Shown here: positions 1-39,214 of the stretch, piece after piece | Position numbering within the stretch: position 1 is the first letter of the stretch | Layout of the letters: each line of letters begins with the position of its first letter | From: Haloferax gibbonsii ATCC 33959 | GTDB taxonomy: Archaea > Halobacteriota > Halobacteria > Halobacteriales > Haloferacaceae | DNA: 39,214 nucleotides | Reading direction: 5' to 3' | Assembly: GCF_000336775.1 (NCBI RefSeq) | Contig: NZ_AOLJ01000027.1 | Location: forward strand, 90,565-129,778 | Program-made: the position numbers and the translations under genes | Notes under the pieces: model-generated | Database searches by the model: none | What the model was told of the DNA's origin: nothing | Seen by the model: only the letters and a program-made list of their open reading frames with translations

Positions 1-239
1 GGGACGACTGAACGCTAACTACACAGTTTTCATCGACTGGCTGTTTCAGGCGAGAATATATCTGAAGAATAGGATTTCAACAGAGCCCGTATTTCTTATA
101 CTCTCAATTACCTCATTGTCCCGCAGAGACAACGAGGATTAGTAAAATAGTGCTCAAAGAGCGCCATCAGATTATATATCTTATATCGCTATATAAAATG
201 TCATCCGCGCCGTAGGGCACAGTTTCGGAGTTTGGGTTC

Positions 240-410
240 TGTTGCGTGCCTTATTTTCACGCCAACTGAATTTGATTAGGCTCTCACCTTGCAGTTTTCG
301 AATTTAGCACGGTGAGAGAACTTGAAAAGATTTTCTGAGTAACATAAAATCAGAACCGGCAGACTGCTCCTATTTCACCGTTGTTGTGCTTGAATAGAAG
401 GCACGCAACA
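240..410. repeat. MITE-like element with nested inverted repeats
   Basis: The ends form an inverted repeat: TGTTGCGTGCCTT at 240-252 is the exact reverse complement of 398-410. Extending inward over about 20 bp, roughly 18 positions pair. Inside it lies a second perfect 8-bp pair, CTCTCACC (281-288) and GGTGAGAG (311-318). The interior is A/T-rich and codes for nothing. A short non-coding element with terminal inverted repeats is the usual form of a miniature transposable element, but I see no clear target duplication and no related full element in the window, so this is a candidate only. Confidence 0.4.
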
Positions 411-578
411 CTTCCATCCTCCGAGGTTGTGCGTAGGTACGGTCACCGAATGTATGCCTGTCTGTGTTTGCAATTCTTCTCGATTGTTTCCACATTCTCT
501 GAAAACAGCCAATTTCAACGCGAAGGTGTAGTTGAACGGCGCTGTATGAGTTGACTGTCGTTGTAGGTGTGAATACGC

Positions 579-601
579 TTATTATCAATCGATGAATCGA
601 T
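579..601 (+). promoter_or_regulatory. Putative promoter of the HAD gene with ATCGAT repeat
   Basis: A TATA-like TTATTATC at about 580-586 lies about 28 nt before the ATG at 612, the spacing of a leaderless haloarchaeal promoter. Between the two is ATCGAT-GA-ATCGAT (588-601), two copies of a self-complementary hexamer. This position would suit a repressor site, but nothing else supports that. Confidence 0.4.
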
Positions 602-611
602 ACGATAACGC

Positions 612-1874
612 ATGGACCAGTACGACCAGCTCCATCAGTTGTATAGAGACATCGATACCGCCTCGCTCCGGGAACACCGTGATTATCTCGAAGTGTTCCC
701 GCCTGTCGACTCGAAGGTCGCTCTTGACCACTGGCAGGAGGCGAAAGACACGTTTGATTCAAAGCTTGACCGAGCGATTGCGACGCACTCACACAATCAG
801 AACCTCGCTGAAGTGGCCACAATCGCCACCCGGGACCAGGCCTTCGTCGCTCTAGACCTGTACAAGAAGTATGGACGGTCAGTGAACGTGCTGATTCTGG
901 ACGTCGACGAAACGTTGCGATCGGCAGGCAAGACAGACAACGAGATTCCCCGAGATACCCTCCGACTTCTTCGGACGTTCTACGAGGAGGGTATTCCGAT
1001 CGTCATCTGTACCGGTCAAACGCTCGAGAACGTCAAAGGATTCCTCATCCAAAGCTTGGGGAACGAAATCGTCCATTCGGGAGATGTGAGCATCGTTTAC
1101 GAAGCGGGGACCGCTGTCTTCACGCCTGGCCATGGGGCCCAGACTAAACGTCTGCTGTATCATAATCTCGGTGCCGAGACCCTAGGTATTTTCGACGAGA
1201 TTCGGACACGAGTTCTCAAGGATGCCCCCGAAGAAATTCGTCGGGGATGCCACCTACAAGGCAACGAGTTCAACGTCACGCTCAAGCCCAACTTCGAAAC
1301 AGGTACTGATAGTGCCGAAGCGGTCATCGACCAAAGTCTCGTTCACCTCTTAGCGTTGTTAGGAGAAGCAGTCTCAGCCGACCCAGATAGTGCGGAATGG
1401 GCAAAGGCCCACTACGCCGCACTCGATCCAGAAATCGAGAGAGTGCTGAAAGACCAAGATGCATTCCCATCGTGCGAAGTGGAAGATATTCCCGACGATA
1501 TCGGAAATCAACTGAATCAGATCGACGTTGCCTACTACCACGCAGACGCTGCCGAGGTAGGATCTCTCGAATTAAACAAGGTGGCGGGCGTGAAGGCCGC
1601 ACTTGAGGTTCTTGGTGTCCACGACCCATTTGCGTTGGTTATGGGAGACAGTAAGACCGACTTACGTGTGATGAAGTGGGCCGAAGCACACGACGCAGGT
1701 ATTAGCGCTGCCCCTACTCACGCGTCTGAAGCAGTCGTTGATTATGTTCGGGATATTGACGAACTTCTGTATGGTCCCGGTGACAGTGGTGCAGTCCTCC
1801 GAACGGTATACGCACTCAATCAGTTGGCGACTGTTGTAGACGGAGTCCAACAACCCATGCCCGAGAATTCGTAG
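612..1874 (+). CDS. HAD-superfamily hydrolase (probable sugar-phosphate phosphatase)
   Basis: This 420-residue protein is a haloacid dehalogenase-type hydrolase. Motif I is DVDET at residues 97-101 (nucleophile Asp97, acid/base Asp99), motif II is the Thr of ICTGQ, the motif III Lys is probably in NKVAGVK, and motif IV is GDSKTD at 345-350. These fit a Mg-dependent phosphatase of the Cof type. About 95 N-terminal residues precede the HAD core and match nothing I recognise. There is no signal or membrane segment, so it should be cytoplasmic. The ATG at 612 has a TATA-like box about 28 nt upstream. The substrate is unknown. Lying at the edge of a fructan locus, a sugar phosphate is a reasonable guess, but no residue proves it. 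Confidence 0.85.
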   Translation: MDQYDQLHQLYRDIDTASLREHRDYLEVFPPVDSKVALDHWQEAKDTFDSKLDRAIATHSHNQNLAEVATIATRDQAFVALDLYKKYGRSVNVLILDVDETLRSAGKTDNEIPRDTLRLLRTFYEEGIPIVICTGQTLENVKGFLIQSLGNEIVHSGDVSIVYEAGTAVFTPGHGAQTKRLLYHNLGAETLGIFDEIRTRVLKDAPEEIRRGCHLQGNEFNVTLKPNFETGTDSAEAVIDQSLVHLLALLGEAVSADPDSAEWAKAHYAALDPEIERVLKDQDAFPSCEVEDIPDDIGNQLNQIDVAYYHADAAEVGSLELNKVAGVKAALEVLGVHDPFALVMGDSKTDLRVMKWAEAHDAGISAAPTHASEAVVDYVRDIDELLYGPGDSGAVLRTVYALNQLATVVDGVQQPMPENS

Positions 1875-1935
1875 TTACCGGCACCTGATGTGGTATCTCC
1901 CGATGGTGTTAGTGCTTTGAAATGCGATAAAAACA

Positions 1936-2394
1936 CTACTGCAGGTCAACCGTGACGCGTCCATCAAACGAAAGGATGAGCGATTGGACGAAATCACCGA
2001 AGAGTGCCTTGCCTGTCGGTGAGCGCTTACTTCCGGTAGTAAAGACATGGTCACAGTCGTTCTCGTTCGCAGCTTGGATAGCTGCAGACGAACGGTCTGT
2101 GTCGTCGACCACCGAGCAGACACGCTCGTACTCAACGTCGATATCATCGAGTGCCTCGTTTGCAACTTCTTCCAGGAACACGGTCGCACCTTCAAGGGCG
2201 GTATCTGCACCATAAGAAGTGTTTTCCACTTCTCCAATTCGTTCGAGCGTCGAGACTGTGCGTTCGAGTTCATCTCTCGAAACCATCACGAAGAGATATA
2301 GCGTGGCTTCTTCGGCTACTACGAATGAAGCGGCTTCACGGACGAGTTCTTTGCTGTCGATAGTATCCTCTACGACAACGAGCGCATTTTCCAT
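1936..2394 (-). CDS. Universal stress protein (UspA family)
   Basis: A 152-residue single-domain Usp protein. The C-terminal part carries the family's nucleotide-binding signature, here GSKRSPTGKALFGD, followed by a hydrophobic strand (GRVTVDL). The N-terminus NALVVVEDT is the first strand of the Usp fold. Such proteins bind ATP or remain nucleotide-free dimers that modulate stress responses. It converges with the HAD gene (62 bp between ends) and is divergent from the TrmB-fusion gene. A TATA-like stretch on the minus strand (CTTATC, about 29 nt before the ATG) suggests a leaderless transcript. No specific link to fructan metabolism is visible. Confidence 0.85.
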   Translation of the reverse strand: MENALVVVEDTIDSKELVREAASFVVAEEATLYLFVMVSRDELERTVSTLERIGEVENTSYGADTALEGATVFLEEVANEALDDIDVEYERVCSVVDDTDRSSAAIQAANENDCDHVFTTGSKRSPTGKALFGDFVQSLILSFDGRVTVDLQ

Positions 2395-2523
2395 ACACCT
2401 AGTCGATTCACAACCATGATAAGCGTTTATTCGCCCGAAAGATAGTGATATGGCCCTTCAATCGACGATTCACAGCAACCGTTGCAACACCCACGACGAT
2501 ATGGTTACACGAGATGAGTAGTA

Positions 2524-2544
2524 TCTCACCCTAGTGGTGTGAGA
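2524..2544. promoter_or_regulatory. Imperfect palindrome before the first TrmB-fusion gene
   Basis: TCTCAC and GTGAGA arms flank nine bases centred on CTAG, giving a 21-bp imperfect dyad. It sits just upstream of and touching an A/T stretch (GAATTTT, about 2545-2550) that could be the TATA box for a start at 2571. The arm spacing and CAC...GTG core recall binding sites described for archaeal TrmB-like regulators, so autoregulation is possible. Confidence 0.4.
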
Positions 2545-2570
2545 ATTTTCCCGCGTCTGGTGAATTCATC

Positions 2571-4859
2571 ATGCGGTTTGCCACAAAAGACTATGCCGTG
2601 GGGGTAAGAAGTGTTGATATGAGCGATCCGGGAAAGATGGATGAGCCTGCCATCAGGGAGTCTCTGCAGCGGAACGTAGACATGTCGGAGTACGAATCAT
2701 TCGTCTACCTTTCACTTGTTAGAAATGGCAAGCAGTCAATGAAAGAAATAGCAGAGACGAGTGGTGTTCCGAAACAGAGAGTGTATGACATTGTCGACAC
2801 ACTCCGCAGTGAGGGATTCATCGAACTCGACGACAGTTATCCGAAGAAGGCGTACGCAGTCGAACCCAACAAGACACTCGGACCAATCCAAACGCAGATC
2901 AGACGTGTGCAAGACCGGCTTGACGAACTCCACAAAACAGTCTCTGACATCGAGAGCGGCGTGGCACAGTTCAAGAACATTTCCACGATCGAAAAATACG
3001 TGTCAGAGCTGTTTGCAACAGCTGAGAACACGGTTTTTTTACTGGCATCACCGGATCGATTGCGCCAGTTCGAAGATGATTTATTGGCTATGGACGATGT
3101 CCAGGTCCGAGTAGTCGTCTCGGATGTTAATCCAGAGACGCTTGATACCGGTTCAATCTTCAGGAGTGGCCAGATTGAACAGGTGACGAATCACATCCGT
3201 GGAACCTCACGGAGCGAGCCGTTCGTCCTCACCATCGACCGGAATAGCGGATTTTTTTGGCCAAAGCCACCTGTATCTGGGAGCGGTGAGCAAGAAGGAT
3301 TCTACGTAACCGACTCTGAACTCGCGTTTCTTTTCGATCGGTTCCTCTCTGATTCCATCTGGCCATTGGCTACACCGATTACGTCTGAAGCTGACGAAAG
3401 TACACCGTCACTTCCGACGCAGTACTTTCGACTCAGAGACTGTCTCGCTGACCTGCAGATGCTCGCAAAAGACGTTCCACTCGAATCACTCGCGGTCACA
3501 TTCGATGGCTACGATAATCTCTCCGGAGACCAAGTCACTAAGACTGGCGTTCTCGCTGGATTCACGTATTCCGAGTATGATGACGTCGCCTACGTAGAAC
3601 TAGACGTCGAGGTCGGTGATGACGGTGATACCAAGCGCGTGACTGTGGGTGACTGGAAATCCGAAAGTGAGGACTTCAAAGCGCATCAGATCTCTCTCGA
3701 AGAGAGAGACGATCGGACTATCAAAGCTCTCCGGGAGGAGACAGCAGCATCTTTTCAGGCGTGTTTAGAAGAACTCCCCGAGCAACTCTCTCCGGCTAAT
3801 GTCGTCGTTGGCTTCGATGGATACACTGACCACATACGTACGCTCGTGGGTGAGCGTAAAAGCCAACGGATGTACGATGAGATCGGTGAATTCGACACCG
3901 TTCGTGAGATGTTCACCCGCGCGGCGCTCTCTGACCGAACGCTCCAGTTCGAGTGGGTGGAGAGTGAGAGAGTCCCCGGCGGCCACACAGCGCATGCAGG
4001 TCGCACCATGGAGTCTATTGGGTACGACGTCCAACTCATCGGCTACTTTGGCCAACCGGTCAGAGATGAGTTCTCTGAGACGTTTACTGACGCCAACCTA
4101 CTGAGCCTCGGGCAACCAACCTCTACTGAATACCTCCAGTTTGGTGATGGAAAGGTTCTGTTCACAGATTCTCGAACCCACAGAGCACTCAATTGGGAAA
4201 CTCTCTGTGAGTACGTCCCGCTCGATGATATGGTCGAGTACCTCGAAGGGACGGACGTTGTAAGCATTGGTGGATGGGCGTTGTTCCCACAGATATCGAC
4301 GATTTGGGAGGGCTTCCGTGAGCAAGTGTATCCACAGCTCTCGAATCCGCCGACGGATTTCCTCATTCCAATTTCCAGTGTCGACCATCTCCGAGAGACG
4401 ACACTTCGTTCGGATATCGATTCACTGAGCGCTCTCAACGACGTTGCAGATGTGACTGTCGTAGCGACTCGAGACGATGCAGAGCATCTCGGTGCGGTAT
4501 TCCTCGACGAGACTGACACTCGTCGTCAGCGAGCACTCCCACCTATGGCTGCTGAGCTCCGTCGCACACTCGACGTCTCACGCGTTGCTATCACAACGAC
4601 CCGCGAGTCTGTCCTCGCTGCTGGGGGCGACCCGCACAAGATTCTCTTACCGCGTACTGCGCAACCTGCAGAAGAGGGGACTGTTGAGGACCACTTTACC
4701 GCAGGGTTCGCTATCGGATTGACCGAAGAACTCACCGAGAAGAGTTCGTTAGCACTCGCAACCGCCTTGAGTGGGTACTACAAACAACATCAATCGGTTC
4801 CAGATGTGGAAGAACTCCGCTCGTATCTGTCTGCGCACGACGACCTCACCACACTCTAA
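2571..4859 (+). CDS. TrmB-family regulator fused to a PfkB/ribokinase-like domain
   Basis: A 762-residue fusion. Residues about 35-100 form a TrmB winged helix (MKEIAETSGVPKQRVYDIVD...). A coiled linker and the TrmB sensor region follow to about 260. Residues about 285-385 form the beta-rich TrmB C-terminal domain (VTFDGYDNLSG...VTVGDW). From about 405 to the end the protein resembles a PfkB/ribokinase fold: VVVGFDGYTD strand, GGHTAHAGRTMESIGYDV (compare GGN.A..A..LA.LG), and DHFTAGFAIGL, which aligns with GAGDAFTAGF. The catalytic-type Asp is kept (D707) but the anion-hole glycines are not, so it may sense rather than phosphorylate sugar. ATG 2571 suits the promoter geometry; ATG 2619 gives a more typical TrmB N-terminus. 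The paralogue is at 28379-30619. Confidence 0.85.
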   Translation: MRFATKDYAVGVRSVDMSDPGKMDEPAIRESLQRNVDMSEYESFVYLSLVRNGKQSMKEIAETSGVPKQRVYDIVDTLRSEGFIELDDSYPKKAYAVEPNKTLGPIQTQIRRVQDRLDELHKTVSDIESGVAQFKNISTIEKYVSELFATAENTVFLLASPDRLRQFEDDLLAMDDVQVRVVVSDVNPETLDTGSIFRSGQIEQVTNHIRGTSRSEPFVLTIDRNSGFFWPKPPVSGSGEQEGFYVTDSELAFLFDRFLSDSIWPLATPITSEADESTPSLPTQYFRLRDCLADLQMLAKDVPLESLAVTFDGYDNLSGDQVTKTGVLAGFTYSEYDDVAYVELDVEVGDDGDTKRVTVGDWKSESEDFKAHQISLEERDDRTIKALREETAASFQACLEELPEQLSPANVVVGFDGYTDHIRTLVGERKSQRMYDEIGEFDTVREMFTRAALSDRTLQFEWVESERVPGGHTAHAGRTMESIGYDVQLIGYFGQPVRDEFSETFTDANLLSLGQPTSTEYLQFGDGKVLFTDSRTHRALNWETLCEYVPLDDMVEYLEGTDVVSIGGWALFPQISTIWEGFREQVYPQLSNPPTDFLIPISSVDHLRETTLRSDIDSLSALNDVADVTVVATRDDAEHLGAVFLDETDTRRQRALPPMAAELRRTLDVSRVAITTTRESVLAAGGDPHKILLPRTAQPAEEGTVEDHFTAGFAIGLTEELTEKSSLALATALSGYYKQHQSVPDVEELRSYLSAHDDLTTL

Positions 4860-4923
4860 GAATCAATTACGATTTGAACGGTTGTTTTCCTCTATCTTTC
4901 CAGGAGTACGTGGAGTTCACACG

Positions 4924-5193
4924 TTATCGATTCGAGATGAACAGGCCTGCCCACAGCACAGCCACCAAGACGCCGCAGATAGCGAGGACAAGTGCTACAG
5001 CTGCTAGCAAGCCAGATATCTGATGTGCAAGTACCGTGGATTCGTTCAGCGGTCCGGCCAGTATATCGACGGCATATCCTAAAAACAGGATGCCGAGAAC
5101 GGACCCAATAAAATACAGAACTGGGGTATACTCTGAGAGAGCGGACAACGCTCTGGAATCTGTGTTGCTGTCGAGTGACTCGGTAGTTGCCAT
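4924..5193 (-). CDS. Small two-helix membrane protein, unknown function
   Basis: An 89-residue protein with two clear hydrophobic helices, about residues 24-46 (VLYFIGSVLGILFLGYAVDIL) split by a short loop from about 58-84 (ISGLLAAVALVLAICGVLVAV). It matches no family I recognise. It lies between the convergent end of the TrmB-fusion gene and the divergent fructokinase gene. A TATA-like AATTTAATG on the minus strand, about 33 nt before the ATG, supports its own promoter. The composition is that of a real membrane protein, but a role in sugar metabolism cannot be inferred. Confidence 0.65.
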   Translation of the reverse strand: MATTESLDSNTDSRALSALSEYTPVLYFIGSVLGILFLGYAVDILAGPLNESTVLAHQISGLLAAVALVLAICGVLVAVLWAGLFISNR

Positions 5194-5325
5194 GTATGTG
5201 AATAACTGTGTGGCCTCATACTACATTAAATTGCCCACTGATTAGCAGTCCCCGTACTAAATGGTCTGATGGAAAATCACGCCAACTCCTATGGTTTCAA
5301 CTCCCCCCGCACTGTTGGGTGAATC

Positions 5326-6279
5326 ATGACCGATGTACTCGTGGCTGGGGAGACGATAATTGACTTTCTCCCTACAGAGACCGGAGAATTGGCGCATGTC
5401 GAAGAATTCACTCGTTGTGCGGGCGGTGCTCCTGCAAACGTTGCTGTTGCACTATCACACTTAGAGGAGACACCACTGTTCTGGACTCGGCTTGGTAGTG
5501 GTCCGTTCGGCGACTTCCTCGCTGAGACGCTCGAGTCAGTGGGACTTCCGATGGACTTCGTCGAACGAGATGAAAACGCCAAGACCGGTCTAGCGTTCGT
5601 CAATCTTGGCGAAGACGCAGAACGCGAGTTTACGTTCTACCACAGTAATTCCGCTGAGACGCGGTTTCAACCTGGGACAGTAGAGGACGAGACACTAGAC
5701 TCGATATCGTGGGTTCACTTCGATGGGCTCTCACTCGATGCAGAACCCAGCCGTGACGCGATTTTTGACCTCGCACGGAGAGCTTCAGAGTCCGGCTCTA
5801 CGGTCTCGTTTGACCCGAATGCGCGTCCAGAGCGGTGGACTGAGTTCGATTATGCAGACTCCATGTATCAAGCGTTCGAGTACGCCGACGTAGTGAAGGC
5901 AACGCCCGAGGATATGGCAGAGATGGATGTCGACGGTGACGCAGACGAACTCGCGGAGCACATTCTCGAACACGGGCCTCATACTGCTTTGATTACACTC
6001 GGTAGCGAGGGTTCGTTTGCATCGACGACTGACTTGGCACGATGGACTGACAGCGGTACGTCGGTGAGCCACGGTGGGTTCGAGGTCGACCAGGTGGACA
6101 CGACGGGTGCAGGTGACGCCTTCACTGCAGGCTGTATTGCCGCACTCGTCGAAGGACAGGGGCTCGAAGAAGCGCTTAGTTTCGCAAACGCCGTCGCAGC
6201 GAGGGCAACGACCGCTCATGGGGCAATGGAAGCACTCCCTGACAGAGATGCCGTCGCAGCACTCCAGCGAGACCGGTAA
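5326..6279 (+). CDS. PfkB-family fructokinase
   Basis: A 317-residue cytoplasmic sugar kinase, the usual length for the ribokinase/PfkB family. The N-terminal signature GGAPANVAVAL (about residues 33-43) and the C-terminal DTTGAGDAFTAG (258-269, catalytic base Asp264) are intact. The N-terminal VAGETIIDFLP and GGAPAN are typical of bacterial and archaeal fructokinases. In this locus it should phosphorylate the fructose released by the GH32 enzymes. The sequence does not settle whether the product is fructose 6-phosphate or 1-phosphate. GGTGA about 5 nt before the ATG is a plausible ribosome binding site. It converges with the Opp-type transporter block; the 221 bp between them hold nothing recognisable. 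Confidence 0.88.
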   Translation: MTDVLVAGETIIDFLPTETGELAHVEEFTRCAGGAPANVAVALSHLEETPLFWTRLGSGPFGDFLAETLESVGLPMDFVERDENAKTGLAFVNLGEDAEREFTFYHSNSAETRFQPGTVEDETLDSISWVHFDGLSLDAEPSRDAIFDLARRASESGSTVSFDPNARPERWTEFDYADSMYQAFEYADVVKATPEDMAEMDVDGDADELAEHILEHGPHTALITLGSEGSFASTTDLARWTDSGTSVSHGGFEVDQVDTTGAGDAFTAGCIAALVEGQGLEEALSFANAVAARATTAHGAMEALPDRDAVAALQRDR

Positions 6280-6500
6280 CGTTTACGCAGTTAGTTGCGA
6301 CGAAGTCGGTCCAATCATGGTACGTCAGCAATGACGACCACGTTGGCTCAATCGGTGTCTCGTGCCGGACCACCGATACCCCCGAACTACCGCGTGAAAT
6401 TAAAATCGGGTGAGCACAAACACACTCCGCCCTGAGAAAGAGCGCAGCGCATCTGTTTCGCTAGGTTTTGGATGACCCGAAACGGAACCGGACGGTGTCG

Positions 6501-8738
6501 TTAGTCGTCTGCTGTTTGGCTACCGGACCCCGTATCGGTCTCGGGACGTGCTGCCGGCGGGAGGTCGGGACCGAAGATGTCGGTCTCGAGGTCGACTTCC
6601 TCGACTGGCTCGCTGTCCCAGTACGGATGGTCACCATCCTGCTCACGGAAACACGCGACTGAGTGGCCGTCTACATTGCTCGCCTCGAGCGACGGCGCTT
6701 CCTTCGTACACTGCTCACGAGCCTTCGGACAGCGCGTCTGGAACGGGCACCCGCTCGGTGGGTCGACCGGGTCGGGGATGTCGATGCCCCGGATCGGCGG
6801 CTCCTCGACGTCTTCGTCTGGGTCGACATCGGTCGTCGACCACCGTAGGACCTTCGTGTAGGGGTGTTTCGGGTTGTCAATCATCTCCTCCGCTGGACCG
6901 ATTTCGACGATATTCCCGAGGTACATGACACCGATACGTCCGTCGGTCTTTCCTGCGAGGTAGCGAGCGTTCTCCAGGTTGTGCGAGATGAACAGGTACG
7001 AGGTGTTGAACCGGTCCTGCAGTTCGAGCATCAGGTCCATCATCTCCACACGCAGCGAGACGTCTAGCGCCGACACAGCTTCGTCAGCGAAGATGAGGTC
7101 GGGGTTCATGAACAGCGCCCGGATGAGAGCCACCCGCTGCTTCTCGCCACCGGAGAGCTGGTGAGGGTACCGCTCGGCGTAGTCCTTCGCCGGCGTCAAC
7201 CCGACGTACTCCAGCATCCCCAGGATGCGCTCGCGACGGTCTTTGAACGAGAGGTCAGACTGTGCCTGCTTGAGCGGCTCTGCGAGTGCCTTTGCAACAC
7301 TCATGTTCGGGTTCAACGAACTCCCGGGGTCTTGGTGGATAAGCTGGAGTGACTGACGTATCTCATTGAAAGAGACGTCTCCGCTCCCCCCGTCTCTGGT
7401 CTCCCAGACGTCCTGTCCCCGATAGTCAAGCGAACCGTCGGTTGGCCGTTGGATACCAATCGCCGTCTTTCCGAGCGTACTCTTCCCACAGCCAGACTCA
7501 CCGATGAGGGCAACAACGTCGTTCTCGTAGATGTCAAGGTCGATGTCGTTGACCGCGTACACCGTCTCGGATTCGCCACGAAGTTGCGAGAGGAACCCAC
7601 CCTTGTTTTCGAAGTGGACGTCGACATCGTCGAGGGTGACGACTGGTTCTGCCGACTGCTTCCCTTGAACCGCGAAGTCGGAGGTAGGGACGTCGTCGTG
7701 TATCGCCATCGGAATTTCTTCACGTGCTCGCTCCCAGTGGAAACAGGCTGTCTCGTGGTCATCGCCCGCCTGCTCGAACGGCGGGTCGGTCGAGTGACAC
7801 TTGCTGGTGGCGAGCGAACAGCGTGAGGCGTACTGGCAGCCAGTGTGGTCGTTTACTGGGTCAGGACTGGACCCCTCAATCGGTTTCATCTCGTCGAGCG
7901 GCGTGTTCAGATTCGGCACCGCATTGAGCAAGTCTCGTGTGTACGGGTGAGCGGGGTTCTCGAGCATCTGGTCCGCGGGGCCGATCTCGGCTAACTCGAA
8001 GGCGTACATAACACCGATACGGTCTGCCAGTCCAGCAACGAGTGGCAGGTCGTGCGTGATGAAAACGACCGTTAGCCCGTACTCCTCTTGAAGTTCGGCG
8101 AGGAGTCCGAGGATCGACCGCTGCATGAGCAGGTCGAGTGCCGCCGTTGGCTCGTCCATCACGAGGACGCGAGGCTTCAACACGAGCGAGAGCGCGATGA
8201 GTGCTCGCTGTTGCATCCCACCAGAGAGTTCGTGTGGGTACGACTTCAGCACTCGTTCGGGGTCAAGGTGGAGCTTTGTGAGGAGCTCTCGTGCGTGCGC
8301 CATCCCCTCACTGAGGCTGTGGTCGTGAGCCTTGATCGTCTCAGTGAAGTGGTCCTTGATTTTCTGTGTGGGGTTGAACGAACTCATCGCCCCCTGGAAC
8401 ACCATCGAGACCTCTTTCCAGCGGTACTTCTCCATCGTCTCCCTGTCTGCGTTCGCAAGGTCAACTGGCTGACCGTCTTCCGGGTGGTAGATGATTTCCC
8501 CCGAGAGGTTTCCGGGTTCGACGACAGCGTTCAGCATCGAGTCGGCAAACATTGACTTTCCGCTTCCAGATTCGCCGACGATGCCGAGGATTTCGTTTCG
8601 TTTCACGTCTACCGACACGTCGTTGAGGACCCGTGAGGTCCCCCGGTCCATGTCGAACGTGACCGATGCGTTCCGTATCTCGAGGATCGTCTCCTCGTTC
8701 ATGTCCGATTCTCTCTCGTGCTGGATTGTTTTACTCAT
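6501..8738 (-). CDS. Fused double ATPase of an Opp/Dpp-type ABC importer
   Basis: A 745-residue fusion of the two ATPases (DppD-like then DppF-like) that are normally separate. Each half has Walker A (GESGSGKS, GESGCGKS), the signature (LSGGMQQRA, LSGGEKQRV) and Walker B (VLVMDEPTAALD, LIFADEAVSALD). Each half ends in the oligopeptide-type C-terminal Cys motif (GCQYASRCS, GCPFQTRCP), a hallmark of the Opp/Dpp family. It powers import through the two permeases encoded just upstream. The ATG at 8738 is favoured because GGAGGT lies about 7 nt before it. It is the last gene of the minus-strand block. The encoded neighbours, including GH32, point to oligosaccharides rather than peptides as cargo. 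Confidence 0.92.
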   Translation of the reverse strand: MSKTIQHERESDMNEETILEIRNASVTFDMDRGTSRVLNDVSVDVKRNEILGIVGESGSGKSMFADSMLNAVVEPGNLSGEIIYHPEDGQPVDLANADRETMEKYRWKEVSMVFQGAMSSFNPTQKIKDHFTETIKAHDHSLSEGMAHARELLTKLHLDPERVLKSYPHELSGGMQQRALIALSLVLKPRVLVMDEPTAALDLLMQRSILGLLAELQEEYGLTVVFITHDLPLVAGLADRIGVMYAFELAEIGPADQMLENPAHPYTRDLLNAVPNLNTPLDEMKPIEGSSPDPVNDHTGCQYASRCSLATSKCHSTDPPFEQAGDDHETACFHWERAREEIPMAIHDDVPTSDFAVQGKQSAEPVVTLDDVDVHFENKGGFLSQLRGESETVYAVNDIDLDIYENDVVALIGESGCGKSTLGKTAIGIQRPTDGSLDYRGQDVWETRDGGSGDVSFNEIRQSLQLIHQDPGSSLNPNMSVAKALAEPLKQAQSDLSFKDRRERILGMLEYVGLTPAKDYAERYPHQLSGGEKQRVALIRALFMNPDLIFADEAVSALDVSLRVEMMDLMLELQDRFNTSYLFISHNLENARYLAGKTDGRIGVMYLGNIVEIGPAEEMIDNPKHPYTKVLRWSTTDVDPDEDVEEPPIRGIDIPDPVDPPSGCPFQTRCPKAREQCTKEAPSLEASNVDGHSVACFREQDGDHPYWDSEPVEEVDLETDIFGPDLPPAARPETDTGSGSQTADD

Positions 8739-8783
8739 GACTTACCTCCGAAGTCGCTAGCTGCCTGTGAACGGTCTCGCCCG

Positions 8784-9791
8784 TCATTCCTGTGGCCCCC
8801 CTTCGTGGCGGGCACGTACGCGGACGTTGACGACCCTGTCGAGTCCCTGTGAGAGCATGATCATGCCCCACGAGAGGATGACGATGGTCAACAACGGGAA
8901 CAAGATGGTGTAGAACAGGGTAGGCGACGTAACAGCCCCTGCTTCATACGCTTGCTGAAGCATCACGCCCCAGTTCACGTTTTGGACCGGCAGGACACCC
9001 AGGAAGTAGAGTGCAACAGAGTTGAAGATGACACCTCGACCCGACATCACGAAGTTCACTAGGATCAGTGGCAGGAGTTGAGGTGTGATGTCCTTTCTGA
9101 GGATGGAGGGTGTAGAGACGCCCATCACCCGTGAAGCTTCGACGTAGGACTCCTCACGAATCGTGAGAACCTGAGAACGTAGTCCACGTGCTGTCCCCGC
9201 CCAGGCGTTGATCGACACCAGAATCCCGACGATGAACGGGTTTGTGGGTTCCCAGATAGCACCGATGACAATGATAAGCGGGAGGCCTGGGAGCATCATC
9301 GCCGTATCAGAGATCGTCATCAGAACCTCGTCGAGGCGGCCACCTTTGTAGCCGGACACGATCCCGACGAGTGCACCGATACCTGTTGCGAAGACGGCAC
9401 CACCGATGATCATCAGGAGCATCGCGGGTGTCGCGTGGATGAGCATCGCCAGGATGTCCTGCCCGAACTGATTCGTCCCGAACAGGTTCTCGGTTCCCGC
9501 GAACGGGGCATCCCATTTGCCGCCGTCAGAGTACGCCGGTTTAGGAACGAGCATCACACCGGCAGTCCCCATCAGTACGAAGGTGACGACGACGAGCAGT
9601 CCAAGCTTGAATCGCCAGTCTGACCACGCGAGCAGGAACGTCTCGTAGCGCTGTGCGAGGTAGTCTTCGAGGCGGTCTGTCCGCGTCACTTCTTCGGCCG
9701 AGACACTGGTCAGTGGTATCTCCGGTGTACCACCGTCGGTTTGAGCCGTGTCCGAGCTTTCGTGGAGAGCGCGGTCGTCAGTACGCTTCAC
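8784..9791 (-). CDS. Opp/Dpp-type ABC permease (DppC-like)
   Basis: An inner-membrane permease of the BPD_transp_1 family, about 335 residues, with a hydrophilic N-terminal tail, one helix around residues 70-90 of the protein, then the periplasmic-type loop containing GTNQFGQDIL (typical of DppC) and five more helices. The EAA-like loop is EASRVMGVSTPSILRKDITPQ. I chose the GTG at 9791 because GGAGGT lies 7 nt before it; a GTG at 9815 is also open. At 9791 the gene overlaps the end of the upstream permease by 14 nt, a sign of translational coupling. It pairs with the DppB-like protein and the fused ATPase. Confidence 0.88.
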   Translation of the reverse strand: MKRTDDRALHESSDTAQTDGGTPEIPLTSVSAEEVTRTDRLEDYLAQRYETFLLAWSDWRFKLGLLVVVTFVLMGTAGVMLVPKPAYSDGGKWDAPFAGTENLFGTNQFGQDILAMLIHATPAMLLMIIGGAVFATGIGALVGIVSGYKGGRLDEVLMTISDTAMMLPGLPLIIVIGAIWEPTNPFIVGILVSINAWAGTARGLRSQVLTIREESYVEASRVMGVSTPSILRKDITPQLLPLILVNFVMSGRGVIFNSVALYFLGVLPVQNVNWGVMLQQAYEAGAVTSPTLFYTILFPLLTIVILSWGMIMLSQGLDRVVNVRVRARHEGGPQE

Positions 9792-10788
9792 TGTCGCCAC
9801 CTCCAGAGCTCGCACGTGGGTCGAGTATTCCGTACGTCAGGTCAGCGATGAGCACGGCAAGAACGACGGCCACCGAGATTAGCAGGAAGCCACCCATCAT
9901 CAGCGGGTAGTCACGGGAACTGATGCCGTTGAAGAAGTAGAAGCCGACACCAGGGTACCGGAAGATCTCTTCGAGGATGACCGAGCCGCCGAGAATGAAC
10001 GCGATCTGGATAATAAACCCAGTGTAGATAGGGAGGATCGCGTTTCGTGCGACGTACCGCATGGCGATCCGGTGAGTGGGAAGCATGCGAAGCTGAGCGA
10101 CACGAATGTAGTCCTCACCAAGGACACGAACGCTGTTTCCACGCATTCCGAGAGTCTGTGCTCCGAAACCTGTCAGAATGACCGAGAGCATCGGGAGGAC
10201 AGCATGTTTGGTCACGTCCAGGATGAACGGGATGTTGAATCCTGGTGCGATGTCGATACTGCTCCGGCCCGACAGGGGAAACCACCCGAGCCACGTGACG
10301 AACACGGCGATGAGCACGATGGCAGCGATGTAGTACGGCACCGAATTCATGATAACCGAGATCGAACTAACCACCGTATCGACCCTGCTTCCTTCTTTAT
10401 ACGCCAATAGGGCACCGAGCGTGACCGAAATGACGAATGTCACTATCAGTGCCGTCCCGAGGACGAACAGTGTCCAAGGGATGGCGTTTGCATAGATCGA
10501 TGCCACCGGCTGGTCATAGAACGTCGACCGACCAAGGTCACCCTGCAATACCTGCACGAGGTAGTTGAGATACTGCATCGGTAGCGGTTCGTCAGGTTTG
10601 ACACCGACGTACGCCTGAACCATCTGGTTGATCTCTTCGGTCGAGAGATTCGGATTCTGGGCTCGAAGTTGTGCCCGCATGTACTCAACCGGACCTCCGG
10701 GCATCAGCCGCGTCAACCCGAAGGTGATTGTAATAACTAACACTAGTGTGAGTAGTGACCGTCCTAACCGCTTTACGTAATAGTTCAT
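9778..10788 (-). CDS. Opp/Dpp-type ABC permease (DppB-like)
   Basis: A 336-residue DppB-type permease. The N-terminus (YYVKRLGRSLLTLVLVITI) followed by GLTRLMPGGPVEYM is the standard first helix and motif of this subfamily, and GDLGRSTFYDQPV is the typical loop after it. Six membrane helices are visible. AGGAGAT stands about 2-8 nt before the ATG, so it is translated from a leader. A 180-bp gap separates it from the levanase gene; the gap holds a TATA-like element and a TTTCAC-N6-TGTG dyad, so an internal promoter is possible. Confidence 0.9.
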   Translation of the reverse strand: MNYYVKRLGRSLLTLVLVITITFGLTRLMPGGPVEYMRAQLRAQNPNLSTEEINQMVQAYVGVKPDEPLPMQYLNYLVQVLQGDLGRSTFYDQPVASIYANAIPWTLFVLGTALIVTFVISVTLGALLAYKEGSRVDTVVSSISVIMNSVPYYIAAIVLIAVFVTWLGWFPLSGRSSIDIAPGFNIPFILDVTKHAVLPMLSVILTGFGAQTLGMRGNSVRVLGEDYIRVAQLRMLPTHRIAMRYVARNAILPIYTGFIIQIAFILGGSVILEEIFRYPGVGFYFFNGISSRDYPLMMGGFLLISVAVVLAVLIADLTYGILDPRASSGGGDSEAY

Positions 10789-10811
10789 GGATCTCCTGTC
10801 TTGCTCAGATT

Positions 10812-10830
10812 TTTCACGCTTTCTGTGACT
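10812..10830. promoter_or_regulatory. TTTCAC-N6-TGTG dyad before the permease gene
   Basis: TTTCAC, six bases, then TGTGACT. A TATA-like TTTATGATAT on the minus strand (about 10861-10870) would place transcription start near 10838, so the dyad would lie just after it, a position suited to repression. The same half-site pattern occurs at 15666-15684 and 21947-21965. Confidence 0.4.
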
Positions 10831-10968
10831 TTCTCCGGACGTCCAAATCGTTCATGTACTATATCATAAAATTACTGGTGTCCCAGGTAACACAACGGGA
10901 GACGACAGGGAGTTCCCGGCCCGTCGGACCGCCCTCCATTCGAACTGCTGTCGGACAGTGGTCCATGA

Positions 10969-13188
10969 TCAGTCCATCCCGCTGTTTGTGGGCGACGCCT
11001 GCTGGTACGCTAGCTTTCCATCGTCGGGTGAGAACGCCGGGTCCAGTTCCCAGATGTCAACGTTGTGGATTGCTACGTCTCCTCCGACGGCGTTCAGCGA
11101 GACACCAGTGCTATCCTCGCGTGTGGGGTAGATACGGCTACTCAGGCTCTCACGCTCGTTAGCGAAGAGTTCAACCACGGACCCGTCAACGAAGACGTGT
11201 AGCGTGACCAGTCCATCGTCAGTCGAAATGGACGGAATACGCTGTGAGTTCGACGAGGGCGCTTTGGACTCGCTGGATGCAGACCGGTCCACCACTAGTT
11301 CGTTTTCACAGCTGTACCGGACGGGTGTCCGTTCGGCTCCGTCGGGTGATTCACCGACGACAAGTTCAAACGCCTCGGCGTCGCCGAGTTCAAACGTCAC
11401 CTGTATCTCTAAGGCTGACCCGGAAGTCTCCGGAAATACACTGTCCTCGGGAGATAGTGTCTGCTTCGGCAGCGATTGGTGATGTCCACGGAGTGCCTCG
11501 ACTTCAGGCGTCGGCCGTACGCGAAGTGTATCGTCTTCGTCGAGCGAGAGGACACGAGGTAGGGACATCACACCAGACCACCCGGCGTCCCACTGTGCCG
11601 CACCGTCACGGTCTTCACGAATCCATCCCCACGACAGGTACTGGTCCTCACCATGAGGCACGGACTGGGCGGCGTAGTAGTTTCCATGGTCAACTGTGCC
11701 ATCTGCGCGGCGGTCGAACGACGTGCCATCAAACGTTCCGACGAAGTAGACCACCTTGTCGTAATTCGACACCTGTAGAACCTGACTCTCGCCGAAGTCC
11801 AGGAGTTCGGGACACTCCCAGAGCGGACCGTCTTCGTGTCTGTCACCGACGAGAAGCGGGCCGACGAGTTCCCATTCGGTGAGTGTGTCGGACGTGTAAA
11901 GGATAGCAGCACCTCCACCGTCCTCAAGCCCAGTTCCGATGAGGTGGTACCAAGTACCGTCTTCCCGCCAGACGTCGTGGTCGCGGAACTCCGCGTTCCA
12001 CTGGTCGTTCGAGAGTATTCCGAGTTCCTCGGGAATGTCCTCGATGACCGGGTTACCGGGATGCTTCTCCCATTCGTCGAGCGAGTCGTCGATCGCACGC
12101 GCGAGGCATGGCGTCTGGTCGCCGCCACTTCCACCGGTGTAGACGAAGGTGGGCTGACCATCATCCAAGACGGTACACCCTGACCAGCACCCGTCTTTGT
12201 CCGGGCCGTCGAGGTCGGGTGTTAGCGCCACCGGCCTGTCTTCCCAGTAGACGAGGTCGTCGCTCGTCGCGTGTCCCCAGTGAATCGACCCATGGTACGG
12301 TCCCGCGGGATTGTACTGGTAGAACAGGTGGTAAGTTCCATCGTACTCGACGATACCATTAGGGTCGTTCATCCAGTTCGCTGGTGGCGCGAAGTGGTAT
12401 GTCGGTCGGTGGGCATCACCGTCCAATTCAGTCCGTATCTCGGCGAGCTCGTCGGGGGTCTTCGGGCGACCGCTGAACTTCTCCGCTTCGGAGTTACCGA
12501 GATGAGAGACCAGACCCGAGACGAGTGTTTTGACGGTATCCTCGTACGGCTCGGAAAGCTCCGAGAATACAAGGTGTTGACCGACACCGAAAACTCGACC
12601 GCGACCTGGACTCCAAGCGATAATTGAGTTCTCGGCGGGCCTGTCTTGCTCGCCGACGACGCTACTTGCTAGTACGTCTCCATTTCGTGGGACTCGGTCG
12701 CGATAGACAAGCCTCGGCGCGCTTTGTTTCCGTGAGCGTTGTGTGTGGACTCGACGGCCGGAAAACTCAGCGAAGACCGACGATTCCTCGAACCGCGTTT
12801 TGATGAGGAATCCGGCTGGCTGTTGCCCAAAGGTGTGGTTAGGGACGTACGTCGCTTCGACGTGGTCCGGCGGGTGTGGGTCAATTCCCAGTCGGTCGAC
12901 GGCATTGAGAGCGTAGAGTCCTAGATACAGCCCACCACCTCCTTCGACGTAGGCCGTGAGCGCCGAGAGCGCGTCTTCAGGTAGGGTCTCTTCAGAGATA
13001 GGGGCGTCCCGATGCCACCAGAGCAGGTCGTATTTGGCGATGTCTTCCTTCGACTCGATGGAGCCGAATGCGACGGGTTCGACGGTTGTGAATGAGTCGA
13101 GGAACGTCTGTGCGTACTGCTGTTCTGCGGTTCTCTCACCGATTGTTAGAAAACCAACAGTGTGACTGCTGGTTCTGTTGTCGTCCAT
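10969..13188 (-). CDS. GH32 fructosidase with ThuA/GATase-like N-terminal domain, intracellular
   Basis: 739 residues from the ATG at 13188; longer open frames upstream lack coding character. Residues 1-230 look like a class I GATase/ThuA-like alpha/beta domain (YDLLWWHRD, GGGLYLGLYAL, GVGQHLVFSE). GH32 begins near 261: WMNDPNG with nucleophile Asp275, WSGC at about 335, and WECPEL with acid/base Glu458, then a C-terminal beta-sandwich (VELFANERESLSSRIYP). The usual RDP is FRDH (401-404): Asp403 is kept, Pro replaced by His. No signal peptide, so it should cleave imported beta-fructans to fructose. It lies 112 bp after the binding-protein gene and before the permeases, the likely order of one operon. 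A close paralogue is at 19706-21874. Confidence 0.9.
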   Translation of the reverse strand: MDDNRTSSHTVGFLTIGERTAEQQYAQTFLDSFTTVEPVAFGSIESKEDIAKYDLLWWHRDAPISEETLPEDALSALTAYVEGGGGLYLGLYALNAVDRLGIDPHPPDHVEATYVPNHTFGQQPAGFLIKTRFEESSVFAEFSGRRVHTQRSRKQSAPRLVYRDRVPRNGDVLASSVVGEQDRPAENSIIAWSPGRGRVFGVGQHLVFSELSEPYEDTVKTLVSGLVSHLGNSEAEKFSGRPKTPDELAEIRTELDGDAHRPTYHFAPPANWMNDPNGIVEYDGTYHLFYQYNPAGPYHGSIHWGHATSDDLVYWEDRPVALTPDLDGPDKDGCWSGCTVLDDGQPTFVYTGGSGGDQTPCLARAIDDSLDEWEKHPGNPVIEDIPEELGILSNDQWNAEFRDHDVWREDGTWYHLIGTGLEDGGGAAILYTSDTLTEWELVGPLLVGDRHEDGPLWECPELLDFGESQVLQVSNYDKVVYFVGTFDGTSFDRRADGTVDHGNYYAAQSVPHGEDQYLSWGWIREDRDGAAQWDAGWSGVMSLPRVLSLDEDDTLRVRPTPEVEALRGHHQSLPKQTLSPEDSVFPETSGSALEIQVTFELGDAEAFELVVGESPDGAERTPVRYSCENELVVDRSASSESKAPSSNSQRIPSISTDDGLVTLHVFVDGSVVELFANERESLSSRIYPTREDSTGVSLNAVGGDVAIHNVDIWELDPAFSPDDGKLAYQQASPTNSGMD

Positions 13189-13300
13189 TGTGTTCACGTG
13201 CGAAATGTGTAGTGCTGCGGGGATTGGTGTTGCTTCTTGTGGTGTCGTCTCTACTGTCGACCGGGCGTGTTGTGCGTGTAGTCCGAGTTTGCGTCTCGAA

Positions 13301-15232
13301 TTATTTCGTCTTCGCCTTGGGGTAACCAAGTCGGAGTGGCCAGTCCTGCACAGTTGGTGCTTTCATCATTGGGTCTTCCTTGTCTTTCCACTGCCAATCC
13401 TTGGTGTCGTAGTACTCGGAAGCGAGGTAGAGCAACCACGGGCCCCAGTAGGTGTCCATCCAGTTCCAGACCCAGGCAATCTCCTGGATGTGCGGGCGTT
13501 TCTCGTCTTCAGTCTGGGCGGCTGCCAGTTTCGACAATCGTTCCTTGATGTTGACCTCACGGGGTTCTCCCTCGGGCTCTCCGATGGGCGGGACTTTCAC
13601 GATGAACTCGCTCGTGCTCTCACCTTCCCACGACGAGACGGACTCGACACCGAGCGGATACGCTGTCACCCACGCAGAGTTAACGAGCGTCCCGAACAGA
13701 CCCTGGTACGGGATGGCGACCGACTGGCCGACCCACCAGTTCGTGATATCGTAGTCACGGTTCGCGGTCGTCTTACTGAACCACGTTGTGGGTTCTTGTA
13801 CCAGAGCCTTCGTCTCGATCCCGAAGTCTGTGAGCAACTGAGCGCCGGTCTGTGTTCGGTTGCTGTGGAAGGACGCTCCCTTGAACGTGATCGTGAACTG
13901 CTCGCCATCGGGTTTGTACCACTTTCCGTTCTCCTTAGTGAATCCCTCACCGCGGAGGAGTTCGGCAGCACGTTCGGTCCCACCGTCGAAGTGCATATAG
14001 TCGTCCTTGCGATCGCCAAGCCACTTCTCGACGAGTGGACCAGACATTCCCGCCGAAAACGGAACGGTGTCCTTGTTCTTGTCCGAGAGCGGGAGGTTCT
14101 GCATGAGCGTTGCGTGGCCCGCTCGCCAGACGTTCGACAGCGCCCACCGGACTTTGCGGTTGTCAAACGGCTCGCGACGGCAGTTGAAACAGAACGCACC
14201 CCCACTATGGGTGAAGTAGGTGAGGCCCTCGTAGTGGTCGGGGACCTGATCGCTCTGTGCCGAAGTGAAGGCCGTGTTGTGGAGCGAATCGGCCTCATTG
14301 TTCCGGAGCGACCGGAGCTTCTTCTGTGGTGAGTCGATCGGCAGTCCCTCGATGAGATTGAAGTTCAAGTCGTCCGCCGTGATGTGCGGATTCGTGTAGT
14401 CTTCATTTTTCTCGAGAATGAGCTTGGTCGCCGAGGCCTGTTTTGGCTTGAACGGACCGTTCGCGAGGCCTTTTTCCATTGCTTCGTCAAGTGAGAAGTT
14501 CAGGTTCGATACTTCCTGGAGGATAGCGTTACGCTCCTTGCTTCCAGAGGCGTCTTGCAGTCGCTCAAGGTAGTCGCTGTAGACATCGTATTTGAAGTTC
14601 CATACTGTCGGAGCGTCACCCATCCCGATGAGTGCGTTCTCGAACAGTCGGGTGTCGATTTTCTGCGCGAAGGTCATTTCGACGGTGTGATCGCCCGTCT
14701 GTTCGACACCTTCGATGAACTCCCAGACTGAGTCGTTGTTCTCCTTCCGCCAGTGCATCTGGCCAACGAAGTCCTGTGCGGTGTACGGATCACCGTTGAC
14801 CCACGTTGTGTCCGGGTGCAGGTTGAACTGGACGGTCTCTCCTTGTGCGATGGTCGAGGGGTACTCCCAGTCTTCGATGAGCAACGGCACCCACTTCTCC
14901 TCGTCGGGGTACCACTTGGCGCCAATCTCGAAGACGATCTTGGCGAGCGGACCCATTGCCTGCTTTCCGAACGGGTTGTAGTTGACTTGATCGGGCCGGG
15001 TGTTCATCTGTACACTCAGGTAGTTGTCCCGTGGTTCCCCACCCGTTTGAGTGGCTGTCCCGGAACCACCGTCGTCGCCACCTCCGCTACCTCCATCGCT
15101 AGTGGTGATTCTGCCGCCATCTGTACTACACCCTGCCAATCCAGCGAGACCGGCTGTTGCAAGTCCTTTGAGAATCTGTCGACGGTGCGCAAACCCGCCA
15201 CTAGTCTCTTCACTGCCGTCATGCTTCACCAT
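13301..15232 (-). CDS. Substrate-binding lipoprotein of the Opp/Dpp-type importer (SBP family 5)
   Basis: 643 residues. A Tat motif (HRRQILKG, about 16-23) and a lipobox with Cys35 (LAGLAGC) predict export and lipid anchoring. A Gly/Ser/Asp-rich linker follows, then a family 5 extracellular solute-binding protein (NPFGKQAMGPL, DTTWVNGDPYTAQDF, FDNRKVRWALSNV). The length is normal for the family. It is first in the minus-strand order binding protein, GH32, permease, permease, ATPase. Family 5 members bind peptides, nickel or oligosaccharides. The GH32 gene directly after it makes fructo-oligosaccharides the likely ligand, by inference only. Confidence 0.9.
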   Translation of the reverse strand: MVKHDGSEETSGGFAHRRQILKGLATAGLAGLAGCSTDGGRITTSDGGSGGGDDGGSGTATQTGGEPRDNYLSVQMNTRPDQVNYNPFGKQAMGPLAKIVFEIGAKWYPDEEKWVPLLIEDWEYPSTIAQGETVQFNLHPDTTWVNGDPYTAQDFVGQMHWRKENNDSVWEFIEGVEQTGDHTVEMTFAQKIDTRLFENALIGMGDAPTVWNFKYDVYSDYLERLQDASGSKERNAILQEVSNLNFSLDEAMEKGLANGPFKPKQASATKLILEKNEDYTNPHITADDLNFNLIEGLPIDSPQKKLRSLRNNEADSLHNTAFTSAQSDQVPDHYEGLTYFTHSGGAFCFNCRREPFDNRKVRWALSNVWRAGHATLMQNLPLSDKNKDTVPFSAGMSGPLVEKWLGDRKDDYMHFDGGTERAAELLRGEGFTKENGKWYKPDGEQFTITFKGASFHSNRTQTGAQLLTDFGIETKALVQEPTTWFSKTTANRDYDITNWWVGQSVAIPYQGLFGTLVNSAWVTAYPLGVESVSSWEGESTSEFIVKVPPIGEPEGEPREVNIKERLSKLAAAQTEDEKRPHIQEIAWVWNWMDTYWGPWLLYLASEYYDTKDWQWKDKEDPMMKAPTVQDWPLRLGYPKAKTK

Positions 15233-15237
15233 ACCAG

Positions 15238-15259
15238 CGAGATCTCGAGGCTTATTACT
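15238..15259 (-). promoter_or_regulatory. Promoter of the Opp-type import block
   Basis: A TATA-like AGTAATAAG on the minus strand (about 15251-15259) lies about 25 nt before the ATG at 15232, the spacing of a leaderless transcript. Between them is a perfect 10-bp palindrome CGAGATCTCG (15238-15247), which could be an operator. Confidence 0.45.
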
Positions 15260-15374
15260 TATAATTTATGATGATGACGTTTCTCGGGAGAATAACGTGG
15301 ACACAGTCCGGGTTTGGACGTTGTATCTCGCTCTCGGGTCACATTTATGCAGGGCGGGCAAGCACACAGAAAGT

Positions 15375-15629
15375 ATGCCTCAAATAATACCGGACAACGT
15401 CTGGGAGTCGTTGTGTGACCTCAGACCACAATTCTTCTTGATGCTAGTAATCGCAGTACTCCTGTTGTTCGTCTCTATTGCCACGTTTCCTTTCGTCGAT
15501 CCGAACTCGGCGGCAGGTATCCTGATTAAAATCGATCTCATGATCTTCACCGCGGTGTTGATTCCAATTAGCTACATTCTGTACCGATGCCGAAAGCGCG
15601 AACAATCAGAGAACCTGGAGGGTCTCTAA
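15375..15629 (+). CDS. Small two-helix membrane protein, unknown function
   Basis: 84 residues from the ATG at 15375, inside a longer open frame. Two hydrophobic helices are seen, about residues 20-40 (QFFLMLVIAVLLLFVSIATF) and 48-70 (AGILIKIDLMIFTAVLIPI), followed by a basic end (RCRKREQ). CATTTATGC about 27 nt before the ATG suits a leaderless promoter, which supports this start. It lies in the divergent space between the import block and the LamG-GH32 gene. I do not recognise a family, and it could be unrelated to fructan use. Confidence 0.6.
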   Translation: MPQIIPDNVWESLCDLRPQFFLMLVIAVLLLFVSIATFPFVDPNSAAGILIKIDLMIFTAVLIPISYILYRCRKREQSENLEGL

Positions 15630-16387
15630 GACGTGATTAGTGCGCTATAGAATGATTTGCAGATTTTTCACACCGCCTGTGAAAGCGTATTCTTCATGAT
15701 TGCTAAGGTAGTTAATTGCTACTGTGAAAATTATGAAGCACTGTTCAAAAATGGTGTTCTACGCCTTCGAGCCCCTACGTTCACTCACTAACTGATTAAC
15801 CAGAGTGGTGTATCACCTCTGTCAATACATTTCACTCAGTAGAGGAAGTCGTCTGCGCTCCTCGGAGAAGACCCCACAATGAAATCGGACACTCGCATCC
15901 GCACAACGTGATTATTTGTTGAATATCTGATATCTACTGCGGTCACCAACAGCAACTTCCATTACAGTCTTACTTTTGTAACTCTACCCCAACGACCGAT
16001 TCGCACGTTTTACCTTCAGTGCGTTTGCGTCGTGCTCAGGTCGGGGAACTATTGGTCTGATCCCCAGTCGCAGTTGTATTTGTCCGTTGGATCATCATTT
16101 CCGGTGATTGGTGTACAATCATCCTGGGTAAATTATCAACCACTTCTATTGAACGAAACGATTGATTACTGAGTGAATTCACACTGTCTCTGTGCAATAG
16201 AGACGCCCAAAACAGGGATTATGCCAATGTTGATTTTCACAGTATAAGGTAACGTTAGGCGAGGACGTCGGTTGTGGCTCGGTTTTGAATCTTCAACTTC
16301 ATCACACCGGTGAATCCGAATATCGCTAGGAGTTTCGATCCTGTGTTAATGCTTATCTATTAGGGGAGCCTCCGCGAAGCCCTAGAC
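15630..16387. other. Long non-coding gap before the LamG-GH32 gene
   Basis: About 760 bp, relatively A/T-rich, without a convincing gene. It holds a perfect palindrome at 15666-15684 (listed separately) and, near its right end, CATCACACCGGTGAAT (TCAC-ACCG-GTGA dyad, about 16301-16316). A TATA-like CTTATCTA at 16352-16359 lies about 30 nt before the ATG at 16388. The rest I cannot interpret. Confidence 0.5.
15666..15684. promoter_or_regulatory. Perfect palindrome TTTCACA-N5-TGTGAAA
   Basis: Seven-base arms with a five-base centre (CCGCC). It lies 37 bp after the small membrane gene and is not followed by a T-run, so it looks more like a protein-binding site than a terminator. It matches the TTTCAC-N6-TGTG pattern at 10812 and 21947. 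It is about 430 bp from the import-block start and about 700 bp from the LamG-GH32 start, so its target is unclear. Confidence 0.45.
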
Positions 16388-18688
16388 ATGCCAGGCAATA
16401 GTAACACCCACACGGGGACAACACCAGTCGCCCGGTGGTCATTCAACGAGGGAGCCGGGGCAGAAGTCTCAGAAACTAACTCCGGAACGACTGCTGCGAT
16501 TACGTCCGTGGCCATTGAGACGAAGGACAAGCCCAATAGTTCACTACAGTGGCGTGACGGTGTTCAGAATTCCTGTCTTCTCTTTGATGGATACTCAACC
16601 AGTATCGAGACAACTCTCGACAGCGTTGGAGATACCAATGACCAACTGTCGGTCGAGGCATGGGTCGCACCTCGATCACACGGCAGTCACGGAACTGACC
16701 GGTTAGAGGCCGTCGTCAGCCAACACGCACTCTGGAACGACCAAGGGTTTGAATTCGGACTCGGGCCACACGGGTCGTGTTCGTTCCGTGTCGGGTTGGG
16801 TAGTAATACCGCCGAGGCGTCGACCGCTTCTGGGTGTGTCCCAACATACGAGTGGTCGCACATCGTCGGCGTTTTCGATGGCGACGACTCCTCTGTCTCG
16901 GTGTTCGTAAATGGTACCAAAGTTGCATCGAACGACCTCAGTGAGTCGGAACCAATATCCTATGCGGACGTATCCCTCTTGATTGGCAAGAGCAACAAAC
17001 CAACCGAAAAGGCACATCAGACTAACACGGCCGGTGGCGTCTTCGACGTCGGTATGTTCAACGGGTTGATCGACGAGCTGGCACTCTACGAGGACGCGTT
17101 GACAAAGGACCAGATAGCCTCACACTACGAGGAAATTCGCTCACAACACGATGGAGATCTGCCCAAAGCGGGAGTCAAAGAGATTGGTTTGGACCCGTCT
17201 CTGTACAGCGATGATCACCACCGTCCCGAGTACCATCTTATCGCTCCCGGGCACTGGATGAACGAACCTCACGCACCGCTGTACTACGATGGGCAGTATC
17301 ATCTGTTCTACCAGCACAACCCCAAGGGACCGTACTGGGGGAACATCCACTGGGGACATTGGGTCAGTGACGATCTCGTTCACTGGCGTCATCTCCCCGT
17401 CGCGCTCTCACCGGGACCGACTGACCTCGATCCTGATGGTATCTGGTCAGGGAACGCGACGTACAACGAGGATGGAGACCCGGTTCTGTTCTACACTGCA
17501 GGAAACATGGCGAACACGCCGGACCAAGTCGTGGCGACTGCGACACCGGCAGACCCTACCGATTCCGAACTCGTCGAGTGGGAGAAGACAAACGAGGTCA
17601 CCATTGAGAAACCACGCAGAGTCGGGCTTCGGGAGAATGATTTCCGCGACCCGTACGTCTGGCGTGAAGACGGACGGTGGCTCTGTCTCGTCGGTGCAGG
17701 GGTACGAGGCGGTGGCGGAACTGCTCTTGTGTACGAATCGAAGACTCTGGAGGAGTGGCAATTCAAAGGTCATCTCTTCCAGATTGGCCATGACAAGTAC
17801 CCCGAGCTAGGGACCGTCTGGGAACTCCCAATCCTCTTATCACTCGGGGAAGATAGCGACGGCGACGAGAAGCACGTCTTCATCATCAGTCCGGTTGGAG
17901 CGGGCGCCGACGTTGAGGTGTACTACTGGCTCGGCGAATGGGATGCGGACGACTACCGGTTCGTTCCTGACAATGAAGAACCCCAGCGAATTGACTACGG
18001 CGACTTTGGATTCACGGGGCCGAGTGCAATGCGGGACCCGGAGACGGGCCGTTGCATCCTGTTCACCATCGCTCAGGATCAGCGACGACCGCAGGACCAC
18101 TTCGACGCGGGGTGGGCGCACAACGGAGGACTCCCGCTAGAGTTGTACCTAACCGACGACGACCAACTTGGAATCGACCCGATCGAGGAACTCACCTCAT
18201 TGCGCCAAACGGAACTCCTCGACGTTTCCGATCAAACCTTGCGGTCGGCCAACGAGGAACTAATCGGGGTTGCAGGAGATACCCTGGAGATATTGCTCGA
18301 AATCGACTCAGACGGTGCATCGAGGTATGGAATCGAGCTTCGGAAGAGTCCCGACGGAGAAGAACGGACGCTCATCTACTACGACGAGGAGCGTGAGCAC
18401 ATCTACGTCCACCGCGAGGAGAACAGCAGTAACGTCGACGTTCGGTCTGGCTTGGCGAAGCGAAGCTCGCTAGTTCATAGTGGGGAGTTCGAACTGGATG
18501 GTGAGACCCTGAGACTACGCCTGTTCCTCGATAAGTCGATGGTCGAATGCTACGTCCAATCACGAAAAAGTGTTACTACCCGAGTATATCCCACCCGACC
18601 GGACGCGACCGGGCTGGCCCTCTGGGCAGACGGGGGCGTGACTGTCGAAGCGATGCAAGTCTGGGAATTGGAGGGAATCGGGCTGTAG
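16388..18688 (+). CDS. LamG-GH32 protein, no signal peptide
   Basis: 766 residues. Residues about 15-250 form a LamG/concanavalin-like lectin domain (WSFNEGAG, SVEAWVAPRSHG, HIVGVFDGDDSSVSVFVNG). GH32 starts near 275. The nucleophile motif is WMNEPHAP, with Glu293 where the usual Asp sits. RDP is intact (FRDP, 419-422), and the acid/base motif is WELP with Glu479 in place of WECP. A C-terminal beta-sandwich ends in MQVWELEG. There is no Tat or Sec signal, so it is probably cytoplasmic, unlike its relative at 35184, whose first half has the same LamG-GH32 layout. It probably acts on a beta-fructan or fructoside, but the Asp-to-Glu change leaves activity and specificity open. Confidence 0.87.
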   Translation: MPGNSNTHTGTTPVARWSFNEGAGAEVSETNSGTTAAITSVAIETKDKPNSSLQWRDGVQNSCLLFDGYSTSIETTLDSVGDTNDQLSVEAWVAPRSHGSHGTDRLEAVVSQHALWNDQGFEFGLGPHGSCSFRVGLGSNTAEASTASGCVPTYEWSHIVGVFDGDDSSVSVFVNGTKVASNDLSESEPISYADVSLLIGKSNKPTEKAHQTNTAGGVFDVGMFNGLIDELALYEDALTKDQIASHYEEIRSQHDGDLPKAGVKEIGLDPSLYSDDHHRPEYHLIAPGHWMNEPHAPLYYDGQYHLFYQHNPKGPYWGNIHWGHWVSDDLVHWRHLPVALSPGPTDLDPDGIWSGNATYNEDGDPVLFYTAGNMANTPDQVVATATPADPTDSELVEWEKTNEVTIEKPRRVGLRENDFRDPYVWREDGRWLCLVGAGVRGGGGTALVYESKTLEEWQFKGHLFQIGHDKYPELGTVWELPILLSLGEDSDGDEKHVFIISPVGAGADVEVYYWLGEWDADDYRFVPDNEEPQRIDYGDFGFTGPSAMRDPETGRCILFTIAQDQRRPQDHFDAGWAHNGGLPLELYLTDDDQLGIDPIEELTSLRQTELLDVSDQTLRSANEELIGVAGDTLEILLEIDSDGASRYGIELRKSPDGEERTLIYYDEEREHIYVHREENSSNVDVRSGLAKRSSLVHSGEFELDGETLRLRLFLDKSMVECYVQSRKSVTTRVYPTRPDATGLALWADGGVTVEAMQVWELEGIGL

Positions 18689-18884
18689 CACAACGTCTGG
18701 GTTCGCAATCAGGCAGACCCGTCAGGCAATGCCAACGAAATATTTCACGTGTCAATCTACACGCCAATATCTATTTATTGACTACATTAATCGGTATTCG
18801 TCCAATGAGTGCTTGATGTAATCGCTGGGCGCCATAGTATTGTACAAATTGTATGAGATTCGCATATGCGTCTATGGCTTACCA

Positions 18885-19608
18885 CCTACGAATTATCCAC
18901 GCGATTGACTCTCTTTTGAGGGTGTGAAACCATTTTCGATGGGGTTTTGCTCGATATAGTCGAGCCGGCCGTTCAATCCTAATTGAGGGACAGCAGCCAG
19001 ATACACGGAGCAATCAACGAGAAACAGAATCTCTGAGAGATCGTGTTTCTTCGGACGACAGGGGGTGAACCCAGCAGTCGAGTCAGACCCATACTGGCAA
19101 CTAATCCGATATCGAAAATCAACTCAGTCTTGATGTCAATTGTATCGTTCAATCAAGACCACTGTCAACTGATGTTGACAGCGATCTCGTTGGCCGCAAC
19201 CCGTTTCGGCGTTGCTTCAGGTCGGTTGCGACTACCATCAGCGATGGGAAATGTCAATCCCGATATTTTTGATGACGGCTCTTAACGCCGATATAGCGAA
19301 GAACCAGTATTGTTTCTCTGAGTGAACAGCTGGTCGCGTGGAGCTGGACGGCGAACACTCTGACGGGTGTCCCTAGAACGCAGAGCGTTCTGGTGTCTCG
19401 GAAACCAGTGATTTCCGATGAATCCGCAGAATCTCTGATTCTACGAAGTGCGAACGAGACGCTCTGCGTCTCGTCACGTTCGAAAGACGCACCTGGGTCT
19501 TTCGAGCCCACAGACTCGCTCTGCGAGTTTGGGAGGTCGCCGCCCGCTCACGCTTCCACGTTTCTTTATGACCGTCGAAAAACACTGCTGAGCAAGGTCT
19601 GCGAGCAT
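18885..19608 (-). pseudogene. Degenerate IS6-like transposase
   Basis: Pieces of a haloarchaeal IS6-family transposase can be read on the minus strand in changing frames: MLADLAQQC from the ATG at 19608, FFDGHKETWKRERAAT, VRVFAVQLHATSCSLRET around 19316-19370, PKRVA around 19200, LNGRLDY-like residues around 18960, and WFHTLK-like and HNS.VG near 18895-18940. Stops and frameshifts are numerous, and the last part of the gene is missing. A hairpin array interrupts it between the ERAAT and VRVFAV pieces. The relic's outer end is at 19652-19667. It shares its end sequence and protein family with the relic at 30815-31414. Confidence 0.75.
19375..19531. repeat. Array of six short hairpins inserted in the IS relic
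   Basis: Six consecutive inverted repeats occupy 157 bp: 19375-19391 (7-bp stem, AGA loop), 19398-19418 (7-bp stem), 19428-19442 (6-bp stem, TCT loop), 19454-19474 (9-bp perfect stem ACGAGACGC, TCT loop), 19481-19504 (8-bp stem) and 19511-19531 (9-bp stem with one G-T pair, TCT loop). Four of the six share the same three-base loop, TCT on one strand or the other. It accounts for about 160 bp of excess length between two conserved pieces of the transposase, so it looks like an insertion into the IS. Confidence 0.7.
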
Positions 19609-19651
19609 TCTAACCAATTAACCCACCGACCTGCTCGTTCGCCAAACTGCC

Positions 19652-19667
19652 TTAACTAGCCAGTGCC
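19652..19667. repeat. IS6-like terminal repeat
   Basis: TTAACTAGCCAGTGCC matches, apart from one base in the shared 15, TAACTAGACAGTGCC at 31400-31414, which ends the second transposase relic. This marks it as the outer end of the degenerate element lying to its left. Confidence 0.65.
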
Positions 19668-19705
19668 GCAAATTCTACGCCATATCTGGTCGGTTAACCC
19701 GAGGT

Positions 19706-21874
19706 TCAAGGTCGTTCTGTCCGTTTGTTGGGCTCCCATACCGACGCCATCTCCCAGATTTCGAGCGACGCGCGAACATGTCCGTCGTCCGCGAAGAGAT
19801 CGACACCAACGCTGTCGTCGCGCGTGGGGTAAACCCGTGAGGTGAGACACTGCGTCCCGTTGGCGAAAATCTCGATGACAGATCGGTCTAAGAACACTTG
19901 TAGTTCGACCATACCTTGTTCGGTCAAGTCCACCGGCATCGATTGTGGACTATCATTGGCACGAGTATCGAGACTTGCTGTCGACCGATCGACGGTCAGC
20001 GTCCGGTGGAGACGGTCGTACTGAATCTGCGTTGCTTCGGAACCATCGGGTGACTGCCGGAGGATAAGCCCAAACTCGTGTGAGTCACACGGGTCGATAG
20101 TCACCTGTAGTTCCAGTGTGTCACCACTTGTTTCAATGTAGTCCGACCCGTCGGGCGTCACACGAATATCGGCGTATCCGTCGTGGCGTCCACGGAGCAG
20201 GGTTACCTCTGAGGCGGGTTCGATGATTGGGTGTGCTGTCGGCCCCGGCTTGATTCGTCGCGGGAGCGACATCGCACCGGACCACCCGGCGTCCCACTGC
20301 GCACCACGATTCCGGTCTTCCGGGAGCCAACCGAACATAACCCGTCGACCATCGTCGTCGGTAAACGACTGTGGCGCGTAGAAATTCCCGTTATCGAGCA
20401 CCCCGTGCGTGTGCGAGTCGAACTGCTGGTCGTCGTACGTGCCGACGAAGTACACCACCGTAGAGTAGTCGGAGACGTGAAGCAGGTAGTCGTCGCCGAG
20501 TGGAACGAACTCGGGACATTCCCACACTGGTCCGGTTACTCTCCAGTCACCGATATCAAGTGGACCAACGTATTCCCACTCTCGCAAGGAGTCCGACCGA
20601 AAAAGGAGTGCGGCACCCCCGATGCCAGCGATTCCAGACCCGATCAGCTGCAGCCACGATCCGTCTTCGCGCCAGACGCAGTGGTCCCGAAACTCGGCGT
20701 TCCAATCGACCGTCGAAAGGACGTCTGCTTCGGCCGGTACGCCTGTGATGACGGGGTTCTTCGGGTCGGGTTCCCACCTCCTAAGGTCATCGTCCTCACT
20801 CGTTGCGAGACACGGGAGCTGGTCCTGCCCGCTCCCTCCAGTGTACAGCACACGTGGGACACCGCCGTCATCGACGAAACAGCCGGACCAACAGCCGTCT
20901 TCGTCCGACTGACCGGGCTGTGGGGTGAGTGCAACTGGGTAGTCTTCCCAGTAGAGTAGGTCATCGCTGACAGCGTGTCCCCAGTGAATTGTGCCGTGGT
21001 ACGGCCCTGCGGGGTTGTATTGATAGAAGAGATGATAGCGACCCTCCCAGTAGACGAGCCCGTTCGGGTCGTTGAGCCAGTTCGCAGGTGGGGTGAAGTG
21101 GTAAGCGGGGCGGTGTCGTTCGTCTGGAACTGCGGAACGCATCGCGGTGAACTCGGTTCGGCCCTTTGGTCTGCCGACCGCACTGTGAGGATCCACTTCA
21201 GTGACGTACCGGAGTGCGTTCTCCGCGAGCCGCGTTGTCACGTCGTCACCTGTGGAAAACGAGAATGACTGACCGATCCCAATGACGGAGCCCGAATCGT
21301 CGCTACGAGTCCACTCGAATATCGTCTTTTGATCCGGGTGGTCGGTGTCGGTGTCGGGGTCGAACCTGGCCGCAAGTACATCGGCGTGCTGTGGTGTCCA
21401 TCGATCGTATCTCACTGATGCACTCGCTGGAGTGGAATTGACAGACACCCGAAGTGATTCATCGAACCCATCGAAAAGTGGGTGGTCAGTGAAGACTGCT
21501 GAACGGAGATACCCATCCGAATCGGGTGAGGTCGAAGCGAGTACATCTGGCTTCGTCGGTTCGATGCCGAGCCACGAAACGGCTTCCACAGCCCCGAGTG
21601 AGAGTAACAGCCCACCGCCATTATCGAGGAACGAGACGAGTGCTGAGCGAACCGCTTCAGATTCGAATTGTGGCGCTCCGTCGAGGAGCGTATCGGCGTG
21701 CCACCACAGCGCCGAGTACTCCGAGAGGTTGGCCTCGGCCAGCGAAGAGAGCCGAATCGAGGTGGCGGTACACGTCTGTCGGAGCCAATCGAGTGCGTGT
21801 GTCTGTTCAGATGAGAGCCTCCCGTTCGTCACAAATGCAATGGACTCATCTAGTACTACAGGACGTGCTGACAT
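19706..21874 (-). CDS. GH32 fructosidase with ThuA/GATase-like N-terminal domain, intracellular
   Basis: 722 residues from the ATG at 21874, which has a TATA-like TTTAATA about 25-30 nt upstream and no leader. It is a paralogue of the GH32 at 10969. Residues 1-225 form the same alpha/beta domain (YSALWWHAD, GGGLLLSLGAVEA, GIGQSFSFS). GH32 follows: WLNDPNG with nucleophile Asp269, FRDH (395-398) instead of RDP, and WECPE with acid/base Glu452. The C-terminal beta-sandwich includes VIEIFANGTQCLTSRVYP. No signal peptide, so it is cytoplasmic. It is divergent from the GH172 gene, from which a shared control region of 424 bp separates it, and may serve the CUT1 importer as the other paralogue serves the Opp-type importer. 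Confidence 0.9.
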   Translation of the reverse strand: MSARPVVLDESIAFVTNGRLSSEQTHALDWLRQTCTATSIRLSSLAEANLSEYSALWWHADTLLDGAPQFESEAVRSALVSFLDNGGGLLLSLGAVEAVSWLGIEPTKPDVLASTSPDSDGYLRSAVFTDHPLFDGFDESLRVSVNSTPASASVRYDRWTPQHADVLAARFDPDTDTDHPDQKTIFEWTRSDDSGSVIGIGQSFSFSTGDDVTTRLAENALRYVTEVDPHSAVGRPKGRTEFTAMRSAVPDERHRPAYHFTPPANWLNDPNGLVYWEGRYHLFYQYNPAGPYHGTIHWGHAVSDDLLYWEDYPVALTPQPGQSDEDGCWSGCFVDDGGVPRVLYTGGSGQDQLPCLATSEDDDLRRWEPDPKNPVITGVPAEADVLSTVDWNAEFRDHCVWREDGSWLQLIGSGIAGIGGAALLFRSDSLREWEYVGPLDIGDWRVTGPVWECPEFVPLGDDYLLHVSDYSTVVYFVGTYDDQQFDSHTHGVLDNGNFYAPQSFTDDDGRRVMFGWLPEDRNRGAQWDAGWSGAMSLPRRIKPGPTAHPIIEPASEVTLLRGRHDGYADIRVTPDGSDYIETSGDTLELQVTIDPCDSHEFGLILRQSPDGSEATQIQYDRLHRTLTVDRSTASLDTRANDSPQSMPVDLTEQGMVELQVFLDRSVIEIFANGTQCLTSRVYPTRDDSVGVDLFADDGHVRASLEIWEMASVWEPNKRTERP

Positions 21875-22298
21875 ACCACCCTCTGGTTTCGAGTGAGTAT
21901 TAAACGTTGTGCCCCGCAGAATCGTTCTCAAGACGGTTAATCTGGGTTTCACACCTGCTGTGTAGGTTGTGGAACGAGCGGTATTTTAGCACCTCATTAC
22001 AGAGTTAGCTCTGTCATGTCGGACTGATACGTGCCATTGTCCCGCTTCTATGTGTGGTGCTGCACGGGCGTACAATACAAGGAACACGGCATGTGTGAAC
22101 ATCACACCAAGTAAGGACTTAAAATATAACAATCGTTGGTAGATGACCAGGAGTCAACGACCTCGACAGCTACAGTGCTGAAATCAGTCTACTAAACGCC
22201 TCTCACTACAATTATCGACTATCGGATCCCCTCCAATCAGCCGAATTGAGAGAAATGTTTATATGTAGTTGGCTAAAACGAGAGAAGCGGGATACCGT
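21875..22298. promoter_or_regulatory. Divergent control region between GH32 and GH172
   Basis: It holds the TATA-like TATTAAA (21898-21904, read as TTTAATA on the minus strand) for GH32 and TTTATATG (22258-22265), about 35 nt before the GH172 ATG. Between them are two dyads: TTTCAC-N6-TGTG at 21947-21965, about 45-60 bp upstream of the GH32 TATA-like box, and GTGTGA-ACA-TCACAC at 22093-22107, a perfect 6-bp-arm palindrome roughly midway between the two genes. Confidence 0.5.
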
Positions 22299-23387
22299 AT
22301 GCAAACAGGCTTCGGACTAGACAGCATTGCACAGGTTATAGAAGAAGAACAGAGTCGGTCGATCACCGCTGAGAACCCGAGCGGTGCGGTCGGTGCCGGT
22401 GGACAAGCGTCGAGCAACCTCGGCCCCGGTCGAAAAGGGAGCCCCTGTATCGACAACATCGCTCCCGGAGAGACGGTTACGCTCGCCGAGATCGACGGCC
22501 CGGGCGTTATTCGCCACCTCTGGTTCACCGTCTTCGACGAGTCGGACGTCAGCGAGTACGTGTTCCGCGACCTCGTCCTGCGGATGTACTGGGACGACGA
22601 AGACGAGCCGTCAGTTGAGGTCCCCTTTGGCGACTTCTTCTGTAACGGCCTGGCCGAACGGTGTGAGATCGAATCGATGCCCGTCGTATGCGTCCCGGAC
22701 ATCGGGTTCAACTGTTATTTCCCGATGCCGTTTCGCGACCACGCGAAGATTACCATCGAATCAGAACACCCGACCGACATCGCGCCGTTCTTCTACCAGA
22801 TCGACTATTCGTTGGTTCCGGAACTCCCGAAAGACACGGGCTACTTCCACGCGCAGTGGCGGCGTGAGAACCCGACAACCAAGGGAGTTGACTTCACGAT
22901 CGTCGACGATATCGAGGGCGCGGGGCAGTACGTCGGGACGTATCTTGCGTGGACCGCGCTTTCGGGGTACTGGTACGGCGAGGGCGAGGTCAAGTTCTAC
23001 ATCGACGGTGACGACGAGTTCCCCACAATTTGCGGAACCGGAACCGAAGACTACGTCGGCGGCGCGTGGGGCTATGACGATTCCGACTACGGCGGACCGA
23101 AGACTTACTCGACGGCGTTCATGGGATACCCCTTCCACGACACGGGTAACGGACCCGACGGCCACGGTCGACCCCCAAGTCACGGCATGTATCGATGGCA
23201 CATCCCCGACCCGATTCGTTTCACGGAGGACCTCCGCGTTGAGGTCCAGCAGATCGGAGATCATCCCCAGACTCACACGTACTTCGAGCGGTCCGACGAC
23301 GTGTCTGCTGTCTCGTACTGGTACCAGAAAGAACCGCACAACAGCTTCCCCGAGTTCCCCGACCGAGAGGAACGCATCCCCCGATAA
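22299..23387 (+). CDS. GH172 family protein (DUF2961), possible difructose dianhydride or alpha-fructofuranoside hydrolase
   Basis: 362 residues from the ATG at 22299 (an upstream TTG at 22269 is less likely, being almost on the TATA box). The sequence is typical DUF2961: GPGVIRHLWFT, an expected W-Y-rich core, FYIDGDDEFP and ICGTGTEDYVGGAWGY. DUF2961 is now GH172. The first studied member converts inulobiose and difructose dianhydride I, and others cleave alpha-D-arabinofuranosides, using two glutamates about 20 residues apart. Here Glu250 of GTGTEDY and Glu228 or Glu230 of GEGEVKF are the candidates. No signal peptide, so the reaction would be intracellular, after import by the CUT1 system that follows. 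The fructan setting supports a fructose-containing substrate, by inference. Confidence 0.85.
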   Translation: MQTGFGLDSIAQVIEEEQSRSITAENPSGAVGAGGQASSNLGPGRKGSPCIDNIAPGETVTLAEIDGPGVIRHLWFTVFDESDVSEYVFRDLVLRMYWDDEDEPSVEVPFGDFFCNGLAERCEIESMPVVCVPDIGFNCYFPMPFRDHAKITIESEHPTDIAPFFYQIDYSLVPELPKDTGYFHAQWRRENPTTKGVDFTIVDDIEGAGQYVGTYLAWTALSGYWYGEGEVKFYIDGDDEFPTICGTGTEDYVGGAWGYDDSDYGGPKTYSTAFMGYPFHDTGNGPDGHGRPPSHGMYRWHIPDPIRFTEDLRVEVQQIGDHPQTHTYFERSDDVSAVSYWYQKEPHNSFPEFPDREERIPR

Positions 23388-23519
23388 CGCCGCCGACCCT
23401 GCGTCTGTCGAGCCATAGTCAGACCACCACACACCCACCCAAGCGGCCGTTCTTTGGAGTCGTGAGAACATACACGGGTGGAGACTTACTTTTCGCTGCA
23501 CTACTAAGTACAGGCATTA

Positions 23520-23536
23520 GTGAGTGCGGGGCTCAC
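23520..23536. promoter_or_regulatory. GTGAG-N7-CTCAC dyad between GH172 and the CUT1 operon
   Basis: Five-base arms around a G-rich centre, about 100 bp before the binding-protein gene. No T-run follows, so an operator is at least as likely as a terminator. Confidence 0.3.
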
Positions 23537-23633
23537 ACTCTCGCCTTCACATTGATTCGACGGTTCGGATATCGACATTCGTGACCAGTATCCACAACAT
23601 TTATGATGTATGTTGTAAATTGACATAGTGGAT

Positions 23634-25145
23634 ATGCTCGAAGACAGCAGCAACGCTAGTAGCGTGAACACTCACACCGCGATTCCGCGCCGTTCGTTTC
23701 TCGCCACGGTCGGTACCGCGGGGGTTACGTCAGCGCTAGCCGGTTGTACTGGCGGTGCGGGCGAATCAGAAACGACGACTGGAACGACGAAATCATCGAC
23801 TGACGCGTCCGGAAAGACGGTCATCAAGTGGGCAGTCTATCCGTGGATCGCGGACAAGATGCCAGAACTCCGGCAGGCGCTGTGGGACGCTGGTCTCTCC
23901 GAAGATATCTACCTCGAACATCAAGATCTGCCGGGGACCGCCCCCGGCGATATCCGCTCTCAGTATCAGCAGTGGTTATCCTCGGGGAGAACCGAACCGG
24001 ACATTCTCGCGGCGGACACGGCGTTCACGATTCCATTCGTCGCACAGGAGCAGTTCCTGAACCTGAGCGAGAACCTTCCCTCGGAGAAACTCGACGTCGT
24101 CACGGAAAACTACGCCTCACAGCTCTTCCCGACTGTTCGGTCGTCAGACGGTGACTTCTATGGGATTCCGTTCTCCACCGACGTTCCCGGGCTGCTCTAC
24201 CGAAAAGACCTGGTGACCGAGGCCGGATACGACCCCGAGGGGGAGAACTGGGCACAGAACTCGATGACGTGGAAGCGCTTTTCCGAAATCGTCGCCGACA
24301 CGCAACAACGGACTGGGACCGAACACGGGTTCGTGTTTCAGGCGAAAGCCTACGAGGGTCTCTCTGCGTGTAACTTCAACGAGTGGCTGACCAGTTTCGG
24401 CGGCGCGTTCTTCGGTGGCCGTGAGAACCTCTTTGGCCCCGTCGGTAAGCGGCCGATCACGGTCGACGAGAGTCCGGTTCTGGATAGTCTCAGGATGATT
24501 CGAACGTTCATCCACGGACAGGACGACGAACAGTCGCTGGACGGCTACACGGGCGGCATCTCGCCGAGACAGGTGCTCCAGTTCACCGAACCCGAGTCTC
24601 GAACGGTATTCGCCAACGGCAATAGCGTCGCACTTCGCGCGTGGCCGCAGGCGTGGCAAACGTCGGGCTCGGAGGAAAACTACGGGACGGACCTCGGCGT
24701 GATGCCCATCCCCTCGGGCGTCTCAGAAGCCCAGGCGAAGAACGATGGGACCGGCGGCATCGGCCGGAGTTTCATCGGCGGCTACTCGAACCACATCAAC
24801 CCACACTCGAAGAAGATCGACGCCGCGGTCGAAGTCCTCACCCACATGATCGGGAACGTCGAGTTCCGTTACCACCTTTTCAACGCGTCGGTCGTCCCGC
24901 CGAACCTCAGTATGCTCGATACTGAGCGCTTCCAGAACGCGCCGGTCTTGGGCCGATACACGGACGTAATCAAAATCCACGCTCAACGCGGGATACCGCG
25001 TCCTGCGACGATCGCGTGGAATCCCGAATCTGCGAAGATCGCATCGCAGGTGAATTCGACACTCGCACGAGATGCGACCCCAGCGAAGGCGATGGGGACG
25101 TTGAAGTCGCAACTCGCAGATATCGAAGAGAGATTGAGCCAATAA
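23634..25145 (+). CDS. CUT1-type sugar-binding lipoprotein (SBP family 1)
   Basis: About 503 residues from the ATG at 23634; a GTG at 23628 in the same frame is also possible, and a TATA-like ACATTTATG at about 23597 fits either. The N-terminus has a Tat motif (PRRSFLATVG) and lipobox (LAGC; Cys38 from the ATG), then a Thr/Ser/Gly-rich linker. The rest is a family 1 extracellular solute-binding protein (IKWAVYPWIADKMPELRQAL, YGIPFSTDVPGLLYRKDLV), typical of oligosaccharide importers. It should capture sugar at the cell surface for the permeases encoded next. Confidence 0.9.
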   Translation: MLEDSSNASSVNTHTAIPRRSFLATVGTAGVTSALAGCTGGAGESETTTGTTKSSTDASGKTVIKWAVYPWIADKMPELRQALWDAGLSEDIYLEHQDLPGTAPGDIRSQYQQWLSSGRTEPDILAADTAFTIPFVAQEQFLNLSENLPSEKLDVVTENYASQLFPTVRSSDGDFYGIPFSTDVPGLLYRKDLVTEAGYDPEGENWAQNSMTWKRFSEIVADTQQRTGTEHGFVFQAKAYEGLSACNFNEWLTSFGGAFFGGRENLFGPVGKRPITVDESPVLDSLRMIRTFIHGQDDEQSLDGYTGGISPRQVLQFTEPESRTVFANGNSVALRAWPQAWQTSGSEENYGTDLGVMPIPSGVSEAQAKNDGTGGIGRSFIGGYSNHINPHSKKIDAAVEVLTHMIGNVEFRYHLFNASVVPPNLSMLDTERFQNAPVLGRYTDVIKIHAQRGIPRPATIAWNPESAKIASQVNSTLARDATPAKAMGTLKSQLADIEERLSQ

Positions 25146-25225
25146 CAGTGTTAGATGCAAACACACACATGATGGAACTGAAAAATGAATAATAAGTCAA
25201 TCGACGGAGAACAACACAGACACTC

Positions 25226-26191
25226 ATGAGCACGAAACTGGACTCCGTACCGTGGCGTCGCCCGCTGAGAGCGGTGACGCTCCGTATTGAGCAACTTTCA
25301 GACACGCAGTTCGTGTACGTACTGCTGTCTCCCGTCTTCTTGCTCCTAGCGGTGGTGGCGTTCTGGCCCATCGTAAATACGTTCGAGTTATCGCTTCACG
25401 CCGATAGTATCGTCTCTCCCGACCCGATTGGGGAGTTCGCTGGGTTCACGAATTACGTCGACCTCTTTACCGGAGGACTCGACGCGCTGATGCCACGGCC
25501 GTTCGTGAGCCTCTCGCAACCGCTCAAGAGCGCGCTTATCGTGACGGTCGTCTTCGCGGGCGTGAGCGTCTCTATAGAGACGCTTCTCGGGTTCGCTCAG
25601 GCACTGATCCTCAACGAAGAGTTTCGTGGGCGACGATGGGTCAGGCTCGTACTGATCCTTCCGTGGGCGGTCCCCATCGTCATCTTCGGAACGATGTTCT
25701 ACCTTATGTTCAACTCGACCGTGGGGTTCGGCTCGGAAATCCTGCACGGGTTGGGGCTCATTTCGGCGACCCCGTTCACCAGCACACAGGACTCGCTCCT
25801 GTTATTGATTATCGCGGACATCTGGAAGACGACGCCCTTCATGGTGTTACTGATCTTGGCGGGGCTACAGAGCATTAACCGTGACCTATACCAAGTCGCG
25901 GAAGTCGCGGGTGCATCACGATGGCAGCGATTCAGGCACGTCACGCTGCCACTTGTGGCACCCATTCTCGGGGTCGCAATCCTTTTCAGACTAATCCAAG
26001 CACTTCGGGTGTACGGCGTCATCGAGGTCATGGTTGGGTGTAATACTGTCCCTTCGCTGTCCTGTATGGTCGTCAGTACGTTCCAATCGCGGTACTACGG
26101 GACGTCGGCGACGATTGCGTTCACCACCGCAGCGCTCATCGGACTCGTCACGCTCGGATACTTCGCGTTTACCAAGTCGGAGGTCGTCTGA
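25226..26191 (+). CDS. CUT1 sugar ABC permease (MalF-like)
   Basis: 321 residues, six expected membrane helices, first at about residues 30-50 (YVLLSPVFLLLAVVAFWPIV). The EAA loop that docks the ATPase is AEVAGASRWQRFRHVTLPL. It follows the binding-protein gene by 80 bp and overlaps the next permease gene at TGATG, showing translational coupling. Its partner is the MalG-like protein. Confidence 0.9.
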   Translation: MSTKLDSVPWRRPLRAVTLRIEQLSDTQFVYVLLSPVFLLLAVVAFWPIVNTFELSLHADSIVSPDPIGEFAGFTNYVDLFTGGLDALMPRPFVSLSQPLKSALIVTVVFAGVSVSIETLLGFAQALILNEEFRGRRWVRLVLILPWAVPIVIFGTMFYLMFNSTVGFGSEILHGLGLISATPFTSTQDSLLLLIIADIWKTTPFMVLLILAGLQSINRDLYQVAEVAGASRWQRFRHVTLPLVAPILGVAILFRLIQALRVYGVIEVMVGCNTVPSLSCMVVSTFQSRYYGTSATIAFTTAALIGLVTLGYFAFTKSEVV

Positions 26192-27105
26192 TGTTCCATC
26201 GAATCAACACGACGCTCGAACAGCTCTCTGAGACTGCACTCAGGAGCCCGGCAGACGCCAACCGGCTCGTCTTCACTGGTGGAACGATCGTGTTCGTCCT
26301 GACGACGCTGTTTCCCTTCTACTGGCTTTTCGTCCTCGCACTCACGCCGAACGAACTCATATCGAATATGGGGCTGGTTCCGAAGGGCTACAACCTCGCC
26401 GTCTTCGCGCAGGTGTTTCAGGAACTCCCGCTTCACCGCTACATCTTCAACAGCGTCCTCATCTCTTTGATGGTCACGGCGGTCGTGATATCGCTGGGGA
26501 GTGTCGCGGGCTACGCGTTCGGTCGATACGAATTCAGCGGGAAGCGCCCACTGATGCTGATCATCCTCGTTATCTCCTACTTCCCTCCCGCGGCGTTCCT
26601 GCTGCCACTCTTTCGGCTTCTGACCGGGAGCATGACGATTCTAGGCATCCAGACGCCCGACTTCTACAACACGCCACTCGGCGTCGCGTTCCCTCTGAGC
26701 GCACTCACGCTCCCGTTTGCCATCTTCGTCCTCACGACGTTTTACAGTCAGATTCCGGACGGACTCGAAGACGCGGCCCGAATCGAAGGGACGACTCGGT
26801 TGGGTGCGCTCTACAGGGTCATCATGCCGCTTTCGCTCCCCGGACTCACCACTGTTGGAGTCCTGACCTTCATCACGGTGTACAACGAGTTCTTCTTCTC
26901 GTTCCTCATGACCGACGGGAGCGCGGACCATTGGTCCCCACTCGTATGGGGAATCTCGTCGATCATCTTCGAACAGCAGTTCACCACCCCCTACAACCTG
27001 CTCGCCGCAGCAAGTATCATCGGGGTCTTTCCGATCGCGGTACTCGTCCTGTTCGCACAAGAAAAGATCGTCAGCGGCCTAACCGCTGGCGCACTCAAGG
27101 AGTAA
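26191..27105 (+). CDS. CUT1 sugar ABC permease (MalG-like)
   Basis: 304 residues. The first helix (IVFVLTTLFPFYWLFVLALT) and the EAA loop EDAARIEGTTRLGALYRVIMP, with a Pro-rich descent after it, are typical MalG. The ATG overlaps the stop of the MalF-like gene, and GGAGGT about 7 nt before it is a strong ribosome binding site inside the preceding gene. It forms the channel with the MalF-like protein. Confidence 0.9.
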   Translation: MFHRINTTLEQLSETALRSPADANRLVFTGGTIVFVLTTLFPFYWLFVLALTPNELISNMGLVPKGYNLAVFAQVFQELPLHRYIFNSVLISLMVTAVVISLGSVAGYAFGRYEFSGKRPLMLIILVISYFPPAAFLLPLFRLLTGSMTILGIQTPDFYNTPLGVAFPLSALTLPFAIFVLTTFYSQIPDGLEDAARIEGTTRLGALYRVIMPLSLPGLTTVGVLTFITVYNEFFFSFLMTDGSADHWSPLVWGISSIIFEQQFTTPYNLLAAASIIGVFPIAVLVLFAQEKIVSGLTAGALKE

Positions 27106-27108
27106 CTC

Positions 27109-28257
27109 ATGGGAGAAATCCAACTCAACGACGTGACAAAGCGCTACGGTGACGTAACGGCAGTCGACAACATGAATCTCGACCTCGACGACGGCGAGTT
27201 CATCTGTCTCGTCGGTCCATCCGGTTGTGGGAAGTCGACGACAATGGAGATTATCGCGGGGCTGACGATGCCCACAGACGGCAGCATCTTGATTTCGAAG
27301 CAGGACGTGACGAACCTGCCACCGAAAGACCGAGGAATCGCGATGGTATTTCAGAACATCGCGCTGTTCCCGCATATGGATGTCTACGACAACATCAGCT
27401 TCGGACTCCGCCTCCGTAACTACGAGAAGGAGGAAATCGACCGCCGCGTCGAGAGAGCGTCCGACATCGTCCAGTTAGAGGGAATGCTCGATCGGATGCC
27501 TGAAGAGATGTCCGGTGGGCAACGCCAGCGCGTTGCTATTGCCCGGGCTATCGTTCGGAACCCGGACGTGTTCCTGATGGATGAACCGCTGGCGAACTTA
27601 GACGCGAAGCTTCGCGTCCACATGCGGACCGAACTCCAGCGTCTACATAAAGAACTGGAGACGACAATCGTTTACGTCACGCATGACCAAGCGGAGGCGA
27701 TGACGATGTCCGACCGCATCGCGGTCATCGATTCGGGTGAACTCCAACAGATCGACCCGCCGCTCACGTGTTACAACGAACCGTCCAACATGTTCGTCGC
27801 GGGCTTCATCGGCTCACCATCGATGAACTTCGTCGAAGGAACGATCACCGAACACGGCTTCGAGGCCGAGAATTTCGACGTCGAGTTCGAACCCAGTCAC
27901 CTGGACGTCTCACTTGGTGACGACATCACCCTTGGTGTCCGTCCCGAGGACGTCTACCCAATCGACGCTGTGCACTCGCTCGCTCGTCCGACGGAAGAAA
28001 TCGCGGCTGTGAGCGACGTATTAGAACCGATGGGTGACGAGGTATTCGTGTATTTAAAACTCGAAGACGACGTTCAGACTCAAATCGAAGAGACAGTGTC
28101 GAACGACCAACTGTTGATGAGCGTCGAACCCGACAGTTTGATTCAGGAAGACGAACCGGTAACCGTGGTCCTCGACCGAAGTAAGGTCCATCTCTTCGAT
28201 TCGGTGTCGGGCACTGCAATCTGCCACGGATTGACCCCTGCGATATCGCAGCGATAA
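27109..28257 (+). CDS. CUT1 sugar ABC ATPase (MalK/UgpC-like)
   Basis: 382 residues, the usual length. Walker A is GPSGCGKST, the Q loop is VFQNIALFPH, the signature is MSGGQRQRV, Walker B is VFLMDEPLANLD and the switch His follows in VYVTHDQAEAMT. The last third is the TOBE/MDR-like regulatory part (TLGVRPEDVYP). GGAG about 7 nt before the ATG gives the ribosome binding site, within 3 bp of the end of the MalG-like gene. It energises the CUT1 importer. Confidence 0.93.
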   Translation: MGEIQLNDVTKRYGDVTAVDNMNLDLDDGEFICLVGPSGCGKSTTMEIIAGLTMPTDGSILISKQDVTNLPPKDRGIAMVFQNIALFPHMDVYDNISFGLRLRNYEKEEIDRRVERASDIVQLEGMLDRMPEEMSGGQRQRVAIARAIVRNPDVFLMDEPLANLDAKLRVHMRTELQRLHKELETTIVYVTHDQAEAMTMSDRIAVIDSGELQQIDPPLTCYNEPSNMFVAGFIGSPSMNFVEGTITEHGFEAENFDVEFEPSHLDVSLGDDITLGVRPEDVYPIDAVHSLARPTEEIAAVSDVLEPMGDEVFVYLKLEDDVQTQIEETVSNDQLLMSVEPDSLIQEDEPVTVVLDRSKVHLFDSVSGTAICHGLTPAISQR

Positions 28258-28337
28258 GGGAGTCCATACGATTCGGTCACACCGTCAGTACCCAGCCGCA
28301 CTAGACGTAACACGAACGGGACTCGGACACCGCGGTA

Positions 28338-28361
28338 TCGGTTTTTACTTCGAAAACAGGT
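28338..28361. terminator. Possible bidirectional terminator
   Basis: GGTTTTTACTTCGAAAACAGG lies between the convergent ATPase and second TrmB-fusion genes. It offers a T5 tract on the plus strand and a shorter T4 tract on the minus strand, consistent with archaeal T-rich termination in both directions. Confidence 0.35.
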
Positions 28362-28378
28362 CTACACGCTAGCGTCAC

Positions 28379-30619
28379 TCATTCACTCGATGCCCCGGGT
28401 TCGGCACTATCATACGTGGCTATCGCCTCGCGAAGCTCCGCTTCCGTCGGCTCGCGCTCGTATCGAGTAAAGAAGTCTGCGACGGCGTTTGCGACGACAA
28501 GAGACGGACCATCATCAAGTCCGGCCATCTCCGCCACTGCAAAGCCACCGGCGAAGTAGTTCTCTGCGTTTTTCATCACCACGGAGTCGTCGGCGATTGG
28601 CGTTTCGACGACCGTCGTCTCGGCGTGCGGCGTCGTGAGAATCGCCTCATGGGGCGTGTGCACGACGAATCGTGCGATATCGAGCCGTTTGCAGACGTTC
28701 TCAGTCATCCGAACGAGCGAATTCGTAGTGTCTTCATCGAACAGGCGCGCGTAGCGGGCGACCTGTCGCCAGGTCGCGAACAGTGTCACTGGAACTGTCT
28801 CGCTGAACGCCGAGAGGGATGTAATTCCGGCTGGGAACCTCGTGTCGGAGAGGCGTGTTGTATCTCCAGACATGAAATACACCTGTTCCGGGGGCGATTC
28901 GAGTTTCGGCCACACCTCTGTTCGTATCCCGTCGAGAACCGTCGGGAGGCGCGGAAACGACGCCCATACGCCGATGCTCACATGGGTCGCGTCGTCGAAA
29001 ATCTCGATGAGTGTTCGCACCGGGACCGACTCACAGAGCGACTCCCAGTCTAAGGTTGAATGAACTCCGCCCTCGCTCAGTACGACTTTTCCATCGGTAA
29101 ACTGTACGAGATCCCCCCGAGACGGCTCACCGATCGAAACGAGTCGCTGGTCTGGGAACCGTTCACGGAATTCGTGGAGGAGCGGCTGGCCGTACATTCC
29201 GACGAAGGTCACGTCGTTTCCGAGCGTGGCGGGGACGCCACCGGTGTTGACGCTGTGACCCCCCGCGATGGCGGCTGTCTCAACCCACTCCACGAATGGC
29301 GACTGCGTCGCGGTGTCGGCCTGACCGAGGGCCTCTCTGAGCGCCTCGAAGTCGTTCATCGGTTTGTACGAGTCGGGGCCGGTCCGTTCCGCGACGATTT
29401 GTTTCATGTGGTCGATCGCTCCGTCGAACCCGACCGCGAAAGTTCCGCCACCGAACGACGTGGGCAGCGACTCACGGCACTCACTGAGGTGTCGCTTTGT
29501 CCCGTCGGAGAGCCGTTGGTACGGCGAGTCCATTGAGGGACCATACAGAGTCAATCGGCGCGCTTCGTACTCCTCAGACGTTGTCTTCCACCCGCCAACG
29601 GTAGCCGTGCGGTTGACTCCGTCATCGGTCGGAAGTTCGACTTCGATATGCGCGCGGGTGTCGTACTGCGAGTAGTAATAATCAATCACAGTCCCTCGAA
29701 GATGAACCGCTTCACCAGTATCCGTGTCGTATCCGTCGAATTCGAGTTCGAACGATTCGAGTGGTCGGGTTCGGGCCGCGGCTCGTAAATCGTCGAGACA
29801 GTTGCGTATTCGGAGGTACGTTTCGGGGAAGACGAGTTGAGTGTCGTCGTCCGGTGCTGCGATGGGGGTCGAAAGTGGCCAGACAGAATCCGCGAGAAAC
29901 CGGTCGAACAGCAAGGCGAGTTCCGAATTGGTAATGTGATACCCCATGGGCTCCGACACAGCGTGGCTCGTAAACGACCCCGTCCAAAAGAACCCCTTTT
30001 TTCTGTCGGCTGAGACGACGAACGGTTCCTCGCTCGCGACACCGCGAATCGTTTCTGCTAACGAATGATCCTCCTCGGAGAGGACCCGGTGCTCATTGGA
30101 GAGTTCACCGTCTGACAGTCCCGACAGGACGAGGTTTGTCTGAACGTCGGTATCGCGAGGGAGGACCTCCCGAAGCAGTGAGAGCGATCCTCGAGGTGCG
30201 AGAACGAACAGACTATACTCAGCCGAATTGATGACGCGCTTCAGATATTTTTTGATGCCTACGTTGCTCGTGAACGTGCTCACCCCGCCTTCGACCTCAT
30301 CGACTACTTGGTGAAGCTCATCGAGAATCGCTTCCGTGTTTTCGATCCGCTCACGGATCGGTGAGAGGACTTCAGATGGGTCAACTGCGTAGGCCTCTTT
30401 CGGATACCCGTCGACGACTTTCACGAAACCGCGCGTGCGGAGTGTTTGAATAACGTCGTAGGTGCGTTGCTGCGGGACGCCGCTCGATTCGGCAACGCTC
30501 GACATGGATTGACGTCCACCGCGGACGAGGGCAAGATAAACATCGGTTTCGTACGGTGATAAGCCGACGTGCTCCTCAAGTACCGTGCTCAAGTTATTCT
30601 CGCTTATGTCTCCGGTCAT
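28379..30619 (-). CDS. TrmB-family regulator fused to a degenerate PfkB-like domain (second copy)
   Basis: 746 residues from the ATG at 30619; the open frame extends 49 codons upstream, but those residues are not TrmB-like. The layout repeats that of the protein at 2571: winged helix (MSSVAESSGVPQQRTYDVIQ), linker and TrmB sensor, beta-rich TrmB C-terminal domain (LEFDGYDTDTGEAV, TATVGGW), then a kinase-like domain (FAVGFDGAIDH, GGHSVNTGGVPATLGNDV). The segment matching GAGDAFTAGF is NAENYFAGGF, with Asn687 in place of the catalytic Asp, so phosphoryl transfer is unlikely. It converges with the CUT1 operon (121 bp apart). It probably senses a sugar and controls neighbouring fructan genes, by inference. 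Confidence 0.85.
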   Translation of the reverse strand: MTGDISENNLSTVLEEHVGLSPYETDVYLALVRGGRQSMSSVAESSGVPQQRTYDVIQTLRTRGFVKVVDGYPKEAYAVDPSEVLSPIRERIENTEAILDELHQVVDEVEGGVSTFTSNVGIKKYLKRVINSAEYSLFVLAPRGSLSLLREVLPRDTDVQTNLVLSGLSDGELSNEHRVLSEEDHSLAETIRGVASEEPFVVSADRKKGFFWTGSFTSHAVSEPMGYHITNSELALLFDRFLADSVWPLSTPIAAPDDDTQLVFPETYLRIRNCLDDLRAAARTRPLESFELEFDGYDTDTGEAVHLRGTVIDYYYSQYDTRAHIEVELPTDDGVNRTATVGGWKTTSEEYEARRLTLYGPSMDSPYQRLSDGTKRHLSECRESLPTSFGGGTFAVGFDGAIDHMKQIVAERTGPDSYKPMNDFEALREALGQADTATQSPFVEWVETAAIAGGHSVNTGGVPATLGNDVTFVGMYGQPLLHEFRERFPDQRLVSIGEPSRGDLVQFTDGKVVLSEGGVHSTLDWESLCESVPVRTLIEIFDDATHVSIGVWASFPRLPTVLDGIRTEVWPKLESPPEQVYFMSGDTTRLSDTRFPAGITSLSAFSETVPVTLFATWRQVARYARLFDEDTTNSLVRMTENVCKRLDIARFVVHTPHEAILTTPHAETTVVETPIADDSVVMKNAENYFAGGFAVAEMAGLDDGPSLVVANAVADFFTRYEREPTEAELREAIATYDSAEPGASSE

Positions 30620-30814
30620 GGCTGAGGGTTCTTCTACACCACAATGAGTGTATGGGACGGTTCCAACAACACTACTGAGCGAAATCAAGAACGGTCGATT
30701 TGAATGTGTGACTTGCTCGTCATTGTCTGTTTGACTAGTTTTCCTCCGGTGCAAGTACACAGACACTACGACACATCGTTGTTTAGATGAAGAGACTCAG
30801 TCAGTATGAGGAGT

Positions 30815-31414
30815 TACCACTAGTGTAAATCCACACGACCGAGTGTTCACTTAGAGAGACAAATGATTCTTCGATTACTCGGTGTTGAACGGTCCTATCA
30901 ATGTTTTTATCAATGGGTATGACGGTTAGCTGATAGCGGACACAACTCGACTGAGGCGAACCCGAAGCGGGTTGCGGTCGACGAGACCGCTGTCAAAATC
31001 AATGGCGAATGGTCTTGGTTGTGCACTACAATAAAAACCGAGACAAAAACTGATTCTTGACGTCGAATTGTTTGGACGGCATGGTACCGACCCGGCTGCT
31101 GCGTTTCTCCATCGACTCTCGGAGAAACACGATATCTCAGACGCTGTGTTTCTCGTTGATAGCTACGGATATCAGACTGCACTCTCTCGATTAGGATTGA
31201 ACGGTTGGCTTGACTACATCGAGTGAAACCATATCGAAACATGGTTTCACACCCTCAAAATCTGAGTCGATCGCTTCCATAATTCGTGGGTGGGCAGTCA
31301 CGGAAGCGTCCACGAGTGGTTCATACAGTTCGCGCAATACTAAAACTTCTAGCGACCACATCAAGCGCTCAATTGGCGAACGCCGGTTGAGGAGGTCACT
31401 AACTAGACAGTGCC
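30815..31414 (+). pseudogene. Degenerate IS6-like transposase with right end
   Basis: Reading the plus strand with frame changes gives IHTTECSLRET (from about 30823), ILRLLGVERSYQ, RLADS, NPKRVAVDETAVKINGEW (about 30959-31012), then after a frameshift LDVELFGRHGTDPAAAFLHR, NGWLDYIE, a stop, NHIETWFHTLK, VDRFHNSWVGS and RPHQALNWRTPVEEV. These are the DDE core and C-terminus of a haloarchaeal IS6-family transposase. At least four stops and a frameshift make it dead. TAACTAGACAGTGCC at 31400-31414 is its right end. Its left end is lost upstream of the second TrmB-fusion gene. Confidence 0.8.
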
Positions 31415-31561
31415 GATGTGGCAGCCATATCAATATATGTATATATAATATCACAGAAGCACCAGTCAGTCAGTGCCAGTGGCCGGAGAGAAAAATTGCG
31501 TTGGTTAAGTGGCACTACCAACGCCGACTCTAGTACGGACTGGTAATGATGTTAGCGTAAA
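31415..31561. other. Gap between IS relic and levansucrase
   Basis: A/T-rich at its left (repeated TATATA-like bases near 31436-31448). I see no gene and no clear terminator for the levansucrase that ends at 31562. Confidence 0.4.
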
Positions 31562-32959
31562 CTATTTCGGTCCGTTGCCACGGGAGCGCGCACCGACAGA
31601 TGCGGGGAATTGTCCGTCTTGGAGTTCTGTCGTGACACTCGTCTCGGTACCGTCGATCTGGAGTTTGAGACTCGGAGCGAGGGTTCCGCCGAACGCCTCC
31701 TTCAGTTCTTCGCCGTAGAGTCCGAGCGTATCGACGTCTTGGAAGTTCACGAAGCTCTCAACGATACCGTCTTTGCCGTGCGGCATTGCGAGCCACGAAT
31801 ACGTCTGGAACGGCGCTTCCTCCGGGTTAGCGACGACGAGACTGCTCCCGTTGAGCGGCTCCATATCGCTGTCGTAGAGGCCGTCAGCCGCGAACCCGTG
31901 AAGCGCTTCCGGACCCGGCGGCTTACCTTCCTTCCGGAATCTACCGCCCTCGCTCCAGAGCTGAGGCGCGTAGGTGAACTCGTGAGTGATAAAGAAGAGG
32001 TACCACTTGTCCTCGTGGAAGATGAAGTGAGGCCGCTCAGTCTGCTGGCTCACACCGACCGCCTCGAAGATCGGCGGCATCAGCTTCCACTCGGTGAGCT
32101 CGTCGTTCATCGCCTTCGCCGCACCGATGTTACCGTTGTAGTTCAGCGGATTGGTGGGATCGTCGTTTGCCGTCGGCGTGTTCCCCTCGAAAATCATCCA
32201 ATCCTCGCCCGTTTCGGGATGCGTGAAGTACCAAGGGTCGCGGAACGCGGTGATGATCCCACTGGAGTTTTCGAGCTTTTCATACATCTCGCCGTCGGCT
32301 TCGGCGAGGATGTGGTGGGAATCGGATTCGGTGATATGAACGTCCTGCGGGCCGGTTTCGATAGTAGCACCTTTCGCGAGGGCAAGGCGCTGACGTGCTT
32401 CGGGAAGCGCCTCCGCCGCGGTGTAGAAGTGGTAGATCTGCTCTTCGTCTTGGTCGTACATCGCAGACCCGGCCCACGTCTGGTTCCCGAGGAAAGCGTC
32501 TTCGTCGAAGACTTCGCCGCCGAACTGCCATCCCTTCGAGCCTTCGCTCTTGCCGGTGCGCGAGTAGAAGTATCCGACGCGTGCGTAGTTGTGGCGGTCT
32601 CCAGGGACGTTGATCTCAGGTCTGGTCTTGTCGGCAACCAGTGAGAAAATGATCTGATAACCGTCAATGACTGCGATCGAGCCGTCGCGGTTCCGGAGCG
32701 GCCACGTGTCCCAGACCCAGTACCCCGCTTCCTCGGCAATCTGGGTCGGGTCTTCGTCCAGATAAGGGGCAGTGTTTTCGTCCGTGACTTCAATCTCGTT
32801 GACCATCTCTTCGGTCCACTGAGCCGGCTCTTGCACTTCGACCGCTGCTGCGGAGTCGCTCGCTGCTCCGATACCGACTGTAGCGGCGACACCGAGTGCA
32901 CCGGTCGTTTGGAGGAACTTACGACGCCCAAACGTACGCTTGGAGTTGTCTTCCGTCAT
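31562..32959 (-). CDS. Tat-exported GH68 levansucrase
   Basis: 465 residues from the ATG at 32959, chosen because TATTTATC on the minus strand (32987-32994) lies about 28 nt upstream and because it places the Tat motif (GRRKFLQTTG, 11-20) near the N-terminus; there is no lipobox. GH68 triad: nucleophile Asp84 in VWDTWPL, transition-state Asp241 in FRDPWYF and acid/base Glu308 in TERPHF. Such enzymes transfer the fructosyl unit of sucrose to build levan or short fructans, or to water, releasing glucose. It is secreted, so sucrose would be used outside the cell. It lies 213 bp after its paralogue, from which a separate A/T-rich promoter divides it. Confidence 0.92.
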   Translation of the reverse strand: MTEDNSKRTFGRRKFLQTTGALGVAATVGIGAASDSAAAVEVQEPAQWTEEMVNEIEVTDENTAPYLDEDPTQIAEEAGYWVWDTWPLRNRDGSIAVIDGYQIIFSLVADKTRPEINVPGDRHNYARVGYFYSRTGKSEGSKGWQFGGEVFDEDAFLGNQTWAGSAMYDQDEEQIYHFYTAAEALPEARQRLALAKGATIETGPQDVHITESDSHHILAEADGEMYEKLENSSGIITAFRDPWYFTHPETGEDWMIFEGNTPTANDDPTNPLNYNGNIGAAKAMNDELTEWKLMPPIFEAVGVSQQTERPHFIFHEDKWYLFFITHEFTYAPQLWSEGGRFRKEGKPPGPEALHGFAADGLYDSDMEPLNGSSLVVANPEEAPFQTYSWLAMPHGKDGIVESFVNFQDVDTLGLYGEELKEAFGGTLAPSLKLQIDGTETSVTTELQDGQFPASVGARSRGNGPK

Positions 32960-33172
32960 TGCAACTCGATGTAGGACAGTCGTATAGATAAATATTTCCA
33001 TGTTCTAAAATATAATATTATACTAACAACAAGTATAAAATTAGTATAGATGGCACTGGTCGGCTGAACACGAACGTCCCGTGGATCGATGCCGGATTCG
33101 ATACGGAACCTGAGCGATTTGGACGGGGAGTCTACGGAGTGCCCGAACCAGTTCTCGCGATCCGCGGGAGTC

Positions 33173-34531
33173 TCAGCGTGATTGCTTCGGCCCTTTGCCC
33201 GAAGAACCACCCGAGGGCAAGAAGTGGCCGTCGTTGAACTCCGCGACGATTCGTGTCTCGGTACCCTCAAGCTGGAGTTTCAAACTGGGTGCGAGCGTTC
33301 CACCGAAGAGTTCCTTCTGTTCTTCTGGTGGGAGATAACCGACCTCATCGAGGCTGATGGAACCGCGAGAGGTGTCATCGAGACCTCGGAAGTTCTCGAA
33401 ACTCTCTACCAGTGCGTTGTCGCCTTGGGGCATCACGAGCCACGAATAGGCCTGGAACGGCGCTTCTTCGGGGTTCGCGATGACCAGCCCCCCCTCGTTG
33501 AGCGGTTCGTAGTCGCCATACATTGAGTCACTCACGAACCCGTACAGGCCGTCGGGACCATCGAGTCCGGGTGCAAAGGTAAACTTGTGACTGATGGTAA
33601 AGAGATACCACTTCCCGTCGTTGAAGACGAAGTGCGGACGTTCCAGTTGCTGGTTGGTTCCAATCGCCTCCAGCACAGGCGGCAGCAGCTCCCACTCGGT
33701 CAACTCGTCGTTCGTGGCCCGCATGACGCCGATGTTCCCGTTGAAGCTCTGAGGGTTACCAGGGTCTCTGCTTCCCGTCGGGGTGTTTGCCTCGAACACG
33801 ACGAAGTCCTCGCCTGTCTCGGGGTGTTGGAAGTACCAAGGGTCACGGAACGCGTAGACAATGCCTTGTTCCCGGGACTGCTCCAGGGTCTGATACAGCT
33901 CACCGTCAGGCGTTCCCATGATCACGTGTTCTTGCTCACCGGTCAGCTCGACGCCCTGTGGCCCAGTTTCGATAGACGAACCGATTGCGAGCGCGGGACG
34001 CTGTCGAAACTCCGGGAACGAGCTGACGGCAGTGTAGAAATGGTAGATCTGTTCTTCGCCTTGGTCGTACATCGCTGAACCGGCCCACTGATGGTGGCCG
34101 AGCGGTGCCTCGAACGCCTGCCCACCCTCTTGCCACGTCTGGCCGTCCCGTGAGTAGAAGTACCGGATGGTTGCTTCGTTGTGGCGGGCACCTGGAACGA
34201 GGTCATCGGACGCAGTTAGCGAGAAGACGATCTGCCAGCCGTTGATCTTGACGATCGAACCGTCGCGGTTCCGGAGCGGCCACGTGTCCCAAATCCAGTA
34301 GTCGTCGGAGATGGATTCGGAGTTCTCTTCGATGAGCGGTGCGGTAGTGTCGTTGGTCAACGTGATGTTCGCTGCCTCTGCGCGCGTCCACTGGTCGGCG
34401 TCGCTCGTCTCGACGGCAGCTACAGAACCACTCGCCGACAAGAGACCGAGGCCAGCAAGGCCTAAGCCCGCACTGGTCTTTAGAAACTGTCTTCTGTTCG
34501 TTCCCGTCGAACTGTCTTGGTTTGATACCAC
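33173..34531 (-). CDS. Tat-exported GH68 levansucrase (second copy)
   Basis: 452 residues from the GTG at 34531; TTTATT on the minus strand (34557-34562) about 28 nt upstream fits a leaderless start. Tat motif NRRQFLKTS (12-20), hydrophobic stretch, and an A-x-A-type cleavage region (SVAAVE, about 36-41). Triad: Asp82 (IWDTWPL), Asp230 (FRDPWYF), Glu297 (LERPHF). It resembles the downstream copy along its whole length, so tandem duplication is likely. The copies differ in loops (for example GRFRKEGKPPG is absent here), which may change product size. It is divergent from the giant GH32-lectin gene. Confidence 0.92.
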   Translation of the reverse strand: MVSNQDSSTGTNRRQFLKTSAGLGLAGLGLLSASGSVAAVETSDADQWTRAEAANITLTNDTTAPLIEENSESISDDYWIWDTWPLRNRDGSIVKINGWQIVFSLTASDDLVPGARHNEATIRYFYSRDGQTWQEGGQAFEAPLGHHQWAGSAMYDQGEEQIYHFYTAVSSFPEFRQRPALAIGSSIETGPQGVELTGEQEHVIMGTPDGELYQTLEQSREQGIVYAFRDPWYFQHPETGEDFVVFEANTPTGSRDPGNPQSFNGNIGVMRATNDELTEWELLPPVLEAIGTNQQLERPHFVFNDGKWYLFTISHKFTFAPGLDGPDGLYGFVSDSMYGDYEPLNEGGLVIANPEEAPFQAYSWLVMPQGDNALVESFENFRGLDDTSRGSISLDEVGYLPPEEQKELFGGTLAPSLKLQLEGTETRIVAEFNDGHFLPSGGSSGKGPKQSR

Positions 34532-35183
34532 AGATTGGTTGATTTACCACATGTTGAATAAACTTCTGGCCGAGATAATCGTTATAGAACGTATATAAAT
34601 TAAACAGTTCGAGAGAGAAAGCACGGATGTCGTGGTGGGTAAATTGAGTAGACTTTAATTTTGAATCGAAGTGCCATCAGTCGAAACTGCGCTCGGTCCA
34701 CACGTCACTAAATACTCTTGTGACGGTGATAAAAATGCTAGTGAGAAGTTCATTCATTGAATGATTACAGTCACCATAATAATCGAATATTCTCATTACA
34801 TCCCTAAATTTGTAATGCTATATATGTGGCTCGGGGGCTCGTCTACAAACGGATAAATTAGTTAAGCACGAAACGGCCGTGATTTATTTATCTGAGTAGC
34901 TGTCCAATCTTCATAGCGAATGAAAAAACTCAGATCGGATTTATTCATTCGTGGTGACAACCAAACCCAGAACGGTCACCCACAGATGTTCCTAGTTGGT
35001 CGAGTTGACAGCGGCACTCAGCCTAGCTAACAGTATCTGATCCGCCGAGAAGAACCATAGTTACTTTTGAACGAATACGTTAGACTCCGGACGAGGAATT
35101 CGTACTGATTCTACCCACCATATGGAATACCATGAATAAACTTATATGGATAATGATTAAATTGGTAGCGAGTGGATAGACAC
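34532..35183. promoter_or_regulatory. Divergent control region between levansucrase and giant GH32 genes
   Basis: About 650 bp, A/T-rich, no gene. TTTATT for the levansucrase lies at 34557-34562 and GATTAAATT (35155-35163), about 26 nt before the ATG at 35184, is the likely TATA box of the giant gene; CTTATATGG at 35141-35149 is an alternative. I find no copy of the TTTCAC-N6-TGTG pattern here, so this pair may be controlled differently from the import genes. GGCACT...CTAGCTAAC near 35014 is only loosely like an IS6 end. Confidence 0.45.
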
Positions 35184-38100
35184 ATGACACCAAGGAACAC
35201 GGACGATGAAAGCGGTATCACTCGACGGAACTGGCTGAAGCTACTCGGAATCAGTATTGGCTCAGCGAGCAGTGGAAACACACTCAGCGGTACCGCAACG
35301 GCCTCGGATCCGTCGACATCGATCGGTAGTTGGCCGTTCGATCGGGGTACTGGAGATCACGTCACTGAAACGGTCGGTGGATATTCGAAACACGTTGCGT
35401 ACAAGAGCGATGACGACCCGCTGTGGTTCGATGGACTGGTGAGACATAGCCTCCTCTTCGACGGCTACACCTCGTGGGCAAGTTGGGCGCCGTCCGAGCT
35501 TGCACCAGAGTTCAATCAGGAATTACCGACGCTGACAGTTGCTACGTGGATTGCGCCCCGCTCTCACGGCTCCGAGTCACCGTACATTGACCCAATCATC
35601 GAGAAATGTGACCGAGAAGGACAGACTGGGTTCACGTTCGGAGTCGACAACTTCGGACACTGGACGTTCCAAGTCGGAACAGGAGACGGGTGGCACGAGG
35701 TGTGGATTGAGAGTGGTGAGGAGATTGACGTCTATGAGTGGAACCATCTCGTCGGTGTTTTCGACGGAGATACTGGGTCGCTTCGACTCTATAAGAACGG
35801 TACGCTCGTTGCCGAAACAACGATACCAACCGGTACGATAACTCTAGCGGATGTTCCGCTCAAAGTGGGTCGAAACGCACAGATGGATTATATCGGTGAA
35901 GACGGGGACGGTAAGATATGGAAACAGAACATGTTCAACGGCTCGGTCAGCGAGATTGAAACCTACGCCACGGCCCTGAGCAGTGCAGACGTTAGCAAGA
36001 AATATGATTCCGAGGAGGACGGTATGCCCGCGACGGGGTATCAGGAGCTAACGGTCAACCCTGCTCAGTACGACGACGATTCGTTCCGACCTGAGTATCA
36101 CGCGCTCGCTCCGACTCACTGGATGAACGAGCCGCATGCCCCGCTGTACTTCGAGGGGAAGTACCACCTGTTCTACCAGCACAACCCAAAGGGGTCGTAC
36201 TGGAGACAGATCCACTGGGGTCACTGGGTGAGCGACGATATGGTCCACTGGAATCCGGTCGAAGAAGCGCTTCGACCCGAGGAAGGTATCGACCCAGCCG
36301 GCTGTTGGTCGGGCGACGCGACTATCGACGCAGATGGATACCCGAGACTGTTCTACACGGCGGGCGTCACCAAAGGAACCGACGACCAAGCTGTTGCGAC
36401 GGCCGCATCGACTTACCCCACCGACAGCGACTCAACGCTCACTAACTGGAACAAAGAAGGAGTCGTCATGCAGCAGCCCGACGACCCTGGTCTCCGGAAG
36501 AACCAGTTCCGAGACCCTCACGTCTGGCAGGAGAACGGGAAGTGGTACTGTCTGGTCGGGTCTGGACTGAAAAACGACAACGGTGGAACCGTGCTTGCGT
36601 TTCGCTCGACGGACTGCATCAACTGGAGTTACGAAGGGCGAGCACTCCAGTTGGACGAGCCCTCAGACTATCCATACCTCGGAGACGCGTGGGAGCTTCC
36701 CGTATTACTTCCTGTCGGAACGGACGGTTCCGGCGTCGAAAAACACGTCCTCTGTATCAATCCACAGGGCGGTGATACGGAGGTATTCTACTGGATCGGC
36801 GAATGGGATGCAGGCACGTGCAGTTTCACCCGCGACCACTCGGAGCCACGTCTCATCGATGAGGGTAATTCGCACTTCACGGGGCCGAGCGGGTTCGTCG
36901 ATCCACACACGGGCCGGTCTATTCTTTTTACGATCGCACAGGATTACCGGAGAGAGCAACTGTGGCACGACTCGGGCTGGGCGCACAACACAGGGATGCC
37001 GATGGAGTTGTCGCTACGCGATGACGGACAGTTGGGTATCGCCCCAATTCGAGAGATGAAATCGGCTCGCTCGGAGAAACGCTTGGAAATGAAAGACGCA
37101 CAGCCCGGTCTCGTCAACGACGCACTGAAGAATCTCACCGCAGAGACAGTAGAACTGAAATTGGAGATCGAGTCAAACGGCGCGTCGGAGTATGGTTTCT
37201 ATTCGCACCACTCGCCTGATGGTGAAGAAAAGACGCTTTGTTACTACGACGAAGAGACTGGTGAGATCAAAACCGACCGTACAGAGACCAGTTTAGACGA
37301 CACGTTGATGGCCGCAGAGCGCGACCGAAGCACGCTTACGACCGCGGGACCGGTCGACATTGGCAATGAGCCGCTACGACTGCACGTGTATATCGACAAG
37401 TCGTTGATTGAGTGCTACGTCAACGAACTGAAGAGCGTGACGACGCGCGCATATCCCTCTCGCGGGGACTCCACGGAGTTGCGACTCTATCACGACGGTG
37501 AGATCACTGTCCGGTCGATCGAGATCTGGGAGATGGAGGACATCCAAAACGGGACGCCGAGCGACGAGCAATATCGGCCAGGGTATCACTTCTCGCGAGA
37601 GAGCGGGTGGATGAACGACCCAAACGGATTAGTCTACCAAGACGGGATATACCATCTCTTCTACCAGGCAGGAGAGACGCACCGCCGCTGGGACCATGCG
37701 ACGAGTCGTGACTTAGTCAACTGGACTGAACAGGGAACGAAGATTCCGGATACGAACTCCGTTCAGGCTTACTCGGGCGGTGCAGTCGTCGACAAGACTG
37801 ACACGGCGGGGTTCGGCAGCAGCTCCATCGTCTGCATGTACACGGGACACCACGATGACACTGGGGTCGAAGACCAGCGTCTCGCCTACAGCACTGACAA
37901 CGGCGAAACGTTCACTAAGTTCAGTGGAAACCCGGTCTTAGACGAAGAGACAACAGACTGGCGAGACCCGAACCCGTTTTGGTATGAACCGACATCGAAC
38001 TGGCGCATGGTCGTCGCTCGTGTCGAGGCCAGCGGATCCACACGACCGGCCGGCATCGAGATTTACGAATCCGACGACCTGAAGCAGTGGACGTACCTAA

Positions 38101-39214
38101 ACACGTACGAATCGGGGGGCGCGAGGTGGGAATGTCCCGACCTCTACAGGTTACCGGTCGAGAACACCGGTGAAACCCGTTGGGTGATGACCATCTCTGT
38201 CGACGCAGACCACGTCGAACACCACATCGGTCACTTCAACGGATCAGAGTTTACCGTCGAAGACACAGTCTATGCCGATTCTGGGCGGGACTTCTATGCC
38301 GCACAGACGTGGGCGAACGAACCAGCGATGGATTCTCGCTTAGGGCTCGCCTGGATGAGTCACTGGGACTACGCCCCGAACACGCCGGAAGACGGGTGGA
38401 AAGGCGTGCAGTCGTTCCCCCGTCGACTCACCCTCCGGGGTACTGACAACGGAATCGTCCCTATCCAGCGACCCGATGAAGCGATCGAATCAGAGCGCGA
38501 CAGCACGCTGGCTGAACTCGATACCGAACCGCTCTCGTCAACAGTAGATCCGCTTGCCGGAACAGATGTACGGGGAGAGACGCTCGAACTACTCACGACC
38601 ATCGACCCCAAAGATGCTGATTCCGTGACGCTCAAGTTGCGGAAGGGGATGGCACAGGAGACGAGGGTAACGTACGACGTTGAGATGGAGGAACTGATCG
38701 TCGACCGAAACGATGCTGGACCGTTCTTCGGTGACACGTCAAAAGACCGTGCGAGCCACCCGCTATCGACGCAGAGCGACGGAACTGTCGAACTCCGCAT
38801 ACTCGTTGACAGGAGTTCGGTGACCACGTTCGCTAACGGCGGCGAACAAACGATGACAAACCGAATCTATCCGGACGAGCAGAGCGTTCACGCGTCGATG
38901 ACGGCAAGCGGTGGAACCGCCACCATCGAGAATCTCACCGCGTGGGACTATTCGTCACGTCTCGTTGACGGAGGAGTCTATCGTATCGAAAACCGTCTGT
39001 CCGGGAACGTGCTAGAGGTGAAAGACGGAGAGACTGGAAACGGTGCTGCAGTCCAACAGCGGAGCTGGGAGGACAGTGACAAGCAACGGTGGGTAGTTCG
39101 CGAAGTTACGAGCGGTGTCTACCGCATTGAGAACCTCGACAGCGGCGATGTTCTAGACATCGAAGATGCGTCTACTAACGACGGCTCGAACGCAATGCAG
39201 TGGGAGTGGTGGGG
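35184..39214 (+). CDS. Tat-exported LamG-GH32-GH32-ricin lectin protein, partial at window edge
   Basis: At least 1343 residues with no stop before the window ends. A Tat motif (TRRNWLKLLG, about 13-22) predicts secretion. Then come a LamG lectin domain (about 55-265; TVATWIAPRSHG, HLVGVFDGDTGSLRLYKNG), a first GH32 (WMNEPHAP with Glu316 for Asp, FRDP 442-445, WELP with Glu504) with its beta-sandwich to about 780, a second GH32 (WMNDPNG with Asp812, WRDP with Asp928, WECPDL with Glu983) to about 1258, and a ricin-type beta-trefoil from 1265 (VYRIENRLSGNVLEV, KQRW, VYRIENLDSGDVLDI). It probably binds and degrades levan or inulin outside the cell, two GH32 units of different type working on one chain. 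The end, with at least one more trefoil repeat, is missing. Confidence 0.88.
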   Translation, partial: MTPRNTDDESGITRRNWLKLLGISIGSASSGNTLSGTATASDPSTSIGSWPFDRGTGDHVTETVGGYSKHVAYKSDDDPLWFDGLVRHSLLFDGYTSWASWAPSELAPEFNQELPTLTVATWIAPRSHGSESPYIDPIIEKCDREGQTGFTFGVDNFGHWTFQVGTGDGWHEVWIESGEEIDVYEWNHLVGVFDGDTGSLRLYKNGTLVAETTIPTGTITLADVPLKVGRNAQMDYIGEDGDGKIWKQNMFNGSVSEIETYATALSSADVSKKYDSEEDGMPATGYQELTVNPAQYDDDSFRPEYHALAPTHWMNEPHAPLYFEGKYHLFYQHNPKGSYWRQIHWGHWVSDDMVHWNPVEEALRPEEGIDPAGCWSGDATIDADGYPRLFYTAGVTKGTDDQAVATAASTYPTDSDSTLTNWNKEGVVMQQPDDPGLRKNQFRDPHVWQENGKWYCLVGSGLKNDNGGTVLAFRSTDCINWSYEGRALQLDEPSDYPYLGDAWELPVLLPVGTDGSGVEKHVLCINPQGGDTEVFYWIGEWDAGTCSFTRDHSEPRLIDEGNSHFTGPSGFVDPHTGRSILFTIAQDYRREQLWHDSGWAHNTGMPMELSLRDDGQLGIAPIREMKSARSEKRLEMKDAQPGLVNDALKNLTAETVELKLEIESNGASEYGFYSHHSPDGEEKTLCYYDEETGEIKTDRTETSLDDTLMAAERDRSTLTTAGPVDIGNEPLRLHVYIDKSLIECYVNELKSVTTRAYPSRGDSTELRLYHDGEITVRSIEIWEMEDIQNGTPSDEQYRPGYHFSRESGWMNDPNGLVYQDGIYHLFYQAGETHRRWDHATSRDLVNWTEQGTKIPDTNSVQAYSGGAVVDKTDTAGFGSSSIVCMYTGHHDDTGVEDQRLAYSTDNGETFTKFSGNPVLDEETTDWRDPNPFWYEPTSNWRMVVARVEASGSTRPAGIEIYESDDLKQWTYLNTYESGGARWECPDLYRLPVENTGETRWVMTISVDADHVEHHIGHFNGSEFTVEDTVYADSGRDFYAAQTWANEPAMDSRLGLAWMSHWDYAPNTPEDGWKGVQSFPRRLTLRGTDNGIVPIQRPDEAIESERDSTLAELDTEPLSSTVDPLAGTDVRGETLELLTTIDPKDADSVTLKLRKGMAQETRVTYDVEMEELIVDRNDAGPFFGDTSKDRASHPLSTQSDGTVELRILVDRSSVTTFANGGEQTMTNRIYPDEQSVHASMTASGGTATIENLTAWDYSSRLVDGGVYRIENRLSGNVLEVKDGETGNGAAVQQRSWEDSDKQRWVVREVTSGVYRIENLDSGDVLDIEDASTNDGSNAMQWEWW

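Follow-up and report, generated by a model that had tools for sequence, protein, structure and literature searches.

In the window, a 39,214-nucleotide stretch of the Haloferax gibbonsii ATCC 33959 genome, a gene for a glycoside hydrolase of family 172 (GH172) stands directly before a CUT1 sugar importer, and we see an even chance that its product is an α-D-fructofuranosidase fed by that importer. We favor this activity because of the glycine gatekeeper in its active site and its GH32 and fructokinase neighbors, yet parts of the +1 subsite are missing, and the enzyme is thus probably not a synthase/hydrolase of difructose dianhydride I (DFA I) of the Bifidobacterium type.

The GH172 enzyme and its importer

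The GH172 gene (22299..23387, forward strand) encodes 362 residues from its ATG, with an in-frame TTG upstream at 22269, and its product lacks a signal peptide. It matches the DUF2961 model of Pfam (PF11175) over positions 1-235 of 235 with 305 bits (cut-off 27) and is the only GH172 copy recovered in a search of the whole genome. PDB matches are 8ic8, 7v1v, 4kq7 and 8ah3, and the AlphaFold model (pLDDT 90.8) displays the double jelly-roll fold of the family, with double jelly-roll capsid proteins as weak matches. This affinity suggests glycosidase action on α-D-arabinofuranosides (α-D-Araf) or α-D-fructofuranosides (α-D-Fruf).

Downstream on the same strand are the genes for a solute-binding lipoprotein (SBP; 23628..25145; PF01547/PF13416) with an N-terminal twin-arginine motif and lipobox (RRSFLATVG...LAGC), a MalF-like permease (25226..26191; PF00528, with weak NCBIfam MalF/UgpA-type matches), a MalG-like permease (26191..27105; PF00528, BPD_transp_1) and an ATPase of the MalK/UgpC type (27109..28257; PF00005 and the OB_MalK domain PF17912). 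The ATPase scores 419 and 376 bits with the UgpC and MalK NCBIfam models, under both curated cut-offs, and contains GVRPED, in keeping with the CUT1 motif G[IV]RPE[DH] (PMC11519228). With the SBP, two permeases and a MalK-type ATPase all present, the importer is a complete CUT1 system, and the first-pass annotation of a GH172 gene before such a four-gene set holds. The PDB relatives of the SBP are MalE-type; we dropped them as a guide to its substrate, the matches being just distant maltose-type proteins.

The four importer genes are closely spaced and lie 240 bp from GH172; therefore, a common promoter is not required. This gap, which could hold a separate promoter before the SBP gene, the presence of the SBP family in 266 of 391 haloarchaeal genomes and the lack of an adjacent CUT1 importer at most other haloarchaeal GH172 genes would all suit an incidental adjacency, with the importer taking up a common sugar and GH172 acting on some other substrate. 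We regard such a separation as very unlikely, since the module recurs in Haloprofundus halobius, where an orthologous GH172 (69% identity) adjoins an orthologous importer within different flanks, and where the SBP (49% identity) is the top SBP match among the 391 genomes. The pairing is thus beyond chance. CUT1-GH172 operons also recur in Paenibacillus, Blautia and Pseudarthrobacter and, on the distant side of the family that holds the Bifidobacterium enzyme, in Rhizobium and Bifidobacterium.

The surrounding fructan island

Divergent from GH172 is a GH32 β-fructofuranosidase gene (19706..21952, reverse strand; PF00251, PF08244) whose product has no evident signal peptide and finds sucrose-6-phosphate hydrolase (7vco) as its top PDB match. 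The sequence of the 346-bp intergenic region (21953..22298) displays TTTATA about 40 bp 5′ of the GH172 ATG, and the region probably contains promoters for both directions. In total, the window codes for three complete GH32 genes and a tandem-GH32 gene cut by its end, along with two adjacent GH68 fructosyltransferases (31562-33001 and 33173-34531, reverse strand; PF02435). A PfkB sugar kinase (5326..6279, forward strand), whose top NCBIfam model is fructokinase (185 bits, under the curated cut-off), belongs to the island, outside the core module. Together with two TrmB-ketohexokinase (Khk) fusions, these genes confirm the earlier description of a fructan locus with an intracellular GH32 divergent from GH172.

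The fusion next to the importer (28379..30766, reverse strand; PF01978, PF11495, PF25270) has Asn in place of the conserved kinase Asp found in the GDHFNAG motif of standalone Khk proteins, and is perhaps a fructose sensor. In the second fusion (2571..4859, forward strand), the alignment shows this Asp retained. The TrmB-like palindrome TACT-N-AGTA occurs six times in the window and never before GH172, GH32 or the SBP gene, which rules it out as their shared operator.

Active-site residues

The founding member of GH172 is αFFase1 (BBDE_2040) of Bifidobacterium dentium (PDB 7v1v), from a gene set (BBDE_2039-2043) of GH172, GH32 and an ABC importer (PMC8605356). By alignment, its Trp267, Glu270, Glu291, Asp292 and Trp298 correspond to W225, E228, E250, D251 and W257 of the window enzyme, with E250 as the nucleophile and E228 as the acid/base. 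Every residue of the −1 subsite is matched save Tyr187, which is Phe in the window enzyme; the Y187F mutant of αFFase1 retains 90% of its activity on pNP-α-D-Araf and 31% on inulobiose (PMC8605356). At the gatekeeper position, Gly299 of αFFase1 admits the C1 hydroxymethyl of fructose, whereas Asn253 of ExoMA1 (MIAR_33200), an exo-α-D-arabinofuranosidase of Microbacterium arabinogalactanolyticum (PDB 8ic8), blocks it (PMC10509167). The aligned residue of the window enzyme is Gly258, a small residue compatible with fructose, and not the Asn of ExoMA1. As fructose-linked bacterial relatives carry Ser or Ala here, not Gly, we take this glycine as suggestive rather than diagnostic.

The +1 subsite is a different matter. 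Glu85 and Lys147 of the DFA I synthase/hydrolase have no counterparts in the alignment: the loop bearing Lys147 is shortened, and the 37-residue stretch 62-98 with Glu85 is reduced to ~10 residues, judged by length, being short throughout the clade of the window enzyme. Mutants of αFFase1 in either residue are left with <5% activity on inulobiose (PMC8605356). An αFFase1-type pathway, in which DFA I is imported and opened by GH172 to inulobiose for GH32 to split into two fructoses, would agree with the gene set of BBDE_2039-2043, the Gly gatekeeper and the fructan setting; given the reduced +1 subsite and the distance from αFFase1 in the tree, we deem it improbable. Cyclic difructose, the substrate first suggested for this locus, is accordingly disfavored, the closest solved relative being the D-arabinofuranosidase ExoMA1 (285 bits vs 161 for αFFase1; Foldseek TM 0.89 to 8ic8 vs 0.76 to 7v1v). 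The wider idea of importing and opening an α-fructofuranoside draws support from the αFFase1-like layout, the gatekeeper and the bacterial neighborhoods described below. To our knowledge, every characterized GH172, αFFase1 included, also cleaves α-D-arabinofuranosides, which weighs against the fructosidase reading.

Tree and bacterial gene neighborhoods

Phylogenetic analysis placed the window enzyme in a third, uncharacterized clade made up of haloarchaeal and Bacillota proteins along with some from Actinomycetota, apart from ExoMA1 (support 97/94 for the clade of ExoMA1 and 99/97 for the haloarchaeal clade) and separated from the αFFase1 clade by a branch with 100/100 support. GH32 genes lie close to GH172 in 12 of 77 bacterial loci scanned, and their density climbs ~12-fold on approaching it (0.44 per 100 kb at 7.5-10 kb; 5.4 within 1 kb). 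GH32 is likewise the top Pfam family (10) among the 93 nearest non-transport neighbors. The 25 neighbor families listed for bacterial GH172 loci include neither GH183 nor any arabinofuranosidase family except GH43 (2). The GH43 model also gives a weak second match on one neighboring GH32 protein. Beside GH172, ScrK fructokinases above the curated cut-off are found in Enterococcus raffinosus and Liquorilactobacillus hordei, and PfkB kinases with fructokinase as their top model in Bacillus, Eubacterium and Pseudarthrobacter. On Pseudarthrobacter pACHL02, a hypothetical protein encoded 10 kb away from GH172 was considered as a possible GH91 DFA III enzyme and rejected, having no PDB match.

Haloarchaeal relatives and D-arabinose

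Conservation with arabinan rather than fructan genes had been named beforehand as evidence against the fructan reading. The bacterial loci, with GH32 and fructokinases and no arabinan genes, spoke for fructan; the other haloarchaeal GH172 genes are mostly in non-fructan loci, because of which arabinofuranosidase activity is possible. The enzyme could then be an exo-α-D-arabinofuranosidase like ExoMA1, with the importer taking up D-arabinose-containing oligosaccharides from the glycans of other microbes and plasmid shuffling accounting for its site in a fructan island. Besides ExoMA1 being the nearest solved structure, the nearest relative, Haloprofundus GH172, has a Cys gatekeeper and, with its orthologous importer, adjoins not fructan genes but an oxidative sugar-acid cassette (IclR, an SDR dehydrogenase, a lactonase-like amidohydrolase and a sugar-acid dehydratase), together with a TAT-secreted protein that matches DUF4185/GH183 below threshold (28 bits); in one haloarchaeon, an arabinofuranosidase-like gene adjoins GH172. 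Relatives of the dehydratase occur in 5/6 GH172-bearing haloarchaea vs 136/391 overall (about 0.02 by a simple binomial); because this amounts to 35% of haloarchaea, we demoted the dehydratase from proof of D-arabinose use to weak evidence. The window genome has no close relative of it (best 39%) and no match to GH183 (PF13810), a marker of D-arabinan degradation. With the GH32 and fructokinase neighbors of the clade, and ExoMA1 in another clade with an Asn gatekeeper, we hold the arabinofuranosidase reading to be rather unlikely, if the most serious alternative to an α-D-fructofuranosidase.

In another haloarchaeon, QS_4_62_28, the gatekeeper is likewise Gly, and the gene group of its GH172 includes a TrmB-Khk fusion, with no GH32 nearby. 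A tentative extension, which we think rather unlikely, is that haloarchaea and Bacillota share a third GH172 subfamily for α-D-fructofuranosides other than DFA I, the haloarchaeal import module being controlled by a TrmB protein that senses fructose through a catalytically dead Khk domain. Such a regulator and a Gly pocket would then have been united twice, in the window genome and in QS_4_62_28.

Predicted pathway and its implications

For substrate, transport and regulation, we infer the following scheme. In a haloarchaeon that would both make and degrade fructan, the CUT1 system would import a small α-D-fructofuranoside or a mixed α/β fructo-oligosaccharide from the surroundings. In the cytoplasm, GH172, acting as a retaining enzyme with Glu250 as nucleophile and Glu228 as acid/base, would break the α-D-fructofuranosyl bond in a pocket presumably shared by two subunits, as in solved relatives, and the divergent GH32 would then split the remaining β-fructofuranosyl bonds. 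The released fructose would enter the cellular ketohexokinase or fructokinase route, and the TrmB protein with the degenerate ketohexokinase domain by the importer may sense fructose or the substrate and regulate the module. Against an α-D-fructofuranosidase counts that we found no enzyme producing an α-fructofuranoside, and we know of no abundant natural one in brines.

The first-pass claim that such a system is not described for archaea stands for function, on which we found no report in the literature searched; it does not stand for the genes, as archaeal DUF2961 genes were counted earlier (PMC8812541). The NCBI label on haloarchaeal copies is 'glycoside hydrolase family 172 protein'. If correct, our prediction would provide the first archaeal α-fructosidase known to us and show that α-linked fructose sugars genuinely serve as a carbon source in brines, a habitat in which haloarchaea produce fructans as well. 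It would also assign a function to a large uncharacterized GH172 clade that is frequent among Lachnospiraceae of the gut and Paenibacillus of soil, and offer a simple residue-based test of fructose versus arabinose specificity.

Comparison with known systems

As in the αFFase1 locus, GH172 and GH32 both lack signal peptides and stand beside ABC importer genes, and the enzymes share catalytic residues and the Gly gatekeeper. Unlike αFFase1, the window enzyme, very distant in the tree, is without the +1-subsite stretch, the loop and the long C-terminal helix, and its locus is archaeal with a TrmB-Khk regulator. ExoMA1 is closer in structure (42% of residues identical when the two are structurally aligned), and its cluster likewise includes a putative ABC importer; it differs in being accompanied by GH183, GH116 and a D-arabinose isomerase and kinase. 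The GH172 enzymes of Dysgonomonas gadei and Nocardia (PDB 8ah3) are D-arabinofuranosidases (PMC10115798), which share the family with the window enzyme and differ by this activity on D-arabinan; the Dysgonomonas protein, whose structure has been solved, is further away (28-29% identity).

The sister clade to the haloarchaeal proteins (about 47-60% identity) is formed by GH172 enzymes from CUT1-GH172 operons in Paenibacillus, Cohnella, Bacillus and Lachnospiraceae and from the PTS-GH172-ScrK operon on a Liquorilactobacillus hordei plasmid. Many have importer, GH32 or fructokinase neighbors as in the window; unlike it, these uncharacterized operons feature a Ser or Ala gatekeeper and importers that are not orthologous. 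Haloarcula hispanica has a mannitol/sorbitol CUT1 importer and a ketohexokinase pathway (PMC11519228), a comparable case of a haloarchaeal CUT1 importer supplying fructose to ketohexokinase, which, unlike the window system, uses dehydrogenases instead of a glycosidase and a standalone, active Khk.

The GH172 locus and its island

A whole-genome search of the 4.06-Mb haloarchaeal genome found a single DUF2961 copy, a full-length GH172 gene by its family-model match (22299-23387, + strand), which is followed after 240 bp on the same strand by a complete CUT1 importer (23628-28257) and, past it, on the opposite strand, by a TrmB regulator fused to a ketohexokinase-like domain (TrmB-Khk; 28379-30766). 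On the left, across a 346 bp gap, lies a divergent GH32 gene without a signal peptide (19706-21952). The first-pass reading of GH172 standing before the importer and divergent from GH32 is confirmed. The wider island in the window (bases 90565-129778 of contig C27) features two further complete GH32 genes, two GH68 genes, an importer of the oligopeptide type whose SBP is of family 5, a PfkB kinase and a second TrmB-Khk fusion (2571-4859). A tandem-GH32 gene, a single open frame, runs from 35172 through the window's end (39214) to 39251 (737-4816 in L093, the stretch at and right of that end); it displays a twin-arginine start, a region resembling LamG, a pair of complete GH32 units, the second with exo-inulinase structures as best structural matches, and an apparent ricin-type end, with one undetermined base near its end. 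Two Orc1/Cdc6-like ATPase genes and a transposase-like gene, read by eye right of the island (L093 5894-14950), make it probable that C27 is a plasmid or a second replicon.

Within the host's family 2 genomes out of 170 carry GH172, and within its class 6 out of 391; among the named haloarchaeal copies, those of Haloprofundus, Halomontanus and Halocatena are plasmid-borne, and further ones occur in Halococcus morrhuae and Halorussus salinisoli. In haloarchaea the gene is patchy and looks mobile. GH172 is also found in 42 Klebsiella plasmid records (L153), the one examined being a conjugative plasmid with an oligosaccharide MFS transporter and a LacI regulator as neighbors.

Family placement and active site

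In a maximum-likelihood tree of 96 GH172 proteins, whose outer joins are unsure owing to long branches, the ten haloarchaeal proteins form a single clade (support 99/97) adjoining 65 bacterial proteins, mostly Bacillota; the closest partner of the window protein is that of Haloprofundus (99/92). The exo-alpha-D-arabinofuranosidase ExoMA1 falls in a separate clade of 17 proteins, and alphaFFase1, the Bifidobacterium dentium alpha-D-fructofuranosidase, lies far off. Being placed apart from both, the window GH172 belongs to a third clade, for which we found no characterized members.

Its AlphaFold model (mean pLDDT 90.8) matches ExoMA1 (8ic8) with a TM of 0.89 and alphaFFase1 (7v1v) with 0.76, these two, 4kq7 and 8ah3 being the best solved relatives. 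In the alignment, W225, E228, E250, D251 and W257 correspond to alphaFFase1 W267, E270, E291, D292 and W298. The choice between fructose and arabinose has been attributed to one gatekeeper position (PMC10509167), where alphaFFase1 has Gly299, ExoMA1 has Asn253 and the window protein has Gly258. Glu85 and Lys147 of the alphaFFase1 +1 subsite are required for inulobiose and dispensable for pNP-alpha-D-Araf (PMC8605356); in the window GH172 the loop equivalent to that of Lys147 is shortened and the stretch 62-98, which holds Glu85, is mostly absent. The -1 site thus fits fructose, but a DFA I-type +1 site is lacking. Of the first-pass proposal, import and opening of cyclic difructose or another alpha-fructofuranoside, the part that concerns DFA I is thereby disfavored, and DFA I chemistry proper is improbable. 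The best reading, which we hold at roughly an even chance, is an alpha-D-fructofuranosidase fed by its own importer.

A possible sensor and the haloarchaeal neighborhoods

Standalone ketohexokinases, among them one encoded at another place in this genome, display the terminal motif GDHFNAG, which in the importer-adjacent TrmB-Khk is replaced by AENYFAGG with loss of the conserved kinase Asp. In the fusion of the haloarchaeon QS_4_62_28, Glu replaces this Asp, which is kept in fusions away from GH172, namely the one at 2571-4859 and, from another genome, one close to GH32 genes. Since its TrmB regulator carries a kinase domain that lacks the catalytic Asp, the importer-adjacent fusion may be a fructose sensor.

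GH172 neighbors across haloarchaea are mixed. Haloprofundus has GH172 with an importer orthologous to the window's CUT1, next to an SDR, a lactonase-like amidohydrolase and a sugar-acid dehydratase. For the window, an incidental adjacency of GH172 and importer is the least likely reading, with very little probability. A standalone ketohexokinase homolog lies 6.6 kb from the Haloprofundus GH172. Halomontanus and Halocatena feature sulfatases, GH78, GH88 or GH3, and QS_4_62_28 has the row GH172, MalK, TrmB-Khk, with a fructosamine kinase gene about 5 kb from its GH172 (L091 16103-17134). The main rival, that the window GH172 is an alpha-D-arabinofuranosidase, is a tentative possibility: one haloarchaeal GH172 locus bears an arabinofuranosidase-like gene, and that of Haloprofundus encodes a secreted protein that matches GH183 below threshold; against it stands Gly258. 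The latter protein (617 aa, TAT-secreted, DUF4185 sub-threshold; L087 6525-8378, L147 7087-8940, beside the importer) is possibly an archaeal endo-D-arabinanase relative. Gly at the gatekeeper occurs in exactly two haloarchaeal GH172 proteins, those of the two loci with TrmB-Khk in the GH172 gene group; of the other eight, seven have Cys and one has Ala. A simple count puts the probability of this coincidence at 1 in 45, the window case not being randomly chosen.

Bacterial neighborhoods and known arrangements

GH32 lies within 10 kb of GH172 in 12 of 77 bacterial loci, with loci bearing it per 100 kb scanned falling from 5.4 (0-1 kb) through 3.0 (1-2.5 kb), 1.0 (2.5-5 kb) and 0.8 (5-7.5 kb) to 0.4 (7.5-10 kb). 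These loci occupy several distinct regions of the tree (Kribbella, Diplocloster, other Lachnospiraceae, Bifidobacterium, Paenibacillus piri), and GH32 is the commonest family (10) among the 93 nearest non-transport neighbors, followed by regulators. The 25 neighbor families listed include no arabinan-type family apart from GH43 (2 members), whose model also weakly matched one of the GH32 proteins as a second hit. Fructokinase is the best model for the GH172-adjacent kinases tested from Enterococcus, Vagococcus, Mesobacillus, Liquorilactobacillus, Bacillus, Eubacterium and Pseudarthrobacter, two of those tested passing the ScrK cut-off. GH32 and fructokinase neighbors, without arabinan-type families bar GH43, favor fructose as the product for the bacterial members of the third clade. 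In Liquorilactobacillus hordei (water kefir), GH172 is grouped with a fructokinase and a PTS of the mannose family (L152), pointing to a phosphorylated fructoside as its substrate there. Near GH172 on Pseudarthrobacter pACHL02, a sugar cluster encodes a 449-aa protein with a 47% identical homolog in QS_4_62_28 (L168 11594-12943 and L169).

Conservation of GH172 with arabinan rather than fructan genes, which at first pass was to count against the proposal, is not what the bacterial loci show; the haloarchaeal loci are mixed. The first-pass claim of a system not described for archaea stands in part: the literature searched holds no description of the function of any archaeal GH172, but archaeal DUF2961 genes had already been counted (PMC8812541). 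The GH172-importer layout of the window is a variation on an already known arrangement.

What the first reader, a model, noticed from the sequence alone, without database searches (positions are those of the whole stretch)
35184..39214. Two GH32 domains of different type in one secreted lectin protein
The first GH32 belongs to the WMNEPHAP type with a LamG domain, the second to the classical WMNDPNG/RDP/WECP type, followed by a ricin-like trefoil. Domain order and key residues can be read without a break for 1343 codons. Two GH32 units in one chain with lectin domains on both sides suggest processive or endo-plus-exo attack on insoluble levan.
Basis: partly seen in the sequence, partly recalled or inferred. 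Interest (0 to 1): 0.72.

Follow-up and report, generated by a model that had tools for sequence, protein, structure and literature searches.

The report
Secreted twin-engine fructan-cutting enzyme, haloarchaea
A salt-loving archaeon appears to make a secreted sugar-polymer-cutting protein that carries two related but distinct cutting domains between two sugar-binding-like domains; it is an unusual, rare assembly of known parts, and a relative has joined the same two kinds of cutting domain in the opposite order.

Summary
One Tat-exported protein from a haloarchaeon carries LamG, GH32 of a WMNEPH type (D1), GH32 of the classical WMNDPNG type (D2) and a ricin-type trefoil. The window ends at a one-N scaffold join; reading across its exact 120-base overlap gives 1403 codons, a stop and a complete three-repeat trefoil. 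Haloterrigena turkmenica (pHTUR01) has an intact 74% identical orthologue; a third genome has one too, and Natrinema sp. SYSU A 869 a frame-split copy. Both domains keep their catalytic triads and are under purifying selection, so neither looks dead. D1 belongs to a well-supported GH32 clade with Glu as nucleophile and Leu/Met where nearly all others have Cys; the fungal endo-inulinase INU2 shows the same two changes independently. D2 belongs to a haloarchaeal clade with a five-residue-shorter loop 1. Tandem proteins were found in 3 of 391 haloarchaeal genomes. A further genome fuses the same two types in reverse order, and the tree rejects a single origin for its D-type partner: the pairing arose at least twice. 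Endo-plus-exo action is plausible but unproven; 'processive' and 'insoluble levan' have no evidence. A new variant of a known kind.

The parts
35184..39214 (+). Tandem GH32 gene (GTG 35172 also possible); cut by the window end, stop about 60 codons further after a one-N scaffold join
35184..35318 (+). Leader with twin-arginine (Tat) motif ITRRNWLKL, no lipobox Cys; poorly conserved (36% to H. turkmenica)
   Evidence: motif read directly; identity; the Tat assignment is by inspection
35319..36038 (+). LamG / concanavalin A-like domain
   Evidence: PF13385 E 4.7e-20, residues 116-271
36066..37544 (+). D1: GH32 propeller plus C-terminal sandwich, Glu-nucleophile type
   Evidence: PF00251/PF08244; E clade 100/99; AF2 model of this part matches GH32 structures, Z up to 36.4
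36129..36131 (+). D1 nucleophile position, Glu316 of WMNEPHAP
36513..36515 (+). D1 transition-state stabiliser, Asp444 of FRDP
36693..36695 (+). D1 acid/base, Glu504 of WELP (Leu in place of the usual Cys)
37551..38951 (+). D2: GH32 propeller plus C-terminal sandwich, classical Asp type with shortened loop 1 (QAGETHRRWDHATS)
   Evidence: tandem D clade 100/99
37617..37619 (+). D2 nucleophile, Asp812 of WMNDPNG
37965..37967 (+). D2 stabiliser, Asp928 of WRDP
38130..38132 (+). D2 acid/base, Glu983 of WECP
38952..39214 (+). Ricin-type beta-trefoil, first repeat and most of the second; the rest lies beyond the window
   Evidence: PF14200 E 3.7e-19; three QxW motifs at 1301, 1348, 1395 once the overlap is collapsed
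16388..18688 (+). Stand-alone LamG-GH32 paralogue of D1 (766 aa, no Tat leader seen), likely intracellular
   Evidence: PF13385 and PF00251; 53% to D1; in the sister group of the exported E-type branch in the tree

Best explanation
The gene makes a Tat-exported, extracellular fructanase with two catalytic GH32 modules of different ancestry held between a LamG and a ricin-type sugar-binding-like domain. D1 (LamG-GH32, Glu nucleophile, WELP) most likely cuts inside fructan chains in an endo-inulinase-like way; D2 (Asp nucleophile, WECP, shortened loop 1) most likely trims the chains, being nearest in sequence to an exo-inulinase among solved structures. The lectin-like domains keep the protein on the polymer. 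The oligosaccharides are then imported by the ABC transporters of the cluster and finished inside by the stand-alone GH32 enzymes and ketohexo/fructokinases. Shown here: architecture, triads, purifying selection, clade membership, repeated fusion. Inferred: export, catalysis by both modules, endo versus exo roles, binding by LamG and trefoil, import of products.
For: Architecture and orthologues. Triads: D1 WMNEPHA/FRDP/WELPV, D2 WMNDPNG/WRDP/WECPD. dN/dS window versus H. turkmenica: D1 0.082, D2 0.097, LamG 0.087, trefoil 0.128; H. turkmenica versus Natrinema 0.13-0.20 for D1/D2. In 81 GH32 domains, 11 of 11 with Glu have Leu/Met after the acid/base Glu and 69 of 69 with Asp have Cys; one row lacked the motif. 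INU2 (3rwk) reads WMNEPNG and WEVP in the alignment, and the Glu of that motif is essential for its activity (Park 2003, cited in PMC13416181, passages seen). D2's best solved relative is exo-inulinase InuAMN8 (8i12), 270.8 bits. Independent second fusion of the two types in G435. Cluster with GH68, GH32, ABC transporters, PfkB, HAD conserved in H. turkmenica.
Against: No activity has been measured for any member of the D1 clade that I found. Cys after the acid/base Glu is essential in exo-inulinase KcINU1 (C239A inactive; PMC7545266 passages), so D1 could be weak unless the Glu nucleophile compensates. D2 lost one of two conserved Trp of loop 1; W79L kills KcINU1 (same paper), so 'classical exo' may be wrong for D2. 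INU2 is not a close relative of D1 (87 bits, against 203 for a sucrose-6-phosphate hydrolase), so the endo reading rests on two residues. dS is near saturation for the window comparison (1.6-2.7). The D1 structure model does not separate endo from exo relatives (Z 36.4 to 28.4 across all GH32), and the model of the whole tandem failed (pLDDT 31.8).
Confidence: 0.58

Rival explanations
1. Both GH32 domains do the same exo-type job; the tandem gives only avidity and higher local activity.
For: Most GH32 in the cluster look like plain hydrolases; most solved relatives of D1 are invertases and beta-fructosidases; D1 keeps both loop-1 Trp.
Against: The two domains are only 23% identical, sit in different well-supported clades with different active-site signatures, and two different D-type partners were joined to the E type, which plain duplication would not give.
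Confidence: 0.2
2. One GH32 (most likely D1) is catalytically weak or dead and serves to bind fructan.
For: D1 lacks the EC Cys that is essential in KcINU1 and has Glu for Asp.
Against: All three carboxylates kept in every complete member of the E clade seen; D1 is the most conserved part, 80% identity and dN/dS 0.08; INU2 works with Glu and without the Cys.
Confidence: 0.12
3. D1 is an intramolecular fructotransferase that makes a cyclic or dianhydride product, which the GH172-type protein of the cluster opens.
For: A DUF2961/GH172 gene lies in the window; GH172 alphaFFase1 interconverts inulobiose and DFA I (PMC8605356 passages); levan fructotransferase is a GH32 enzyme.
Against: GH172 is in 3 of 9 genomes tested (G000, G262, G358) and was not found in the other tandem genomes G264, G270, G433 nor in G435. 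D1's clade is not close to levan fructotransferase (76 bits against 289.5 for 7vco).
Confidence: 0.07
4. The tandem is an assembly chimera.
For: The window ends at a scaffold join.
Against: The join lies in the trefoil, after both GH32; same architecture in complete plasmid pHTUR01 and in G270.
Confidence: 0.01

Closest known systems
HTUR_RS20055 / WP_187291503.1 of Haloterrigena turkmenica DSM 5511, 'GH32 C-terminal domain-containing protein'
   Same: Same LamG-GH32(E)-GH32(D)-trefoil architecture, 73.5% identity, similar gene neighbourhood
   Different: WMNEPHGP instead of WMNEPHAP; no characterisation found; annotated without noting two GH32
Aspergillus ficuum endo-inulinase INU2 (3rwk/3sc7)
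   Same: GH32 fold; Glu nucleophile and no Cys after the acid/base Glu, as D1
   Different: Single GH32; by sequence nearer D2 than D1 (239.7 bits against 87.1); WMNEPNG not WMNEPH
Exo-inulinase InuAMN8 (8i12)
   Same: Nearest solved sequence to D2, WLNDPNG/FRDP/WECP
   Different: Full-length loop 1 with both Trp; single GH32
BT1760 endo-levanase (6r3r)
   Same: GH32; loop 1 without Trp (PMC6560043 passages), where D2 has lost one
   Different: Keeps Asp nucleophile and Cys; distant in sequence
Multi-catalytic glycosidases of Caldicellulosiruptor such as CelA, GH9-GH48 (PMC6892212, abstract start in search listing)
   Same: Two catalytic modules and binding modules in one secreted chain
   Different: Two different GH families on cellulose; here two clades of one family, on fructan by inference
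GH32 enzymes with modules inserted into the propeller (Pseudalkalibacillus WP_347553238.1, Streptomyces mirabilis plasmid)
   Same: Long GH32 proteins that look like several pieces in a tblastn search
   Different: One GH32 propeller interrupted by other modules, not a tandem

Membership tests
GH32 (D1) | GH32 N and C domains over the curated cut-off | tested here: met
   Two stretches each of PF00251 and PF08244, summed E 1.1e-136 and 6.2e-57
GH32 (D1) | Catalytic triad: nucleophile, RDP Asp, acid/base Glu | tested here: met
   Glu316, Asp444, Glu504 by alignment; nucleophile is Glu, not the usual Asp
GH32 (D1) | Five-bladed propeller plus beta-sandwich | tested here: met
   AF2 model, GH32 part pLDDT mostly 60-95 by block; Z 36.4 over 424 residues to 1uyp
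GH32 (D2) | GH32 domains and triad WMNDPNG/RDP/ECP | tested here: met
   PF00251 residues 802-1088, PF08244 1125-1255; Asp812, Asp928, Glu983
Endo-inulinase of the INU2 kind (D1) | Glu nucleophile and no Cys after the acid/base Glu | tested here: met
Endo-inulinase of the INU2 kind (D1) | Close sequence kinship to INU2 | tested here: not met
   87.1 bits, rank far below 7vco (202.8)
Endo-inulinase of the INU2 kind (D1) | Endo-acting on inulin | not testable with these tools
   needs an enzyme assay
Classical exo-inulinase (D2) | Loop 1 with the WG Trp and following WGH | tested here: not met
   Five residues and one of the two Trp missing in D2 and its near clade; which Trp remains cannot be told
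TIGR01322 sucrose-6-phosphate hydrolase | Score over 356.4 bits for one enzyme | tested here: inconclusive
   392 bits, but summed over two GH32 stretches
NF041092 BfrA beta-fructosidase | Score over 900 bits | tested here: not met
   286.6 bits
Ricin-type beta-trefoil | Three repeats with QxW | tested here: met
   QxW at 1301, 1348, 1395 in the 1403-aa reading; PF14200
LamG/ConA-like binding domain | Fold and sugar binding | tested here: inconclusive
   Profile match over cut-off; binding untested and model of this part poor

The most novel reading that the evidence does not exclude
The Glu-nucleophile LamG-GH32 clade is a distinct, uncharacterised GH32 subgroup that converged on the endo-inulinase active site, and secreted haloarchaeal proteins have at least twice independently welded it to an Asp-type GH32 (once downstream, once upstream), because the two attack different linkages or modes (internal cuts against end trimming, or beta-2,1 against beta-2,6) of branched extracellular fructan, making a one-chain fructan-dismantling machine.
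Probability: 0.35. Interest if true: 0.62.

Novelty: new variant of a known kind. Interest (0 to 1): 0.47.

Why it matters
Single-chain glycosidases with two catalytic modules of one family but different clades are informative: they show which pairs of activities nature finds worth coupling. Here the same pair (Glu-type and Asp-type GH32) was coupled at least twice, in opposite orders, in haloarchaea, where fructan degradation is little studied. It also points to a GH32 clade, seen here in archaea, a marine gammaproteobacterium and a gut Bacteroidota-like contig, with a Glu nucleophile; among the five best solved matches whose alignments I saw for its profile, all have Asp there. That makes the question of what the D-to-E change does directly testable.

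Tried and rejected
Single-origin fusion for the window-order and reverse-order proteins: rejected for the D-type part (lnL 123.4 lower, p-AU 1.1e-78), while the E-type parts do group together (100/99). The group to test was chosen with identities and an earlier tree in hand, so the p value is to be read with that in mind.

Bacterial tandem: of the tblastn hits covering both halves in several pieces, I looked at three. H9 and H13 are single GH32 with inserted modules; H118 gave two halves of one GH32 profile about 300 residues apart. Record MT837307.1, labelled Bacteriophage, has an E-type LamG-GH32 next to two other GH32 as separate genes, behind SusC/SusD-like genes (the SusC/SusD naming is by inspection).

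Viral contigs: no relative found with the D1 alignment. The genome-contig scan gave three D-type loci only, titled Candidatus Roseilinea and Thermoflexales. Chloroflexota search with the E-type profile (11 of 151 genomes at E <= 1e-80) gave 12 matches, none with the Glu motif where a motif was read.

Structure: GH32 part of D1 modelled, LamG part not; Foldseek and VIA rankings do not decide endo versus exo; whole-tandem model useless. Alignments A4 and A5 put rows on the wrong module and were not used for prediction.

Literature: searches for tandem GH32, GH32 with haloarchaea, GH32 with LamG (none), WMNEPH (none relevant), haloarchaeal fructan degradation, multi-catalytic GH32 listed no title or abstract start describing this architecture in the held library; PMC3102087 (passages) counts four GH32 proteins in H. 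turkmenica without mentioning a tandem in the passages seen. I did not open the twelve papers.

Explained away: the frame of 1343 codons is not the whole gene; 1403 after the join.
Full report
What is there. The window is bases 90565-129778 of a 143,919-base contig of a haloarchaeal genome. From ATG 35184 an open frame runs 1343 codons to the window end. Pfam reads LamG, GH32, GH32, ricin-type trefoil. The window stops because the contig has a single N there. The 120 bases on either side of that N are identical, as are 98 and 75 bases at two further one-N joins downstream, so these are most simply scaffold joins of overlapping pieces. Collapsing the overlap gives 1403 residues, a stop and three QxW repeats, i.e. 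one complete trefoil. The leader carries a twin-arginine motif, RRNWLKL, and no lipobox Cys (by inspection).

Conservation. tblastn of the plasmid collection finds the full-length protein in Haloterrigena turkmenica pHTUR01 (73.5%) and in Natrinema sp. SYSU A 869 (71.7%, two pieces). The former is one intact frame of 1413 codons; the latter is split by a frameshift in D1 into 465 and 975 aa. Among 391 haloarchaeal genomes (two candidates scored per genome) the full tandem was found in 3: G000, G264 (same coordinates as pHTUR01) and G270. Among 125 genomes of the family of G264 (up to five scored; overlapping the 391), 9 had a match at 1e-130 or better: G264 and G270 have the intact tandem, G433 the split one (coordinates of the Natrinema record), G435 a reversed one (below), and five matched only with a D-type protein. 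E-type GH32 was found in 4 of the 391 genomes at E <= 1e-125 (three scored per genome): the three tandem genomes and G262. So this is a rare accessory, not a staple of the class.

Two GH32 types. D1 and D2 are 23% identical to each other. In an alignment of 81 GH32 domains from the loci then held (loci that repeat others left out beforehand; domains under 150 bits or shorter than 350 residues dropped), D1 reads WMNEPHA/FRDP/WELPV and D2 WMNDPNG/WRDP/WECPD. All 11 domains with Glu at the nucleophile have Leu or Met after the acid/base Glu; all 69 with Asp have Cys; one row lacked the motif. Later loci added exceptions on the Asp side (G435 tandem D reads ETPD; L113 reads EVPD) but none on the Glu side. 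The Glu domains form one side of a branch with support 100/99 in both trees and include LamG-GH32 proteins of the marine bacterium Catenovulum adriaticum and of a contig labelled Bacteriophage that looks like a gut Bacteroidota fructan locus. The first tree used 47 of the 81 domains, the FRDH-type ones being thinned to 15; the second 46 of 56, ten rows of Chloroflexota loci dropped beforehand. The Glu domains are so one lineage here, not 11 independent cases. The fungal endo-inulinase INU2 shows WMNEPNG and WEVP (alignment) yet lies nearer D2 than D1 in sequence (239.7 bits with the whole protein, best stretch in D2; 87.1 bits with LamG-D1). Thus the pair of changes, Glu for Asp and loss of the Cys, arose in at least two lineages. 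The Glu is essential in INU2 (Park 2003 as cited in PMC13416181, passages). This is the main reason to think that D1 is active and endo-like. It is a two-residue argument.

D2 and its near haloarchaeal relatives lack five residues of loop 1 (QAGE-----xRRWDHATS), including one of the two Trp of the WG...WGH segment; this holds in D2 (4 tandem copies), the three trefoil singles and the five singles L048-L052, but not in the three more distant singles L053-L055. Loop 1 shapes the pocket of endo- and exo-acting GH32 (PMC6560043, passages), and the WG Trp is essential in exo-inulinase KcINU1 (W79L inactive; PMC7545266, passages). So D2's nearest solved sequence being an exo-inulinase does not make it a classical one.

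Both domains look functional. Window versus H. turkmenica: D1 80% identical, dN/dS 0.082; D2 75%, 0.097; LamG 68%, 0.087; trefoil 62%, 0.128; dS 1.6-2.7, so these ratios are rough. H. turkmenica versus Natrinema, where dS is 0.2-0.25 for D1 and D2, gives 0.13-0.20 (same call; that copy is frame-split).

How the protein arose. D2 is sister to stand-alone Tat-GH32-trefoil proteins of 667-682 aa in G358, G344 and G266 (Pfam was run on the G358 one only). D1 belongs with LamG-GH32 proteins, of which a stand-alone form is in the same clusters (window 16388-18688; H. turkmenica; G270; G262). So the tandem is a fusion of two once separate genes, and the four tandem copies form one clade in each half (100/99 each). 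G435 has a different solution: a frame of 1837 codons (1713 from the start that I used) with Tat motif, Asp-type GH32, two malectin domains, LamG-like stretch, Glu-type GH32 and trefoil (Pfam did not report LamG there, the match is to the D1 query). Its Glu-type part groups with the tandem D1 (100/99); its Asp-type part groups with the neighbouring stand-alone gene (100/98), and holding it with the tandem D2 costs 123 lnL units. A D-type partner was therefore joined to the exported E-type at least twice, at opposite ends. The trefoil tree is too weakly supported to say whose trefoil G435 has.

Setting. The window holds two GH68 genes, GH32 genes with an N-terminal extra domain, a DUF2961/GH172 gene, ABC transporters (by inspection), a PfkB kinase, an HAD protein and two TrmB-ketohexokinase fusions. 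In H. turkmenica the order GH68, binding protein, GH32, permeases, ATPase, TrmB, LamG-GH32, HAD, OPRT-like, PfkB, tandem GH32 is contiguous. GH68 was found in 7 of 9 and GH172 in 3 of 9 genomes tested. This fits extracellular fructan turnover with import of oligosaccharides; whether levan or inulin is meant cannot be told.

Verdict. The finding is real and slightly richer than reported. The most likely function is a secreted two-engine fructanase. Endo-plus-exo is plausible; processivity and insoluble levan are not supported. The parts are known; the combination, its repeated origin and the Glu-type clade are what is new here. I found no description of it in the search listings and passages that I saw of the held literature.

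Noticed in passing
L115:4156-9669 + (G435:C46): Reverse-order double GH32 protein: GH32(D), two malectin domains, LamG-like, GH32(E), trefoil; independent D-type partner.
   Followed up: yes
L007:4780, 6067, 7241: Three one-N scaffold joins with exact repeats of 120, 98 and 75 bases on both sides: most likely overlaps left uncollapsed by the assembler.
   Followed up: yes
L007:5054-5446 - (just beyond the window): Fragment of a third LamG-GH32(E) gene, 53% to the stand-alone one over 108 aa, converging on the tandem gene and followed by a TnpB-like gene: remnant of a duplicate.
   Followed up: partly
window 2571-4859 + and 28379-30766 -: Two TrmB regulators fused to a ketohexokinase domain (PF25270), E 7.6e-92 and 1.3e-95: a sugar regulator joined to an enzyme of what may be the same sugar.
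   Followed up: no
window 22269-23387 +: DUF2961 (GH172-type) gene beside ABC transporter genes in a fructan cluster, E 4.4e-91; archaeal role unknown to me.
   Followed up: partly
window 10969-13329 - and 19706-21952 -: GH32 proteins with an N-terminal extra domain of about 270 aa, weakly like DUF4960 (below its cut-off) and with FRDH in place of FRDP.
   Followed up: no
window 31562-33001 - and 33173-34531 -: Two adjacent GH68 genes with Tat-like leaders, probably a tandem duplication.
   Followed up: no
contig C27, L007 and L008: Window G+C 0.556 against 0.692 of a locus on another contig; two Cdc6/Orc1-like genes and a ParA-like gene near by: the contig looks like a secondary replicon, and two orthologues lie on plasmids.
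   Followed up: partly
L039:19869-24190 (Natrinema sp. SYSU A 869): Tandem gene split by a frameshift in D1; sequencing error or decay not decided.
   Followed up: no
L114:16231-17745 + (G435): GH32 with GIVHDPNG and no RDP or ECP motif found, perhaps a changed or inactive enzyme.
   Followed up: no
L080 (MT837307.1): Record labelled Bacteriophage sp. carries SusC/SusD-like genes (by inspection) and three GH32 genes: most likely a mislabelled bacterial contig.
   Followed up: partly
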